From assembly GCF_003172895.1 (NCBI RefSeq), contig NZ_QGKL01000009.1:62001-126000 (forward strand): DNA of 64,000 nucleotides, in the 5' to 3' direction. The stretch comes from Leucothrix arctica. Its GTDB lineage: Bacteria > Pseudomonadota > Gammaproteobacteria > Thiotrichales > Thiotrichaceae. A model generated the notes under the pieces. That model did not search any database, had not been told where the DNA came from, and was given only the letters and a program-made list of their open reading frames with translations. The first letter of the stretch is position 1. Every line of letters begins with the position of its first letter. This document shows positions 1 through 64,000 of this stretch, in pieces. Made by a program: the position numbers and the translations under genes.

Positions 1-201
1 GTTGTGAAAAAGAACCCACGTAAGATGTTCACATGGGCTGCCATGATTGGCACGCTAATGCTGATTGGCATTGCAACGGGCTTCATTGGATTGATTGTTG
101 TATTCCCTATCGTCGGACATGCAAGCTGGCACGCTTACCGTGAGTTAGTTGAACGTCCTGAGCATCGCATTGAAGAAAACGGCCCACTAGTCAGTGAGTA
201 A
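1..201 (+). CDS. C-terminal fragment of a DUF2189-like integral membrane protein
   Basis: Only the 3' end is visible; the frame is open to the window edge, so the GTG at base 4 is probably internal. The visible 66 codons hold one hydrophobic segment followed by a GHASWHAYREL stretch and a short charged tail. That ending resembles the end of DUF2189-type multi-pass inner-membrane proteins, whose last helix is followed by a GHA(T/S)WHAYRDLV motif. Such proteins have no defined biochemical role that I know. A good intrinsic terminator follows 18 bp after the stop, so this is the last gene of its transcript and is separate from the convergent cox operon. Confidence 0.6.
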   Translation, partial: VVKKNPRKMFTWAAMIGTLMLIGIATGFIGLIVVFPIVGHASWHAYRELVERPEHRIEENGPLVSE

Positions 202-218
202 TATTTAAGGATCTTATT

Positions 219-244
219 AGGCCTCCACTTTGGGGGCCTTTTTA
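219..244 (+). terminator. Rho-independent terminator after the DUF2189-like gene
   Basis: AGGCCTCC and GGGGGCCT arms enclose a short loop and run directly into a T tract. The hairpin lies 18 bp after the stop at 201. Confidence 0.85.
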
Positions 245-422
245 TTGCCTATTATTTATAGATATTTACTAACACCTAGGCCAGCCAAACAACTACTTAC
301 ATACCTCATCCTCATACACCCATCAGAAGGCATCGACCCAAACAAGCCATACCAGAAGCCTCTTAATATCCGCTATACAACATAGATCGACCCTAGCAGG
401 ATCTGAAGCACTTATCCCAGAG

Positions 423-440
423 CAACAACAACAACAACAA
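423..440. repeat. (CAA)6 trinucleotide microsatellite
   Basis: Six perfect CAA copies lie between two converging terminators. The repeat is outside any gene I can support. Confidence 0.8.
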
Positions 441-454
441 CCCACAAAGCCACA

Positions 455-492
455 AACAAAAAAGGCCAGTTGCATTACACAACTGGCCTTTT
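455..492 (-). terminator. Rho-independent terminator of the cox operon
   Basis: The perfect 13-bp arms AAAAGGCCAGTTG / CAACTGGCCTTTT (460-472 and 480-492) have a 7-nt loop. Read on the minus strand they are followed by a run of seven T. The hairpin lies about 30 bp after the stop of the diheme cytochrome gene. With T on both flanks it may act in both directions. Confidence 0.9.
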
Positions 493-521
493 GGCATTAA
501 CAAATTAAGTTATTTCAATAA

Positions 522-1322
522 CTACTTACTATTAGCAATAATATAGTTAACAGCCTCAATAACTTCTTCATCTGACAGTGTAGGGTTACCACCCTTTGCC
601 GGCATAGCGCCTTTACCCTTTAGAGCCGAGGCATGCAATGCAACTACACCTGTTTCTAAGCGAGGCGCCCATGCAATTTTATCTCCAATTATTGGTGAAT
701 TAGCAGCACCAGTATCGTGACAAGCGAAGCATGATGATTTGTAAGTAGACTCACCCAATGCTGAGGCAACCACGGTATCAAGCTTAATTGCAGCAACCTC
801 TACCACAGGAGCTTCTACATCAGTAACTGCAGCTGTCGTATCAGCCACTTCAGCGGTTGCAGCAACCTCGATCCCAGCGGTACTAAGCATATCTGCTACC
901 GCCGCATACATTTCTTCATCTGTCAGACTTGGATCACCACCACGAGCAGGCATACCACCCTTACCTGTTATGGCGCTCTGAACTAGGGAATTCATATCAC
1001 CCGCCATTCTAGTTTCCCAATCTGCTTTGGCACTAGCTTCTAACTTAGGCGCATTCGCCAAACCAATGGAGTGACAAACTGCACAAACACGCTTAACCGT
1101 ATCGCCACCTGCTCTTGCAGCACCAGGCTCCGCAGCTTCTTTTTTGATCTCAACATTACCGATAGGCTCTAGCGCAACTATCATCTGCTTTTGAGCGGGC
1201 GTTGCCTCAGCGACACCATGTGACTTTGGCGATGGACTAAAGATATAGAACAACCCAACAATCAAGACTAAAGCGATCTGCACCCAAAAGACTCGGGGTA
1301 ATTTTTCGTGAGAACCAGCCAT
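522..1322 (-). CDS. Diheme c5-type cytochrome c, membrane anchored
   Basis: Periplasmic electron carrier of 266 residues. The N-terminus has one uncleaved-looking membrane helix (about residues 11-29). Two class-I cytochrome c domains follow. Heme motifs are CAVCH at 80-84 and CFACH at 198-202, and each domain has a probable axial Met in a GMPA(R/K)GG-type motif (Met124, Met240). An Ala/Val/Glu-rich linker (about 150-180) joins the domains. Both resemble the cytochrome c5 (CycB/c5) group. The gene is last in the cox operon, directly after SURF1, and has a strong GGAGG ribosome site. The natural inference is that it donates electrons to the oxidase encoded upstream, in series with the heme domain on subunit II. 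Confidence 0.85.
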   Translation of the reverse strand: MAGSHEKLPRVFWVQIALVLIVGLFYIFSPSPKSHGVAEATPAQKQMIVALEPIGNVEIKKEAAEPGAARAGGDTVKRVCAVCHSIGLANAPKLEASAKADWETRMAGDMNSLVQSAITGKGGMPARGGDPSLTDEEMYAAVADMLSTAGIEVAATAEVADTTAAVTDVEAPVVEVAAIKLDTVVASALGESTYKSSCFACHDTGAANSPIIGDKIAWAPRLETGVVALHASALKGKGAMPAKGGNPTLSDEEVIEAVNYIIANSK

Positions 1323-1368
1323 GGCTTCCTCCAGTTAAAATATTAGTTTTCGGTATAACGAAGAGCAC

Positions 1369-2106
1369 CTACGTCAGGTTATCTTGCCGACGTTTAGTAT
1401 TCAGTTTTATATATAAAAAAAATGCAATAAAGGCCATGATAAACCACTGCATTGCATAACCCATATGCTTACCAATCTTGCCAAAATACGGCTGCCACTC
1501 CCGAACATAACCTTGAGGCGATTCAGGTGACAGTTCAATCATAATAGGCAGTATCTCTACACCTAGTTGAGTGGCAAAAACCGACGGTTCAAATGCTTGA
1601 ATAACCGACGGGTAATTAATTTCATCTTCTTCAATGCGCTCAGCTAACTGAATCGCATTGGATGGCGTTTTAATCACTCCATCAATACTAGCCACTGCTT
1701 CAGTGACAGCAATATCTTGAAACTCATCGCGACGCCCTAAAATCGGTATCCAACCACGATTTATCATGACGACCTGCTGCAAACCATCAAGAAAAAAAGG
1801 CGTTAACACTTGATAACCTGACCGTCCCTTATTCGTTTTATTATCCCAAAGGTACTGACGACCATTATCAAATCGCCCCACCAACCGCGCTGGTCGATAC
1901 ACTTCATCTTTAAGTGTGCTGAGATCTGATTCGTTGATCAACAGCGGCGGTTTAGCAATAGCATTAACAACGCCCTGCTCAATACCACGCTTTTCATCTG
2001 CTCGATTTAACTGCCAGTTACCGAGCATTATCAACACAGGAAAAACAACAAGGAAAGCTAGCGATGGAATAAGTGCTGGTTTGAATACAAAATTAAAGCG
2101 CGCCAT
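1369..2106 (-). CDS. SURF1 family cytochrome oxidase assembly protein
   Basis: A 245-residue inner-membrane protein of normal SURF1 length. It has a transmembrane helix near each end (about 13-32 and 215-235) around a periplasmic domain. Family signatures include GNWQL(N/x)RA after helix 1, the Tyr-Arg-Pro region around residue 70, and the C-terminal H(x)GYAMQWF(x)MA segment. SURF1/Shy1 proteins help insert heme a into oxidase subunit I. The 5' end overlaps the DUF2909 gene by 14 nt, which fits coupled translation inside the cox operon. Confidence 0.9.
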   Translation of the reverse strand: MARFNFVFKPALIPSLAFLVVFPVLIMLGNWQLNRADEKRGIEQGVVNAIAKPPLLINESDLSTLKDEVYRPARLVGRFDNGRQYLWDNKTNKGRSGYQVLTPFFLDGLQQVVMINRGWIPILGRRDEFQDIAVTEAVASIDGVIKTPSNAIQLAERIEEDEINYPSVIQAFEPSVFATQLGVEILPIMIELSPESPQGYVREWQPYFGKIGKHMGYAMQWFIMAFIAFFLYIKLNTKRRQDNLT

Positions 2107-2296
2107 CTGGCTGTATCCACCCCATCCAATATGAAAACATCAGAAACATAAACAGTAAGATTGACGCTCCAATCCGCATTGTTAATGCCTTAAGCATTCG
2201 ACGTGAACCCGATGGGTCTTTCATCATGTAATACCCTGCAGAACCAAGGCTATACAAGATAAATACAAAGAAGCACAGCACCACAACTTTTATCAA
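2093..2296 (-). CDS. DUF2909 twin-transmembrane protein
   Basis: A 67-residue protein with two hydrophobic helices (about 2-24 and 42-62) joined by a short basic loop with DPSGSRRMLKALT. Small twin-helix proteins of this type (DUF2909) usually lie between coxC and the SURF1 gene in gammaproteobacterial aa3 oxidase operons, as here. A role in oxidase assembly or stability is inferred from that conserved position only. Confidence 0.8.
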   Translation of the reverse strand: MIKVVVLCFFVFILYSLGSAGYYMMKDPSGSRRMLKALTMRIGASILLFMFLMFSYWMGWIQPDGAL

Positions 2297-2387
2297 GATA
2301 ATGCTCCCAAAATCTTATTCAATAAGTAAAACGCCAAAGTAAGCTGAACTCTACCAGCACTTTAGCGTTTTACAACAGCAATTTAAC

Positions 2388-3263
2388 TTAGACGAACCAG
2401 TAAACGTAGATGAACAAACCAAGCCATACGACATCTACAAAGTGCCAGTACCATGCGACAGCCTCAAATCCGAAATGATTATCTGCATCAAAATGACCGC
2501 GAATAACGCGCATCAATATACAGATCAGCATGATGGTACCCAAGGTGACGTGCAACCCGTGGAAACCAGTCAGCATATAGAAGGTACTACCATAAATCCC
2601 AGAGGTCATCTTTAGGTCAAGGTGACCATAACCTTCGGCGTACTCTGCAACCTGCAAACCCAGGAACAGAACCCCTAAAGCAATCGTAGCCATCAAACCG
2701 TAAATAATTTGATCACGCTTACCATTATAAAGCGCCCAATGCGCCCACGTTAGCGTCGCACCACTAGCTAGTAACAGCATCGTATTTAGTGCAGGGATTT
2801 CCCACGCATGAATAACAGCCTTTGGAACAACGAATGCTTCTGGTTTAGGCATTTCAATGAGAGGCCATACGGCTTTAAACTCAGGCCAGAGCAACTTCCC
2901 CGTCCACATGTTATTGCCTTCACCGGCCAACCAAGGCACGGAGAATTCTCTTGCGTAAAATAACGCGCCGAAGAATGCAGCAAAAAACATAACTTCAGAG
3001 AAAATAAACCAAGCCATACCGATACGGAAAGACTTGTCTACTTGTTTGTTATAGAGACCAGATTCACTTTCATGAACCACCTGCCCCATCCAACCAAACA
3101 CCATGAATAAAATTATGACTAAGCCGAGTATCATAATACCCGTACCCATAATTCCGCCGTGCAGCGAGCTCGCAAAACCACCAAGCATAGCGGCCATCCC
3201 CACTGACCCCACTATTGGCCAATAACTACCTTCTGGTACGTAATACTGATCTTTAGACTGCAT
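2388..3263 (-). CDS. coxC: Cytochrome c oxidase subunit III
   Basis: A 291-residue polytopic membrane protein of the CoxC/CtaE family. It is one of the three core subunits of the aa3 oxidase, stabilises subunit I and is thought to help proton uptake. It shows the family's seven-helix pattern, the early YYVPxGSYWPIVGS region, FxxSEVMFFxAFF in helix 3, and the C-terminal motifs GFHGLHVTxGT and AVAWYWHFVDVVWLGLF. It follows ctaG by 32 nt in the operon. The long loop between helices 3 and 4, where the sequence runs MWTGKLLWPEF, matches the usual proteobacterial form. Confidence 0.97.
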   Translation of the reverse strand: MQSKDQYYVPEGSYWPIVGSVGMAAMLGGFASSLHGGIMGTGIMILGLVIILFMVFGWMGQVVHESESGLYNKQVDKSFRIGMAWFIFSEVMFFAAFFGALFYAREFSVPWLAGEGNNMWTGKLLWPEFKAVWPLIEMPKPEAFVVPKAVIHAWEIPALNTMLLLASGATLTWAHWALYNGKRDQIIYGLMATIALGVLFLGLQVAEYAEGYGHLDLKMTSGIYGSTFYMLTGFHGLHVTLGTIMLICILMRVIRGHFDADNHFGFEAVAWYWHFVDVVWLGLFIYVYWFV

Positions 3264-3295
3264 TTATTTCTCCTACACTCATCAATGCTTATACG

Positions 3296-3832
3296 TTATG
3301 CATCTGGTTTTATTCTGAAAAAGTTGTACGAAAGTGTGATGTTCTGAACATTGCCATCCAAGTCTGGCTCAACCACAAACCGAACCGGCATTTCTACTGG
3401 CTCATGCGCCTTAAACTCTTGACGAGTAAAGCAGAAACATTCCAATTTTTTGAAATGTGTTGCAGCCTGACTTGGCGCAACACTTGGCACCGCTTGACCC
3501 ACAACAAACTCGTTGGAACGGTTTTCTGCCAAGAACATCATGGTGTAGACCTTCCCAGGAACAACATCCATATGACTGACTTTAGGCTTGAAGCTCACTG
3601 GGAAACCAGCAGCAACAGACGCTGTAAAGCCAACCGTTACGATGCGGGATTCATCTACCTCGTAGACTGACGTATTTTGATAACTACTATTCGTCGTCCG
3701 ACCATTAAAACCAGTAACATCACAGAGGATGTCATAGAGCGGGACTAATGCGAACGCAAAACCAAACATGGCCAGCGGTATCATCACCAACTTAATCCAA
3801 AAACTTTTTGTTACTGGTTTTGTCTGGGCCAT
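3296..3832 (-). CDS. ctaG: Cytochrome c oxidase assembly protein CtaG/Cox11
   Basis: A 178-residue copper chaperone that delivers CuB to subunit I. It has one N-terminal membrane helix (about 13-31) and a periplasmic Ig-like domain. The copper-binding CxC appears in KLECFCFTRQ near residue 132. The helix exit PLYDILCDVTGFNG and the C-terminal LSYNFF motif are typical. The start overlaps the stop of the small upstream gene (TAATG), so the two are probably translationally coupled. Confidence 0.95.
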   Translation of the reverse strand: MAQTKPVTKSFWIKLVMIPLAMFGFAFALVPLYDILCDVTGFNGRTTNSSYQNTSVYEVDESRIVTVGFTASVAAGFPVSFKPKVSHMDVVPGKVYTMMFLAENRSNEFVVGQAVPSVAPSQAATHFKKLECFCFTRQEFKAHEPVEMPVRFVVEPDLDGNVQNITLSYNFFRIKPDA

Positions 3833-3939
3833 TAACGTCCTGAAAGCATCAAAGTCATCGTAAATATGCCAGCAACAACAGCAAAGAAAATCACTGCCGT
3901 TATCGCTGCACCGCGTTGTTTCCGTTTAGTATCAGACAT
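3832..3939 (-). CDS. Short single-helix cytochrome oxidase small assembly protein
   Basis: A 35-codon frame read from the minus strand. It begins MSDTKRKQRGAAITAV, continues with a hydrophobic helix and ends LMLSGR. It sits between coxA and ctaG and its stop overlaps the ctaG start by one base. Very small basic-then-hydrophobic proteins at exactly this place are known in proteobacterial oxidase operons and are annotated as small oxidase assembly proteins. The upstream GAGGACTG offers a usable ribosome site. Function is by position and architecture only. Confidence 0.75.
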   Translation of the reverse strand: MSDTKRKQRGAAITAVIFFAVVAGIFTMTLMLSGR

Positions 3940-3951
3940 TACAGTCCTCAC

Positions 3952-5598
3952 TTAGTGATTATCGCCAGTGTGACTAGACTCTTTAAGAATCAACTCACGT
4001 GATGGCTCTTCGTTAAATGTGTGGTAAGGCGCTGGCGTTGGAAGTGTCCACTCCAACCCTTTTGCACTTTCCCAAACACGCGCTTCCTTCACGACTTTGC
4101 CATTACGAATACAATCAACAACGATGTAAGCCAATAGCAAGAAAGACAGACCGAATGCGAAACCACCTAAACTTGCGATCAAGTTAAAGTCCGCAAACTG
4201 AAGACCATAATCAGGGATACGACGAGGCATACCTGCAAGACCTAAGAAGTGCATTGGGAAGAACAAAACGTTGACCGAGATAACTGCCCACCAAAAATGA
4301 ATCGTCGCTAATTTCTCATTAAACATGCGACCACACCACTTAGGTAACCAGTAGTAAACACCCGCAATAATTGAGAATAGCGCCCCACTAACTAATACAT
4401 AGTGGAAGTGAGCAACAACGAAGTACGTATCATGGTATTGAATATCTGCTGGAACGATTCCCAACATAAGCCCTGATAAACCACCGATAGTGAAGAGAAT
4501 GACGAACGCGACCGCCCACATCATGGGGATCTCAAATGACATCGAACCGCGCCACATGGTTGAAACCCAGTTAAAGACTTTCACCCCCGTTGGCACAGAG
4601 ATCAGTATAGTCGCATACATAAAGTACATCTGGCCCGCTACAGGCATACCGGTTAGGAACATGTGATGCGCCCAAACGACAAATGACAAAATAGCGATAG
4701 AACCTGTTGCATAAACCATTGAGCTATAACCAAATAGCGGCTTACGGGCAAAGGTCGGGATGATCTGCGAGACAATACCAAATGCTGGCAAAATCATGAT
4801 GTAAACTTCAGGATGACCAAAGAACCAGAATATATGCTGGAACATAACTGGATCACCACCACCTGCCGCATCAAAGAAACTAGTACCGAAGTTACGGTCA
4901 GTTAGCATCATTGTTACCGCACCGGCTAGTACTGGCATCGCTGCAATCAGCAAGAACGCTGTAATAAACCATGTCCATACGAACAACGGCATATCCATCA
5001 ACTTCATGCCGCTAGCACGCATATTCATTACTGTCGCAATGATGTTGATTGCACCCATGATAGATGAGAAACCTAACATGTGAATCGCGAAGATGAAGTA
5101 GTCAGTACTATCTGGCGCAAACGTTGTTGATAACGGTGCGTAGAAAGTCCAACCAAACGCTGGTCCACCACCCTCCATAAACATCGTGCTTAATAGCATC
5201 GCACCCGCAAAAGGCAAGATCCAGAAGCTCCAGTTATTCATACGAGGCAGTGCCATATCTGGCGCTCCAACCATCGTTGGAATCTGGATATTAGCCAAAC
5301 CAACAAACGCTGGCATGATCGCCCCAAACACCATAATCAAACCGTGCATGGTCGTCATTTGGTTAAAGAACTGTGGCTCTACAAACTGTAGGCCCGGCAT
5401 AAATAGCTCTGCACGAATAACCATCGCCATCGCACCACCAATCAGCAGCATTCCAAATGCAAACCAAAGGTAGAGATAGCCAATGTCTTTGTGATTGGTC
5501 GTTTTGACCCAACGCATTAAGCCCGGCTCAGGCCCATGGTGATGATCTTCGTGATCATGGTGCGTATCAGCATCAATATCAGTTGTCGTTGTTGCCAT
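3952..5598 (-). CDS. coxA: Cytochrome c oxidase subunit I
   Basis: The 548-residue catalytic subunit carrying heme a and the heme a3-CuB centre; it reduces O2 to water and pumps protons. The signatures are all visible: TTNHKDIGYLYL at the N-terminus, the low-spin heme His in TTMHGLIMVF, WFFGHPEVYIMILPAFG (CuB His and the D-channel Glu, so an A-type oxidase), the HH pair in VWAHHMF, HDTYFVVAHFHYVL, and the PRRIPDY loop. An acidic/His-rich leader (about residues 6-24) precedes the first helix and has no clear role. A GGAGG site precedes the ATG. The gene lies 12 nt after coxB. Confidence 0.98.
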   Translation of the reverse strand: MATTTTDIDADTHHDHEDHHHGPEPGLMRWVKTTNHKDIGYLYLWFAFGMLLIGGAMAMVIRAELFMPGLQFVEPQFFNQMTTMHGLIMVFGAIMPAFVGLANIQIPTMVGAPDMALPRMNNWSFWILPFAGAMLLSTMFMEGGGPAFGWTFYAPLSTTFAPDSTDYFIFAIHMLGFSSIMGAINIIATVMNMRASGMKLMDMPLFVWTWFITAFLLIAAMPVLAGAVTMMLTDRNFGTSFFDAAGGGDPVMFQHIFWFFGHPEVYIMILPAFGIVSQIIPTFARKPLFGYSSMVYATGSIAILSFVVWAHHMFLTGMPVAGQMYFMYATILISVPTGVKVFNWVSTMWRGSMSFEIPMMWAVAFVILFTIGGLSGLMLGIVPADIQYHDTYFVVAHFHYVLVSGALFSIIAGVYYWLPKWCGRMFNEKLATIHFWWAVISVNVLFFPMHFLGLAGMPRRIPDYGLQFADFNLIASLGGFAFGLSFLLLAYIVVDCIRNGKVVKEARVWESAKGLEWTLPTPAPYHTFNEEPSRELILKESSHTGDNH

Positions 5599-5610
5599 GT
5601 CAGTGCCTCC

Positions 5611-6753
5611 TTATCGTGCAGACTTAATCTGTGCGGGTTGAGTGATATCACCTGTATTATTACCGAACGCGTTACGCTCATAGGTGACGACTGCCGCAAT
5701 ATCACTATCGCTTAACTGCTTACCAAATGCTTGCATCGCAGTCCCTGCTTGACCATTTAGAATAATGGCGATATGCGCTTCTAAGTTTTCTGGCTGAGTA
5801 GTAATCGCACTGCCTGCCATTGCTGGGAACGCACCTGGCACACCGGCACCTGTCGTACCGTGACATGCTGCACAGTTAGTACTATAAACTTCCTGCCCTC
5901 GAGTCATTAGCTCATCCATACTCCACTCTCGGTCACCCGAAGCGGCAGCAGCGGCTATCTCTGCTTTCTGCTCATCAACCCATATTGCATAGTTTTCTTT
6001 AGACACCACTTCAACGACGACGGGCATAAAGCCATGATCTTTACCGCAAAGCTCAGTACATTTACCTCGGTAAACACCCTCTTCTTCTATATAAGCCCAT
6101 GAGTCATTAATGAAACCAGGGTTTGCATCTTGCTTAACCCCCAACTCACGCACCCACCAAGAGTGAATTACGTCATTAGAAGTCATTAAGAAACGAACAC
6201 GGGTGTTAACAGGAAGAACCAATCGCTTATCTACGTCTTGTAGGTAGTGATCATCTGTATTACGAATTTCAGCATTTTTAATACCGTCACGACTCTTCTT
6301 ACTTAAGTTACTAAAGAAGCTCACGCCATTATCGAGATATTCATACTGCCACTTCCATTGATAGCCAGTAATTTTGACTGTCATGTCCGCTTTATCAGTA
6401 TTTTCGAGGTCAATCAAAACCCTAGTTGCAGGTACTGCAATCGCTATCAATATAGCCAGCGGCACTGCGGTCCAGATTAACTCAATGGTAGTGCTTTCAT
6501 GGAAGTTAGAAGCAACTGCTCCTTTAGACTTACGATGGTAGATCATTGAATAGATCATGACACCGAACACGATAACCGCTATCCCCACACAGACCCAAAA
6601 TATGGTCATGTGTAAGCCGTATATATCACGACTTATTGGTGTTACCCCTTTAGGGAGATTCAAACCATATTCAGCAAATGCTGACCCTGGCACTGCAAGC
6701 AGTGGCAAAATCAAAATTTTGAATAAGGTCGCGAAGAATCGGTTGTTCAACAT
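5611..6753 (-). CDS. coxB: Cytochrome c oxidase subunit II with fused cytochrome c domain (caa3 type)
   Basis: A 380-residue subunit that takes electrons from cytochrome c to heme a. It has a cleavable signal peptide ending near SAFA (27), two membrane helices (about 48-70 and 92-113), then the CuA cupredoxin domain. CuA ligands are visible: His197 in VIHSWW, and Cys232, Glu234, Cys236, His240 and Met243 in CTELCGKDHGFM. A C-terminal class-I cytochrome c domain follows with CAACH at 294-298. A fused heme domain marks caa3-type enzymes. First gene of the operon; its leader contains a terminator-like hairpin (6784-6802). Confidence 0.96.
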   Translation of the reverse strand: MLNNRFFATLFKILILPLLAVPGSAFAEYGLNLPKGVTPISRDIYGLHMTIFWVCVGIAVIVFGVMIYSMIYHRKSKGAVASNFHESTTIELIWTAVPLAILIAIAVPATRVLIDLENTDKADMTVKITGYQWKWQYEYLDNGVSFFSNLSKKSRDGIKNAEIRNTDDHYLQDVDKRLVLPVNTRVRFLMTSNDVIHSWWVRELGVKQDANPGFINDSWAYIEEEGVYRGKCTELCGKDHGFMPVVVEVVSKENYAIWVDEQKAEIAAAAASGDREWSMDELMTRGQEVYSTNCAACHGTTGAGVPGAFPAMAGSAITTQPENLEAHIAIILNGQAGTAMQAFGKQLSDSDIAAVVTYERNAFGNNTGDITQPAQIKSAR

Positions 6754-7434
6754 ATAGCCTCCTCCAGTATCGACTCATAAAAAAATCCGTTCTATACGGA
6801 TTAATATATCGAAAGTTTCGTAAGTTGAGATTTCAAAACTTTTGTGAGTATTACTTGCGCGACCTACCCGGATAAAAAGACGAAGTAAACCAATTACGAC
6901 CTATAGCTAAAAGAAGCATTAAGACAATAATTTGCGCAAATAATTCTCTAATATTTTCACAGTCTACAGTCAAGTTAGAAAATTTACTAGCACCTATTAC
7001 AAAAACTAAACCCTTATAAAAAACTTCAATTAGTCGAAGTAATAATGCGGCCAAAATGGTTATTTTAGTAGGGTAACAAACTTCGGTATAAGCTCATGAC
7101 CCTTGATGAAGACCCCGTGAAAAACTTAGATATACTTACATTAACTCTGCCCATCCCGAATACACAACACCACTAAAAGTCGCATTTTTTTGACCCAAGT
7201 CTTAATAATACTTAAACCTTATACCTGTTTGTTGCATATGAGATTGAGATACCCTGCCTGACTAGAATATTATGGACACCCACTTTGCGTGCCAGATCAA
7301 CAGGACCCTATTTTACTTAAAAGACCGTGAAAACACAGCAAAGTGCGGAGAGACACAAAACTATTAACAATAGGAACTGAAAAGCATCTGCGCTAGTATC
7401 AATCACTCAATTAATAGAGAGGGGAAATAAACTT
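6754..7434. other. Divergent intergenic region between coxB and the Sco-like gene
   Basis: This 681 bp region is A/T-rich and must contain the promoters of the divergent oxidase operons. Apart from the hairpin at 6784-6802 I find no strong promoter match. TTGACC at 7190-7195 has no good -10 at standard spacing. A 67-codon minus-strand frame (6851-7054) exists but lacks a ribosome site and begins at TTG, so I do not call it. Confidence 0.5.
6777..6802 (-). promoter_or_regulatory. Terminator-like hairpin in the coxB leader (possible attenuator)
   Basis: On the minus strand AATCCGT-ATAGA-ACGGATT is a perfect 7-bp hairpin followed at once by a run of T, then the GGAGGAGG ribosome site and the coxB ATG about 30 nt later. 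It has the form of an intrinsic terminator, but the stem is short and only moderately GC-rich. It could attenuate the operon or end a short upstream transcript. Confidence 0.45.
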
Positions 7435-8019
7435 ATGGCTATGGCTTCAGGGAAGAAAACACTAATTGGTCTCATTGCAGTATTTGTTGCACCGATAATA
7501 CTTGGCAGCTTGGTGTTTTTAAACGCTGACCGCCTTGGCTTAAGCGTTGAAACCACTAACTACGGCACACTTGTCAAACCTCCCGTCAATCTTTCTGTTG
7601 AAGGCGTTTTAGTCAACCAGTCACCCGCAGACGTTGAAGCATTAGTTAGAAACAAATGGACCCTGCTGTACATTACACCAAGTGACTGCGGTGAAGCCTG
7701 TGAAGCTAGACAAGCACTAATGAAGCGTATGCGACTTTTAACCAATGAAGACATGCGACGACTACAGACCGTAAGCGTTTACCCTCAAGCACCATCAAAT
7801 ACCGCAGAACTAACCAGCAATTATTCTAAGATGAAGATTGCCATTGCAGACGAGAAAGCTAGTGAGTTTTTGAAACAGTTCCCTAAGTTTGATGAGCACC
7901 CAATCTATGTCATTGACCCTTTAGGTAACCTGATGATGTATTACACGGGTGACTCTCCAGACATTAAGCGCATTATGAAAGATTTCAAGCGCATACTTAA
8001 ATACTCTCAGATCGGTTAA
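7435..8019 (+). CDS. Sco-like thioredoxin-fold protein linked to oxidase biogenesis
   Basis: A 194-residue membrane-anchored periplasmic protein with one N-terminal helix (about 10-29) and a thioredoxin-like domain. The motif WTLLYITPSDCGEAC has Cys85 and Cys89 in a CxxxC arrangement, as in Sco copper chaperones. A YVIDPLGNLMMYY strand follows, as in the thioredoxin fold. It matches the small Sco-like proteins commonly found between SURF1 and heme-synthesis genes in gammaproteobacterial oxidase clusters. A likely role is copper or thiol handling for the CuA site. It lies 3 nt before ctaB and has an AGAGAGGGG ribosome site. It is not a classical full Sco1: I do not see the usual downstream copper His. 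Confidence 0.7.
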   Translation: MAMASGKKTLIGLIAVFVAPIILGSLVFLNADRLGLSVETTNYGTLVKPPVNLSVEGVLVNQSPADVEALVRNKWTLLYITPSDCGEACEARQALMKRMRLLTNEDMRRLQTVSVYPQAPSNTAELTSNYSKMKIAIADEKASEFLKQFPKFDEHPIYVIDPLGNLMMYYTGDSPDIKRIMKDFKRILKYSQIG

Positions 8020-8022
8020 TTA

Positions 8023-8922
8023 ATGACTAATTCAACACTCCCAACACTCAACGACTTTCTCAAGCTCTGTAAATTGAAGGTGGTTGCACTCATTATGCTG
8101 ACGGCAATTGTCGGCATGTATATGGCAACAGATGCGTTGCCACCAATACAATTGGTAATACTCGCATCAATTGGTATCGCTTTAGCTTCTTGCTCAGCCG
8201 CTGTTTTCAACCATGTCGTTGATCAGCGTATTGATACTATCATGAAGCGCACTAAAAACCGCCCAATGCCAGAAGGCAAAGTAAACACTAAGCAAGCAAT
8301 TATATTCGGTGTCATTATCGGAGTAATAGGCTTAGGTATATTGGCGCTTTGGGTTAATGTGCTGACCGCAACGCTAACCTTCTTTGCGTTGATAGGTTAT
8401 GCAGTTGTTTACACCATGTATCTTAAACGTGCCACACCACAAAATATCGTCATTGGTGGTGCAGCAGGCGCGGCTCCACCAGTGTTGGGCTGGACATCTA
8501 TAACCAATCAAGTAGAGCTTGATGCGTTGCTACTCTTTTTGATTATCTTTATTTGGACACCACCACACTTTTGGGCGCTAGCGATACACAGACATGCTGA
8601 GTACTCTAAAGTTGATGTACCGATGCTACCAGTGACACATGGCCGCGCGTTTACTCGCTTACAGATACTGCTTTACACCATCATTTTGTTTATCGTTACT
8701 TTAGTCCCTTACTTAGTCGGCATGTGTGGACTTATTTACTTAGTCGGCGCTGTAGTACTGGGTATTGGTTTTCTATATTACGCCGTTGAAATGCTTAGAA
8801 AACCTAATGATGAAAAGCTTCCAATGAAAACATTTGGCTACTCAATCAATTATTTGATGGTGCTATTTGTGATTTTATTGGTTGATCACTACTTCCCTTT
8901 ACACCTTAGTCAAATACTTTAG
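8023..8922 (+). CDS. ctaB: Protoheme IX farnesyltransferase (heme O synthase)
   Basis: A 299-residue UbiA-superfamily integral membrane prenyltransferase. It adds a farnesyl group to heme b to make heme o, the precursor of heme a. The first Asp-rich motif appears as NHVVDQRID(T/x)IMKRTKNRPMPEG. The second loop region includes YTMYLKRATPQNIVIGGAAGAAPPVLGW and the FIWTPPHFWALA segment. About eight helices are visible. The heme A synthase gene (ctaA), which often precedes ctaB, is not in this window; heme o to heme a conversion must be encoded elsewhere if the oxidase is aa3 type. Confidence 0.97.
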   Translation: MTNSTLPTLNDFLKLCKLKVVALIMLTAIVGMYMATDALPPIQLVILASIGIALASCSAAVFNHVVDQRIDTIMKRTKNRPMPEGKVNTKQAIIFGVIIGVIGLGILALWVNVLTATLTFFALIGYAVVYTMYLKRATPQNIVIGGAAGAAPPVLGWTSITNQVELDALLLFLIIFIWTPPHFWALAIHRHAEYSKVDVPMLPVTHGRAFTRLQILLYTIILFIVTLVPYLVGMCGLIYLVGAVVLGIGFLYYAVEMLRKPNDEKLPMKTFGYSINYLMVLFVILLVDHYFPLHLSQIL

Positions 8923-8933
8923 GAGTTAACCTC

Positions 8934-9113
8934 ATGGAATTTTTCAATGCGATAAAAAGTGTCATGGCCGCTTTTGTAGGCGTACAGAAAAAGAAAAATT
9001 TAGAGGATGACTTTACGAAGAAGAGCGCAACCCCTTTCATTGTGGCAGGGGTGCTAATGGCTATTATTTTTGTTGTTTCTATTTACACAGTAGTTCAGCT
9101 AATTTTACCTTAA
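8934..9113 (+). CDS. DUF2970-like small membrane protein
   Basis: A 59-codon frame with an AGGAG ribosome site at 8921-8925. It reads MEFFNAIKSVMAAFVGVQ, then a charged stretch (KKKNLEDDFTKKS), then one hydrophobic helix to the C-terminus. The AAFxGVQ...DF pattern before a single helix is characteristic of DUF2970 proteins, which are often encoded beside cytochrome oxidase genes. Its stop overlaps the end of the convergent folK by 4 bp. Its role is unknown. Confidence 0.75.
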   Translation: MEFFNAIKSVMAAFVGVQKKKNLEDDFTKKSATPFIVAGVLMAIIFVVSIYTVVQLILP

Positions 9114-9598
9114 AGGCAAGTCAGCTTTGCACTCCAAATACTGCTGCGATCTAGCTCAGAATCTTGAGCTATTTCAGCAATGGTTTTCTTCAATTCAGGG
9201 TGTATCACATCCGCAGCTATTTCAGCTAATGGGTAAAGCACAAAAGGAAACTTCAGAATCTCTGCGCGAGGCACATCCCTTTTAGGTTTTAATATCTCAT
9301 CACCAAATAAGAGTATGTCTACGTCTACAGTGCGGGACACAAACTTCTCGCCATTGCGTACTCTATTTTGCTTACGCTCTAAGTTCTTCAAGTAAGCCCT
9401 CAATTCGTCATAAGGCATCACTGTATCGAAGCCTGCAGAAAGATTGATAAAATCATCTCCGACAAAACCTTCCGCCTTTGACTCATAAGCTTTTGAAAAA
9501 ACGATATCTGGAAAATCCTTACGTAACTGCTGAACGCATGCACAGATATGAGTATCACGGTCGATGTTACTACCAATATCTACATATACCTTAGTCAT
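9110..9598 (-). CDS. folK: 2-amino-4-hydroxy-6-hydroxymethyldihydropteridine pyrophosphokinase
   Basis: A 162-residue cytosolic enzyme that moves pyrophosphate from ATP to 6-hydroxymethyl-7,8-dihydropterin in folate synthesis. It has the family N-terminus VYVDIGSNI, the central loop E(x)KQNRVRNGEKFVSRTVDVDILLFGD with the Mg-binding DVD pair, and PRAEILKFPFVLYPLAEIAAD. The start overlaps the folB stop by 4 nt (ATGA), so folB and folK, which act consecutively, are coupled. Confidence 0.93.
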   Translation of the reverse strand: MTKVYVDIGSNIDRDTHICACVQQLRKDFPDIVFSKAYESKAEGFVGDDFINLSAGFDTVMPYDELRAYLKNLERKQNRVRNGEKFVSRTVDVDILLFGDEILKPKRDVPRAEILKFPFVLYPLAEIAADVIHPELKKTIAEIAQDSELDRSSIWSAKLTCL

Positions 9599-9960
9599 TC
9601 CGCACTCCCTTTAGCTAAACGCTCAATAATTACGCCGACTTCTTGGGAGCCACTGACCGCTACTGGCTTACCCAAACTGACTTTCACCCAAGGCAGTTTC
9701 ATATCTGATAGTAGTAGTGCCGCAATCTGCTCAGCCAACGTTTCAACTAATTGAAACTCACTATTCATTACGAAAGTTTCTACTAACTTTGCTGCTTCTT
9801 TGTAATTTAGGGTGTATTGAATATCATCCGTTTCTGCGGCAGGACGATTGTCCCACCCCATATCTAAATCAATTCGAATCTGCTGGCGAATCTTACGTTC
9901 CCAGTCATAAATCCCAATACAAGCATCAACCCGCAAGTCACGAATGTAAACAATATCCAC
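9595..9960 (-). CDS. folB: Dihydroneopterin aldolase
   Basis: A 121-residue enzyme that converts 7,8-dihydroneopterin to 6-hydroxymethyl-7,8-dihydropterin and glycolaldehyde. Family features are RVDACIGIYDWERKIRQ (catalytic Glu), DIQYTLNYKEAAKLVE, LVETLAEQIA and the late WVKVSLGKPVAV with the catalytic Lys. The length matches FolB. The start is GTG, supported by AGGA seven bases upstream. Confidence 0.93.
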   Translation of the reverse strand: MDIVYIRDLRVDACIGIYDWERKIRQQIRIDLDMGWDNRPAAETDDIQYTLNYKEAAKLVETFVMNSEFQLVETLAEQIAALLLSDMKLPWVKVSLGKPVAVSGSQEVGVIIERLAKGSAE

Positions 9961-9996
9961 GTGAAATTCCTAGTTAAGTAATAACAACAAAAGCAC

Positions 9997-12219
9997 TTAA
10001 GTCTGCGCTTCTAAACGAGTTACATTTTGGTAGCCTTTCGGTAACATTTTACCGCGCTTACCACGCTCAGCAACGTACTCTTGGAGCTCTTCGCCAGAGA
10101 TTGCTTTATGCTTCTTACCAACGTGAATAATCAATTTCGCATCTGCAGCCAAGGCAACCACTGACACAACCGACTCTTCGCCAGCCTTCAACTTCGCTGC
10201 TGGGATATTGATAATTTTATTACCCTTACCACGCGCTAATTGAGGTATCTCAGCCACATTAACAACTAGCAAATAACCAGCACTTGTAACCGCAGCAATA
10301 TAACCATTTTCAACAGAAGCAATTGGACTTGGATCTAATAATTTAGCACCCTTAGCTAAGGTAACAATCGCCTTACCAGTTTTGGTACGGCTAATTAAGC
10401 CATCAAATTGACAAACAAACCCGTACCCCATGGTACTTGCCATTAATAGATACTGCTTGTCCGGACACATCAGTGCTTTCTCAAACAAGGCATTTGCAGG
10501 TGGCGTAAAGTGACTACTCAATGGGTCACCCTGACCTCTCGCCGAAGGTAAAGCATGAGCAGGTAGAGAGTAACTTCGTCCGGTACTATCCATCAGTACA
10601 ACTTGCTGATTTGAGCGCCCGTAAGCAGAGTCACAGAAACTATCACCCGTTTTATAACTTAATGATTCAGCATCAATCTCATGACCTTTTGCCGCTCGTA
10701 TCCAACCCATTTTAGATAAAACAACCGTAATCGGCTCACTCGGCATTAATGCTGCTTGATCAATTTGTTGAGCTGCTTCACGCTGCTTCAGTGGTGAACG
10801 ACGATCATCACCATACGTTTCTGCATCTTCTCGTAACTCAGTACGGATTAAGTCAGACAGTAGCTCTGGCGAACCTAGTAAACCCTCAAGGTAATCACGC
10901 TCATCTTCAAGCTCATCCTGCTCAGCTCGAAGTGTAAACTCTTCCAGTTTCGCCAAATTACGTAGGCGAATATTAAGGATAGCTTCCGCTTGAATCTCTG
11001 AGATATTAAAGCGAGCCATCATCACTGGCTTTGGCTCATCTTCTGTACGAATGATCTCGATTACTTCATCAATATTTAGATAGGCGACTAACAAACCTTC
11101 CAAAATATGTAAACGATCTAACACTTTCGCTAAACGCCACTCTAGACGTTTAGTTACTGTATCTCGTCTAAACGACAACCACTCAACCAACGTTTCACGA
11201 AGATTGCGAACACGTGGGCGACCATCCGTGCCAATCATGTTCATATTGACGCGGTAGCTTCGTTCAAGATCAGTACTAGCAAATAGGTGTAACATAAGCT
11301 GAGCTATATCCACACGATTAGAACGCGGCGTCACCACTAAACGAGTCGGGTTTTCATGATCAGACTCATCTCTTAAGTCAGAAACCATTGGCAGCTTTTT
11401 GGCACGCATTTGTTGTGCAATTTGCTCAAGTACTTTACTACCCGATGTTTGATAGGGAAGATCGGTGATGATGACATCACTCCCTTCCTTCTCCCAACGT
11501 GCACGCATGCGGACACTACCACCGCCCTTTTCATACATCGCCATCAAGTCTTCACGAGGCGTTATTATTTCTGCAGCCGTTGGATAGTCAGGCCCCTGAA
11601 TGAATTCACAAACTTCTTCTAAATCAGCATCAGGATGGTCTAACAGGTGTAAACAAGCAGATACAACTTCACGTAAGTTATGAGGTGGAATATCTGTCGC
11701 CATACCCACTGCGATTCCAGAGCCACCATTCAATAAAATATTAGGTAATCTTGCTGGCAATAACGCTGGCTCAGACAGAGTTCCATCAAAGTTTGGATTC
11801 CAATCAACCGTCCCTTGACCCAACTCTTGTAATAATACTTTAGCGTAAGGCGTTAGACGTGACTCGGTATAACGCATCGCTGCGAAAGACTTCGGGTCAT
11901 CTGAAGAACCCCAGTTACCCTGACCGTCAACTAGCGGATAACGGTATGAAAACGGCTGAGCCATCAATACCATTGCTTCATAGCAAGCACTGTCGCCATG
12001 CGGGTGGAATTTACCCAACACGTCACCGACCGTACGGGCAGACTTTTTATGCTTAGAGGCAGCCGATAGACCAAGCTCAGACATCGCGTAAATAATACGT
12101 CGCTGAACAGGCTTAAGCCCATCACCAATATTTGGTAAGGCTCGGTCCAAAATAACGTACATGGAATAGTCCAAATACGCTTTCTCTGTATAATCTTGTA
12201 ACGCTAACTTTTCACCCAT
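9997..12219 (-). CDS. parC: DNA topoisomerase IV subunit A
   Basis: A 740-residue DNA-breakage subunit of topoisomerase IV, which decatenates daughter chromosomes. It has the winged-helix region with [20 protein letters not shown], the active-site Tyr117 in AAMRYTES, a [16 protein letters not shown] tower region, a coiled coil and a ParC-type C-terminal beta-propeller. Quinolone-region positions are Ser77 and Glu81 (Ser80/Glu84 in E. coli numbering), the common sensitive-type residues. Its length separates it from the 889-residue GyrA at 56694-59363. parE is not adjacent. Confidence 0.95.
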
Positions 12220-12234
12220 AATCTATACAGCTTC

Positions 12235-12975
12235 TTACTTGTTGTTATTCGGTAGCCACGCCATTGCGAATTGGCTAAGGTGAGTTTTTTTAGATTCACT
12301 CAGGTAGTCATGCAATGTATCACAACCTTTCTGATACTCACTATTATTTAGTTCGCCTTTTGTTAGCTCTAAACGCTTACTAATCAAGAAGCTATTTAAT
12401 GCATCCGCATCACAGGCATGACTTAGCTCAGTCAACTCTCCGTGCTGATAACACTCCAAAATATTAATACGCTCTAAACCAATGGCACTCGGCAAACTTA
12501 GTACTGAGGCCAGCTCTGACAAAGGTAATCGTCTAGCTTCATGATAGCCAGATAACTCAGTACTCAAGGTTGTATGAACAATTGAATCAATTGACAATTG
12601 ATCAAATATTGCTGGGCAAGTAATGCCATGTTTCAAATATCGGTAAGCCAATACCGGACGGTCAAAATTATCACCATCCCATGACACCAACTCTGAGGCA
12701 GTCTCCATCAACTCAGCAAGGCGCACTAACAACTCATGCTCAGTACCTTCGGAAATAGAGATAACGCTTACTTCACCATTATCAGCCTCTACCACAACAG
12801 ATGCTGAAACAATTTGGTATTGATACAGTGGCAAACGCTCAGTACCACGCTGTTGATTATGCAGGTGCACCATGGCCTTATAAACCCCTTCATCAGCGAG
12901 GTCGCCCAAATTATAAATTGCGCGCCCTGCTTCTACATCGGGTACAGCTGCAATAGCTAATGCTAAACGTGTCAT
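12235..12975 (-). CDS. PolB-like 3'-5' exonuclease family protein with degenerate ExoI motif
   Basis: A 246-residue member of the DnaQ/RNase H-like superfamily related to the exonuclease domain of DNA polymerase B (DNA_pol_B_exo2 type). The match is good over VPDVEAGR, the QRG...YQIVSASVV strand, the ExoII region SWDGDNFDRPVLAYRYL and the ExoIII region SHACDADALNSFLI. The usual first strand VFDIETVPD reads LALAIAAVPD here. Both ExoI acidic residues (Asp and Glu) are therefore Ala, while the ExoII and ExoIII Asp remain. The protein may lack nuclease activity. It overlaps cysM by 4 nt (ATGA). No frameshift or stop is present. Confidence 0.8.
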   Translation of the reverse strand: MTRLALAIAAVPDVEAGRAIYNLGDLADEGVYKAMVHLHNQQRGTERLPLYQYQIVSASVVVEADNGEVSVISISEGTEHELLVRLAELMETASELVSWDGDNFDRPVLAYRYLKHGITCPAIFDQLSIDSIVHTTLSTELSGYHEARRLPLSELASVLSLPSAIGLERINILECYQHGELTELSHACDADALNSFLISKRLELTKGELNNSEYQKGCDTLHDYLSESKKTHLSQFAMAWLPNNNK

Positions 12976-13865
12976 GAAGGAAAAACTCCTGTTGAAATAT
13001 AACGATCGCCTCGATCACAAATAATACTTACGATTGTGGCGTTTTCCACCTGCTCAGATAACTTCAAAGCAGCTACAACACCACCGCCCGATGAGACACC
13101 ACAAAAGATACCTTCTTCTGTCGCCAATCGACGCATCATTATCTCAGACTCAAGCTGTGTAACATCCAACAACATATCCACTCTTGATGGGGCATATATC
13201 TCTGGTAAGTAATCACTATGCCAACGGCGTATCCCCGGAATAGAATCCTTATCAGTTGCAGGCTGCACACCAACAATTTGTACATTTGGATTTTGCTGTT
13301 TGAGATAACGAGAATTACCCATAATGGTCCCCGTTGTTCCCATTGCACTAACGAAATGAGTCACTTGACCTTGGGTGTCTCGCCAAATTTCTGGCCCTGT
13401 GGACTCAAAATGACTCAAAGGATTATCGGTATTTGCAAACTGATTTAACACTTTACCTTCACCAGCTGCCTGCATAGTCATTGCAAGATCGCGCGCGCCT
13501 TCAATGCCTTCTTTGGCAGATACAGAAATAATTTCTGCGCCATAAGCTTTCATGGAGGCACGACGTTCCTCACTCATGCTTTCAGACATGATGAGCTTCA
13601 TCTTATAGCCGCGAATTGCCGCAACCATTGCCAAAGCAATTCCAGTATTTCCGCTAGTCGCTTCAATCAAGCTATCACCCGGTTTAATTTCACCGCGAGC
13701 CTCAGCTTGTTTAATCATACTCAATGCTGCTCGATCTTTGACTGAGCCACCCGGATTATTGCCTTCTAACTTAACTAGTAGCGTGTTATTAGTGTGACCT
13801 GGGATTCTTTGTAGGCGCACTAATGGCGTGTTACCAACTAATGACTCTATCGTCTGATAGTCCAT
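12972..13865 (-). CDS. cysM: Cysteine synthase B (O-acetylserine sulfhydrylase)
   Basis: A 297-residue PLP enzyme that makes cysteine from an O-acetylserine-type acceptor and sulfide or thiosulfate. PLP Lys43 lies in NPGGSVKDRAAL, the substrate loop in EATSGNTGIALA, and the phosphate-binding loop in SAMGTTGTIMG. Features that favour CysM over CysK are the shorter length and RRWHSDYLPEI. It lies 2 nt after acpS. The same place in many gammaproteobacteria also holds cysM near the recO-acpS block. Confidence 0.92.
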   Translation of the reverse strand: MDYQTIESLVGNTPLVRLQRIPGHTNNTLLVKLEGNNPGGSVKDRAALSMIKQAEARGEIKPGDSLIEATSGNTGIALAMVAAIRGYKMKLIMSESMSEERRASMKAYGAEIISVSAKEGIEGARDLAMTMQAAGEGKVLNQFANTDNPLSHFESTGPEIWRDTQGQVTHFVSAMGTTGTIMGNSRYLKQQNPNVQIVGVQPATDKDSIPGIRRWHSDYLPEIYAPSRVDMLLDVTQLESEIMMRRLATEEGIFCGVSSGGGVVAALKLSEQVENATIVSIICDRGDRYISTGVFPS

Positions 13866-13867
13866 AC

Positions 13868-14245
13868 TTACCCCTCAAGTACTACGTTTGCGATCGCGTA
13901 TTCCTGCTCATCTGAAAGCGATAGAAACAGATTTTTCACGCCCAATTTATTAGCGACTTCGAGTGTCGACTCATGCAAAACAAGAAATGGGCGACCATTT
14001 TCATCTTGGCGAACTTCGATTTCATTAAAGTTAACGCCTTTAGCGATCCCTGTTCCCAAAGCTTTTGACAGTGCTTCTTTTGCTGCATAACGTTTAGCAA
14101 AGAATGACAAAGGCTGACCGTGCGTTTGGTATCGATTTTGCTCATTAGGATGCAGTATACGCTCCACGAAGCGTTCGCCGTGACGCTCTAACACTTTTTC
14201 GAAGCGCGATACTTTGGCTATATCTACCCCTATCCCAATAATCAT
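13868..14245 (-). CDS. acpS: Holo-[acyl-carrier-protein] synthase
   Basis: A 125-residue phosphopantetheinyl transferase that activates acyl carrier protein from CoA. It has IIGIGVDIAKVSRFE with Mg-binding Asp8 and RYAAKEALSKALGTGI with Glu57, plus the C-terminal LSLSDEQEYAIANVVLE. In many relatives the order is recO-pdxJ-acpS. Here only 79 bp separate recO and acpS, so pdxJ is absent from its usual place. Confidence 0.95.
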   Translation of the reverse strand: MIIGIGVDIAKVSRFEKVLERHGERFVERILHPNEQNRYQTHGQPLSFFAKRYAAKEALSKALGTGIAKGVNFNEIEVRQDENGRPFLVLHESTLEVANKLGVKNLFLSLSDEQEYAIANVVLEG

Positions 14246-14324
14246 CGACTAGCCCACTAATACAAAAGAATGATTATCTCTTTTTTTTAAAAGGAATACC
14301 AAAACTCTAAGTATTGTTGTGGTT

Positions 14325-15017
14325 TCAAAAGATTAACAACTTTCGACTATTTAGCGGCTTCCCTAAAACCCTCAACCAGAGGTGGTCTAGAAAAACGCGT
14401 AGCTCGGAGTATTGTGACATATCCATCAACTCAGGCGAACGAAGCGCTACAAGTAGCTCTCCTGATACAGGGATACCACCCATTTGCTGTTGATTACGAT
14501 TAAACAGCGACATACCGATACCTAAACGATAAATATAACGTTCAGTCACCAATATATCAGCATCACTTGATTCCAACTGCCACAAGTTGATTATGTGCCC
14601 CAAACCTTCAAGCAGAAGAAGTTCGAAGCGCATCAATACAATCATGGGGATTTCAGAGTCCACCAATAATGATAAACACCGCTGGTAGTTCTCATACAAG
14701 CCATCCAAAGATGTGTGTGGCTTTAAGCACTTGAGTAATAACTCATTGAGATACAAACCATAGAGTAAGTGCCCTGCTGGTATGCGGTGCCGGTAACGCT
14801 CATCTGTCTGAGTGAGCTTACCCATTTCGCCACGCCCCTGCCATTCAAACTGAAGTAGGCGAAATGCTTGTAAATGCCCTTTCTGTACTTTCCCTCGAAC
14901 CTTTGCAGGTCGTGCCATACAGGTCAGACGACCCTGTTCGTGTGTGAATAAGTCCACGATCACATTTGACTCGGTATAAGGCCGTGTTCGGAGAATATAG
15001 CCAGTAGAACTCGCCAT
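14325..15017 (-). CDS. recO: DNA repair protein RecO
   Basis: A 230-residue mediator of RecF-pathway recombination that loads RecA on SSB-coated DNA. It has an N-terminal OB fold (RTRPYTESNVIVDLFTHEQGRL) and a helical C-terminal part with YLNELLLKCLKPH and FELLLLEGLGH. The Cys zinc cluster found in some RecO proteins is not evident, as in many gammaproteobacterial versions. The start overlaps the era stop by one base (TAATG). Confidence 0.93.
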   Translation of the reverse strand: MASSTGYILRTRPYTESNVIVDLFTHEQGRLTCMARPAKVRGKVQKGHLQAFRLLQFEWQGRGEMGKLTQTDERYRHRIPAGHLLYGLYLNELLLKCLKPHTSLDGLYENYQRCLSLLVDSEIPMIVLMRFELLLLEGLGHIINLWQLESSDADILVTERYIYRLGIGMSLFNRNQQQMGGIPVSGELLVALRSPELMDMSQYSELRVFLDHLWLRVLGKPLNSRKLLIF

Positions 15018-15910
15018 TAGCGGTTAGACATAATCCCAAGCTCTTGCAAGTGTCGTGGATTATTATGCCAATCTTCTTCTAGCTTAACCCACTGCTTAAG
15101 CACTACTTTTTTATCGACAAATTCTTCAATCGAGCGACGAGCATCTGTTCCAATGCGCTTTAGAGTCTCACCTTTTTTACCGATGATAATTCCTTTCTGA
15201 CTTTCACGCGCCACCCAAAGGACAGCGTCAATTTCAACATGACGATCAGTTTCTTCATAACGTTCGATATTAACCGCAGTGAAGTAAGGTAACTCTTGAT
15301 GCAGATTCAACACTAGCTGCTCACGAATTAACTCAGCACATATAGAGCGAACTGGTTGATCAGTAATACTGTCTTCATCATAAGACCACTCACCTTCTGG
15401 CACTGCTTCTACAAGCACCTCAAGCAAACGATCTATATTAATTTCACTCGTAGCAGAAGCCGGGATAATTTCTTTAAAATCATACTTAGCAGCCACTTTT
15501 TCCAAATACGGGAAAAGACGTTCTTTTTGCTGAACGCGATCAACTTTATTGACCAACAAAAATACTGGCACTTTAATATGCTTAAGACGCTTTAGCGCCA
15601 ACTCATCTTCATCTGTCCACTTAAGCGCTTCTACAATCATAACAACCGCATCAACCGACTCAAGCGCGGCTACTGCCTCACTATTTAATGTCATATTAAG
15701 TAGGTTTTTAGCTTGCTGGTGGATCCCAGGCGTATCGGTAAAAATCAGCTGATAGTTATCCTTCGTAACAATCCCACGAATATTTGTTCGAGTTGTTTGA
15801 GGCTTATTAGCAATCGCTGAGATTTTATAACCAACTAATAGGTTAAGTAGCGTTGATTTTCCAACATTAGGACGGCCGATAATTGAGACAGAACCACATC
15901 GTTTATTCAT
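15017..15910 (-). CDS. era: GTPase Era
   Basis: A 297-residue GTPase for 16S rRNA and 30S maturation. It has Walker A GRPNVGKS (12-19), switch II DTPGIH, NKVD for guanine recognition, and a C-terminal KH domain with GIIIGKKGETLKRIG. I chose the ATG at 15910 over the upstream ATG at 15946. It gives the family N-terminus MNKRCGSVSIIGRPN and overlaps the rnc stop as ATGA, the usual rnc-era coupling. Confidence 0.97.
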   Translation of the reverse strand: MNKRCGSVSIIGRPNVGKSTLLNLLVGYKISAIANKPQTTRTNIRGIVTKDNYQLIFTDTPGIHQQAKNLLNMTLNSEAVAALESVDAVVMIVEALKWTDEDELALKRLKHIKVPVFLLVNKVDRVQQKERLFPYLEKVAAKYDFKEIIPASATSEINIDRLLEVLVEAVPEGEWSYDEDSITDQPVRSICAELIREQLVLNLHQELPYFTAVNIERYEETDRHVEIDAVLWVARESQKGIIIGKKGETLKRIGTDARRSIEEFVDKKVVLKQWVKLEEDWHNNPRHLQELGIMSNR

Positions 15911-16578
15911 TTTGAAATTACCTTTTGATATGCTGATGCAGCACATTCTTGTTCAGCTTTTCGGCGACTTGTTGAAGCGCCTTGCGTACGAATATTTAGA
16001 CTTTCAATAAAACACTCAGTTGTGAATGTTTGACGGTGGGCATCGCCAGTCGTCGAAAGAAGAGTGTAACTAGGAATATCATGACCACGAGACTGAAGGA
16101 ACTCTTGCAAACGACTTTTAGGATCTTTTAGCTCATCTTCAGCAGGTAAGTTTTTCAAACGAACGTCAAACAAGCTAAGTACTAATGCCTTAGCTGCTTC
16201 CATTCCTTGATCAAGGAAGACACTAGCAATAAGTGCCTCTAAGGCATCTGCAAGAATAGATGAGCGTCGAAAGCCACCACTTTTTAATTCTCCAGAACCT
16301 AGCTTTAAGAGATCACCTAGCTTTAACTCAATACTAATCTCAGCCAGTACAGACTCATTGACTAGTGAAGCGCGTAAACGACTCAAGTAACCCTCTGTTG
16401 CATCGGGCATACCATGATACAGCGCTTCAGTGATTACTACACCCAAAACACTATCACCGAGAAACTCCATTCTCTCGTTGTTATTTTTACCGCTGACGCT
16501 GCGATGCGTCATCGCGCGCTTGAATACTGAGCTGTTTAAGAACTCAGTACCCAATAATTTTTTTAGTTGTTTCGACAA
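15907..16578 (-). CDS. rnc: Ribonuclease III
   Basis: A 223-residue double-strand-specific endonuclease for rRNA and mRNA processing. The catalytic signature NERMEFLGDSVLGVV carries the conserved Glu/Asp residues. The helical RNase III domain ends near 150 and a dsRNA-binding domain follows (DPKSRLQEFLQSRGH, then the basic ASTSRRKAEQECA). The start is TTG, preceded by GGAAAGAG at good spacing, with no better ATG nearby. It sits between DUF4845 and era as in many gammaproteobacteria. Confidence 0.96.
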   Translation of the reverse strand: MSKQLKKLLGTEFLNSSVFKRAMTHRSVSGKNNNERMEFLGDSVLGVVITEALYHGMPDATEGYLSRLRASLVNESVLAEISIELKLGDLLKLGSGELKSGGFRRSSILADALEALIASVFLDQGMEAAKALVLSLFDVRLKNLPAEDELKDPKSRLQEFLQSRGHDIPSYTLLSTTGDAHRQTFTTECFIESLNIRTQGASTSRRKAEQECAASAYQKVISK

Positions 16579-16625
16579 TCGATTACTCTTTCCAATTTAC
16601 AGCCGACTGAAGACACCCGACCTAC

Positions 16626-17045
16626 TTATTTTCCGCTACTACCTAGCTCAACAGCATACTTATGGTCTATTAAAAACGATAAATTTCCAAGCCAAGTCTT
16701 CTTAACTTCGTATTCTACCGTTAATTCACGTTTATTACTCTTTTTAAGCTTAACGATTTGAAATGGGTTATCTTTAGAGCCTTTACTGCTGTAATAAGCT
16801 TTCTCAAGGTCTGCCAAGTTATTAATGTTTAAGTGCTTTTCAACCTTAGCCATTAACTCACGTCGGTTAGCTTTTTCAGAACCGGCATCAGCTGCAATGT
16901 TATTCATTAAAGACCTAACTGAGTTGAACTCTAAATAACTCGGGCCGACTTTTAAACCCGCACTGATAATTAAAATACCGACAGAAATACCAATCAACCA
17001 AGAAATGAGTGTTGCACCCTGCTGTTTATGCTGTGATTTTTTCAT
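16626..17045 (-). CDS. DUF4845 pilin-like membrane protein
   Basis: A 139-residue protein with a basic N-terminus followed by QQGATLISWLIGISVGILIISAGLKVGP, then a small soluble domain with YLEFNSVRSLMNNIA and a late VEYEVKKTWLGNLSFLIDHKYAVEL. This matches DUF4845 proteins. The N-terminus resembles a type IV pilin/GspH-like prepilin segment, but the usual Gly-Phe-Thr-Leu-Ile-Glu cleavage site is not clear. The position between lepB and rnc is conserved in gammaproteobacteria. Function is unknown. Confidence 0.85.
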   Translation of the reverse strand: MKKSQHKQQGATLISWLIGISVGILIISAGLKVGPSYLEFNSVRSLMNNIAADAGSEKANRRELMAKVEKHLNINNLADLEKAYYSSKGSKDNPFQIVKLKKSNKRELTVEYEVKKTWLGNLSFLIDHKYAVELGSSGK

Positions 17046-17108
17046 TTTATTATTATCTTTATTTTGAGTTTCAGGAGTTTTTCTTATTGCTATTGTGTTT
17101 GCCTGAAA

Positions 17109-17139
17109 GCCACCCTGTCAAACACAGTTGACGGGCGGC
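17109..17139 (-). other. Strong hairpin between lepB and DUF4845-rnc
   Basis: On the minus strand GCCGCCCGTCAA pairs with TTGACAGGGTGGC. This gives seven pairs (one G-T), a single bulged A, five more pairs and a 6-nt loop. No T run follows, so it is not an intrinsic terminator. It may protect an mRNA end or be a processing site. Confidence 0.6.
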
Positions 17140-17148
17140 TGTACAACT

Positions 17149-17943
17149 TTAATTCAGTGATGTACCTATACGAGAGAATTCAAAGCCATCTCCACCGCTC
17201 TGCCAATTCCAATGTAACCAGACAAGCGACGCTTGCCCAACAAGGTACTTCTCTGGAACAAATCCCCAGAAGCGCCCGTCATTACTATTATCACGGTTAT
17301 CACCCATCATGAAGAACTGCCCCTGAGGAACGACCCACTCACCGACACCATTTGCAGTATCACGAGAGTAAACAATATTATATTCGCGCTCACCATCACC
17401 TGACTTCATCGACTCAGTAATATGCGGCACGTCAAACTTAACACCAGCAGACGATGTATAAGGATAGGCTGCTAGAGACTTCTGAGCAACAACCTCACCA
17501 TTGACCAATAATCTTTTGTCCGATGTCCATTGAATATGATCACCAGGCAAACCCACTAAACGCTTGATATAATTAATACTTGGATTGTTAGGGTACTTAA
17601 ATACCACTACATCGCCACGCTCTGGCTCACCGACATCAAATATCTTTTTATTGATAACGGGTAGTTTAATCCCGTAGGCATACTTCTTAACTACTACAAA
17701 ATCACCAATCTCTAGCGTTGGGATCATTGAGCCTGACGGAATACGAAATGGTTCAATGATAAATGACCTTAAGAACACAACAACCAATAACACTGGAAGA
17801 AATGAACGTGCGTAATCAATCAACATTGGATCTTTATATTCAGCTCGCTTTCGTCCCATGACACAGCGATAAATAAACATAATCAAACCACAAACAATTG
17901 TCGCCAGTACTAACCAAAACTCAATACCGTAAAAAATTTCCAT
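17149..17943 (-). CDS. lepB: Signal peptidase I
   Basis: A 264-residue inner-membrane protease that removes signal peptides from exported proteins. It has two N-terminal membrane helices, the catalytic Ser in RIPSGSMIPTL (Ser72), the catalytic Lys in YIKRLVGLPGD (Lys127), and box E MGDNRDNSNDGRFWGFVP. I prefer the ATG at 17943, just after the lepA stop; an upstream ATG at 17955 would overlap lepA by 11 nt and add four residues. Neither has a strong ribosome site, which fits coupling to lepA. Confidence 0.95.
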   Translation of the reverse strand: MEIFYGIEFWLVLATIVCGLIMFIYRCVMGRKRAEYKDPMLIDYARSFLPVLLVVVFLRSFIIEPFRIPSGSMIPTLEIGDFVVVKKYAYGIKLPVINKKIFDVGEPERGDVVVFKYPNNPSINYIKRLVGLPGDHIQWTSDKRLLVNGEVVAQKSLAAYPYTSSAGVKFDVPHITESMKSGDGEREYNIVYSRDTANGVGEWVVPQGQFFMMGDNRDNSNDGRFWGFVPEKYLVGQASLVWLHWNWQSGGDGFEFSRIGTSLN

Positions 17944-17944
17944 G

Positions 17945-19750
17945 TTACTTATCATCCACTCTAAGTACGGCTAAAAATGCTTCTTGAGGTATTTCCACGT
18001 TACCAACCTGCTTCATACGCTTCTTACCTTTCTTCTGCTTGTCTAGCAGCTTTCTTTTACGCGACACATCACCACCATAGCACTTAGCAATAACGTTCTT
18101 ACGCAGCGCTCTCACGTTAGTTCTAGCAATGATATTGGTACCAATTGAAGCCTGAATAGCAACATCAAACATCTGTCTTGGAATAATTTCTTTCATTCGC
18201 TCGGCAAGATCACGACCGCGTGCTTGAGCAAAATCAGCATGGACAATAACAGCCAACGCATCCACTCGATCACCGTTAATCAAAATATCAACACGCACCA
18301 GCTTAGCCGCTGAGAAATGACTTAATTCGTAATCAAATGAGGCGTAACCGCGACTCACTGACTTCAGCCGGTCAAAAAAGTCTAAAACAACTTCACTCAA
18401 AGGCATCTCATAGCTCAAATTAACCTGAGTACCCATATATTGCATATTCGTTTGCACACCACGCTTTTCAATACAAAGCGTAATAACATTACCAAGGTAA
18501 TCCTGAGGTACCAGAATATTCGCCTTAATAATTGGCTCACGAATTTCAGAAATTTTGTTAATTGGTGGCATCTGTGATGGGTTATGCATTCGAATGACTT
18601 CACCATCCGTCTGCTCAACCTCATAAATCACCGTAGGCGCAGTTGTGATCAAATCTAGGTCATACTCACGCTCAAGACGCTCTTGAACAATCTCCATGTG
18701 GAGCATGCCTAAGAAACCACAACGGAAACCAAAACCAAGCGCTTGAGATGTCTCAGGCTCATAACTTAACGATGCATCATTCAAGTTAAGTTTACTCAGT
18801 GCATCACGAAGCCCTTCGTAGTCATCAGAGCTGACAGGGAAAATACCGGCAAATACGCGAGGCTGTACTTCTTGGAAGCCTTCTAATGCCGTTTGCGCAG
18901 GATTACTTGCATCAGTAAAAGTGTCACCCACTTTAGCGGCATCAATTTCTTTAATGCCAGCAATGATGAAACCTACTTCTCCTGCCTCTAAGTAATCACG
19001 GTCTTTCATTTTTGGCGTAAAAATACCAACACGGTCAACCTGAAAATCCATACTAGTATGCATCGCGCGAATTTTTTGCTTCTTCGCAACACGTCCCTGC
19101 ATAACACGTACTAACGAAACAACACCTAGGTAGTTATCAAACCAAGAATCGATAATTAGCGCTTTCAGTGGTGCATCTACCTCACCTTGTGGTGGAGGAA
19201 TACGTTTAACCAATTCCTCCAATATATCTTCGATACCGATACCCGTTTTTGCACTACAATGCACAGCATCTAGCGCATCAATACCAATGATATCTTCAAT
19301 TTCTTGACAAACTCTATCAGGGTCAGCAGCCGGCAAATCTATTTTATTAAGTACTGGCACAACTTCTAAATCAAGATTGATTGCCGTGTAACAGTTTGCA
19401 ACACTCTGCGCCTCAACACCTTGAGAGGCATCAACAACCAACAAAGCACCTTCACACGCAGAAAGAGAACGCGATACTTCATAAGAGAAGTCAACGTGCC
19501 CCGGTGTATCGATGAAGTTTAGACGGTAAGTCTCACCATTTCTTGCCTTATAATCTAGTGAGACACTCTGCGCTTTGATTGTGATACCACGCTCACGCTC
19601 AAGATCCATAGAATCAAGTACTTGAGCTGACATCTCACGCTCTGACAAACCTTCACAGTGCTGAATGAAGCGATCTGAAAGTGTTGATTTACCATGATCA
19701 ATGTGAGCAATGATCGAGAAATTTCGGATATTTTGATTAGCTTGGGCCAT
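17945..19750 (-). CDS. lepA: Elongation factor 4
   Basis: A 601-residue ribosome-associated GTPase that back-translocates or rescues stalled ribosomes. It has the G1 motif [29 protein letters not shown] and NKIDLPAAD, then the GF(x)[24 protein letters not shown] region and the basic LepA-specific C-terminus ([17 protein letters not shown]). The ATG at 19750 is preferred to the in-frame TTG at 19756. It overlaps the end of the glutaredoxin-like gene, with no separate ribosome site visible. Confidence 0.97.
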
Positions 19751-19991
19751 TGGCAAACGATAGTCTTAGTTGTTCTTCGTCAAAAAAATGATAAAAAATC
19801 ACTTCACCCTTGTACCGTACAACAGGTACGTCCACATCATAGATGCGTTTTAGCTCAGGATCTTTATCAATGTCCACCCAGTTTAAATGATATTTAAACT
19901 CAGATTGGTGCTGATGTAGATGTGCGCCCATCTCCTCACAGAGGTGACAGCCTTGGCGATAATACACTATCAGCTCATTTTCGTATGCCAC
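19737..19991 (-). CDS. Glutaredoxin-like (DUF836-type) protein
   Basis: An 84-residue thioredoxin-fold protein with the redox motif CHLC in [13 protein letters not shown], the [19 protein letters not shown] strand containing the cis-Pro, and a short C-terminal helix. It matches the small glutaredoxin family proteins with CxLC motifs encoded beside degQ/mucD and lepA in gammaproteobacteria. The start is GTG and overlaps the degQ TAG by one base. It probably forms or reduces disulfides in the cytoplasm; the substrate is unknown. Confidence 0.8.
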
Positions 19992-21415
19992 TATTTTTCG
20001 GAGCGCTCTTCAGGTTTGTACACTAAGAAGCGTGCAGCACCATCACGAATCACCAAAATAGCGACCGGCTTATCAGTATTTACTAACTTACTTAATTTGA
20101 GCAAGCCCTGCACATCCTCAACAAGCTGACCATCGAAACGCGTAATAATATCACCACGTTCAACCTCTGCAGACATCGCCGCGTCACTAAGAACACGCTG
20201 GACTAAAACTCCGCCTTCATCAATACCAACAGACTCGCGAATATCATCATCAATATTTTCTACTGCTAGGCCTACTACGATATCTGAGGTTTGTTCTTCT
20301 TTTTCTTCAACCTCTTCTTCTTGCTCTTTAAGATCTTGCTGCCTTAGCTCGCCCAACCTCAGACTAACCAATAAGTTAGAACCATTGCGCTTCACTAAAA
20401 CATCAACATCTTTATCAATGGATGCAGAGCCAACATGAAAAGGCAGTGTTGCTGAGCTATCAACAGACTTCCCAGCAAACTCCAAAATCACATCACCTGG
20501 TTTTAAAACCCCATCAGCAGGCCCACCGGGCATTACTTGAGCAACTAAGGCCCCTACTGGATGATCTAGACCAAAGGTTGTCGCCAATTGTCGTGTCACT
20601 TCTTGAATATAAACACCTAACCAACCACGGCGAACCTCACCCGTCTCTTTAAGCTGATCAATTACATTCTTAGCCACATCAACTGGGATCGAAAATGACA
20701 ACCCCATAAAACCACCTGTGCGACTATAAATTTGAGAATTAATACCGACTACTTCACCCTTAAGGTTAAATAGTGGACCACCAGAATTACCCGGATTTAT
20801 TGCAACATCAGTTTGAATAAAGGGAATATAACTTTCAGCGGGTAAATTACGTTCTTTAGCAGACACGATACCTGCAGTTACACTATGATCAAACCCGAAC
20901 GGTGAGCCAATCGCAATTACCCACTCGCCAACCTCCAAATCCTCAGAGCTCCCGAAAGTCACAACAGGTAAATCTTTCGCATCAATTTTTAACAGCGCCA
21001 AATCACTTCGCTTATCCGTTCCAATTACTGAAGCAGAGAGCTCACGGCGATCATTTAGATTCACCATAATTTCATCAGCGCCATCAACAACATGATGATT
21101 AGTAATAATGTAGCCATCAGCAGAAACTATAAAACCTGAACCTAGTGAATCATTACCGCTATCGTCTTCTTCCTCACCATACTCAAAGAAGCGCTTTAAA
21201 AACTCATCTAATGCTTCATTACCAGTACCACCCTCAGGTATTTCAATTCCGGGAGGAAGTTTCGATCGATTAGGTAGACGACGCTCAGTGCTAATATTTA
21301 CAACGGATGCACTTTGCTGCTTGACCAGAGTAGTAAAGTCAGGAAAATCATTAGCTGCTGCTAATGAAGAAAGAAAGAGTAATAAGGTAGTAAGAAATGA
21401 AGCCCACATACGCAT
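19991..21415 (-). CDS. degQ: Periplasmic serine protease of the DegQ/MucD type
   Basis: A 474-residue HtrA-family protease and chaperone for misfolded envelope proteins. A signal peptide ends near SLAAA (20). The catalytic triad is His108 (TNHHVVDGAD), Asp138 (RSDLALLKID) and Ser211 (INPGNSGGPLF). Two PDZ domains follow (about 275-365 and 385-470), joined by an acidic EEEVEEKEEQ stretch. An acidic loop EYGEEEDDSGND (about 78-89) precedes the protease core. It closes the rpoE-rseABC locus, as mucD does in Pseudomonas, and is probably a sigma-E regulon member. Confidence 0.93.
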   Translation of the reverse strand: MRMWASFLTTLLLFLSSLAAANDFPDFTTLVKQQSASVVNISTERRLPNRSKLPPGIEIPEGGTGNEALDEFLKRFFEYGEEEDDSGNDSLGSGFIVSADGYIITNHHVVDGADEIMVNLNDRRELSASVIGTDKRSDLALLKIDAKDLPVVTFGSSEDLEVGEWVIAIGSPFGFDHSVTAGIVSAKERNLPAESYIPFIQTDVAINPGNSGGPLFNLKGEVVGINSQIYSRTGGFMGLSFSIPVDVAKNVIDQLKETGEVRRGWLGVYIQEVTRQLATTFGLDHPVGALVAQVMPGGPADGVLKPGDVILEFAGKSVDSSATLPFHVGSASIDKDVDVLVKRNGSNLLVSLRLGELRQQDLKEQEEEVEEKEEQTSDIVVGLAVENIDDDIRESVGIDEGGVLVQRVLSDAAMSAEVERGDIITRFDGQLVEDVQGLLKLSKLVNTDKPVAILVIRDGAARFLVYKPEERSEK

Positions 21416-21469
21416 TAGAATAAATCTCCAAGGAAGTATCTGCGACTAGGCCATATAAATTATTATTTT

Positions 21470-21500
21470 ATAGCGCTTGGCGCGAGTAAAGTGGCGCTAT
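21470..21500 (-). other. Inverted repeat between rseC and degQ
   Basis: Arms ATAGCGC and GCGCTAT (7 bp, perfect) enclose 17 nt at the very end of rseC. No T tract follows on the minus strand, so it is not a standard terminator. It could be an mRNA processing or stabilising structure in the 84-nt gap before degQ. Confidence 0.45.
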
Positions 21501-21979
21501 TATAACCTAAGTAAATTTACATCCTGAGTAAATTCAATGACTTTTTCGTTAGTTTTGCCCAGCATAACAGGCTCTAACTTACCGCAAACAGATGCATTAG
21601 CAGCCGTTTTATTCGCAGCAACTAAGCCAAAAAACAAACCAAAAAAACCAAGTAAAATACTGGCCACTTCGCTAAAGAAGACTTGACCGATTAGTGCAAA
21701 AACAATCAAACAAAGTATGGGTAACAGATAAGCGATTATAGTTCCCCAAAGCAAGTTCACAGAGTGAATACCTACAATGACGTTATCACCCGCAGAAACG
21801 TTGTCTAAATTATCAATACGTATAGTGCGTTGAGCTTTTCGTTCGAGAATACTACTTAGAAAGGATGTTGAGCATGATGACGCAGAAGTACAGCCGGAGC
21901 ATTTTGATGATTCGAGCGGAGCGATCCACGCGTATTGTGCATTGCTACTAACCACAACAGCTTTTTCTTCAATCATCAT
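21500..21979 (-). CDS. rseC: RseC/MucC family regulator
   Basis: A 159-residue inner-membrane protein with the conserved N-terminal Cys cluster (CSGCTSASSC, about residues 27-36), a short beta domain (DNVIVGI) and two helices (about 75-97 and 103-123). RseC proteins modulate sigma-E signalling and, with the Rsx/Rnf complex, SoxR reduction. The gene order rpoE-rseA-rseB-rseC supports the call. Two adjacent ATG codons begin the frame; either could be used. Confidence 0.9.
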   Translation of the reverse strand: MMIEEKAVVVSSNAQYAWIAPLESSKCSGCTSASSCSTSFLSSILERKAQRTIRIDNLDNVSAGDNVIVGIHSVNLLWGTIIAYLLPILCLIVFALIGQVFFSEVASILLGFFGLFFGLVAANKTAANASVCGKLEPVMLGKTNEKVIEFTQDVNLLRL

Positions 21980-22006
21980 GCCCCCTATGCGTAAATTATT
22001 AATACC

Positions 22007-22900
22007 TTAAGGATTCTCTTGGTACTTTAGATTGGAAAGAATGCTCTGCATGGTTGCACGAGGTACTTCACCAACTAATGTTATTCTGTGATTATTCTTC
22101 TGCGAGGTCAATACATTCAATGCGCCAGAGCTTAATGAACTGATAGGTTTCGGCTTAGCGGTAGTAATTGGCGAAATAAATACTGAAATCGAACTCAAAC
22201 CATCCGTTAAAACAAAGTGCTCTGTATTGAGCCCCTTCTGTGTCTCAGCCTGCTGTGAAGCAATATGCTGACCAAAGTGAAAACCTTTAGGCAACTCTGA
22301 AATAGACCATTTGCCCGAAGGTAGGGTATCAGGGATCCATGTCTGTGGTGGTGACATTGTACTTGCAGAATCAACAGCATTACCCGCTTCAGCGACAGAA
22401 ATAGTAACTTCTGTGAACGTAAATCGCTCAACCGTCTGGTGCTTATTATCTATTAAAGAATAAGCGAGCGGCAAGCCGGTCAACTTATCTATGCAATATT
22501 TTTGCAAGTAACGCATCTTATCTTTTGGTCGCGCAACCACTATTTGACAGTCACGCTTTGCGACTTTCTTCATCGCACCAACATCTAACGAATACACATT
22601 TCGCATTTGCTCGATAGAGTCTGGCACCATCGCAAGACTAAAGCCTTGGCTTTGAGATGAAACCGAATCTTTCCCGTCATTTAAACTAGAAATTGTTTCG
22701 TTTTCAACACCATTAATGACTTCATGATCTACACGCAAAGTATTTATACCATTACCTTTGATATGAACCAGCGTTCCACTGTAATTCATTCGGTGTAATG
22801 CATTATTCATTTTTATTAGAAGATCTGACCCTGAGTCCGCAGCCACAACCGGCGAAACAAGAAAAGCAGACACTAGCATTACGGCAATCCGACAATTCAT
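22007..22900 (-). CDS. rseB: Sigma-E regulator RseB/MucB
   Basis: A 297-residue periplasmic protein with a signal peptide ending near VVAA (21). It has the LolA-like N-terminal lipid-sensing domain (MNNALHRMNYSGTLVHIKG) and a C-terminal domain with PKGFHFGQH and the late VGEVPRATMQSILSNL. It binds RseA to shield it from DegS-type cleavage and senses lipids or LPS. It is 2 nt from rseA, so expression should be tightly linked. Confidence 0.92.
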   Translation of the reverse strand: MNCRIAVMLVSAFLVSPVVAADSGSDLLIKMNNALHRMNYSGTLVHIKGNGINTLRVDHEVINGVENETISSLNDGKDSVSSQSQGFSLAMVPDSIEQMRNVYSLDVGAMKKVAKRDCQIVVARPKDKMRYLQKYCIDKLTGLPLAYSLIDNKHQTVERFTFTEVTISVAEAGNAVDSASTMSPPQTWIPDTLPSGKWSISELPKGFHFGQHIASQQAETQKGLNTEHFVLTDGLSSISVFISPITTAKPKPISSLSSGALNVLTSQKNNHRITLVGEVPRATMQSILSNLKYQENP

Positions 22901-22902
22901 AC

Positions 22903-23529
22903 TTAAAAGTCCGTTGAATAACTAACAGCTCTAACGCGCGGCATCAAAGTACTGGTACTAGCATATTGCAAGTGATGCGCAACATACTGATTCATTAACC
23001 CACGAGTCTCAGCATCAGGTGTCGCATAGCTAATACTTTCAGCTAAACGCTTCGGCTCAACCGCCATAGAAGCACTCATTACTGCAACCTTAGCAGTACT
23101 CGCTCGCTCTACAGATGATGTTGCCTTAGCCATCGTCACATCAGATGAAATAGGCGCTAGGTAGCTTTGCAAACTAACAGCAGCGATAGCAGCAACTGAT
23201 GCTGCAACAGCATAACCCACTACTTGACGAGGAAAAAAATGCTTCTTATCGATAACTTCAGCTGCCTTAACCTGAGGCTCTTCAGTGTCAGTAATTACAA
23301 CACACTCATCTTCAGCGATTGCATCTTGAATACCCGAAAGAAAAGACGGACCAGCCACCAATGGCTGCGCCTGATTTCTCATTGACTCACCGATTAACGC
23401 AAAGTCCGATAGTTTTTCTTGCATCAAATCATCAGTACCCAACTGATCACTCAATCGTTGTTGCTCAAAAGAACCTGACTCGCCATCTAGAAACGCTGAC
23501 AAATATTCTTCTTTAGTGATATGACTCAT
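22903..23529 (-). CDS. rseA: Anti-sigma-E factor RseA/MucA
   Basis: A 208-residue inner-membrane anti-sigma factor. The cytoplasmic N-terminal domain shows EEYLSAFLDGESGSFEQQRLSDQL and LIGESMRNQ, which clamp sigma-E. One membrane helix follows (about 102-124, VVGYAVAASVAAIAAVSLQSYL region), then a periplasmic C-terminal part for RseB binding. It is 34 nt downstream of rpoE, which supports a regulatory pair controlled by proteolysis under envelope stress. Confidence 0.92.
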   Translation of the reverse strand: MSHITKEEYLSAFLDGESGSFEQQRLSDQLGTDDLMQEKLSDFALIGESMRNQAQPLVAGPSFLSGIQDAIAEDECVVITDTEEPQVKAAEVIDKKHFFPRQVVGYAVAASVAAIAAVSLQSYLAPISSDVTMAKATSSVERASTAKVAVMSASMAVEPKRLAESISYATPDAETRGLMNQYVAHHLQYASTSTLMPRVRAVSYSTDF

Positions 23530-23563
23530 AAAATCAACCCATTATGCCCAATAGACTAAAACC

Positions 23564-24136
23564 TTATAACAAAGGCTTTAGCTCCTTTTCTATTGCTTCT
23601 CGTGCCCGGAAAATTCGCGAACGAACAGTCCCAATCGGACACTCCATCACTTCTGCAATTTCTTCATAACTCATCGCCTCTAGCTCCCGTAGACTAATAG
23701 CTACTCGTAAATCTTCCGGAAGCGCACTTATCGCATCCATCACAGTGACGTGTATTTCATCTTTTAATAATTCGTTTTCTGGTGTTGCCACTTCGCGTAA
23801 CGCATCCGCGCTACCATATTGCTCCGCTTCTTGCGCATCAATATCGCTATCTGGCATACGACGATTCTTAGATACCAAGTAATTTTTGGCTGTATTAATC
23901 GCTATACGGTAAAGCCATGTATAGAAAGCACTGTCACCACGAAAATTCCCAAGACCTCGATAAGCCTTGATAAACGCTTCTTGCGCTACATCCATCGACA
24001 TGTGAGGGTCGCGAACGTAGCGGTTCACCAAATTGATGACCTTTTGCTGGTACTTAAGAACCAATATATCAAACGCCGACTTGTCGCCTGCCTGCACACG
24101 TTTGACCAGTTCTAGATCGGTTTGGTTCACGCCCAT
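23564..24136 (-). CDS. rpoE: RNA polymerase sigma-E factor (RpoE/AlgU)
   Basis: A 190-residue ECF sigma factor for envelope-stress genes. Region 2 is VNRYVRDPHMSMDVAQEAFIKAYRGLGNFRGDSAFYTWLYRIAINTAKNYL with the FYTWLYRI melting segment, and region 4 is ALPEDLRVAISLRELEAMSYEEIAEVMECPIGTVRSRIFRARE. Length and motifs match RpoE/AlgU rather than other ECF groups. A possible sigma-E-type promoter lies about 95-125 bp upstream, consistent with autoregulation. Confidence 0.97.
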   Translation of the reverse strand: MGVNQTDLELVKRVQAGDKSAFDILVLKYQQKVINLVNRYVRDPHMSMDVAQEAFIKAYRGLGNFRGDSAFYTWLYRIAINTAKNYLVSKNRRMPDSDIDAQEAEQYGSADALREVATPENELLKDEIHVTVMDAISALPEDLRVAISLRELEAMSYEEIAEVMECPIGTVRSRIFRAREAIEKELKPLL

Positions 24137-24231
24137 TAGGGCTGTACTCCTTAGTTATATAAACCATCCATTTGGACTGCATGGATAGTAACATTATTGC
24201 CACGTGAAGTATAAACCATCCCAACTACCCT

Positions 24232-24259
24232 TAAGAGAGCTGAATCAGGCGATAGTTCA
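24232..24259 (-). promoter_or_regulatory. Candidate sigma-E promoter of rpoE-rseABC
   Basis: On the minus strand TGAACTA, 16 nt, then TCTTA resembles the sigma-E consensus GGAACTT-N16-TCnnA (five of seven and TCnnA). It would give a leader of about 90 nt before the rpoE ATG. Found by eye; other promoters are possible. Confidence 0.4.
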
Positions 24260-24428
24260 ACTGTTTTGCAAATGACTGACAAATGGCCACCAACTAAGCG
24301 AGTTAAACTGCCTTTACTTCGGAGGCGAGAACATACTACAGATACACACTGAATTGAACTAGTGCTAATTGACAAGCGCTACTTCGCCAAGAAAATGTAA
24401 TGCCATTATGTTTTAAAGAAAGTTCCAC

Positions 24429-24434
24429 TATAAT
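24429..24434 (+). promoter_or_regulatory. Candidate -10 element of nadB
   Basis: A perfect TATAAT lies 47 bp before the nadB ATG. The -35 position at 17-bp spacing (TTATGT) is poor, so this is only a partial promoter match. Confidence 0.35.
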
Positions 24435-24481
24435 GAATTGCAACATTGGAGCGCTCACTTAACTAAGAAGGTAAATCAGCT

Positions 24482-26095
24482 ATGCAACATGATGTTCTAA
24501 TAATAGGTAGTGGTGCGGCTGGCCTTAGCTTAGCAGTCAGCCTTCCCGATACAATGAGTGTCGCTGTCCTAAGTAAAGATGAGCTTCAAGAAGGCAGTAC
24601 TTATTACGCACAAGGAGGGATTTCAGCGGTCATAGACGAATCAGACACCATAGAGTCACACATCTCTGACACACTAATTGCTGGTGCTGGACTTTGCGAC
24701 AAAGAAGCCGTCGAACACGTAGTAAGCAATGGTGGCGAAGCGATACAGTGGCTACTTGATAAAGGCGTCCCGTTCACGCGCAATAGTGACGCACCAAACT
24801 CAGACAAAGCTAGTGACCTTCACCTTACTCGTGAAGGTGGACACTCAAATAGACGAGTCGCTCATGCCGATGACGCCAGTGGTAAAGCAATAGAAACAAC
24901 CCTACTCGCTCAAGTCAAAGCCAAGACAAACATTACATTATTTGAACACCACATCGCCATTGACCTAATCACAACTCGACGCCTTGGTATGACAAGGGAA
25001 AACCGTTGTTTAGGTACTTATGTACTCAACCGTAAAAAGAAAAATGTCTCAACTTTTTCTGCAAAGTACACAATACTAGCCACTGGCGGTGCCAGCAAAG
25101 TTTATCTTTATACCAGCAACCCAGACGGCGCTAGCGGTGATGGCATAGCGATGGGCTGGCGAGCTGGTTGCCGAGTCGCGAATATGGAATTCATGCAATT
25201 TCATCCGACCTGTCTTTACCACCCTCATGCAAAGTCCAACCTGATTACTGAAGCGGTTCGTGGCGAAGGTGGAAGACTACTCCTTCCTGATGGCACCCGC
25301 TTTATGCAAAACTATGACCCACGAGGCGAACTAGCTCCGCGTGATATCGTCGCCCGTACCATTGATCACGAGATGAAACGCCTCGGTATTGACTCTGTTT
25401 TCTTGGATATCAGTCATAAACCAAAAGACTTTATTCTCAAACATTTTCCTAATGTCTTCGAAACTTGCTACAGCTTTGGTTATGACATGAGTAAGCAACC
25501 TGTCCCTGTCGTTCCAGCAGCACACTACACTTGTGGCGGAATCATGGTAGATAGCAACGGACATACCGACGTTAACAATTTGTATGCCATTGGCGAAACT
25601 AGCTTCACTGGTTTACACGGTGCAAACCGACTGGCTAGCAACTCCCTACTAGAATGCATTGTTTATGGCAAAGCGTGCGCTGAAGACATTGAAAAGAACT
25701 TCGACACACCTTTCCCAGAAGTAGACATTCCAAGCTGGGACGCTAGTCGAGTCACAGACTCTGACGAACGTGTTGTCATCAACCATAACTGGGATGAGGT
25801 TCGACGCTTCATGTGGGACTATGTAGGTATAGTGCGCACCTCTAAACGCCTTGCCAGAGCGCGTAACCGTATTGAGTTATTGCTTAAAGAAATTGATGAG
25901 TACTACGTCAACTTTAACATCACCGCAGATTTAATCGAATTGCGTAATCTTGCAGAAGTCGCCCGACTCATCATTCGTTCAGCACAGGAACGTAAAGAAA
26001 GCCGTGGATTACATTACACCCTCGACTTTCCCGACACCAATCCAGAACTTGATCAAGTAAACAGCATTCTTGACCCAATCAGGCGCCCTCACTAA
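24482..26095 (+). CDS. nadB: L-aspartate oxidase
   Basis: A 537-residue FAD enzyme that oxidises L-aspartate to iminoaspartate, the first step of NAD synthesis. It has the dinucleotide site [14 protein letters not shown], the [10 protein letters not shown] segment, the active-site loop [43 protein letters not shown], and [12 protein letters not shown]. Length is normal for NadB. An AAGAAGG ribosome site precedes the ATG. It is divergent from rpoE, an arrangement known from many gammaproteobacteria. Confidence 0.96.
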
Positions 26096-26119
26096 TTTAG
26101 CAACGCGGTTAAAACATAA

Positions 26120-27565
<1,446 letters not shown>

Positions 27566-27573
27566 AGGTAGTT

Positions 27574-28761
27574 ATGTCTAAAGGCGTGTTTGGTTCAGTT
27601 TCTATTGAGAGCTTCTTACAAGAGCATTGGCAACAAAAACCACTATGTATTCGTGGTGCATTTGATACACCAGAGCTTGGCTTTGATGCAGGAGAACTTG
27701 CGGGAATAGCCCTTGATACTGAAGCACCGGCACGCCTTTTGATTGAGCACGGTGAAAAACCGTGGCAACTTAAACAGGGCCCTTTCAAAGAGTCTGACTT
27801 TACAAGCCTTCCAAAAACTAATTGGACCTTGTTAGTTAATGACATCGAAACGTATCTTCCTGAATTGCAGGAATATCTACAAGCATTTCGCTTCATTCCA
27901 GACTGGCGCATTGATGATCTTATGATCAGCTTTGCAAGCGACAAAGGCTCTGTTGGTGCTCACGTTGATGATTATGACGTTTTCTTGATTCAACTTGAAG
28001 GCAAGCGACATTGGTCAATCGATGATTCACCTTACTTTGATGAAACAGCACTGGAAGGACCGGAGCTTAAGATACTCAAAAATTTCAAACCGACTCAGGA
28101 CTGGACACTCGAACCGGGCGACATGTTATATCTACCGCCGAATCTGCCACATCATGGCGTAGCAGATGGTGAATGCATGACACTTTCAATTGGCTTTAGA
28201 GCACCCGCTAGTGGTGAACTCGTTCAGGCATGGCTTGATGATATTGGTGAAACGCCAGCATTCAAAAAACGTTTTAGTGATGCTAGAAGAAAGCCTCAGA
28301 AAAGCCCTGGTGAAATTAAACAAGGCGACTTAGCAGCCTTGCGTAAAATACTACTAGATGGCATTGAGAACTCAACGGGTGACTTAGATACATGGCTTGG
28401 AAAGTACCTAACTGAGGGTAAGCGACCTGACCCTAAACTCGTTGAATCAATGGAAGATCAGCTCGTAGAAGAGCTACTTGCTGAGCATGACTATCAACGC
28501 TTCCCTGGCATGAGACTAGCCTACACCTTAACTGATGACTCATTACAGCTATTCGTCGGAGGAACCGAGTATTCACTAGACTCAAACAAGCTTGAAGCGA
28601 TACAGTATCTTTGCAACGAGCTAGAATATAAAGCCGATGCACTAGCCTCAGTTTGTCGCGATAGCGATATTCGGGAGCTAATTAATACACTAATAAAAAA
28701 TAATAACATAGTATTAATGGAGCCATCCCCATGCACCCCCTATCAAGAGCAATTATCTTAG
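27574..28761 (+). CDS. roxA: Ribosomal oxygenase RoxA (L16 arginine hydroxylase, YcfD type)
   Basis: A 395-residue JmjC-fold Fe(II)/2-oxoglutarate oxygenase. The E. coli homologue hydroxylates an Arg of ribosomal protein L16. The first metal motif is GAHVDDYDVF (His130, Asp132) and the distal His lies in LPPNLPHHGVADG. The start FLQEHWQQKPLCIRGAF and the cupin core LEGKRHWSI are typical. A C-terminal winged-helix-like domain completes the usual length. It lies 8 nt after purB and overlaps the next gene by 31 nt. Confidence 0.9.
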   Translation: MSKGVFGSVSIESFLQEHWQQKPLCIRGAFDTPELGFDAGELAGIALDTEAPARLLIEHGEKPWQLKQGPFKESDFTSLPKTNWTLLVNDIETYLPELQEYLQAFRFIPDWRIDDLMISFASDKGSVGAHVDDYDVFLIQLEGKRHWSIDDSPYFDETALEGPELKILKNFKPTQDWTLEPGDMLYLPPNLPHHGVADGECMTLSIGFRAPASGELVQAWLDDIGETPAFKKRFSDARRKPQKSPGEIKQGDLAALRKILLDGIENSTGDLDTWLGKYLTEGKRPDPKLVESMEDQLVEELLAEHDYQRFPGMRLAYTLTDDSLQLFVGGTEYSLDSNKLEAIQYLCNELEYKADALASVCRDSDIRELINTLIKNNNIVLMEPSPCTPYQEQLS

Positions 28762-29336
28762 CGGCAGGTTTACTTGCCAGCTCTCAATCCGCATTAGCTA
28801 ATAACCATTTTGGCCAACTTTTAGCTAATGCTGCAGATGAGCGTACTAAACACGTGGTTACCTATAACGGCCGCTATGAGCCTATAGGTTTCCCTTGGGG
28901 AGATGTCCCTGACAATATCGGCGTGTGTAGTGACGTCGTTATACGGGCCTATAGAAAGCTAGATATCGACTTACAACACCTTGTAAATCACGACATGTCG
29001 ATTAACTTCCATGCCTACCCTAGCTTCACTCAATGGCGCCTTCGAAAACCTGACTCCAACATTGACCACCGTCGCGTGCTCAACTTACAGGTATTCTTCG
29101 CTCGCGCAGGACAAAGCCTTCCAATTAGCTATAACCCAAGAAATTACCGACCAGGTGATTTAGTAACGTGGAACATCCGCCCAGGCCTGCCTCATATTGG
29201 TATTGTCTCAGATAAACTTTCAACCGACGGCATCACACCGCTCATTATTCACAACATAAGTAATGGACCAGAGTACAGTAATACACTGTTTGATATGGAT
29301 ATAACTGGCCACTTCAGATACCAACCAGCCCAATAG
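28731..29336 (+). CDS. Secreted DUF1287 protein
   Basis: A 201-residue protein with a signal peptide ending near SALA (23). The domain begins with VTYNGRYEPIGFPWGDVPDNIGVCSDVVIRAYRKL, with Cys66 as a candidate nucleophile, and has the later GDLVTWNIRPGLPHIGIVSD with a His. This is the DUF1287 pattern (E. coli YijF), related in layout to NlpC/P60-like Cys-His enzymes. Periplasmic amidase or peptidase activity is possible but unproven. The 31-nt overlap with roxA means the start could be slightly different, but this ATG gives a complete signal peptide. Confidence 0.8.
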   Translation: MHPLSRAIILAAGLLASSQSALANNHFGQLLANAADERTKHVVTYNGRYEPIGFPWGDVPDNIGVCSDVVIRAYRKLDIDLQHLVNHDMSINFHAYPSFTQWRLRKPDSNIDHRRVLNLQVFFARAGQSLPISYNPRNYRPGDLVTWNIRPGLPHIGIVSDKLSTDGITPLIIHNISNGPEYSNTLFDMDITGHFRYQPAQ

Positions 29337-29671
29337 CACCGTAAAATAAGACACATACGAATAATTATAAAACCATTCATTCAGCTTATATTCAGAATAA
29401 AAATTCAATAATTGATCCAAACATCAAATGTGGCGTAGGGCGCGCCCATTTGGCTTTAGGGAAACTTAAGAACCAATAATTAAGAAGTCGTTTCCTGTGT
29501 GCTTATATGAGTGGACTTATATAAACACCGCACGAGCATTGTAATGAAATCTCAAAATAGTATATTGCTATAAAAATATACATTTCGATGTATTTTATTT
29601 AAATGGAAATGATTTGAGCAACCTTATGAACCAAGGAGCGCTCAGTAGTACTAATACATTGGGGAAAGGAC
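29337..29671. other. Intergenic region upstream of the PepSY-like gene
   Basis: The 335 bp are A/T-rich. Two inverted repeats stand out. GTGT-GC-TTATAT pairs with ATATAA-ACAC at 29497-29528, and ATACAT-TTCG-ATGTAT at 29578-29593 is followed by a T-rich run. The second could be a weak terminator or an operator. No gene is supported. Confidence 0.5.
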
Positions 29672-29971
29672 ATGGCTAATATAACTCATGCCATATTAAA
29701 ACTGAAAATAAGCGCTGCATCTGCACTGGTGACACTATCAGGCACTGCTCTAGCAGGATCAGGTATTATCTATGATAAATTGGATAGAGCTGAAATCGGT
29801 AGAGAGGTTAGCTCTTTACAAGTCGTGAACTTTGTTAAAACAAAATATGCAAACAAAGGGCGCGGCGTTGGCTTCCACAAATCCCCAAAAGAAGGTTTTC
29901 CTGATTGCTACATTGTTAGATTGATGACGCACGAAGGTATTATCACAATTTTAAAAATAAACTGTCAGTAG
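29672..29971 (+). CDS. Small secreted PepSY-like protein
   Basis: A 99-residue protein with a signal peptide ending near TALA (28). The mature part has LDRAEIGREVSSLQVVNFVKTKYANKG followed by FPDCYIVRLMTHEGIITILKINC. The helix-then-two-strand layout ending in a xYxVRLxTxxGxxxxLxI pattern resembles a PepSY domain. Small PepSY proteins are commonly encoded beside PhoPQ-like two-component genes, as here, and may modulate the sensor. A GGGGAAAGGA site precedes the ATG. The two Cys residues (in DCY and the last-but-one residue) could form a disulfide. Confidence 0.65.
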   Translation: MANITHAILKLKISAASALVTLSGTALAGSGIIYDKLDRAEIGREVSSLQVVNFVKTKYANKGRGVGFHKSPKEGFPDCYIVRLMTHEGIITILKINCQ

Positions 29972-30054
29972 TTACTCAGAAGTAAGATTTTACAATTTTT
30001 ATACATAGACCTAGTATTCATACGGCATAGTATCTATATTAGACTTCTGAGTAA
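29972..30054. repeat. 12-bp inverted repeat ahead of the response regulator gene
   Basis: TTACTCAGAAGT (29972-29983) and ACTTCTGAGTAA (30043-30054) are perfect complements separated by 59 nt. The element fills the gap between the PepSY-like gene and the response regulator. No T tract follows the plus-strand arm. Confidence 0.75.
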
Positions 30055-30098
30055 AAATACGACTAAAAATTAATAATTTAACAACATCAGGGGTGATT

Positions 30099-30782
30099 AT
30101 GAGAGCGCTAATAGTCGAAGACAACACCGAAATTCGTGAAGATCTCACCCGAATTCTTAAGAAAGCAGGCTTCGTAGTTGATGCTGCAGCAGATGGCTCA
30201 CAAGGCCTATATTACGCCCTAGAATATCCAATCGATATTGCCATTATTGACTTAGGCTTGCCCGAAGTGAGCGGCATGGATATAATCAAGAACATTCGCA
30301 CAAAGAACCTTGATTACCCCGTGCTTATTCTTACAGCAAGAAATCGCTGGCAAGACCGAGTAGAAGGACTTGAAGCAGGCGCAGATGACTACCTAGATAA
30401 ACCTTGCCATCATGAAGAACTCCTAGCGCGACTAAGAGCACTTCTGAGACGTACTGGGCGTTGGGCACAAACCGAATTTGATTGCGGCCCTATTCGCTTA
30501 AACACTTCAGAGCAACGCGTTTATTTAAACGACGAAGAAGTTTCATTAACGGCGTACGAATATAAAGTTCTACAGCACTTAATGCTACATGCAGGCGAAG
30601 TGATTTCTAAGACTGATCTTACTGAAAGCATGTACGATGACGACTCTGATCGTGACAGTAACGTAATTGAAGTATTCATTCGTCGACTTAGAATGAAACT
30701 CGATAAAGACAACACTTTGGGACCTATTGAAACATTGCGTGGCAGAGGCTACCGTTTCACACTCCCAAGGAATAACCAATAA
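30099..30782 (+). CDS. PhoP/OmpR-family response regulator
   Basis: A 227-residue DNA-binding regulator. The receiver domain has acidic EDN (8-9), phosphoacceptor Asp51 in IIDLGLPEVSG and Lys101 in DYLDKPCHH. The winged-helix domain ends VIEVFIRRLRMKLDK and ETLRGRGYRFTLP. It is closest in style to PhoP/QseB types. I prefer the ATG at 30099 (MRALIVEDN) to the GTG at 30093, because CAGGGGTG lies at ribosome-site distance. The kinase gene follows after 11 nt. Confidence 0.9.
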   Translation: MRALIVEDNTEIREDLTRILKKAGFVVDAAADGSQGLYYALEYPIDIAIIDLGLPEVSGMDIIKNIRTKNLDYPVLILTARNRWQDRVEGLEAGADDYLDKPCHHEELLARLRALLRRTGRWAQTEFDCGPIRLNTSEQRVYLNDEEVSLTAYEYKVLQHLMLHAGEVISKTDLTESMYDDDSDRDSNVIEVFIRRLRMKLDKDNTLGPIETLRGRGYRFTLPRNNQ

Positions 30783-30793
30783 TGTAGGGATAC

Positions 30794-32329
30794 ATGCAAG
30801 ATAACGGAATTATGTCAGCTGGGCAGAAAAACAAGACGGTCCTATCAAATCTGATTAATTCTTTACGATGGCGCCAAATGGCATCATCGTTAGTTATTAT
30901 TGCTACAGGTGTTGCTGTAAGTGGGCTTGTTTATTACTTTTTCAAAAGCCACTCATCACTAAGTAATCAAGGCGCCAGAATGAACTCTGACGCCTCTATG
31001 ATTCTTGATTCTATTGAGCGCGATGGCAGCCTAGATCTTTTTGTTTTAGGCGAACACGTTAAAGAATCCGACTTTAGAAATCGCTTAAAAGACCTTGGAT
31101 TTACCGACCCGTTTAACGACATCAAAGAAAAAGAGTATTATGCTTATATTCAAGACATAAAGACTCAAAGCATTTCATGGTCTAGCAAACACCCCAATGA
31201 AAGACCTATTAATGATATATCACCGTATAATTCATTGGCAAAACGGGACTTTTCTACGTTTAAATTCCCACAACAAATACCTACCGACGAACACACCGTC
31301 GTAATAACAAAACCAATTGAATCCAAGGGTCGTAACCCGCGAAACAAAAAATTCACCGATAAAGACACTGAGTACATTGTCTACTCTCAAGATTTTGGCT
31401 ACGACCAGGACCAACGCTTTAGAATCGTGATCGCAAAATCTGCTGAAGGCTATAAAAAAGTTAAAAACGAATTAGCAAAAGGTATCGGCGGGCTTGTGCT
31501 AATGACCACCCTCTTTGTACTAATCGCTCAATTTGTTGGTAGCTACATCGTACTTGCCCCAATTAGACGCATTGAAAAAGAAATAAAACTTATCGAGTCT
31601 GGTAACAAGCAACGCATAGAACACAGCTACCCAAGCGAATTGACTCCGATCAAGAGTGCAGTCAATACACTTATAAATTCAGAAAAAGGCCAAAAGAAGC
31701 GATACCGAGATGCACTTGATAACCTCGCACATGCACTAAAAACACCTTTAGCAGCACTACAAGGTGCATCCATTCGCGCAAGTGAGGATGGGAAAGAAAA
31801 CCAACAAGCCCATATAGACGAGCAGATTCAACGAATGAGCGCACTAGTTGATTACCACCTTCGTCGTGCCGTCGTCAGCGATCACAATGCGATTATAAAA
31901 CTCGAAAAGCTACGCCCTATTGTATTCCGACTGCGTGAGTCATTGATCAAGGTACATTATGACAAGCTATTTGATATGGATATTGATATCGACGAGTTTG
32001 CAGAGTGCCGCGTCGAGTACGATGACATAATGGAAGTGTTTGGCAACTTGCTGAATAACGCCTGCCGATTCTGCGAATCAAAAATAACAGTCACATCAAC
32101 ACTCGATGTAAACTTTTTAATTGTTGATATTGACGATGATGGAATGGGCTTCCCAGACAACAACCCTTCACAACTATTAAAAAGAGGCATGCGTGCTGAT
32201 AGCAAGACTGAAGGTCAAGGTATTGGCTTAGCGGTTAGTGCGGAAATAGTGCAGAACGCTGGCGGAAAGATCACCCTACTAATGTCACCATTCGTTGGCG
32301 CACGCGTAAGACTACATCTACCTGTATAA
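30794..32329 (+). CDS. PhoQ-like sensor histidine kinase
   Basis: A 511-residue inner-membrane kinase. It has a first helix near 30-49, a periplasmic sensor domain (about 50-230), a second helix near 232-255 and a HAMP-like region starting APIRRIEKEI. The phosphoacceptor His lies in DNLAHALKTPLAALQG, matching the PhoQ-type H-box. The ATPase has N box FGNLLNNACRFCES, G1 DDDGMGFPD and G2 EGQGIGLAVSAEI. It should phosphorylate the regulator encoded upstream. The signal is not evident; the sensor is not acidic enough to claim Mg sensing. Confidence 0.88.
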   Translation: MQDNGIMSAGQKNKTVLSNLINSLRWRQMASSLVIIATGVAVSGLVYYFFKSHSSLSNQGARMNSDASMILDSIERDGSLDLFVLGEHVKESDFRNRLKDLGFTDPFNDIKEKEYYAYIQDIKTQSISWSSKHPNERPINDISPYNSLAKRDFSTFKFPQQIPTDEHTVVITKPIESKGRNPRNKKFTDKDTEYIVYSQDFGYDQDQRFRIVIAKSAEGYKKVKNELAKGIGGLVLMTTLFVLIAQFVGSYIVLAPIRRIEKEIKLIESGNKQRIEHSYPSELTPIKSAVNTLINSEKGQKKRYRDALDNLAHALKTPLAALQGASIRASEDGKENQQAHIDEQIQRMSALVDYHLRRAVVSDHNAIIKLEKLRPIVFRLRESLIKVHYDKLFDMDIDIDEFAECRVEYDDIMEVFGNLLNNACRFCESKITVTSTLDVNFLIVDIDDDGMGFPDNNPSQLLKRGMRADSKTEGQGIGLAVSAEIVQNAGGKITLLMSPFVGARVRLHLPV

Positions 32330-32381
32330 GGTATAGACTAAAAAATTAATAAGGTAGTTAATTCTGCGAATGCAGTAAAGA

Positions 32382-32456
32382 TGGTGTCCCTACGGGGATT
32401 CGAACCCCGATTACCGCCGTGAAAGGGCGATGTCCTAACCGTTAGACGATAGGGAC
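32382..32456 (-). tRNA. tRNA-Glu (TTC), copy 1
   Basis: 75 nt including an encoded CCA. The acceptor arms GTCCCTA/TAGGGAC, the TTC anticodon in loop CTTTCAC and the GGTTCGAATCC T arm are intact. It is the last gene of the tandem array. A weak A/T hairpin followed by T (32340-32363) lies just downstream. Confidence 0.97.
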
Positions 32457-32483
32457 CACATATAGACTTTCTAATTATTAAGA

Positions 32484-32558
32484 TGGTGTCCCTACGGGGA
32501 TTCGAACCCCGATTACCGCCGTGAAAGGGCGATGTCCTAACCGTTAGACGATAGGGAC
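32484..32558 (-). tRNA. tRNA-Glu (TTC), copy 2
   Basis: Identical over 75 nt, including CCA, to copies 1, 3 and 5. It is separated from copy 1 by 27 nt of unrelated A/T-rich spacer. Confidence 0.97.
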
Positions 32559-32585
32559 CTTAATAACTTTAAACTTACAATGATA

Positions 32586-32660
32586 TGGTGTCCCTACGGG
32601 GATTCGAACCCCGATTACCGCCGTGAAAGGGCGATGTCCTAACCGTTAGACGATAGGGAC
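32586..32660 (-). tRNA. tRNA-Glu (TTC), copy 3
   Basis: Identical to copies 1, 2 and 5 over all 75 nt, with CCA encoded. Confidence 0.97.
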
Positions 32661-32680
32661 AATAAATATCATTTTACTAC

Positions 32681-32756
32681 TGGCGTCCCCACGGGGACTC
32701 GAACCCCGGTTACCACCGTGAAAGGGTGGTGTCCTAGGCCACTAGACGATGGGGAC
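32681..32756 (-). tRNA. tRNA-Glu (TTC), divergent copy 4
   Basis: 76 nt with CCA and the same TTC anticodon, but a different body: GTCCCCA acceptor, a CTAGTGGCCTAGG D arm, an ACCACC/GGTGGT anticodon stem and a G discriminator before CCA. It is nearer the usual E. coli tRNA-Glu than the four identical copies around it. Confidence 0.97.
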
Positions 32757-32787
32757 ATCGTAAAGTGCTTTCTAACAAGAGAAGTTG

Positions 32788-32862
32788 TGGTGTCCCTACG
32801 GGGATTCGAACCCCGATTACCGCCGTGAAAGGGCGATGTCCTAACCGTTAGACGATAGGGAC
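32788..32862 (-). tRNA. tRNA-Glu (TTC), copy 5
   Basis: Identical to copies 1-3. It is the first tRNA-Glu after the small membrane-protein gene, whose stop lies 11 bp upstream. Confidence 0.97.
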
Positions 32863-32873
32863 AATTTTACAAC

Positions 32874-33095
32874 TTACAACGAATCGTTGAATCTTTCTCT
32901 TTTACTATCTGGCGAAGTAATTAATGTTGCTGTTAACCCAGCAAAACCGATAATAAAACCTATCGGTATAATCATTAAAAATACCTTTGCCAATTCATCA
33001 TAGTCTTTAAACATTAACGTGAAACCAGCAATTAAACCGATAACGGTAATGATCAAGCCTAAAATAAACAAAAATCGACCTACTTTAGCGGCCAT
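32874..33095 (-). CDS. Small two-helix membrane protein inside a tRNA operon
   Basis: A 73-residue protein not assigned to a family. It has helices at about 6-28 and 37-60 joined by FKDYDELAK, and a charged tail SPDSKRERFNDSL. A good ribosome site (GAGGTG, 5 nt before ATG) supports it as real. It lies between tRNA-Ala (34 nt upstream) and tRNA-Glu copy 5 (11 nt downstream), and the only promoter I see is before tRNA-Ala. It would therefore be cut out of a stable-RNA transcript. Confidence 0.7.
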   Translation of the reverse strand: MAAKVGRFLFILGLIITVIGLIAGFTLMFKDYDELAKVFLMIIPIGFIIGFAGLTATLITSPDSKRERFNDSL

Positions 33096-33129
33096 CTTAA
33101 CACCTCAATAACGTGCTAAACAGTAGCGT

Positions 33130-33205
33130 TGGTGGAGCTAAGCGGGATCGAACCGCTGACCTCTGCAATGCCATTGCAGCGCTCTCCCAGCTGAGCTATA
33201 GCCCC
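33130..33205 (-). tRNA. tRNA-Ala (GGC)
   Basis: 76 nt with encoded CCA. The acceptor GGGGCTA/TAGCTCC contains the G3-U70 pair that identifies tRNA-Ala. The anticodon loop ATGGCAT gives GGC. It is first in the operon. Confidence 0.97.
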
Positions 33206-33225
33206 CAACTGCCGAAGAAGCGCGA

Positions 33226-33254
33226 ATTCTGAGGGATCAGCGTAAATCTGTCAA
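33226..33254 (-). promoter_or_regulatory. Promoter of the tRNA-Ala/tRNA-Glu operon
   Basis: On the minus strand TTGACA, exactly 17 nt, then CAGAAT, followed by a GC-rich discriminator (TCGCGC). A perfect -35 with a GC-rich discriminator is typical of stable-RNA promoters under stringent control. The tRNA begins about 20 bp downstream. Confidence 0.8.
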
Positions 33255-33284
33255 GCCGATTAGCTAAAAAAGTTATGATTTATT

Positions 33285-33304
33285 CTGTTGACGGAAATCA
33301 ACAG
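33285..33304. repeat. Inverted repeat upstream of the tRNA promoter
   Basis: CTGTTGA and TCAACAG (7 bp) flank CGGAAA. It lies about 31-50 bp upstream of the tRNA -35 box, a place where activator sites such as Fis are often found, but no factor can be named. Confidence 0.5.
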
Positions 33305-33431
33305 GATACCAAGCAACTATTTTACAAAAAACACACGGTGCCCCACCTTTAATCTGAAAGCACAGGAAAGATAAAGGGGAGTAGTTATACTTGAGCTGCA
33401 TAATAATAAAAACGGGTCAGAAGACTTAGTT

Positions 33432-33505
33432 AACAATGGTTTGATACGGGGAGCACGATTTACGTCGCGCTTATTCATACAGTCCCGAGCTGTATACCCA
33501 TTGTT
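33432..33505 (+). promoter_or_regulatory. Possible structured leader of the glycosidase-like gene
   Basis: AACAATGG (33432-33439) pairs with CCATTGTT (33498-33505). Inside it ATACAG-TCCCGAG-CTGTAT (33477-33495) forms a local hairpin, and a CGGG/CCCG pairing is an alternative. The element ends 38 nt before the ATG. It matches no riboswitch consensus I know. Confidence 0.35.
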
Positions 33506-33543
33506 GCTCTAGGTACAAGTCCCCCTTGCTCTGGTAAATAAAA

Positions 33544-36159
33544 ATGATAAACATATCAAAGCCGCTAGGTAAGGCAGGTCTTTTCTGCCTGTCCTGCTTG
33601 CTACTTTTACCGTCATCCCCATCAATGGCGAAGTCTTACAATGCTCTCTCCCCTCTTGGCATTAACACTAATGAAGTTGTCGAATTTGATTCGAGCGCTC
33701 CATTCGTAAATATATTCCGTAACAGCCTTCCTTTTGAAGAAGCTAGACCATGGCTTACAAAGGGCGATGTTCGTTACGACAAGAATGGCTGGCCAACACG
33801 CCTTAATGGCGGTCAGGCAGGGTCTAGATTCATTAATCATCTTCCAGTAGGTACAATTCCTGATGGAAATTACACTGTACTCTATGAAGGTCAGGGTAAG
33901 CTTAGGTACGCTAATGACGCTAAGTTAGTTTCTGCATCCCCCAATCGCGATGTTATCTCGATCAAAGCAGGCGCTGACAAGGAGCTTCAAGCAACCTTAT
34001 TTATTACTGAAACGAATGAACGCAACCCGATCAAGAACATTCGCATACTTATGCCAGGTGGTATTTGTAGCAATAACCCGCTTAAACGCGTGTTCAGCAA
34101 AACGTCGTGTCGTGGTAGTCAGTTTTTATCGTTCGAGAAGCATTATTCGAGAATAATTTTCAATCCTGACTATTTGAATTACATGAAGGACTTCAAAGTT
34201 ATTCGATTCATGAATATGTCTGGAATTACACGTAACCCTATTACTAGCTGGAATCAGCGACCGACAATGGAGAAGTCCACTTGGGGTGGTAAAGAAGGTA
34301 CGCGAGGCGCCCCAATTGAAGTAATGGTTGAGCTAGCCAACCAAAGCAATGCTGATGCTTGGTTTACCCTGCCACATGCAGCTGACGATTATTATATGCG
34401 TCAGTTTGCCAAGTATGTGCGACAAAACCTAAAACCAAACCTAAAGGCATACATCGAATATACCAATGAGGCTTGGAACCCTATTTTCACACAAGCTCAA
34501 TATGTGAAACAAATGGGTCTAAAGATGAATTTGGATATCGACGTAGACAAAGCCGGTTACCGCTACTTTTCAATGCGCTCGGTTCAAATGTTCAAGATTT
34601 TTGAACAAGAGTTTGGTGGAACGCAACGCTTAGTTCGAGTAATGGGAAGCTGGACAGGCTATACCAAGTTAACAAAGATGTTACTTAGCTACCGGGATGC
34701 CTATAAGCATACCGATGCACTTGCTATCGCTCCTTATTTTTACGGAACAAAAGCTGCGAGTAAAAAACTGCGGTCTGCTAATGACGTTTTCAAAATGATC
34801 TATGACAAAAAGCAACCATACTCTATTCCAAACCTTGGACGGTTGGTTGCATCTCATGCTGCCGTTGCTAAAAACTACGGTGTTAGCTTAGTTGCCTATG
34901 AAGGCGGCCAGCATTTAGTAGATCATAAAAATAAAGATATTCGTAAACCACCCACTAATTACTATATTCAGGCAAATCGCGACTGGAGAATGGCGAAGGC
35001 CTATGGTGATTTTTTCAAAGCATGGAAAGACGCTGGTGGCCAACTACTCGTTAACTTTTCTGCGCCTCGTACTTCTCAACGTTGGGGAAGCTGGGGAACA
35101 AAAGAGTACATTACACAACCAGATAGAAAAGCACCAAAGCACCGCGCAATTCTTGGCTATATAAAGAATAACCGCTGCTGGTGGAAAAATTGCTCTAGTG
35201 CTCAGATCGCTCGCTTACAAAAACCAGCGCGCAACCCTGATCCGAAAATTTTTTCTATCGTACCTGACAACAAAAATACTAACAGAGCAGCAGTACTTGC
35301 TCAAAGAGCTAGACAGAAGGCTACAGTACAAGCTAAGGCTAAAGTTGTAAGAAAGCCTGTGCTAGCAGCTAAGCCAAAGCTTGTTGTTATCATACCTACC
35401 TCTGTTGCAAAAAGAGCACCTGTTGTTCAACAAAAAAGACAGCAAGCTCGAGTAACAGCCCCTAGGAAAGCCGTGCCTCCTAAAAGAGTAATTGCACCTG
35501 CGCGAAAGCCGGTTGCACAGGCTAAACCTCGTCCACAGATTGCTTGGGCACCTCAGGTACAGTCTCGTGCTGTTATAAATAAGCATGATGGTGTTATCAA
35601 ACAACGACGCGGCCAAGGTTGGAACAAGGCGCACGCTAATCAATTAAAGAATATCGTGGGTGGCAATATTAACGGCGGCCAAGATTTGGCGGCTAACTGG
35701 CAAACTAGCTGGGATAGAAACCACCTTCACATCCGAGTAGATACTATTGACGACCGATTCGTTCGTGACTCAAGTGCTCCTTGGAGTGATGACTCGATAG
35801 AAATATTTGTTGATGCTGATGGCTCTCGTAATAGTAGCTATGACGGACAAAATGATTTTCACTTCATTTTCCGCTGGCGTGACGACAAGGTGAACTTGAG
35901 TCAAAGCTCTCCTAGACGTCCTAACATTGGCATATTGCAAACGATGAACCGCACAAGCAATGGCTACACTTTGGAGGCATCTATTCCATGGGCTACCTTG
36001 GGCGTTATTCCTCAGCAAGGTTCAATCATCGGACTAGAAGTTCAGGTGAATGATGATGACACTGGTAGTGACCGAGATGGCAAGCTGGCTTGGTTCTCTC
36101 GTAATGACAGTGCCTGGAAAAACCCTCAAAACTTTGGTCGCATGCTACTAGGCAACTAA
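33544..36159 (+). CDS. Secreted clan GH-A-like glycosidase with C-terminal CBM9-like domain
   Basis: An 871-residue protein of unrecognised family. A signal peptide (about 1-29, ending SMA) is followed by a beta-rich region (about 40-170) and a probable TIM barrel (about 200-540). Two motifs look catalytic: YIEYTNEAWN (Asn308-Glu309, like the clan GH-A acid/base Asn-Glu) and VAYEGGQHLV (Glu453, candidate nucleophile). A basic Ala/Lys/Arg/Pro-rich linker (about 556-675) leads to a domain (about 690-871) with WSDDSIEIFVDADGS and YTLEASIPWATLG, typical of family 9 carbohydrate-binding modules. Substrate unknown; a cell-surface or extracellular polysaccharide is likely. The ribosome site is weak. 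A strong terminator follows. Confidence 0.7.
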   Translation: MINISKPLGKAGLFCLSCLLLLPSSPSMAKSYNALSPLGINTNEVVEFDSSAPFVNIFRNSLPFEEARPWLTKGDVRYDKNGWPTRLNGGQAGSRFINHLPVGTIPDGNYTVLYEGQGKLRYANDAKLVSASPNRDVISIKAGADKELQATLFITETNERNPIKNIRILMPGGICSNNPLKRVFSKTSCRGSQFLSFEKHYSRIIFNPDYLNYMKDFKVIRFMNMSGITRNPITSWNQRPTMEKSTWGGKEGTRGAPIEVMVELANQSNADAWFTLPHAADDYYMRQFAKYVRQNLKPNLKAYIEYTNEAWNPIFTQAQYVKQMGLKMNLDIDVDKAGYRYFSMRSVQMFKIFEQEFGGTQRLVRVMGSWTGYTKLTKMLLSYRDAYKHTDALAIAPYFYGTKAASKKLRSANDVFKMIYDKKQPYSIPNLGRLVASHAAVAKNYGVSLVAYEGGQHLVDHKNKDIRKPPTNYYIQANRDWRMAKAYGDFFKAWKDAGGQLLVNFSAPRTSQRWGSWGTKEYITQPDRKAPKHRAILGYIKNNRCWWKNCSSAQIARLQKPARNPDPKIFSIVPDNKNTNRAAVLAQRARQKATVQAKAKVVRKPVLAAKPKLVVIIPTSVAKRAPVVQQKRQQARVTAPRKAVPPKRVIAPARKPVAQAKPRPQIAWAPQVQSRAVINKHDGVIKQRRGQGWNKAHANQLKNIVGGNINGGQDLAANWQTSWDRNHLHIRVDTIDDRFVRDSSAPWSDDSIEIFVDADGSRNSSYDGQNDFHFIFRWRDDKVNLSQSSPRRPNIGILQTMNRTSNGYTLEASIPWATLGVIPQQGSIIGLEVQVNDDDTGSDRDGKLAWFSRNDSAWKNPQNFGRMLLGN

Positions 36160-36170
36160 ATCTGATTAAC

Positions 36171-36209
36171 AGCGGCACTCTGTTTTCTACGGAGTGCCGC
36201 TTGTTTCTT
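36171..36209 (+). terminator. Terminator between the two glycosidase-like genes
   Basis: AGCGGCACTC and GAGTGCCGCT form a perfect 10-bp stem with an 11-nt loop, followed by TGTTTCTT. It separates the transcript of the 871-residue gene from its paralogue. Confidence 0.75.
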
Positions 36210-36266
36210 GATATCTCTAGCAACCACCCTGATAATGTAAATCACTGCTAATCTCAGGTATAACCG

Positions 36267-37952
36267 TTGCGTACTTTATTCAAATTAATACTCACCTTAT
36301 TTGTAATCGCCGCAATAGTTTTAGGTGCTTACTACGCTTATACCCGTATATTAAAACCTAACCGTATCCCCCACACTCCGCCCTCACCTGCCGAGAAAGC
36401 CCAACTAATACAGCAAAAACAACACGCTCGATATTTACTGGGAAGCAATACCAATGAAATCAGAGAAGACAACGCGAGCATTCCGTTCTTAGACCTTTTC
36501 AAGTCATCCATTCCATTTCCTGACACCCACCCGTGGCTAAGTAGCAAAGATGTTATTTATGACGCTCATGGCTGGCCGACAGACCTGAAAGGGGGTGTAG
36601 CAGGAACTAAGTTTTTAAACCGACTTCCTGAAGGCACAGTCGCAAACGGTCAGTACACAGTGCTCTACGATGGTGAAGGTGAACTCCAGTATGGTAACGA
36701 TGCTAAGTTAGTCAAAACTAGCAATGGGAAACATATTATTAGCATTCAAGCTGGAAAAGATAAGATCCTGAATGCATCTGTAATCATCCGAAAAACTAAT
36801 CTAGCAAACCCACTGAGGAATATACGGATACTACCCTCAGGTGGTATTTGCCAAGGTAACCCTTATCAACACGTGAACAACGCGAGTAAGTGTCAAACGC
36901 CTTACTTAGCCTTTGAAAATAACTATCAGGCTATTTTATTTAATCCTGACTACCTTAATTTCATGAAAGACTTTCGCCTTATCCGCTTTATGAATATGGC
37001 AGGAATGACGCGTAACCCTATTAACCAATGGGAAGATAGAAATCGTCCCGAAAAGTCTACTTGGGCAGGTAAAGAAGGAACACGAGGCACTCCTGTAGAG
37101 GTGATGGTTTCACTTGCTAATCAACTCAAGGCTGATGCGTGGTTTTCTATGCCGTATCAAGCTAGCAACGACTACATTAAACAGTTCGCAGAATATACCG
37201 CCAAGCACTTAAACCCTTCACTCAAAGTTTATATCGAATACAGCAATGAGGTATGGAACAATATTTTTATCCATCGTAGATATACGATTAACCAAGGCAT
37301 CGCTCAGAAGCTTGATCAGCACCCTGAAACCGCCGGTATTAAGTTTTATGCCAAACGCAGCACAGAGACCTTCAAACTCTGGGAAAACGCCTTTAACAGC
37401 AAAGAAAGGCTAGTAAGGGTTCTTTCAGGATGGTCTGCCAACCATCGTTTAACGAGTCAACTTCTGTCTTACAACGGCACACACAAACACGTTGATGTCT
37501 TTGCAGTCGCACCGTATTTTTATGCAAGCTTGGAGTCCATGCGTGAAGCGAAGAATGTGGATGACATTTTTGAAGAAATCACGGATAACAGCTCTCGTTA
37601 TGGCTTGCCTGCAATCATAAAGCAGATAAAAAAGCAGGTCGCTATTACTGAAGAGTTTGGCGTTGAACTTGTTGCTTATGAGGGCGGACAACATTTAGTT
37701 GACTGGGAAACGAGAACTGCAGAGCAACACCCTAATCCACTGTTATATGCTGCGAACCGTGATAAACGCATGGGCGCTGCTTACAGTGAATACTTAACTG
37801 CTTGGAATAAGGCGGGCGGAAAAAGCTTCGTTCACTTTAGCGCACCCCGTATTTACAGCTGGTACGGAAGCTGGGGAGCAAAAGAGTTCGTCACTCAGAA
37901 AAGAAGTAAAGCACCAAAATATGATGCATTACTTCGATATATCGATAAATAA
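36267..37952 (+). CDS. Membrane-anchored paralogue of the GH-A-like glycosidase
   Basis: A 561-residue protein closely related to residues 35-540 of the upstream protein, with the same NTNE start, GICxxNP segment, MKDFxxIRFMNM(S/A)G(I/M)TRNPI core, YIEYSNEVWN (Asn327-Glu328) and VAYEGGQHLVD (Glu472). It lacks the linker and CBM9-like domain. Its N-terminus is a basic start plus one helix (about 5-26) with no clear cleavage site, so it is probably tethered to the inner membrane facing the periplasm. The start is TTG with AGG eight bases before. The family is not one I can name; both candidate catalytic Glu are kept. Confidence 0.7.
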   Translation: MRTLFKLILTLFVIAAIVLGAYYAYTRILKPNRIPHTPPSPAEKAQLIQQKQHARYLLGSNTNEIREDNASIPFLDLFKSSIPFPDTHPWLSSKDVIYDAHGWPTDLKGGVAGTKFLNRLPEGTVANGQYTVLYDGEGELQYGNDAKLVKTSNGKHIISIQAGKDKILNASVIIRKTNLANPLRNIRILPSGGICQGNPYQHVNNASKCQTPYLAFENNYQAILFNPDYLNFMKDFRLIRFMNMAGMTRNPINQWEDRNRPEKSTWAGKEGTRGTPVEVMVSLANQLKADAWFSMPYQASNDYIKQFAEYTAKHLNPSLKVYIEYSNEVWNNIFIHRRYTINQGIAQKLDQHPETAGIKFYAKRSTETFKLWENAFNSKERLVRVLSGWSANHRLTSQLLSYNGTHKHVDVFAVAPYFYASLESMREAKNVDDIFEEITDNSSRYGLPAIIKQIKKQVAITEEFGVELVAYEGGQHLVDWETRTAEQHPNPLLYAANRDKRMGAAYSEYLTAWNKAGGKSFVHFSAPRIYSWYGSWGAKEFVTQKRSKAPKYDALLRYIDK

Positions 37953-37961
37953 AAAGACTAT

Positions 37962-39805
<1,844 letters not shown>

Positions 39806-39878
39806 CTATTCGAACATCAAAAAGAGCTTGAATTAGGCCACAGCATTAGCGTTATGTCACCACGAAACTGAAAGGGAT

Positions 39879-41009
39879 TTAACTATTCGCTGAAACTCTC
39901 TTACTTGGGTAAGCAGAAGCAGCTTTGTCATACAGAGACTTGTACTTATCTCCCATCGCATCAAAAGAAAAGTGCTGCTCAACATAACTTCGCGCACCGT
40001 GCCCTAGCTCTTCACGTAGCGCCGCAGATAGAATAAGTTTCTCAGTAAAAGCTGCAAGTTCTTCTTCATTATCACCCACAAAGCCACACTGTTCGTGCTG
40101 CACCACTTCATCATTACCAGGGATATTACTTACCACTGCTGGAATACCCGCTGCTTGAGCCTCTAGTAATGCAAGAGATAAGCCCTCGTACAAAGACGTT
40201 TGTAAAAAGATGTCTAACGTCGCAACAGCTTTTAGTGCGCTATCACGATCAAGAAAACCGGTAATTGAAACACCTGATTCTGTTAAAACCTTTTCATACT
40301 CCTCGTCACCAGCACCTACCCAAACAAACTCAACGTTATCGTGCTTAGACAAAATCTTTTTAGCTATTGCTGCAAACACCCATGGTGCTTTTTGATTTGA
40401 TATACGTCCGAGTACACCAATTTTGATTTTTTCAGACTTCTGCGTGTAATCTTTCTCAACGACCTGAGCGAGATCAATACCATTGCTAATACACTCTAGA
40501 CGGTCAGTATTACCCTTAGTAATTTCTTTGAGAATGATATCGTATTCACGCTTTGAACAGGCAATGATCGTCCCACCCATCCAATAAGACACAAGCTCTA
40601 ATGATTTATAAATCATTCGCTTAACAGGCTGCTCTATCAACGGGTAATGAATCGCGTGGGATGTATAAAGCGTCCGCTTATTTTGCCCCAATAAGAAACC
40701 AGCAACACGCGCCAGAACACCACTTTTTGATGAATGACCATGAATAGCATCAGGCTTGATGCGGCGTAGCTCACGTGTAATTTTGTACAGTGCTTTAATA
40801 TCAGTAATAGGGTTAATAGCACGACCCATTTGTATATGAATCAATTTAACTTTTGGGTCAAATAACTCACGCCAGTTTTCAGGCGTCTCATCTCTCAATG
40901 AATGAAGAATCGTCACATCATAGCCATTTTGAGCAAGGTTATTAGCCATATCGATAACCCAAATAAACACACCATGAGACATTGGCTCTATTACATGTAC
41001 GATTTTCAT
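39879..41009 (-). CDS. GT4-family glycosyltransferase
   Basis: A 376-residue cytosolic or membrane-associated GT-B fold enzyme. The N-terminal part has VIEPMSHGVFIWVIDMANNLAQNGYDV and HGHSSKSGVLARVAG. The C-terminal donor-binding half has IGVLGRISNQKAPWVFA, ITGFLDRD and the EGLSLALLEAQAAGIPAV motif (E-x7-E) that binds the nucleotide sugar. Its acceptor and sugar are not predictable. It is the last of three minus-strand genes spaced by 3 nt and a 1-nt overlap, which suggests one surface-polysaccharide pathway. Confidence 0.88.
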   Translation of the reverse strand: MKIVHVIEPMSHGVFIWVIDMANNLAQNGYDVTILHSLRDETPENWRELFDPKVKLIHIQMGRAINPITDIKALYKITRELRRIKPDAIHGHSSKSGVLARVAGFLLGQNKRTLYTSHAIHYPLIEQPVKRMIYKSLELVSYWMGGTIIACSKREYDIILKEITKGNTDRLECISNGIDLAQVVEKDYTQKSEKIKIGVLGRISNQKAPWVFAAIAKKILSKHDNVEFVWVGAGDEEYEKVLTESGVSITGFLDRDSALKAVATLDIFLQTSLYEGLSLALLEAQAAGIPAVVSNIPGNDEVVQHEQCGFVGDNEEELAAFTEKLILSAALREELGHGARSYVEQHFSFDAMGDKYKSLYDKAASAYPSKRVSANS

Positions 41010-41012
41010 TAT

Positions 41013-42191
41013 TTATTTCCTATTTGCCAAATGGCTTGTTTTGCTAGCCAATAAAGCCATTGCCTTATCCGCTACTTTATTTTGTTTTACTGACTTATAA
41101 AGATTAAATATTCCTAATCGATACCTGTTTGATGTCCAAACTAAGCGATACATGGGTGTCTTTGCCGCAGCGTATTGTTGTTCTTTATATGAGCTATCGC
41201 TGCTATCAAACATGAAATCAAATCGCTTACCCTGCTCCATAGCCGCACCTATTTCATTGCAGACCAAATAGAACAAAGGCATATATCTATTAGCATTTTC
41301 TTTATAGAAAGCACTTTGGTAATAATGTACCTGACCTTTGTCTTCGAACGCGTAGTAACAACTCATCGGAATATCATCCAAATACAACGTGCGAATATAA
41401 GCTTTTCCCTGAGGAATGAGTCGTTTCAACAGTGAACGATGGAAGTCGTTGAAGTAGCTAGATTCAAATACTAAAAAGTCAGCCCTGTTCTGCCAACGAT
41501 CTTTGTGCATGTCTTTTAAAGTATCAACAAACGCATCCAAAGTTTCTAGCTCAACCTGCTTAACCGACAGAACACCATCCTTTTGAAATAAACGGTCTTT
41601 CTTTCGATAGTCTTTCTGCCAACGTCGAGGCAAAGTTTCAAGGTACTCAACTTTGGTCTCCACTTTCGGTACTTCATAGCGAAACCCATTAGCGTAGACT
41701 TGCTGGTTAATTGACGACTTACTATCTTTAAAACATTTAAAAATTAGTGAGTCTTCGAGCAAATAATCAAACTCTGCAAAACTCCAACGCTTTTGGTTGA
41801 GCCTGACTGCATCTTCAACCGCTTTAATTGTTTGTTGCTCATACCCTTCAAGCACCAATAGATCCACAAAAGGGGTTGCTATACAGTCCTCTCTACGCTC
41901 ACCAGATGCGATAAAACGGAGCGTTCGTCCTTGAATATAAGTATGAGGATACTTTCTTTCTATCTGAAAGGGTGCGATAGAGACCAGTTTTTTACCATCG
42001 TAGAAACACAAAATAAACAGATCCCGATCATCACAACCGCCAAAAGTATTCCACCAAGTAAATAACCAATCCCAACTGCAAAAAATAGTTGTATTGTCAC
42101 AGGCCTCGTATAATTCATTCCAAGCTGGCGCTAAACTTTCGAATTCTTTAGGGTTATTAACGACGCGAGTAGTTAGTAGTTTAGAAGACAT
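41013..42191 (-). CDS. CelD/BcsL-like GNAT acyltransferase
   Basis: A 392-residue member of the GNAT fold group annotated as CelD/BcsL or Acetyltransf_6. Visible features are the start LAPAWNELYEACDNTTIFCSWDWLFTWWNTFG, a central region PRRWQKDYRKKDRLFQKDG, and the late DIPMSCYYAFEDKGQVHYYQSAFYKENANRYMPLFYLVCNEIGAAMEQG. Proteins of this type often occur in exopolysaccharide clusters and may add acyl or aminoacyl groups to the glycan. The ATG overlaps the stop of the upstream gene by one base (TGATG). Confidence 0.82.
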   Translation of the reverse strand: MSSKLLTTRVVNNPKEFESLAPAWNELYEACDNTTIFCSWDWLFTWWNTFGGCDDRDLFILCFYDGKKLVSIAPFQIERKYPHTYIQGRTLRFIASGERREDCIATPFVDLLVLEGYEQQTIKAVEDAVRLNQKRWSFAEFDYLLEDSLIFKCFKDSKSSINQQVYANGFRYEVPKVETKVEYLETLPRRWQKDYRKKDRLFQKDGVLSVKQVELETLDAFVDTLKDMHKDRWQNRADFLVFESSYFNDFHRSLLKRLIPQGKAYIRTLYLDDIPMSCYYAFEDKGQVHYYQSAFYKENANRYMPLFYLVCNEIGAAMEQGKRFDFMFDSSDSSYKEQQYAAAKTPMYRLVWTSNRYRLGIFNLYKSVKQNKVADKAMALLASKTSHLANRK

Positions 42192-43771
42192 CAGAAAACA
42201 CCTTTTGAAGTAACTCGGAGCGCATCCGCTACTGCTACATCGTTATTAAAGTTTAATGTGTGCAGTGCAGTTAAGTTATCTTTCCAATCTGGCCGACTGG
42301 TTTGCACCCGCTGCTCTATGTACTCATTCGTATCTAGTTTTATAACTTTATTGATATTTAAACCTGCACCATAAGAACCTGCACAATCCTGCGAAGGTCT
42401 GAACCAATCATCACCAACTTTGAAAAATTGCCCAGCAGGACGCGCTGTTGAAGCATCACTAATCACAGGGTTAGCGTTATGCGCTTGCCACTCCGTACTA
42501 ATCGGTGAGTCTGCATGAAAAATATGTAGCTCCTCGTTACCCGACATTCCTTTTTCGGCAGCGACCGTTGCAAATAACCACCAACGTTCATCGTGCTCTA
42601 ATAGTGTTGAGTCGTAAGCATTCAGCTCATCAATCAGTGTATGCACTCGCTCCCATTGATAAGGAAACTCAGTACTGTGATATAACTCAATAGCGCCATT
42701 ATCACCGGTCTCAGGAATCATGTAGTACGTTGATTCATGCTTAAACACATTCGGAAATGATAAATGGTAAGGCTGCTTCAGGATAATTTTGGGACTGCTG
42801 TATGTACCGTTTTGAAAGACTTCCATACAGGATAAGTGACCCCGTTCGGTGTAAAATGGAAGCTCTTCAAAGAAAACAAAATGGCGGCCGTCTTCACTCA
42901 CTACAAAAGGGTCGGCCCAAAAAACATCTTCAGGTGGTACTAGCTCAATATATTCACTAAAATTCAGCGGTATTTCTTCAGCGCCAGCCTTATCTCTAAA
43001 TTGTAATAACAAAATCCATTGCTCATTTTGTCTATATTTTTGCAGTAACTTATCGACCACGTGACCACTAAAGCGCTGAAACAGTCTTGGAACATCTGTG
43101 ATTGAAAGTACATTACTGGTCGTATGTAACTCAGAGTCTTTATCCAATGAATTATTAGACAAACCAGTAGAGCTTTTCTTGTCAGACACCTTATTCAATA
43201 CTCTCAACCATACTGCTTCAATCAACTGAAAATATTGATTTAAGTTACGGCACAGCGACCCTGTATCAAGACTAGGACGTAACTCGCTTAAAATACGGGT
43301 ATGACCATCTGAGTCAAAACCTACAATCGAAATGTAGATCTGGCTCGACTTATCTAAATACTCTGCAATAGCTAACTCTTGGGATACAAGTCCACCTACT
43401 TCAGAAAAATGAGCTTCAATCGCACCTAGCTTGTACTCTTTAAGTAGCTCTGGATCTAACGAAGACTCTGATAGATTGATTAAAATATCTATAGTATTTG
43501 GTGCGCCCACTACAGATTGACTTGTTAAAACTAGGTCAGCATTAACAACATCAAAACTATCTAAAGGAGAACGAAAGATGGTTGCGTCACATTGATGCAA
43601 GAGCGTAATAGACTTGTTAGCTATTAATGCGGTGTTATCACTCGATATAACCTGACATACTTTTATCGAGCCTGACGTTTCCAGTGCTTGAATTAATTCC
43701 AACTGCCATCGCCAAACCTTGCCAGAAGACACAAAGACATTTGCAGAGAGAGCAGTGGATAATTGAGTCAT
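42191..43771 (-). CDS. GINT1-like beta-propeller protein with an unassigned N-terminal domain
   Basis: A 526-residue protein. The C-terminal half (about 250-520) has DVFWADPFVVSEDGRHFVFFEEL, LSFPNVFKHESTYYMIPETGDNGAIELYHS, WWLFATVAAE and ARPAGQFFKVGDDWFRPSQDC. These match the propeller found at the N-terminus of glucosamine inositolphosphorylceramide transferase-like proteins (GINT1_N) and look GH43-like. Bacterial members usually sit in polysaccharide clusters. The first 240 residues may be a degraded formyltransferase-like or other enzyme domain; no catalytic motif is clear. First gene of the three-gene cluster. Confidence 0.7.
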   Translation of the reverse strand: MTQLSTALSANVFVSSGKVWRWQLELIQALETSGSIKVCQVISSDNTALIANKSITLLHQCDATIFRSPLDSFDVVNADLVLTSQSVVGAPNTIDILINLSESSLDPELLKEYKLGAIEAHFSEVGGLVSQELAIAEYLDKSSQIYISIVGFDSDGHTRILSELRPSLDTGSLCRNLNQYFQLIEAVWLRVLNKVSDKKSSTGLSNNSLDKDSELHTTSNVLSITDVPRLFQRFSGHVVDKLLQKYRQNEQWILLLQFRDKAGAEEIPLNFSEYIELVPPEDVFWADPFVVSEDGRHFVFFEELPFYTERGHLSCMEVFQNGTYSSPKIILKQPYHLSFPNVFKHESTYYMIPETGDNGAIELYHSTEFPYQWERVHTLIDELNAYDSTLLEHDERWWLFATVAAEKGMSGNEELHIFHADSPISTEWQAHNANPVISDASTARPAGQFFKVGDDWFRPSQDCAGSYGAGLNINKVIKLDTNEYIEQRVQTSRPDWKDNLTALHTLNFNNDVAVADALRVTSKGVF

Positions 43772-43854
43772 ATGATAGAACCGCTTGCGCAGTCTTAGCC
43801 TAAGTTAGTTTAATTATTTTTTTTATTATGAAACCGACTATTACATTCTACGAA

Positions 43855-45477
43855 CTAAGCACGGTGCTTAGTAGTTTTTTCCTGACCAAAGGAAGTACCT
43901 GACAACACCAGCAGCCTATCTTGTCTTTTCTGCAACGTTTGAGGAAGCATTACAGAAACATCCTTGCTCTCTAGCTGCTGTACAAAGCGAGATAAGAACA
44001 CCCATCCGTCCTGCTTCTCTTTCAAACTTTCCAACCAATACTTATCGAAGAAAACACAGTCAGGCTGTAACTTCCGATAAAGATACAACGGTGTTGTCTC
44101 AACAGAAAAGTTATCCAAGACGATACCGCAGTTCAGCGCACGAAGAGATCCTGCAACGGCAGCTAACTGTGGAATCACATCCATCGACACTGCAGCATCG
44201 AAAACAATTCTTAACTGACTACTTTTTTGCTCTAAAGCAGATGCCAACGTCACAAGCTGTGCCATTAGTGCTTCATTGCGTATCGCGCTAACACTAAGCT
44301 CCATATAGTAAAAACGCCTAGACTGTCTTTCATGAACTAGTGCATCAAAAACCAAACGAAATAATAGCTGGTCCCAAAAGTTCTCTAACGAATGCTTAGA
44401 CTTATTACTGCTGGTCATAGGCGCTAATAGTAAATTTATCTTATTAAACTCTTCAGGGTTTACATCAAGTACCACCCAAGTACTATTTAAAGGGCCTTTT
44501 TTTAAGTCATAGAGCTCTCTCAAACCTAACTTAGCAACGTCATCATGTTGTATCCCCTTCAGTAAAGCATCTAATCTTTTTTCAGCTTCATCCTGACTAG
44601 ATACGCCAATAACTTTATCAAATGGGTTTTTAACAACGCCCTCTTTTTCTTCACCCGGTAACTCCCAAACATTCAACGCTTGAGCAACTGGTATGACATC
44701 AAATTTAGGGGATAAAGTAGTCGGTGCTACCCACATTTGATAACAACGCTGGCCCTGATAAACCACTGGTGCAACTGACACTGTCGAGTTAAACGGAATA
44801 CCTGAGACTTTTTTCATCGATAACGTCAACCCTACATCAAGACCACCACTCTTGTTCGCCATCGCTAAATAGTCTGCTAATAGGCCTTTTTCTTCCTTAT
44901 CAATTAACTTTAATAGTGGAAAACGGGAAAGCTCATCTATTGAGTCAGCGCCAAATAATGCCAAGAACGCAATATTGGCATGAACAAACTGACCTTTTGA
45001 TAAGTAAGCAACAGCATGAGTACTTGTATTAACAAGTTTCAACACACGTTTCTCTGATAGATTTAGTAGTGATTTACAGTGCCGAAAATCTCTTTTTAAG
45101 AGGCTGTACTGAAGTACAAACTGTAACGCAAGCTGGAACTCTTCACGCTCTGGCGCATAAATAATACGGCAACTCTGCAATAAATCCTGAGATGAATCAC
45201 CAAAATATTTATGATCAGGCGGCAGTACTTCAACCGCAATACAATCAGGGTTACGTTTATGTAAGTACTTAAAAAGTGGTAGCGGTTGCTCGATACTCTT
45301 GCGATAGAGAAAAGCAACGTCATTGACTACATCAACCTCAGAATGACCACCGCTTTTAACTGTATCTAACAGATTTAGTTTAGCGGGCACACCTGTGCTT
45401 AGTAACTCATCGAGTACTAATTGATGCTGCTCATCGGTAAAACCAATCAGCATAATTTCTAACGGGGATATAGTCAT
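43855..45477 (-). CDS. FimX-like protein: REC-like, PAS and degenerate EAL domains
   Basis: A 540-residue cytosolic protein. Residues 1-130 look like a receiver-like domain without clear phosphorylation residues. A PAS domain follows (about 145-255) with TSTHAVAYLSKGQFVHANIAFLALFG, similar to FimX. The last part (about 370-525) follows the EAL fold (ELSVSAIRNEAL, LRALNCGIVLDNF, LQPDCVFFDKYWLESL), but the EAL and catalytic acidic motifs are lost and no GGDEF domain is present. It is probably a c-di-GMP or protein-binding receptor, not a phosphodiesterase. Known FimX controls type IV pili. It is the partner of the next gene. Confidence 0.65.
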   Translation of the reverse strand: MTISPLEIMLIGFTDEQHQLVLDELLSTGVPAKLNLLDTVKSGGHSEVDVVNDVAFLYRKSIEQPLPLFKYLHKRNPDCIAVEVLPPDHKYFGDSSQDLLQSCRIIYAPEREEFQLALQFVLQYSLLKRDFRHCKSLLNLSEKRVLKLVNTSTHAVAYLSKGQFVHANIAFLALFGADSIDELSRFPLLKLIDKEEKGLLADYLAMANKSGGLDVGLTLSMKKVSGIPFNSTVSVAPVVYQGQRCYQMWVAPTTLSPKFDVIPVAQALNVWELPGEEKEGVVKNPFDKVIGVSSQDEAEKRLDALLKGIQHDDVAKLGLRELYDLKKGPLNSTWVVLDVNPEEFNKINLLLAPMTSSNKSKHSLENFWDQLLFRLVFDALVHERQSRRFYYMELSVSAIRNEALMAQLVTLASALEQKSSQLRIVFDAAVSMDVIPQLAAVAGSLRALNCGIVLDNFSVETTPLYLYRKLQPDCVFFDKYWLESLKEKQDGWVFLSRFVQQLESKDVSVMLPQTLQKRQDRLLVLSGTSFGQEKTTKHRA

Positions 45478-45490
45478 GCCATCAAACTAA

Positions 45491-45509
45491 CGGGATTTAG
45501 TAAACCCCG
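45491..45509. repeat. Palindrome between the PilZ-like and FimX-like genes
   Basis: CGGGATTTAGTAAACCCCG is a 19-bp near-perfect palindrome with one A/C mismatch. A second inverted repeat (AGCTAGT/ACTAGCT, 45532-45551) lies beside it. Neither has a terminator T run; one may be an operator. Confidence 0.45.
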
Positions 45510-45556
45510 CAGCTGATTCGCAGACTATCGAAGCTAGTTAGATGACTAGCTGTGTA

Positions 45557-47248
45557 TTAGAGAACATCCCAGAGACTACTAAAGTCACTTTCTTGCTCTG
45601 GGGTATCTTCAGTTTGATCTAAAGTAATGTATTCGCAATAAGCAAAGCTACCTAAGCACTCATCTATTTTAGTAATCTGAATGCTCTGAATCTTGTTCCC
45701 TGCTAATTCTACCGTTAAGACATCTTCTACCTTAAAAATATGCCCCGGAAAAATAAGCGCCGGCTCATCCCTCATTTCTTGAACAATAGGAAGCTGCAGA
45801 CCTTTAACCGGTAATCTTTGGGTAACTTTACGATTAGTTACTTCAGTCGCAGTCACTGTTACACCTTTAGGTGACAGCAACTCAGAACCGAAACATAAAC
45901 CTTTGTCTCTATAAAAGTCCATCCAACGAATAACGGCGATTTGCCAGTGGTCACTATCATCAGCAGGATCTTTAATCGCAATAAGCTCACCGACTCGAGC
46001 GGCTGATTGCTCAACGACTTTCTGTCTCAGGCCATAACCTTTAGAGCTACTATTATCAATAAACCATGGCTTTATTTCAGCATCACACTCTTCTAAAGAG
46101 CTACCAACTTCAATATCAACCCAAGGGCTTGATGGTGACTCACCGAGTGCCATTTTTTCATAGAGATTGTCTTCTGCGCTTGAAGCATCCTCTTCGTCTT
46201 CATCAACTTGGTTAGTTGCTGCAACGACAGCGACGACATCGGTCATTCTCATGACTACGCCTGCAGTTTCTTCTCGATCAAAACGTTTATTTTTACGACT
46301 ACTCGACTTCGTTAAGCGCGTCAGTAGACGTTGTGCTAAACCACGGTTAAGCATTGGTTGATCATCATGCAGACCGAAACTTGCATCCTGCGTAATCGTT
46401 ATAAAGTCTCGTAGGATATCCTCAACTTTTGATACATCAAATATACGGCTAGTGGCAGAATTCAGAACTTCACTGACAGGCATTAATGCCGCTGGCTCAT
46501 CGCTGTTCAGTAGCGCGATATGAGCATAATCACCAGAAATCAAATCAGCATCCGTTAAAATAGCAACGCTATTAACGACACTAGAAAAGAACTTTTCAAC
46601 TCGGTCAGCCTCTCCCTGTCTCAAACTATTCGGCACACCTAGGGCAACTAAATTGAACAGCTTGTAGTAGGCCTCAATGGTAAAACTATCGGACTCACCA
46701 TCCACACTTTTAGGGATAGTCTTATCTTGTATTTTATTTTCGCAAGCCAGTAAGTAAAGGTGATGTACGTCATGCCAAATATTTCGCTTACTTTTTACAT
46801 AGACACTGTAACTATTGACTAAGGTACGTCCCATATATTTGATGGCACGCCCTATCGCAATTGTTAGGCGCTTTTGATTAATACTGCCGCGGGTTAGCAT
46901 ATCTAAAGCAGCTAACTGATAAGAGCCAGCAAGCTCAAGCTGTAAAGCTTGTTTCAAATCGAATACTTTCTGACTACGCTCAGGCAGCGGAAATGCTCGT
47001 GTAGAAAAGTGTCTATCTAAGTTATCCAACGCCATATTTACATAAGGCAAAATAACTTCAGTAATATCAATACGAACGGAAGGCGCTAAAGGGTGCTGAT
47101 TAATAGCGACTAAGCTTTGATACAAAACACGCGTTACTTCGCCCATATTGGTTAAAGGGAGTGTTTGCGCCCAGCTTTTCGCTTGGGATACTGACGACAG
47201 TAGTACTGCGTCCAACTTCTTTTTTTCGGGACTTGAAAGCTGACCCAT
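45557..47248 (-). CDS. Large protein with a C-terminal atypical PilZ-like domain
   Basis: A 563-residue, mostly helical cytosolic protein. The N-terminal 300 residues have no family I recognise. An acidic linker (about 348-362, DEDEEDASSAED) is followed by a C-terminal beta domain (about 390-540) with DNSSSKGYGLRQ, ARVGELIAI, WQIAVIRWM and CFGSELLSP. This looks like the PilZ-like fold of proteins encoded next to FimX in other gammaproteobacteria; the classical RxxxR/DxSxxG pair is incomplete. It ends 79 nt before the FimX-like gene and is likely in one operon with it. A c-di-GMP link is inferred. Confidence 0.55.
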   Translation of the reverse strand: MGQLSSPEKKKLDAVLLSSVSQAKSWAQTLPLTNMGEVTRVLYQSLVAINQHPLAPSVRIDITEVILPYVNMALDNLDRHFSTRAFPLPERSQKVFDLKQALQLELAGSYQLAALDMLTRGSINQKRLTIAIGRAIKYMGRTLVNSYSVYVKSKRNIWHDVHHLYLLACENKIQDKTIPKSVDGESDSFTIEAYYKLFNLVALGVPNSLRQGEADRVEKFFSSVVNSVAILTDADLISGDYAHIALLNSDEPAALMPVSEVLNSATSRIFDVSKVEDILRDFITITQDASFGLHDDQPMLNRGLAQRLLTRLTKSSSRKNKRFDREETAGVVMRMTDVVAVVAATNQVDEDEEDASSAEDNLYEKMALGESPSSPWVDIEVGSSLEECDAEIKPWFIDNSSSKGYGLRQKVVEQSAARVGELIAIKDPADDSDHWQIAVIRWMDFYRDKGLCFGSELLSPKGVTVTATEVTNRKVTQRLPVKGLQLPIVQEMRDEPALIFPGHIFKVEDVLTVELAGNKIQSIQITKIDECLGSFAYCEYITLDQTEDTPEQESDFSSLWDVL

Positions 47249-47427
47249 AAGTCACCTCCGCTATTTTTATTATTGGTTGCTTCAACTATAGCACCAACGC
47301 TGGGTGCTGCGTTGACCGTCCGACGGAAATGCTTATTGATATTACTTAGTCTTAATACTTGAAAAGCTTATGTTCAAACACACTTTGCGGTTATCATATT
47401 GCGATTGATTTTTCAGGAGTACTTTAA

Positions 47428-48000
47428 ATGGCTAGTTACAACACCAGCGAATTCAAAAGTGGACTTAAGTTCATGATGGATGGCGATCCTTACAACATCA
47501 TCGAAAATGAATTCGTTAAGCCGGGTAAGGGTCAGGCGTTTAGCCGTGTGAAGATTCGCAACCTTAAAACTGGCCGTGTTGTCGACAAAACATTTAAGTC
47601 TGGCGAGAAAGTTGAAGCCGCTGATGTGATGGAAATCACTTGTGAATACCTTTACACAGATGGTGAGTATTGGCACTTTATGGAGCCTGTATCGTTCGAG
47701 CAATTTCAAGCATCTGAAACAGCCATTGCTGATGTAAAGAACTGGCTGAAAGATCAAGAAAGTTACATTGTTACTCTTTGGGATAATGAGCCATTAACGT
47801 TTACACCGCCAAACTTTATTGAGCTACAGATCACTGAATGTGACCCTGGCGTTCAAGGTAACACCGCTCAAGGTGCAACTAAGCCTGCCATCGTACAAAC
47901 AGGTGCCTCTATTAAAGTACCTTTATTTGTTGAAAATGGTGAGTGGGTTAAGATCGATACGCGTACTGGTGACTATATTTCTCGCGCGAAAGAATCTTAA
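47428..48000 (+). CDS. efp: Translation elongation factor P
   Basis: A 190-residue three-domain factor that relieves ribosome stalling at polyproline. Domain I has [18 protein letters not shown] and the modified loop KPGKGQAF, with Lys34 at the tip as in EF-P of the beta-lysyl type. Domains II and III include [20 protein letters not shown] and [29 protein letters not shown]. An AGGAG site precedes the ATG. The ligase gene epmA follows after only 5 nt, so modification enzyme and substrate are made together. Confidence 0.97.
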
Positions 48001-48005
48001 GACAA

Positions 48006-48953
48006 ATGCAATGGCAACCTGACGGTGACCAACAAAGCCGGCTTGCACGTGCAGAGATGTTACGTGACATACGTGAGTTTTTTTATCAGCGTCAGGTGCT
48101 TGAAGTCGAAACCCCTGCCCTTTCCCAAGCGGCAAATACAGACCCTTATATTGATTCTTTCGCTTTAGTGACGAATCAAACACGCTACTTACACACCTCT
48201 CCCGAGTACGCGATGAAACGACTACTCGCTTCGGGCAGTGGCGATATTTATCAAATATGTAAAGTATGGCGTGCTGAGCCAAGTGCCAAGCATCACAACG
48301 CAGAATTCACAATGCTTGAGTTCTATCGTCTTGATTACAACATGCAAACACTCATGACAGAAGTAGACGAGCTATTATCGCAACTGCTGCCCTCATTGAA
48401 AAAACACAGCAATTTCCATACTTATGCTTCTCTATTCCTTGATAAACTGGGCTTCAACCCCCATACAATAGCAGAAGACACTTTAAAGGCTTGTGTAGAC
48501 AAGTATGTGCCTGAATTTCGGGGCGAGCTAGACCATCAAGGTTGTTTGGATTTACTGCTGACACACTGCATTGAACCAAAACTGCCTAACGACCGTATAA
48601 GCTTTATCTACGATTATCCTGCAACTCAAAGTGCACTGGCAAAGACAGAGCAAGTAGCAGATTATAACGTTGCTAAACGTTTTGAGGTTTATGTTGGTAA
48701 CTTAGAGCTCGGAAATGGTTACCAAGAACTCACCTCTTATGAGGATAATGCAGCGGTACTCGAGAATGAGTCGTCTGTAAGACAACAAATGAATCACGAG
48801 GCAGTCCCAATTGATCAGCGTTTTTTAAGCGCTATACAAGCCGGACTACCTGAATGTGCTGGAATAGCGATTGGACTTGATCGTTTATTGATGCTTAAAA
48901 CCGATGCTGACACCATCAAAAAAGTATTGAATTTCAGCTGGGAAAATGCTTAA
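48006..48953 (+). CDS. epmA: EF-P lysine ligase EpmA (PoxA/GenX)
   Basis: A 315-residue class-II aminoacyl-tRNA-synthetase-like enzyme that attaches (R)-beta-lysine to Lys34 of EF-P. It has the catalytic core only, without the anticodon-binding OB domain of LysRS. Motif 2 region is YQICKVWRAEPSAKHHNAEFTMLEFYRLDYN, and motif 3 includes ECAGIAIGLDRLLML. The EpmB aminomutase that makes beta-lysine is not in this window. Confidence 0.95.
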   Translation: MQWQPDGDQQSRLARAEMLRDIREFFYQRQVLEVETPALSQAANTDPYIDSFALVTNQTRYLHTSPEYAMKRLLASGSGDIYQICKVWRAEPSAKHHNAEFTMLEFYRLDYNMQTLMTEVDELLSQLLPSLKKHSNFHTYASLFLDKLGFNPHTIAEDTLKACVDKYVPEFRGELDHQGCLDLLLTHCIEPKLPNDRISFIYDYPATQSALAKTEQVADYNVAKRFEVYVGNLELGNGYQELTSYEDNAAVLENESSVRQQMNHEAVPIDQRFLSAIQAGLPECAGIAIGLDRLLMLKTDADTIKKVLNFSWENA

Positions 48954-49054
48954 AAATATCCCTTAATAATGTGGCATAATGTGCCGCTATTCTGGGCTAG
49001 GCCGATACGGCTATACGAATCTATAACAGACATTATTTAACCTTGGAGAACACT

Positions 49055-49384
49055 ATGAACTTTTTTATATCTGATGCAATGGCAGAAGGCGCAGCTGCAC
49101 CACAAGGCGGCGGACTACAGATGATCATCATGATGGCGATCTTCTTCGGTATCATGTATTTCATGATCATTCGTCCACAGCAAAAACGTGCCAAAGAACA
49201 TAGAGAGCTAATCTCATCAATCGGTAAAGGCGATGAAGTTGTTGCTGCTGGTGGTCTTGTTGGAAAAGTAGTTGACCTAGGTGACAACCTTGTTGAAATT
49301 ACTGTTTCTGAGAACACAACATTGAAAGTACAGCGTCAAGCGATTGTTTCTGTATTACCAAAAGGCACAATGAAAGGCCTTTAA
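49055..49384 (+). CDS. yajC: Preprotein translocase subunit YajC
   Basis: A 109-residue single-helix membrane protein that joins SecDF-YidC. Short periplasmic start, helix at about 21-40 (MIIMMAIFFGIMYFMIIRPQQKR) and a cytosolic beta domain with ISSIGKGDEVVAAGGLVGKV. The ATG at 49055 is preferred over an in-frame TTG at 49043, since GGAG lies seven bases before it. queA and tgt, often upstream, are absent. Confidence 0.95.
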   Translation: MNFFISDAMAEGAAAPQGGGLQMIIMMAIFFGIMYFMIIRPQQKRAKEHRELISSIGKGDEVVAAGGLVGKVVDLGDNLVEITVSENTTLKVQRQAIVSVLPKGTMKGL

Positions 49385-49407
49385 GCTCTTCAATTAACGA
49401 TCACACG

Positions 49408-49433
49408 AAGCACTGATATTTCTCAGTGCTTTT
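49408..49433 (+). terminator. Terminator-like hairpin between yajC and secD
   Basis: AAGCACTGA and TCAGTGCTT form a perfect 9-bp stem with loop TATTTC, ending in TTTT then G. It lies 24 nt after yajC and 20 nt before the secD ATG. It probably lowers secDF expression relative to yajC or requires a separate secD start. Confidence 0.65.
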
Positions 49434-49452
49434 GCATAAGCGGATTATAACA

Positions 49453-51321
49453 ATGAATCAAAATCCAACCTGGAAGTACTTACTACTGCTTGCAGTGTGT
49501 GTAATTAGTATGGTTTACGCCGTACCTAATTTATACCCATCGAACCCAGCACTCCAAATTACGCTTGTTGATACCAATGAAACATTTACTGGTTCTGAAG
49601 TTGAAAATATTACTAAAAGCCTAAACGATGCGGACATCGCAATCAAAAAGGTGGAGACACTAGACAACGAGCTAATGGTTCACTTTGCTGATACTAGCGC
49701 TCAGTTTGCAGCGGTTGACCCAGTAAAAGCGACATTAGGTAAAAGATACACGGTTGCATTAAACCTCGCACCAACGACTCCGTCTTGGTTAGCAGGCTTT
49801 GGTGCAGAACCAATGTACCTAGGTCTTGACCTTCGTGGTGGTGTTCACTTCTTGATGGAAGTGGATATGGACGAAGCAATTGATAAGGCAGTAGAGCGCT
49901 ACAAGGAAGGATTTAAAGTCCAACTGCGTGAAGAGAACATCAAATATCTTGGTGTGACTCGCGAAGCTGATAACAGCTTGACCATTAAATTTAAAGACCA
50001 AGCAACGTTAGATGCAGGTCTGAAAGAACTAAATACGCAATACCTAAACCAACTTGAGTTCACTCAAGTAGATGTTGAAAAAGGTACTGCGCTAAAGGCT
50101 GAGATTACGGTAGATAACCTTGCAGGTGTTAAGAAATTAGCACTCCAGCAAAATATCACGACCTTACGTAATCGTGTGAATGAAATTGGTGTATCTGAGC
50201 CAATAATTCAACAGCAAGGTTTAGAACGTATTGTTGTCCAATTACCGGGCGTACAAGACCCTACTGAAGCTAAGAAAATTCTGGGTGCTACTGCGACTCT
50301 AGAATTCCGCTTAGTTGATGAAGACAATAATGCCTTTGACGCTGAAGCAAATAAACGTGTACCTATCGGTGATGTGCTTTACAAAGAGCGCGACGGAAAC
50401 CCTATCCTTCTAAAGCGTCAAGTGATGCTTACGGGTGACTTCATTACTGATGCATCAGCTACATTTGACCAAAACCAGCAACCCGCTGTAAGTATTACGC
50501 TAGATGGTAAAGGTGCTCGCATGTTTGAGCGTGCTACTGGTGCTAATGTTCAAAAACTAATGGGTGTTGTGTTCATTGAGAACAAAACTGAAATTAGTCG
50601 TGACGCTGATGGCGAGATTGTTAAGAACACGGTTAAGAAGCAAGAAGTGATTAACGTTGCTCGTATCCAAGAGCAGCTTAGTTCTAACTTCCAAATTACT
50701 GGCTTAGACTCTGCGAAAGAAGCTAGTAGCTTGGCATTGTTACTGCGTGCGGGTGCACTTGCTGCTCCTATCTACATCGTAGAAGAACGTACAATTGGAC
50801 CCAGCCTTGGTGCAGATAACATCAACGATGGTTTCAACTCAGTTATTTACGGCTTTATTGCAGTTCTGATTTTCATGCTTGTTTACTATCGTACCTTTGG
50901 TATCGTGGCGAACCTTGCATTGACACTTAACCTCGTGGTTATTGTTGCTGTACTTTCATTACTACAGGCAACACTAACGTTACCGGGTATTGCGGGTATC
51001 GTACTGACTGTTGGTATGGCTGTTGATGCCAATGTACTGATCTATGAGCGCATTAAAGAAGAAATGCGTGATGGAACTGCACCGCAAAGTGCTATTTATG
51101 CAGGTTATGAGAAAGCTTTCTCTACAATCACTGATGCGAACATCACAACCTTTATTGCGGCAATCGTACTTTACGGTATGGGAACAGGCCCAATTAAGGG
51201 CTTTGCGATCACGTTAGCAATCGGTATTTTGTCATCGATGTTTACCGCTATCTTCGGTACACGTGTACTTATCAACTTGATATACGGCAAACGCCGTGTT
51301 GAAAAACTAAACATAGGGTAA
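49453..51321 (+). CDS. secD: Protein translocase subunit SecD
   Basis: A 622-residue RND-like inner-membrane protein that uses proton motive force to help pull proteins through SecYEG. It has an N-terminal helix, periplasmic P1 with YLGLDLRGGVHFLMEV, the second part NRVNEIGVSEPIIQQQGLERIVVQLPGV, and C-terminal helices with TIGPSLGADNINDG and GMAVDANVLIYERIKEE. The ATG at 49453 gives MNQNPTWKYLLLLAVC; the frame opens 27 bases upstream inside the terminator hairpin. Ribosome site is weak. Confidence 0.97.
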   Translation: MNQNPTWKYLLLLAVCVISMVYAVPNLYPSNPALQITLVDTNETFTGSEVENITKSLNDADIAIKKVETLDNELMVHFADTSAQFAAVDPVKATLGKRYTVALNLAPTTPSWLAGFGAEPMYLGLDLRGGVHFLMEVDMDEAIDKAVERYKEGFKVQLREENIKYLGVTREADNSLTIKFKDQATLDAGLKELNTQYLNQLEFTQVDVEKGTALKAEITVDNLAGVKKLALQQNITTLRNRVNEIGVSEPIIQQQGLERIVVQLPGVQDPTEAKKILGATATLEFRLVDEDNNAFDAEANKRVPIGDVLYKERDGNPILLKRQVMLTGDFITDASATFDQNQQPAVSITLDGKGARMFERATGANVQKLMGVVFIENKTEISRDADGEIVKNTVKKQEVINVARIQEQLSSNFQITGLDSAKEASSLALLLRAGALAAPIYIVEERTIGPSLGADNINDGFNSVIYGFIAVLIFMLVYYRTFGIVANLALTLNLVVIVAVLSLLQATLTLPGIAGIVLTVGMAVDANVLIYERIKEEMRDGTAPQSAIYAGYEKAFSTITDANITTFIAAIVLYGMGTGPIKGFAITLAIGILSSMFTAIFGTRVLINLIYGKRRVEKLNIG

Positions 51322-51327
51322 GGGCCA

Positions 51328-52263
51328 ATGTTCTTAAAAAAGCATATTAACTTCATGGCCAAGCGGAAGATTGCGATCGTCTTCTCAGCCTTTTTAATCT
51401 TAGTCTCACTTGGCTCTCTGTTGACACGTGGCCTTAACCTTGGTGTTGATTTCACGGGTGGTACGGTTATCCAAGTTGCTTATCCAAAAGCAGCGGATAT
51501 CACTAATATTCGTGACACACTGACTAAAGCAGGTTTTGATGCTGCGGTTCAACCTTTTGGTACTGCTCAGGACGTATTGATTCGTCTACCAGAGCAAGAA
51601 GGTACTAATAAGGTTGCTGAGGTAAGCGTCAACGTACTTGAGGCTTTACGCGCAGTAGAACCTAACGTTGAAATGCGTCGTGTAGAGTCGGTAGGTCCTC
51701 AAATTGGTGATGAACTACGAGACCAAGGTGGTATTGCAATGTTACTGGCTCTGGCTGGTATCTTGATCTATATCGCACTACGTTTTGAATTACGTTTCTC
51801 AGTTGGCTCCATTATCGCACTGGTACATGATGTCATTGTGACGATTGGTTTCTTCTCGATAACAGGTATTGAGTTTGATCTGACCATATTGGCGGCTGTT
51901 CTAGCGATTATCGGTTACTCACTGAATGATACAATTGTTGTATTTGATCGTATTCGTGAGAACTTCTTGAAACTTAGGAAGGTAAATACCGAAGAATCAA
52001 TTGATACTTCAATCAATGAGACACTATCAAGAACATTGGTAACATCATTAACAACGTTGATTGTTGTAATTTCACTGTTTATATTTGGTGGCGAGATTAT
52101 TCATGGCTTCTCTATCGCTATGCTTGTTGGTATCGTGATTGGTACTTACTCATCTATCTATGTGGCAAGTAGCTCACTATTAGTTATGGGTGTGACGCGT
52201 GAAGCGCTTCTACCACCTGCTAAGGATGATGAAATTGATGAAGAGTTGGATGCTATTCCATAA
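51328..52263 (+). CDS. secF: Protein translocase subunit SecF
   Basis: A 311-residue partner of SecD. It has GLNLGVDFTGGTVIQV, RRVESVGPQIGDELRDQG and the helices with GYSLNDTIVVFDRIREN, SRTLVTSLTTLIVV. The six-helix pattern and the acidic C-terminal tail are normal. It follows secD after 6 nt. A strong terminator at 52294 ends the unit. Confidence 0.97.
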   Translation: MFLKKHINFMAKRKIAIVFSAFLILVSLGSLLTRGLNLGVDFTGGTVIQVAYPKAADITNIRDTLTKAGFDAAVQPFGTAQDVLIRLPEQEGTNKVAEVSVNVLEALRAVEPNVEMRRVESVGPQIGDELRDQGGIAMLLALAGILIYIALRFELRFSVGSIIALVHDVIVTIGFFSITGIEFDLTILAAVLAIIGYSLNDTIVVFDRIRENFLKLRKVNTEESIDTSINETLSRTLVTSLTTLIVVISLFIFGGEIIHGFSIAMLVGIVIGTYSSIYVASSSLLVMGVTREALLPPAKDDEIDEELDAIP

Positions 52264-52293
52264 CATCCCTCTTCTACTTAAAGCTTAGAAACT

Positions 52294-52328
52294 AATAGGG
52301 CACTCTTCACAGAGCGCCCTATTTTTTT
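52294..52328 (+). terminator. Rho-independent terminator after secF
   Basis: AATAGGGC-A-CTCT pairs with AGAG-C-GCCCTATT around a four-base loop, followed by seven T. Confidence 0.92.
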
Positions 52329-52403
52329 GCTTAAAATATCATCTTAGAAATAAAACTATAGAAGAAACAGCTTGGACATATTATTTAACATAACTTATTA
52401 CAA

Positions 52404-53426
52404 TTACGTAGTAGGTTTTTTACTACCACCGATTGTGCCAACAAAGAACATAGCAGAAAAGAAAGTCGCCAGAATACTGATAAGAAGCTCTAAGGTTATC
52501 CTTAATGCTTTAACGCCTCTTACCGCTGTCTTACCCAATAAACGAAGTACGCCTCGTGTATGAATACCATAGCGTTGACTGAGTCGGTGTACACGATTCA
52601 AGTCACGCGTATTCTCTACATATTTTAGTAGTTGAATACTGTCAGCCATCGACGTATTTTTACGGATACCATTTGCTTGCTCCGCGATTACTCCAATCTG
52701 ACGAGCAGCTGCTGGATTATAAGACTGCTTTGCAATACGAGAGATACTCGATAAATCAGCGTTTTTTGCTTGTTTTAAAAAGTCCTTCCAGTTGAATACA
52801 CGACTTCCTACCGTCATTAACTCATTGCGAAAACTTCGAGTTAATCGATTCATTCTAGTAGCCAATTTTAACGTTGATGTTCCAACCTTAACAGGTGCCG
52901 CGACACCTAGAGTACCGACCGTTGCAGCTGTCAAACCCACCCCTACCCCAGCTAATGTTGCGACCAACTCATTAACCGGTAAGCCTTGCTGATAACGTGA
53001 GTACTGCTCGTTTAAGTCACGTAGATCACCGACAACTGTAAAGTCGGAAGTTAATGCACCTGCGACACCCGCCGCAGTTTCAGCTTTACCTGATAAAAAG
53101 CCTCCAGCAAAACCACTTACTTGCTTAGTTAAGCGTGAAGAAGCAGTATCTCTTTGATTAATAACTTGCTGGTAAGCTGGGTAATTTAACGCGTGATTAT
53201 AATTTTGGCCAATCTCGATAAGAGAACGCGCTTCGTCATAGTCTTCCGAGGCAATTGCTGCTTCTAGTGACGTTTTTAGGGTTTCAGTATTCAAGCGATT
53301 AGTTAACATCGCATCGACATCAGGCGCTTTAAATTCATACTCCCAATAATCTGCAATACTAAGCAAGCCGATAATAAACCCGCCTAACCACATTAACAAA
53401 AAAATCTGCCTGATCAATGATTTCAT
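52404..53426 (-). CDS. Unrecognised membrane protein, 340 residues
   Basis: I cannot assign a family. It has an N-terminal helix (about 6-25), an acidic helical repeat-like part (LKTSLEAAIASEDYDEARSLIEIGQNY), a Gly/Ala-rich hydrophobic stretch (about 106-190, including GFAGGFLSGKAETAAGVAGAL and ATLAGVGVGLTAATVGTLGVAAP), a basic middle (RMNRLTRSFRNEL), and a C-terminal helix (about 310-335). The Ala/Gly helix region recalls channel- or toxin-like membrane-active segments but no hallmark is present. It is a lone gene between secF (convergent) and tyrA (154 nt upstream on the same strand). Confidence 0.6.
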   Translation of the reverse strand: MKSLIRQIFLLMWLGGFIIGLLSIADYWEYEFKAPDVDAMLTNRLNTETLKTSLEAAIASEDYDEARSLIEIGQNYNHALNYPAYQQVINQRDTASSRLTKQVSGFAGGFLSGKAETAAGVAGALTSDFTVVGDLRDLNEQYSRYQQGLPVNELVATLAGVGVGLTAATVGTLGVAAPVKVGTSTLKLATRMNRLTRSFRNELMTVGSRVFNWKDFLKQAKNADLSSISRIAKQSYNPAAARQIGVIAEQANGIRKNTSMADSIQLLKYVENTRDLNRVHRLSQRYGIHTRGVLRLLGKTAVRGVKALRITLELLISILATFFSAMFFVGTIGGSKKPTT

Positions 53427-53580
53427 AATATTTGAAGGCTATCAGAATCAATTAAACCCTACACGAACTAACAGCTACTCAACTTAAGCAGCGCTAGATT
53501 CGCAGTAAGATAACTGACACGGATGACACTTAATTAGGTAATGAGTACCTAGATTAGCATAGTTTTATGTTTATGCTTTT

Positions 53581-54447
53581 TTAAGATTGGTTCTTCATAT
53601 ACGCATCACGAACGGATTTTGCGTGTGTAAATGTTTTCATAATGCCATCACTATCTGAGCTTGAAATCTGCTCATGTAGTGTTTGCAGGTTTTCCTGCAA
53701 CTCTTCAAGTGAGGTCAATATCGCGTCACGATTTTCTAAACAGATATCGCGCCACATGGTCGGGTCGCTTGAAGCTATACGAGTGAAGTCTCTAAAGCCA
53801 CCAGCCGCATATTGGAAAATAGCATCTGAAGCATCTGATTTTGACAGGGTATCGACTAGAGAATACGCTACAACATGGGGTAAATGACTGGTAGCAGCAA
53901 GCACTTGATCGTGCGTCTCTACATCCATACTTTCAACTTTTGCCCCAGCAGCCTGCCACATTTCAGTGACTTTTAACTCTGCTTCAGCACTAGTTTCAGG
54001 CAGTGGTGTAACGATAACTTTGTGATCGACATATAGATCAACAATCGCTGCTTCGACACCACTTTTTTCACGTCCTGCAATAGGGTGAGCAGGGACAAAA
54101 TAATCTGGGATTGTCCCAAATACCGATTTAGCGGCTAAAACCACACTCCCTTTTGCACTACCCGCATCAGTAACTACTGCACCAGGCTCAAGGTGACCAT
54201 GAATCGAGGCGAGTACAGATGCCATTGCACCCATTGGGACTGCTAATAAAATCATATCAGCCCCTTTCACCGCTTCGACAGGGTCAAGTGAATAGCTATC
54301 AATGACACCTAACTCAACGGCCTTGTCCAAATTTTGAATATTTCGGCTACAGCCGACTACCGTTTTGCAGTAATTGGCTTCACGTAACGCTAACGCTAGT
54401 GATCCACCAATCAAACCCACCCCAAATATAACCAGTTTATTAATCAT
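53581..54447 (-). CDS. tyrA: Prephenate dehydrogenase
   Basis: A 288-residue monofunctional TyrA that converts prephenate to 4-hydroxyphenylpyruvate for tyrosine. It has the NAD loop KLVIFGVGLIGGSLALALR, VVGCSRN (no strong NADP signal), VTDAGSAKGSVV, the catalytic His in HPIAGREKSGV and ATSHLPHVVAYSL. It is 9 nt after pheA in the serC-pheA-tyrA group. The hisC and aroA genes found here in many pseudomonad-like genomes are missing. Confidence 0.94.
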   Translation of the reverse strand: MINKLVIFGVGLIGGSLALALREANYCKTVVGCSRNIQNLDKAVELGVIDSYSLDPVEAVKGADMILLAVPMGAMASVLASIHGHLEPGAVVTDAGSAKGSVVLAAKSVFGTIPDYFVPAHPIAGREKSGVEAAIVDLYVDHKVIVTPLPETSAEAELKVTEMWQAAGAKVESMDVETHDQVLAATSHLPHVVAYSLVDTLSKSDASDAIFQYAAGGFRDFTRIASSDPTMWRDICLENRDAILTSLEELQENLQTLHEQISSSDSDGIMKTFTHAKSVRDAYMKNQS

Positions 54448-54456
54448 ATCCAGTTA

Positions 54457-55584
54457 TTACAGAATAGCTTTTGCATAAGAACCCAATACACGCACTAACT
54501 CAGCTTCGCCTTCAAGTTCAGCTAATGCTAGCTGCATATCTGCATCACTTACATGACCATCAATATCCATAAAGAAGAAGTAACCCCAATGTGTATCTGG
54601 CGCAGGACGTGACTCAATATTAGTCATATCTAAGTGATGACGCTCTAGCGGTTCAAGCAACTTGTACAAAGCACCTGCGCGGTTTTTAGTCGATATCAAT
54701 AAAGATGTTCTGTCATTACCGCTTGCTGGGATCTCTTCTTTACCAATGACCAAAAAACGAGTCATGTTGTTTGCAGAGTCTTGAATGTGTGGCGAGACAA
54801 TATTCAACGCGTACTGTTTAGCCGCATTTTCACCACCAATAGCAGCGGAATGAGGATCTTCTGATGCTAAACGTGCCGCTTCAGCATTACTAGCAACCGG
54901 CACTTTAACCACGTCAGGATAGTGACGCGCAAGCCAATCACGACATTGCATTAATGACTGTTCGTGAGAATAAATTCGAGTCACACCAGACATATCTTGA
55001 TTTTTACACATCAAATTCTGATGAATCATCAAGTGGATTTCGCCACAGATTTTTAATGATGAGCTTACAAATCTATCTAATGTGTGAGAAACAATTCCAC
55101 CGGTAGAGTTTTCAATAGGTACAACACCATAATCGGCGGTACCTGCTTCAACTTCACGGAACACATCAGTGATTTGATTAAATGGTGAACTACCTACTCC
55201 TTGACCAAAGTGCTTATGCACAGCAGTCTCAGTGAAGGTACCCTTAGGACCAAGGTAAGCAACATTAATTTGCTGCTCTAGTGCCAAGCAAGAAGAGATT
55301 ACTTCGCGAAAGATTGCAGTAATACGCTCATCAGCTAAAGGCCCTTTATTCAAACCTTTTAAACGACGTAAAATTTGTGCTTCTCGCTCTGGACGATAGA
55401 ACTTAATGTTCTCCTCACCCGCGCCGCGCTTAATTTCGCCAACCTCTTCCGCGCATGCTGCACGGTCACTGAGTAATGACAGAATTTTGTTATCGATTGC
55501 ATCTATACGGTCGCGAATACCGCCTAATTTTTCAATAACTGTCTTACCGGCATTTGCACTCGGCGTGTCACCTTGATCACTCAT
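54457..55584 (-). CDS. pheA: Bifunctional chorismate mutase/prephenate dehydratase
   Basis: A 375-residue P-protein for phenylalanine. N-terminal AroQ mutase (about 18-105) has IRDRIDAIDNKILSLLSDR. The dehydratase domain begins NVAYLGPKGTFTETAVHKHFG and includes DYGVVPIENSTGGIV and NNMTRFLVIG. A C-terminal ACT domain (about 290-375) has GALYKLLEPLERHHLDMTNIESRP, the Phe-feedback site ESRP. The start overlaps serC by 4 nt (ATGA). Confidence 0.96.
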   Translation of the reverse strand: MSDQGDTPSANAGKTVIEKLGGIRDRIDAIDNKILSLLSDRAACAEEVGEIKRGAGEENIKFYRPEREAQILRRLKGLNKGPLADERITAIFREVISSCLALEQQINVAYLGPKGTFTETAVHKHFGQGVGSSPFNQITDVFREVEAGTADYGVVPIENSTGGIVSHTLDRFVSSSLKICGEIHLMIHQNLMCKNQDMSGVTRIYSHEQSLMQCRDWLARHYPDVVKVPVASNAEAARLASEDPHSAAIGGENAAKQYALNIVSPHIQDSANNMTRFLVIGKEEIPASGNDRTSLLISTKNRAGALYKLLEPLERHHLDMTNIESRPAPDTHWGYFFFMDIDGHVSDADMQLALAELEGEAELVRVLGSYAKAIL

Positions 55585-56666
55585 ACTTTAGCTCGCTCAA
55601 ATTCTTTCATAAATGCAATCAGTGCATCTACACCTGCTTCTGGCATCGCATTGTAAATACTTGCTCGCATACCGCCTAATAGGCGATGACCGTTTAGATT
55701 AACCAATTGGTTATCAACAGCTTGCTTAATAAACTCACTCTCTAATGAGTCATCTGCCAATAGAAAAGTAACATTCATTAACGAACGACTTTCTGGGCTA
55801 ACCACATTACTATAAAAAGATGAGTTATCAATATAGTCGTACAACTTAGCTGCTTTCTTTTGGTTTAAAGCATCAATAGCCGCTAGGCCACCTTTTGCTA
55901 ATGCCCACTCAAACACCAAACCTGCTAGATACCAACTGTAAGTCGGTGGCGTGTTGTACATAGAGCCACTTTTAGCTGCAACAGCGTAGTCCATCACCGA
56001 TGGAATCGCTTGATCAGCATGGCCAATGAGGTCATCGCGAACAACCGCTAATGTAATACCTGCTGGTCCAATATTTTTCTGTGCACCGCCATAGATGACA
56101 CCAAACTTCGATACATCAATAGGTCGTGACATAATGTCTGATGACATATCGCAAACGAGTGGCACACCACCCGTTTCAGGTATCCAGTTAAAACCAACAC
56201 CTGCAATCGTTTCATTTGAAACATAGTGCAAGTAGGCCGCATCACTATCACATTCCCAAGTGTCGAAACTTGGTACTTTCATGAAGTTATCTGATTCACT
56301 AGTCGCCGCAATACGAATATTCGCGCCTAGTTTGTTCGCTTCTTTAATCGCCTTCTGCGCCCAAATACCCGTATCTATATAGTCAGCACTTTGCCCAGAC
56401 CGCAATAAGTTCATCGGAACCATTGCCGTTTGAGCCGTTGCACCACCTTGCATAAACAACACTTTGTAATTATCTGGAATTTGCATCAGCTGACGAAAGT
56501 CAGCCTCTGCTTTTTCAGAAATCGCGGTGAAATCCTTACCGCGATGACTCATTTCCATAACTGACATGCCAGAGCCACGCCAATCCAGCATTTCATCACG
56601 TGCCTGCTCAAGAACCGACTCAGGCAAAGCAGCAGGCCCAGGGCTAAAATTGTAACAACGACTCAT
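55581..56666 (-). CDS. serC: Phosphoserine aminotransferase
   Basis: A 361-residue PLP enzyme of serine and pyridoxal phosphate synthesis. It has YNFSPGPAALPESVLEQA, SHRGKDF, FMQGGATAQTAMVPMNLL, and the PLP-Lys in GVIYGGAQKNIGPAGITL. Length matches SerC. It lies 27 nt after gyrA, as in many gammaproteobacteria. Confidence 0.96.
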   Translation of the reverse strand: MSRCYNFSPGPAALPESVLEQARDEMLDWRGSGMSVMEMSHRGKDFTAISEKAEADFRQLMQIPDNYKVLFMQGGATAQTAMVPMNLLRSGQSADYIDTGIWAQKAIKEANKLGANIRIAATSESDNFMKVPSFDTWECDSDAAYLHYVSNETIAGVGFNWIPETGGVPLVCDMSSDIMSRPIDVSKFGVIYGGAQKNIGPAGITLAVVRDDLIGHADQAIPSVMDYAVAAKSGSMYNTPPTYSWYLAGLVFEWALAKGGLAAIDALNQKKAAKLYDYIDNSSFYSNVVSPESRSLMNVTFLLADDSLESEFIKQAVDNQLVNLNGHRLLGGMRASIYNAMPEAGVDALIAFMKEFERAKV

Positions 56667-56693
56667 AACTAATCCTTTCGGGTATCTCGATGC

Positions 56694-59363
56694 TTATTCT
56701 TCAATATCAGAAGGTTGCTCAGGTGTGTCAGAGGATGATTCTGGCAACGTTTCAGTCGTTACTTCAGCATCACCTTCTTCCGACTCAGGCACTTCGATGA
56801 CATTTCCGTCTTCGTCCAGTAGCTCTTCATCATCTTCACCGGCCATCTTTGCAATACGCTCAACCTGAGTAAGTAATTCGCCCTTACCCAACTTAATCAA
56901 GGTAACACCTTGTGTATTACGACCAGTCACTGACACATCTTTAACCGATGTACGAACCAGTGTGCCACCGTCAGAAATCATCATGATTTCGTCATCATCC
57001 TTAACCTGTACCGCACCGATAGCATTACCGTTACGATCAGACGTTTGGATAGCAATGACACCCATTCCACCACGCTTCTGCGGGGTAAATTGGTCAACTT
57101 CAGTACGCTTTCCGAAGCCGTGCTCTGTTGCCATCAATAGACGACCTTCATCTAGAATAATCAGTGCGTTAACTGTCGCACCCTCTTCCAACTTGATACC
57201 ACGAACACCAGCCGCTGTACGACCCATGCCACGCACGTCATTTTCGTTGAAGCGAATCGCCTTACCATTGCTGGTAAACATCATCACGTCGCTATTACCA
57301 TCAGTAATCGCTACGTCAACTAGTTGGTTATCATCACGCAAGTCGATTGCAATGATTCCTGAAGCACGTTGATTTGAGAATGCCTTAAGATCTGTCTTCT
57401 TAACGGTACCGTTTTGCGTAGCCATAAAGATGAAACGATTATCTTCATATTCACGAATCGGCAATATCGCTTGGATATGCTCATCCTCTTGCAACGGTAA
57501 TAAATTAACCATTGGCAAACCACGTGAAGTACGACTAGCCATCGGTAGCTGATAAACTTTCAACCAGTACAAGCGACCTCGACTTGAGAAGCACAGAATC
57601 GTATCGTGCGTACTCGCAATGAATAACTTCTCAATGAAGTCTTCATCTTTCATCTTAGTTGCTGCCTTACCACGACCACCACGACGCTGTGCGTGATAAA
57701 CATCAACCGATTGTGCTTTTGCGTAACCAGAATGAGATAGCGTAACAACAACATCTTCTTCAGGTACAAGATCTTGCATGCCTAGGTTTTCACCTATCGC
57801 ATTGATCTGAGTCAGACGCTCGTCACCGTATTGGTCACGTGTTTCGATGAGCTCATTACGAATAACATCTAACAAACGCTCAGGACTTCCAAGGATATCC
57901 AAGAAGTCGATGATGCGCACCAATATCTCGCGGTACTCATCAAGAATCTTGTCTTTTTCAAGACCTGTTAAACGGTGTAAACGTAACTCTAATATCGCCG
58001 TTACCTGAGCTTCAGACAACCAATATCCATCATCTTTTAGACCAAAACGAACGTGTAAATCTTCGGGTCTTGCATCCGTCGAGTTACCACGAGATAACAT
58101 CTCAAGAACGATTTCAGGAGACCATGCTTTAGCTAATAGCGCCACACGTGCGTCTGCTGGCGTAGCAGAAGCTTTGATGGTCTTAATGATCTCATCAATA
58201 CTGCCTAGCGCAACCGCCAAACCTTCTAAAAGATGCGCACGTTCACGCGCTTTTCTTAACAAGAATATCGTACGACGAGTCACTACTTCACGACGGTGAC
58301 GAATAAATGCTGCAAGGATTTCTTTAAGGTTTAATAGTTTTGGTAGGCCATCAATCAGCGCAACCATATTAATACCAAAACTCGCCTGCATTTGAGTGTG
58401 CTTGTAAAGGTTGTTCAATACCACTTCAGGTACTTCACCACGCTTCAAGTCAACAACCATGCGCATTCCGTCTTTATCAGACTCATCGCGAAGTTCAGAA
58501 ATCCCTTCCATCTTTTTATCTTTAACTAGCTCAGCAATCTTTTCAATCAGACGGGCTTTGTTAACTTGATAAGGAAGTTCAGTCACAACAATTTGGTCAC
58601 GACCATTTTTATCTTGCTGGAAATCAGCGACACCACGGATACGAATACTACCTCGACCTGTGTGATAAGCAGACGTGATACCCGCAGCACCATTAATGAC
58701 ACCTGCTGTTGGAAAATCAGGACCTGGAATGTATTCCATTAGGTCATTAATATCCATTTCTGGGTTATCAACTAAGGCTAGTGTGCCGTTAATGATTTCA
58801 GTAATGTTGTGTGGCGGAATATTCGTCGCCATACCTACCGCAATTCCAGAAGAACCGTTAACTAATAGGTTCGGAAGGCGTGTAGGGAAAACTGCTGGCT
58901 CAGATTCAGAACCATCATAGTTCTCAATGAAATCAACCGTTTCTTTATCTAGGTCAGCTTGAAGCTCATGTGCAATTTTAGACATGCGCACTTCGGTGTA
59001 ACGCATCGCGGCAGGAGAATCACCGTCAACCGAACCAAAGTTACCCTGACCATCGATGAGCGTATAACGCATCGAAAATGGCTGGGCCATTCGAACCATC
59101 GTGTCGTAAACAGCGGTATCACCATGCGGGTGATATTTACCGATTACGTCACCGACAACACGTGCAGATTTTTTATAAGGCTTGTTCCAGTCATTATTCA
59201 ACACGCTCATTGCGTATAAAACACGACGGTGAACTGGCTTGAGACCATCACGTACATCAGGCAAAGCACGCCCAACGATAACGCTCATTGCATAATCCAA
59301 ATAGGATTTACGCATCTCATCTACAAGATTAATTGGTATTATTTCTTTCGCGAATTCAGCCAT
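56694..59363 (-). CDS. gyrA: DNA gyrase subunit A
   Basis: An 889-residue subunit that introduces negative supercoils with GyrB. Active Tyr122 lies in [10 protein letters not shown], and the winged-helix region is [30 protein letters not shown]. The QRDR has Thr83 and Asp87; Thr at 83 also occurs naturally in some species such as Pseudomonas, while E. coli has Ser. The C-terminal propeller contains the GyrA box QRRGGRGK and several repeats, and ends in an acidic tail rich in Glu/Asp/Ser. Two TATAAT hexamers lie upstream. Confidence 0.97.
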
Positions 59364-59402
59364 AATTTTTGTCGACGACTCTTCCTAAATTATATCTCTA
59401 TA

Positions 59403-59411
59403 ATTATAACA
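59403..59411 (-). promoter_or_regulatory. Candidate extended -10 promoter of gyrA
   Basis: On the minus strand TGTTATAAT gives a TGn-TATAAT extended -10, about 40 bp before the gyrA ATG. The -35 region is poor, as expected for extended -10 promoters. A second TATAAT (59389-59394) lies closer. Confidence 0.5.
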
Positions 59412-59482
59412 GAACTGTGACAAAAAGGCGCATTTTGATGGCTATTATAGACGCCTGACAAGATACTTTTTAGACTTGTTTT

Positions 59483-60523
59483 TCACTCACTTTCAAAGAC
59501 ACTTAAATGTTCAGCAGATAAGGCCAATCCAACGGTATCGCCTAACTCATATTGCATCAATGAGGACAGTAATAACTGCACAGATTCACCAGAAGTCAAA
59601 CGCAGCACATACAAATAGAAACCACCCCTAAACTGTCTTGAGATAAGCGCTGCTTTTATCGGTGACTGCTTATCAATTTTGAGGTATTCAGGGCGAATCA
59701 ACGCATTCACTTGCTGCCCCAGTTTAAAAGCTTGTTGCTCACGCAATGGTGAAACGCCAAGTGCTGTCTTCACACCCTGCTCAACTATTTCACCCTGAAG
59801 AAAATCACTTCGTCCCACAAAGTGCGCCACAAAGGCTGTTTTAGGCTGATGATAAAGCGTTTGTGCATCGTCCCACTGCAATAACTTACCCGCACTCAAT
59901 ACTCCAATACGGTCTGCCATATTAAACGCTTCATGCTGATCATGCGTCACCATGACACTAGTAATTCCTTCATGCTTCAAAATCGAACGAATCTCTTTCG
60001 CCAATGAACTTCTCAACTCAACATCCATACTAGAGAATGGCTCATCCAGCAGCAGCAAACGCGGCTTCGAAGCCATCGCCCTAGCAAGTGCAACTCGTTG
60101 CTGTTGACCACCCGAAAGCTCATGAGGGTAGCGGCCGTCAAAACCGACGAGACCTATCAACTCAAGCAACTCAGCTAAACGCTGACGCTTATCAGACTTA
60201 GACTGGTGACGAATACCAAAACAAATGTTATCCCCAATCGTTAAATGTGGAAACAAAGCGAAGTCTTGAAACACCATTCCAATTTGACGATTCTCAGTCG
60301 GTGCAGTGAAGTTAGAAGTACTTAATACCGTAGCGCCTGAATGAATCTCACCCGATTGCAATACTTGAAAGCCCGCGATAGAACGTAATAAAGTCGTTTT
60401 TCCGCAACCACTAGGCCCTAACAAACAGGCAATTTCACCGTCATCCAAACGTAGTGAAATATCTTCCAATACTCTTTTACTATCGAAAGCGACACACACT
60501 TTATCTAGCGTTAGTACGCTCAT
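59483..60523 (-). CDS. fbpC: Iron(III) ABC transporter ATP-binding protein
   Basis: A 346-residue ATPase. It has Walker A GPSGCGKTTLLRS, Q-loop VFQDFALFPHL, signature LSGGQQQRVALARA, Walker B RLLLLDEPFSSMD and a switch His VTHDQHEAF. A C-terminal TOBE/regulatory domain (about 240-346) is typical of FbpC. It overlaps fbpB by 4 nt. It powers Fe(III) import with the permease and binding protein upstream. Confidence 0.92.
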   Translation of the reverse strand: MSVLTLDKVCVAFDSKRVLEDISLRLDDGEIACLLGPSGCGKTTLLRSIAGFQVLQSGEIHSGATVLSTSNFTAPTENRQIGMVFQDFALFPHLTIGDNICFGIRHQSKSDKRQRLAELLELIGLVGFDGRYPHELSGGQQQRVALARAMASKPRLLLLDEPFSSMDVELRSSLAKEIRSILKHEGITSVMVTHDQHEAFNMADRIGVLSAGKLLQWDDAQTLYHQPKTAFVAHFVGRSDFLQGEIVEQGVKTALGVSPLREQQAFKLGQQVNALIRPEYLKIDKQSPIKAALISRQFRGGFYLYVLRLTSGESVQLLLSSLMQYELGDTVGLALSAEHLSVFESE

Positions 60524-62163
60524 TTTTTAGCTCCCTGAGGACGTGCTTGAGCAATCGCTCGGCTCAATAATATAACGGGAATAATTCCGGCCAGTACAAT
60601 CATCAACGATGGTGCTCCCGCATCTGCAAGGCGCTCATCTGATGCCATTTCATAAGATCTTACCGCCAAGGTATTAAAGTTGAAAGGCCTCAGTATTAGT
60701 GTTGCAGGTAACTCTTTTAATACATCCACAAACACCAACAACAACGCAGTTAATACCGTTCCTTTCATTAAAGGCAGATGTATTTTTCTTAGCACTCCGA
60801 AAGGCGAAAGCCCCAAACTACGTCCCGCATCATCCATTGACGGTTTTATCTTACTCAAACCCGCATCAACCGCTTGAACAGACACGGATAAAAAACGCAC
60901 TGTGTAAGCAAATATTAAGGCGAAGATGGTCCCTGAAAGTAGCAAACCCGTCGAAACATCAAACGTAGAACGCATCCAAGCATCCAATGTGTTATCTATC
61001 CATGCGAATGGTAATAACACACCAACTGCAATAACAGTACCCGGCACGGCATAACCTATTGATGCAACAGCGACACTCGCTTTAACGGTGGGTGTTTTTA
61101 ACAGACGCTTAGCGTAACTCAATAGTAATGCCAAACTCACTGCAACAAATGCAGCTGCTATTGCCAATAAAAGACTATTTAAGACCAGTGAAAAGAATTC
61201 ACTACCTAATGCGTAGTCGGCATTGTTCAATGTCCAATATAAAAGCTGCACAGCAGGCACAATAAAACCAAATAATACGGGTAACACACAGGCAAATGTT
61301 GCCCAAAAAGCACTCCACCCTTTTAGCTTATAACGCTGACCACGATTTTCAGTATTAGAAGTACTATGAAAACGTGCATGACGTCTTGAATAGCGCTCCA
61401 TGAAAATCAAAACGACGACAAAACTCAGCAGCAATGTTGATAATTGTGCAGCAGTGACACTGTCATCCAAGCCATACCATGACTTGAAAATCCCTGTGGT
61501 AAATGTATTTACACCAAAGTATTGCACCGTACCGTAGTCGGCCAGTGTTTCCATTAGTGCTAACGATAAACCGGTAATGATTGCAGGTCTTGCTAGAGGT
61601 AACGCGACACGCTGGAAGCCTTGAAATGGTGTACACCCTAATGTTCGACTCGCTTCTAAAACAGCAACCGACTGCTCCAAAAAAGCAGCCCTAGACATCA
61701 TATAAACATAGGGATAAAGCACCAGAGATAGCATTGCTATCGCACCGGTTAGTGAGCGAATCTCAGGAAACCAATAGTCTCCGTAACGCCAACCAAACCA
61801 ATCACGTAGTTGACTTTGCACTGGACCAGCAAAGTCTAAAATACCCGTATAGGTGTAGGCGATAATATAAGCAGGAATTGCCAATGGCAGGAGTAATAGC
61901 CAAGACAAAGCACGACGCCCTGGGAATTCACAGGTAGACGTTAACCAAGCGCAGATAATTCCCATACTAAGCACACCAACAGTCACACCTAACATAAGGA
62001 GTAATGAGTTAGTTATGTAGTCAGCTAGAAGGTTATCTAGCAGGTGCTGCCAATTATCGTTAAAAGGCTCAAGTACAAAAGAAGCGACCACGAGGACAGG
62101 TAACGCCATGATTAATGCGATACCGACAACCCACCATGTTCTTATACCCATCAAAGAGCCCAC
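60520..62163 (-). CDS. fbpB: Iron(III) ABC transporter permease
   Basis: A 547-residue fused permease with about 12 helices and two BPD-type permease halves (about 45-255 and 320-540), each with the EAA-like loop for the ATPase: EASRTLGCTPFQGFQRVALPLARPAI in the first and DAGRSLGLSPFGVLRKIHLPL in the second. This double-length layout is that of FbpB/SfuB ferric permeases. fbpC overlaps its end by 4 nt. A terminator lies between it and fbpA. Confidence 0.92.
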   Translation of the reverse strand: MGSLMGIRTWWVVGIALIMALPVLVVASFVLEPFNDNWQHLLDNLLADYITNSLLLMLGVTVGVLSMGIICAWLTSTCEFPGRRALSWLLLLPLAIPAYIIAYTYTGILDFAGPVQSQLRDWFGWRYGDYWFPEIRSLTGAIAMLSLVLYPYVYMMSRAAFLEQSVAVLEASRTLGCTPFQGFQRVALPLARPAIITGLSLALMETLADYGTVQYFGVNTFTTGIFKSWYGLDDSVTAAQLSTLLLSFVVVLIFMERYSRRHARFHSTSNTENRGQRYKLKGWSAFWATFACVLPVLFGFIVPAVQLLYWTLNNADYALGSEFFSLVLNSLLLAIAAAFVAVSLALLLSYAKRLLKTPTVKASVAVASIGYAVPGTVIAVGVLLPFAWIDNTLDAWMRSTFDVSTGLLLSGTIFALIFAYTVRFLSVSVQAVDAGLSKIKPSMDDAGRSLGLSPFGVLRKIHLPLMKGTVLTALLLVFVDVLKELPATLILRPFNFNTLAVRSYEMASDERLADAGAPSLMIVLAGIIPVILLSRAIAQARPQGAKK

Positions 62164-62181
62164 TAAAAGCCTAACCTTTAA

Positions 62182-62217
62182 ATAAACAAAAGCCCTCCAA
62201 ATCTCTTTGGAGGGCTT
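62182..62217 (-). terminator. Terminator between fbpA and fbpBC
   Basis: AAGCCCTCCAAA and TTTGGAGGGCTT form a perfect 12-bp stem with a four-base loop. On the minus strand TTTGTTTATTT follows. Partial read-through would give more fbpA than fbpBC message, as reported for some ferric ABC operons. Confidence 0.85.
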
Positions 62218-62232
62218 ATATAGCTTGCCAGA

Positions 62233-63261
62233 TTACTTCCAGCCAGCGCGATCCATCAATTTTACTGCATCAGAGTTGTTTTCACCTAATACTGATAGAT
62301 TTAATTCATCAGCTTTAAATTCACCCCAACTTTTCAGGGTTTCAGTACTCTCAGCACCTTCTCTAACAGGGTACTCATTATTGACTTGAGCGTAGAAGGC
62401 CTGAGCTTCTACTCCAACTAAAAACTCCATTAACAACTTCGCGTTATCAACATTTTTTGCCGCTTTAGTCATCGCAATACCACTAACATTTACATGGACA
62501 CCACGATCATTTTCACCTTGGTTTGGCCAAAAAATGGCAAGCTTATTAGCCGCTTCAATTTGTTCTTCGTCATTACTATTTAGCATACCACCGTAGTAGT
62601 AAGTATTAGCAATGGCTACATCACAAATTCCAGCTGCTGCTGCTTTGATCTGGTCACGATCACCGCCTTTTGGTGGTTGAGCAAACGTTTTTACAAAACC
62701 ATTCGCCCACTCTTGAGTCTTTTCAAGACCATCAGACGCAATCATTGACGCCACAAGAGACTGATTGTAGATATTACTTGAAGAACGAATACAAACACGC
62801 CCTTCCCACTTATCATCATTTAATGCTTCATAAGTAGATAACTCAGATGGATCTACCTTACCTTTCACATAAAAGATTGGGCGTGCACGCATAGACAGAC
62901 CAAACCAATAAGACTCTGGGTCACGCAAGTTAGTCGGTACAATTTTATCTAGCACGTCAGACTCAACAGCGCGGATCACACCTGCTTCTTTAGCACGATA
63001 CAAACGACCTGCGTCTGTAGTAATTAATAAGTCAGCGGGACTATTTACACCTTCAGACTTTAAACGCTTTAATAATGTATCAGCGCCACCAGTCACTAAA
63101 TTAACCTTTACGCCCGTTTCGGTTGTAAACTTTTCTAGTAAAGGCTTAATCAGGTTTTCTTTTCGTGCCGAATAAAGATTTACTTCCTTTTCATCTGCAG
63201 AAACACTAACTGCACTAGCAAGCAATAAACCAGCAATCGCTGTAAGCGTGAAGAACTTCAT
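62233..63261 (-). CDS. fbpA: Periplasmic iron(III)-binding protein
   Basis: A 342-residue solute-binding protein. A signal peptide ends near VSVSA (22), then EVNLYSARKENLIKPLLEKFTTETGVKVNLVTGGADTLLKRL. Adjacent Tyr residues in VAIANTYYYGGML match the iron-ligand Tyr pair of FbpA/FutA-type proteins. It is the first gene of the importer and should be regulated by iron through Fur; a possible site lies just upstream. Confidence 0.93.
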   Translation of the reverse strand: MKFFTLTAIAGLLLASAVSVSADEKEVNLYSARKENLIKPLLEKFTTETGVKVNLVTGGADTLLKRLKSEGVNSPADLLITTDAGRLYRAKEAGVIRAVESDVLDKIVPTNLRDPESYWFGLSMRARPIFYVKGKVDPSELSTYEALNDDKWEGRVCIRSSSNIYNQSLVASMIASDGLEKTQEWANGFVKTFAQPPKGGDRDQIKAAAAGICDVAIANTYYYGGMLNSNDEEQIEAANKLAIFWPNQGENDRGVHVNVSGIAMTKAAKNVDNAKLLMEFLVGVEAQAFYAQVNNEYPVREGAESTETLKSWGEFKADELNLSVLGENNSDAVKLMDRAGWK

Positions 63262-63291
63262 ATTGGGTAGTCCATTAATTTTCGATTGAGT

Positions 63292-63309
63292 TAATGCTAA
63301 TGTAAATGC
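63292..63309. promoter_or_regulatory. Possible Fur-like site upstream of fbpA
   Basis: Three tandem AATG-type hexamers (TAATGC TAATGT AAATGC) lie 31-48 bp before the fbpA ATG. Fur sites are often described as tandem NAT(A/T)AT hexamers, so this is only a loose match. Confidence 0.25.
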
Positions 63310-63448
63310 AAAGGATTCGCAATAACTTTATCACTCTATCAATTCATAAGTGTCATCTATCAGCCAAAAGGTGCGTCACTGACAAAAATACATTAGATTA
63401 AGCTCCTATAAACCCAAAATAAACATAAGCAAATCGCAGGCCCACTTA

Positions 63449-64000
63449 ATGCAAAAAATAGCTCTAATAATCAACTCGCTTAGCTCCGGCGGTGGGGAAC
63501 GTGTTGTAGCAACGCTATCGCAGGGGTTTGCTAAGGATTATGACGTCTCCGTTATTGTGTTTGAGGGTAATGATATTGACTATGAATTTGGTGGGAAATT
63601 AGTCGACCTGAATTGCCCTAGTAAAAATGGGTTTATTGGTAAGTCTTTTAACTTATTAAAGCGTGCTTACAAACTTAAACAGTTATTTAAAGAAAGTAAG
63701 TTTGACCATATTTTTGGTTTCATGGAGTCCGCGAACTATCCTGCCGTTCTCGCATCTAGAAAAACCATTGCGTCACTACATATCGACTTTAACTTCCTTA
63801 GCCCTACAGAACAAAAACTTGTACGTTGGATTTATCCACGAGCAAAATTAGTCGCACCAGTGTCAGACGACATTGCAGAAACACTGCGTACCCAACTCAA
63901 ACTGACTAATGTGGGAAGAATTTACAACCCTGTTCCGTTTGAAGAACTTCGCCAACTTGCATCAGTGCCATTTGAGCACCCTAGAAAGTTTATTATTGCA
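63449..64000 (+). CDS. GT4-type glycosyltransferase, N-terminal part (cut by window edge)
   Basis: 184 codons are open to the end of the window. It begins MQKIALIINSLSSGGGERVV, a GT4 acceptor-domain loop, and later has KFDHIFGFMESANYPAVLAS and LVAPVSDDIAETLRTQL followed by IYNPVPF, the start of the donor-binding half. It is divergent from fbpA with AGG nine bases before the ATG. It is probably the first gene of a surface-polysaccharide unit that continues to the right. Confidence 0.85.
   Translation, partial: MQKIALIINSLSSGGGERVVATLSQGFAKDYDVSVIVFEGNDIDYEFGGKLVDLNCPSKNGFIGKSFNLLKRAYKLKQLFKESKFDHIFGFMESANYPAVLASRKTIASLHIDFNFLSPTEQKLVRWIYPRAKLVAPVSDDIAETLRTQLKLTNVGRIYNPVPFEELRQLASVPFEHPRKFIIA

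Follow-up and report, generated by a model that had tools for sequence, protein, structure and literature searches.

The closest described relatives of the proteins studied here are glycosidases of the GH-A type. In family GH79 the glutamates acting as acid/base and nucleophile stand on strands 4 and 7, while PslG, a hydrolase of the GH39 kind, belongs to an exopolysaccharide (EPS) cluster. One account of a further EPS system describes PelA as its hydrolase, yielding a low-mass secreted polymer (PMC9894940).

Here we explore a tandem gene pair of Leucothrix arctica, found in a window of 64,000 nucleotides (the whole stretch of DNA analysed, from contig NZ_QGKL01000009.1). On its predicted structure we read the core common to both proteins as a family of GH-A-like retaining glycosidases that is unclassified in the five sequence libraries searched.

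Methods

Twenty members of the core alignment were run singly against Pfam, and a 20-row profile of the core was used for the search of PDB sequences only. The proteins compared by hhalign, nine for GH39 and fourteen for GH5, were taken from other genomes. Conservation was scored on full-length members: 194 ORFs with the core were reduced to the 155 covering 80% or more of the alignment columns, and these to 126 distinct sequences, 83 of them from sources other than peptide-pattern scans. The plasmid set consists of 16 loci from 25 records, near-copies H10, H12, H15 and H19 and five others having been left out. Plasmid neighbourhoods were judged by reading product names; the unannotated loci L221 to L224 were read by eye only. 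Seven viral contigs were scanned for phage genes, either among the neighbours of the core or in long proteins.

Results and Discussion

Anatomy of the gene pair

A first-pass annotation had described two ORFs that share a core of about 500 residues, had quoted several motifs from them and had pointed to Glu309 and Glu453 of protein 1 as candidate catalytic residues. Both ORFs were found (Table 1), 247 of the 504 aligned core residues are identical, every quoted motif is present and the numbering of both glutamates is correct. The domain anatomy it had proposed was recovered as well. Protein 1 combines a signal-peptide-like leader, recognised by inspection, with a linker that is basic by composition (33 Lys/Arg against 3 Asp/Glu in 135 residues) and with a CBM9 module matching PF06452, and protein 2 has an N-terminal membrane anchor, again recognised by inspection, and no CBM9. 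The TTG start of protein 2 has its like in L009, L010 and L021, where the first start codon is also TTG.

The C-terminal module of protein 1 reaches 138.8 bits with PF06452, for which the curated cut-off is 23.4, and matches PDB 1i82 over almost its full length (E from 5.6e-21 to 2e-20). Two Trp positions are conserved in the alignment with this structure, Thermotoga CBM9-2, and we take them to be the residues that clamp the sugar end in CBM9.

Table 1. Features of the tandem pair, in positions of the window.
Feature	Position	Strand	Basis or detail
Protein 1, 871 aa, ATG start; predicted secreted GH-A-like core, basic linker and CBM9	33544..36159	+	
Signal-peptide-like N-terminus, protein 1 residues 1-29	33544..33630	+	By inspection; hydrophobic run, ends S-M-A
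Family core, protein 1 residues 36-540	33649..35163	+	Profile match; AF2 model mb91e94ae1497, pLDDT 92.4
Jelly-roll-like beta-sandwich insert, protein 1	33748..34053	+	Model me2b761ab2738, pLDDT 94.8; PDB matches weak
Glu309, protein 1, presumed acid/base; Asn-Glu past strand 4	34468..34470	+	Kept 126/126; model strand E273-277
Glu453, protein 1, presumed nucleophile; strand 7	34900..34902	+	Kept 126/126; model strand E419-427
Basic Ala/Pro/Lys/Arg-rich linker, protein 1 residues 557-691	35212..35616	+	
CBM9 module, protein 1 residues 692-869	35617..36150	+	PF06452 E 2.6e-40; alignment to 1i82
Terminator-like hairpin between the genes	36171..36201	+	13 pairs, 8 G-C
Promoter-like site upstream of protein 2, 3' of the hairpin	36208..36236	+	10/12 consensus matches
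Protein 2, 561 aa, TTG start; membrane-anchored core copy	36267..37952	+	
N-terminal transmembrane anchor, protein 2 residues ~4-27	36276..36347	+	By inspection
Family core, protein 2 residues 55-559	36429..37943	+	Profile match
Counterpart of the catalytic pair, protein 2 Glu328	37248..37250	+	
Counterpart of the catalytic pair, protein 2 Glu472	37680..37682	+	

Relation of the core to named families

The core gave matches at chance level only in Pfam, NCBIfam, PHROGs, PADLOC and PDB sequences, and the 20-row profile retrieved neither a GH79 nor a GH51 chain from the PDB sequences at E-values up to 10. By sequence, GH79 and GH51 were both rejected, having no match in Pfam nor among PDB chains by profile at that limit, and the likeness of GH79 is one of fold alone. 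GH39 (PF01229) and GH5 (PF00150) were negative in the Pfam scan; hhalign gave a probability of 0.2% against the GH39 proteins and 0.1% against the GH5 proteins. The GH5 comparison happened to pair the strand-7 motif, which counts for nothing at such a probability. PF01229 itself was met in just two of the 63 genomes of the window's order, in one of these above the cut-off. Since the profile comparisons with GH39 and GH5 are not significant, the assignment to a clan rests on fold and residue pattern.

That the core could not be placed in a named family, as had been stated from the first, holds for Pfam, NCBIfam and PDB sequences, none of which gave a significant match. We consider it unlikely that the core belongs to an existing CAZy family that these three resources do not cover yet. 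CAZy does include families that lack a Pfam model, and the core has clear GH-A relatives by Foldseek and VIA, but even the 20-row profile obtained no significant match from PDB sequences, and a literature search that included the core motifs found neither these motifs nor a paper on the family among open-licence papers.

Predicted fold and presumed catalytic residues

In the AlphaFold (AF2) model (pLDDT 92.4, pTM 0.92) the core folds as a (beta/alpha)8 barrel of the kind typical of clan GH-A, as in GH79, GH51 and GH39 (VIA Z-scores of 20.6 to 22.8). By VIA it matches a bacterial heparanase, 5bwi (Z 22.8, rmsd 3.0, 293 aligned residues), and GH51 3ug3 and GH39 2bfg reach Z 22.4 and 20.6. GH51 6d25 is the best match by Foldseek (E 4.7e-9), and structures of GH51, GH79, GH39, GH5 and GH10 are among the top Foldseek and VIA matches. 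The VIA alignments span about 270 to 330 of the 521 core residues, and whole-model TM-scores by Foldseek are low, at 0.26 to 0.44 of the query among the 50 matches listed.

Asn308-Glu309 and Glu453 are invariant in all 126 distinct full-length members, and so are Arg221, Asn266, Glu305, Trp311, Asn312, Tyr398, Tyr452 and Gly455. According to the DSSP strands of the model, numbered by their order, Glu309 lies past strand 4 and Glu453 on strand 7, positions from which both side chains are predicted to face one pocket. An Asn-Glu past strand 4, a Glu on strand 7 and a barrel model bear out the GH-A-like assignment of the first-pass annotation. Of the three outcomes that it had named as refuting it, two were checked, namely a named family matched strongly by the core and a fold other than a TIM barrel, and neither appeared. 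A GH-A-like glycosidase fold with Asn-Glu309 and Glu453 as its catalytic pair is very probable. It would be surprising if the family consisted of non-catalytic paralogs that only bind. Its strong expansion, to as many as 15 matches in a genome, could mean receptors or matrix proteins, but pseudo-enzymes commonly lose the catalytic pair, which here is retained in all ten copies of the L. arctica genome as well as in every one of the 126 members.

Between strands 1 and 2 of the barrel the model places a jelly-roll-like module (pLDDT 94.8 in model me2b761ab2738). It has no PDB match at E <= 0.001. By VIA its best matches (Z 6.8 at most) are jelly rolls, several CBMs among them and none standing out, and the C-terminal domains of Vip3 and Cry are also found there. 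The module is perhaps CBM-like, and a new fold is not claimed.

Distribution, paralogs and gene neighbourhood

A profile search finds the core family in every genome of the window's order (63 of 63, from eight genera), with 3 to 15 matches each; all 46 genomes that are at least 90% complete are among them. Outside the order, 8 of the 366 gammaproteobacteria sampled have it. With E-values in other genomes that reach 6e-260, conservation of the core is far beyond chance. Of 57 distinct members from the order, 53 have a hydrophobic stretch at the N-terminus by a simple hydropathy cut.

Six of the ten L. arctica copies are single, and two others make up another tandem pair, in which each member carries a CBM9. 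The tRNA genes that had been noted beside proteins 1 and 2 do adjoin them, upstream and on the minus strand (five tRNA-Glu and one tRNA-Ala). A polysaccharide synthesis cluster had also been reported, at 2 kb; genes of glycan type do exist there, beyond aroE and hemB, but they are three (GT4-like, Acetyltransf_6 and GINT1_N-like) and no full synthesis locus. A functional link between the pair and these genes is not sustained, because the neighbours of the eight other copies are mostly housekeeping genes.

A two-step system had been suggested for the pair, in which protein 1 would release fragments outside and protein 2 would cut them further in the periplasm. The combination of one predicted secreted and one anchored copy agrees with it, as do the tandem core pairs seen in 15 or more of the order's 63 genomes, the window's own included, from three genera; in L009 and L021 the pair is again in synteny with a two-component system and aroE/hemB. 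Proteins 1 and 2, however, fall in different paralog clades, and of all the copies in its genome an unlinked one is the nearest to protein 2 (56%, against 49% for protein 1). In a Cocleimonas pair (L014) the CBM9 query matches both partners, so that together with the second L. arctica pair there is no fixed rule of one soluble member with CBM and one anchored member. The hairpin and the promoter-like site between the genes also make joint transcription doubtful, as weak evidence, since shuffles of the region have on average at least as many sites of either kind (5.5 terminator-like and 10.0 promoter-like sites, against 4 of each in the region itself). The division of labour is therefore not supported, and we regard it as quite improbable.

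Plasmid and phage relatives

Asn308-Glu309 and Glu453 are conserved in all 16 plasmid ORFs that cover both sites, one further fragment being without either. Among the twelve annotated plasmid loci, EPS genes are clear beside the core at seven (L214, L215, L216, L218, L225, L226, L228), weak at three (L217, L219, L227) and absent at two (L220, L229). One plasmid relative is flanked by an O-antigen ligase gene and by the gene of an export protein. As a control, the opposite side of nine plasmids was read, L218, L220 and L229 being outside this set, and EPS genes were found in five of the nine, against nine of nine (six clear, three weak) at the family gene. EPS genes occur all over these plasmids, several of which are closely related to one another, and the argument from plasmids was downgraded for these reasons. 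At the unannotated locus L224 the core appears by eye to stand next to a sugar ABC transporter/uptake operon.

A peptide-pattern scan of viral contigs (IMG/VR) returned 44 loci with the core family, and a single protein searched against the GenBank phage collection gave no match. The catalytic pair is retained in all 41 viral ORFs that cover both glutamates, a figure biased by scan patterns that contain both catalytic motifs; in the other three, one Glu site is missing through a gap. Core copies stand amid phage structural genes in L034, L048, L067 and L070. The proteins scanned in L056, L064 and L071 had no PHROG match, and the phage nature of these contigs is therefore that assigned by IMG/VR. 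A normal hydrophobic leader was detected by the hydropathy cut in only 5 of 29 viral members.

Proposed function

The presence of copies throughout the order and in phages suggests that the core may trim or remodel polysaccharide of the surface slime or sheath. Both proteins would work beyond the inner membrane as endo-acting double-displacement hydrolases with Asn-Glu309 as acid/base and Glu453 as nucleophile (protein 1 numbering), and their substrate would be a surface polysaccharide of the cell's own making. Once exported, protein 1 would be kept at the ends of chains through its CBM9, and protein 2 would remain on the membrane, facing the periplasm. Their role would be the trimming or remodelling of sheath, holdfast or slime, not feeding, and in phages the enzyme would serve to penetrate such a layer. 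We lean slightly towards this proposal as a whole, that is, towards unnamed GH-A-like retaining hydrolases which are exported and endo-acting on a self-made surface glycan; for the self-made glycan as substrate, taken by itself, the balance is even. Against the proposal, the ten L. arctica copies are scattered, and no EPS synthesis operon was recognised alongside them, many neighbours being read by eye; the scarcity of normal hydrophobic leaders among viral members also counts against it.

Feeding enzymes that digest polysaccharide from algae or elsewhere in the environment so that the cell can take it up, with CBM9 as an anchor to foreign glycan, are a less probable reading, though one to be taken seriously. 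Leucothrix is a marine genus often living on algae, protein 1 does carry a CBM9, L224 adjoins the apparent transporter operon mentioned above, and in another genome of the genus (G396) a tandem CBM9 pair (L164) lies about 4.5 kb from a gene that looks sulfatase-like by eye. No SusCD, sulfatase or sugar-uptake gene was recognised, however, beside the ten L. arctica copies, partly read by eye, and occurrence in every genome of the order is more in keeping with a common structural trait than with a diet. A wider form of the surface-glycan proposal we hold only tentatively: a new GH family of GH-A-like barrel plus jelly roll could be a hallmark of this order of filamentous bacteria that form rosettes, with many paralogs cutting and remodelling the polysaccharide of sheath and holdfast, and phages may have taken it up repeatedly, sometimes in very long depolymerase proteins of the tail region.

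If the surface-glycan proposal is true, an enzyme family unmatched in Pfam, NCBIfam, PHROGs and PDB sequences joins a well-studied clan, and there is a first candidate for the means by which the layers around the filaments are shaped in Leucothrix and the rest of its order. Phage genes outside the coverage of PHROGs may then strip such layers. For Thiothrix nivea, traditionally placed in one family with Leucothrix, a 2011 account calls the structure of the sheath unknown (PMC3368414).

Comparison with known systems

GH79, represented by 5bwi and the Acidobacterium beta-glucuronidase 7psk, shares with the core a (beta/alpha)8 barrel and the strands that bear the two glutamates, but identity is 10-14%, with no match at sequence level, and the beta-sandwich between strands 1 and 2 sets the core apart from GH79. 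The GH51 arabinofuranosidases (3ug3, 1pz2, 6d25) have a barrel like that of the core, with VIA Z up to 22.4 and 8-12% identity in the VIA alignments, and GH39 (2bfg) has a similar barrel and no profile likeness (hhalign 0.2%). The CBM9-2 of Thermotoga Xyn10A (1i82) resembles the module of protein 1 in its near-full-length match and its two Trp; in Xyn10A it is joined to a GH10 xylanase, whereas in protein 1 the CBM9 is joined to an unnamed catalytic core.

Domain architecture of the tandem pair

The first-pass annotation had described a tandem pair with a common core, one copy being secreted with a CBM9 and the other anchored in the membrane, and this observation is correct, as judged by the open reading frames, the identity between the cores and a Pfam match. 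The core comprises approximately 505 residues and is identical in the two proteins at 247 of 504 aligned positions. Protein 1 starts with a signal-peptide-like stretch; its C-terminal part consists of a basic linker of 135 residues (33 Lys/Arg versus 3 Asp/Glu) and a CBM9 (PF06452, E 2.6e-40). The Thermotoga CBM9-2 structure aligns with nearly the full CBM9 and two Trp positions are conserved, which we take to be the residues that clamp the sugar end. Protein 2 consists of the core preceded by an N-terminal membrane anchor, with no further domain. Upstream of the pair, on the minus strand, five tRNA-Glu genes form a large single-tRNA array, with one tRNA-Ala (GGC) gene approximately 270 bases further.

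Coordinates of the genes and proteins discussed (own genome, genome of the window)
Sequence	Positions	Strand	Feature	Residues
Window	32382-32862	-	Five consecutive tRNA-Glu (TTC) genes	
Window	33544-36159	+	Protein 1 gene	871
Window	36267-37952	+	Protein 2 gene	561
Window	42194-43771	-	Protein with C-terminal GINT1_N match	526
Window	43858-45477	-	Protein with weak EAL match, under curated cut-off	
Window	45560-47248	-	Protein with no Pfam match	563
L156, own genome	9028-11319		Core copy	
L161, own genome	8655-10349		Core copy	
L161, own genome	12624-17885		Protein with 13 Big_9/cadherin-like repeats and OmpA domain	1,753
L218, Paracoccus marcusii plasmid	3459-10367		Core protein annotated as family 16 glycosylhydrolase	2,302
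L056, viral contig	12280-13896		TnpB-like protein (by eye)	
L067, viral contig	5793-11357		Core protein	1,854
L071, viral contig	4950-10187		Core protein	1,745

Fold, predicted catalytic residues and family status

The AlphaFold model of the core (mean pLDDT 92.4, pTM 0.92) has clan GH-A enzymes as its best structural matches, with the GH79 bacterial heparanase 5bwi at the top (Z 22.8, rmsd 3.0, 293 aligned, 14% identity). Next come GH51 3ug3 (Z 22.4), GH79 7psk (Z 22.0) and GH39 2bfg (Z 20.6). Foldseek identified GH51 6d25 at E 4.7e-9 as well as many GH10 xylanases, with low whole-model TM-scores. As read from the DSSP string, the barrel strands would, in chain order, be model residues 9-12, 190-193, 242-247, 273-277, 334-339, 363-366, 419-427 and 472-475. 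Asn308-Glu309 (protein 1 numbering; model 279-280) come after the fourth strand and Glu453 (model 424) is on the seventh, which in the model is the clan GH-A arrangement. Two further residues, Arg221 (strand 2) and Tyr398 (following strand 6), agree with the hallmark residues of that clan.

Asn-Glu and the later Glu were found in all 126 distinct full-length members. Profile or single-protein searches contributed 44 of these from the window's order, six from other gammaproteobacteria, 15 from a planctomycete phylum and 18 from a cyanobacterial phylum; the other 43 (13 + 4 + 26 viral) weigh less, since they stem from scans with peptide patterns that include or overlap the same motifs. The predicted catalytic pair is also present in 16 of 16 plasmid ORFs that span both sites and in each of the ten copies encoded by the window's genome.

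Between barrel strands 1 and 2 a beta-sandwich of approximately 100 residues is inserted, which was modelled alone with a pLDDT of 94.8. It has no PDB match at E <=0.001; its structural matches (Z <=6.8) are jelly rolls, several of which are CBMs, and a CBM-like role would be our guess.

By sequence, the core showed chance-level matches only in Pfam, NCBIfam, PHROGs, PADLOC and all PDB chain sequences, the latter searched with a 20-row profile as well. We call it unnamed in the sense of these collections, since CAZy and dbCAN lie outside the libraries searched. When its profile was compared with those of nine GH39 and fourteen GH5 proteins, the result was not significant, and no sequence tie to GH79 or GH51 was found. 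On the basis of its fold and residue pattern the core is therefore called GH-A-like, and it is placed in none of these four families; the initial GH-A-like reading stands.

Distribution and phylogeny

A repeated profile search found the family in all 63 genomes of the window's order, represented here by a single family with eight genera, with 3 to 15 matches per genome, named relatives within the clade being Leucothrix, Cocleimonas and Thiotrichaceae records. Among sampled gammaproteobacteria it occurs in 11 of 369 genomes, three of which are from the order's own family, leaving 8 of 366 others. It was also found in 23 of 246 genomes of the planctomycete phylum and 14 of 244 of the cyanobacterial phylum, each count including the seeding genome, and in 25 plasmid records, mostly alphaproteobacterial. 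The window's genome, a relative of Leucothrix pacifica (protein 2 is 67% identical), has ten copies of the core and no GH5 match was found in it.

In a tree of 103 rows, made by a quick method, 30 of the 32 rows of the order group with one other gammaproteobacterium. The remaining two, the L156 and L161 copies of the window's genome, have cyanobacterial, viral and gammaproteobacterial rows around them and may have been acquired separately. The paralog clade of protein 1 is not that of protein 2, and the two are therefore not a recent duplication. Of the 63 genomes, at least 15 from three genera have tandem core pairs, with the window's genome counted.

Members on viral contigs

Relatives are encoded on 44 IMG/VR contigs; a one-protein query of the GenBank phage collection found none. 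The L048 genome that holds the gene also encodes homologs of tail sheath, tail tube, DNA polymerase, ribonucleotide reductase and SbcCD. In L034 the gene has a terminase and a head-tail adaptor to one side and a major head protein to the other, and in L070 a single gene lies between it and a tail fibre homolog. Among the proteins scanned of L071, L056 and L064 no PHROG match supporting phage nature was found. L056 also encodes the TnpB-like protein.

The core is embedded in very long proteins in L067 and L071, neither of which has a PHROG match; that of L067 begins 2.2 kb downstream of a tail tube gene. We infer that such long proteins could be tail depolymerases. A simple cut detected a hydrophobic leader in 5 of 29 viral members versus 53 of 57 of the order. 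Members on nine contigs (L036, L038, L040, L044, L045, L047, L048, L050 and L052) have in common a very short hydrophobic N-terminus, MLLxxLLAxxPQ, shorter than a usual signal peptide. The viral rows require six label changes on the tree, three of which are forced by starred branches; this is compatible with several transfers, although some of the viral rows have long branches.

Gene neighbourhood

In the window a two-component system precedes the pair, which is followed by aroE, hemB and three glycan-type genes, and the related loci L009 and L021 keep this gene order. The GINT1_N-like gene (glucosamine inositolphosphorylceramide transferase, E 1.3e-40; the domain is named after a plant enzyme) adjoins GT4-like and Acetyltransf_6 genes, and this trio is conserved in L009 and L021. 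The 563-residue protein comes next after the weak-EAL protein.

Of the other eight own copies, six are single and two form a tandem pair. Their neighbours, many of them read by eye only, are mostly housekeeping genes and include NadA with a GGDEF/EAL gene, a sulfate permease, an EngA-type GTPase, DarP with a type II topoisomerase-like gene (labelled from the first residues of the protein) and an ACP phosphodiesterase. One copy has a GDSL lipase as its neighbour and an acyltransferase-3/SGNH gene close by. The repeat and OmpA protein of L161 is encoded one gene from a core copy. In another genome of the same genus, G396, a sulfatase-like gene (by eye) lies approximately 4.5 kb from a tandem pair.

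Plasmid relatives often have exopolysaccharide genes around them; the clearest case is Shinella, with O-antigen ligase on one side and an export protein on the other. This is a hint only, since the opposite sides of nine of these plasmids, taken as control, are rich in such genes too (5 of 9). If its annotation is right, the L218 protein combines two glycosidase types in a single chain.

Putative function

The chief interest lies in an unnamed, widespread glycosidase family that is universal in one order and also phage-borne. The enzymes would be secreted or membrane-held, protein 1 binding an extracellular polysaccharide through its CBM9, and cleavage would proceed by double displacement with Glu453 as predicted nucleophile and Glu309 as predicted acid/base. 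The first-pass annotation had further suggested that both proteins might act in two steps on one surface polysaccharide. A fixed system of this kind is disfavoured by the way domain make-up varies among the pairs, by the separate clades and, weakly, by a terminator-like hairpin; the system-level story of pair and polysaccharide cluster is weak.

The main rival to an action on the cell's own surface is that the enzymes serve feeding on an algal glycan. The order comprises filament- and rosette-forming bacteria, and because the family is both universal and multiplied there, a self-made surface glycan is the most likely substrate. For Thiothrix nivea, gonidia and rosettes are described, together with a layered sheath whose structure is given as unknown (PMC3368414). 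A precedent for such an enzyme is PelA, in the passage cited a hydrolase that gives rise to the secreted form of an EPS (PMC9894940).
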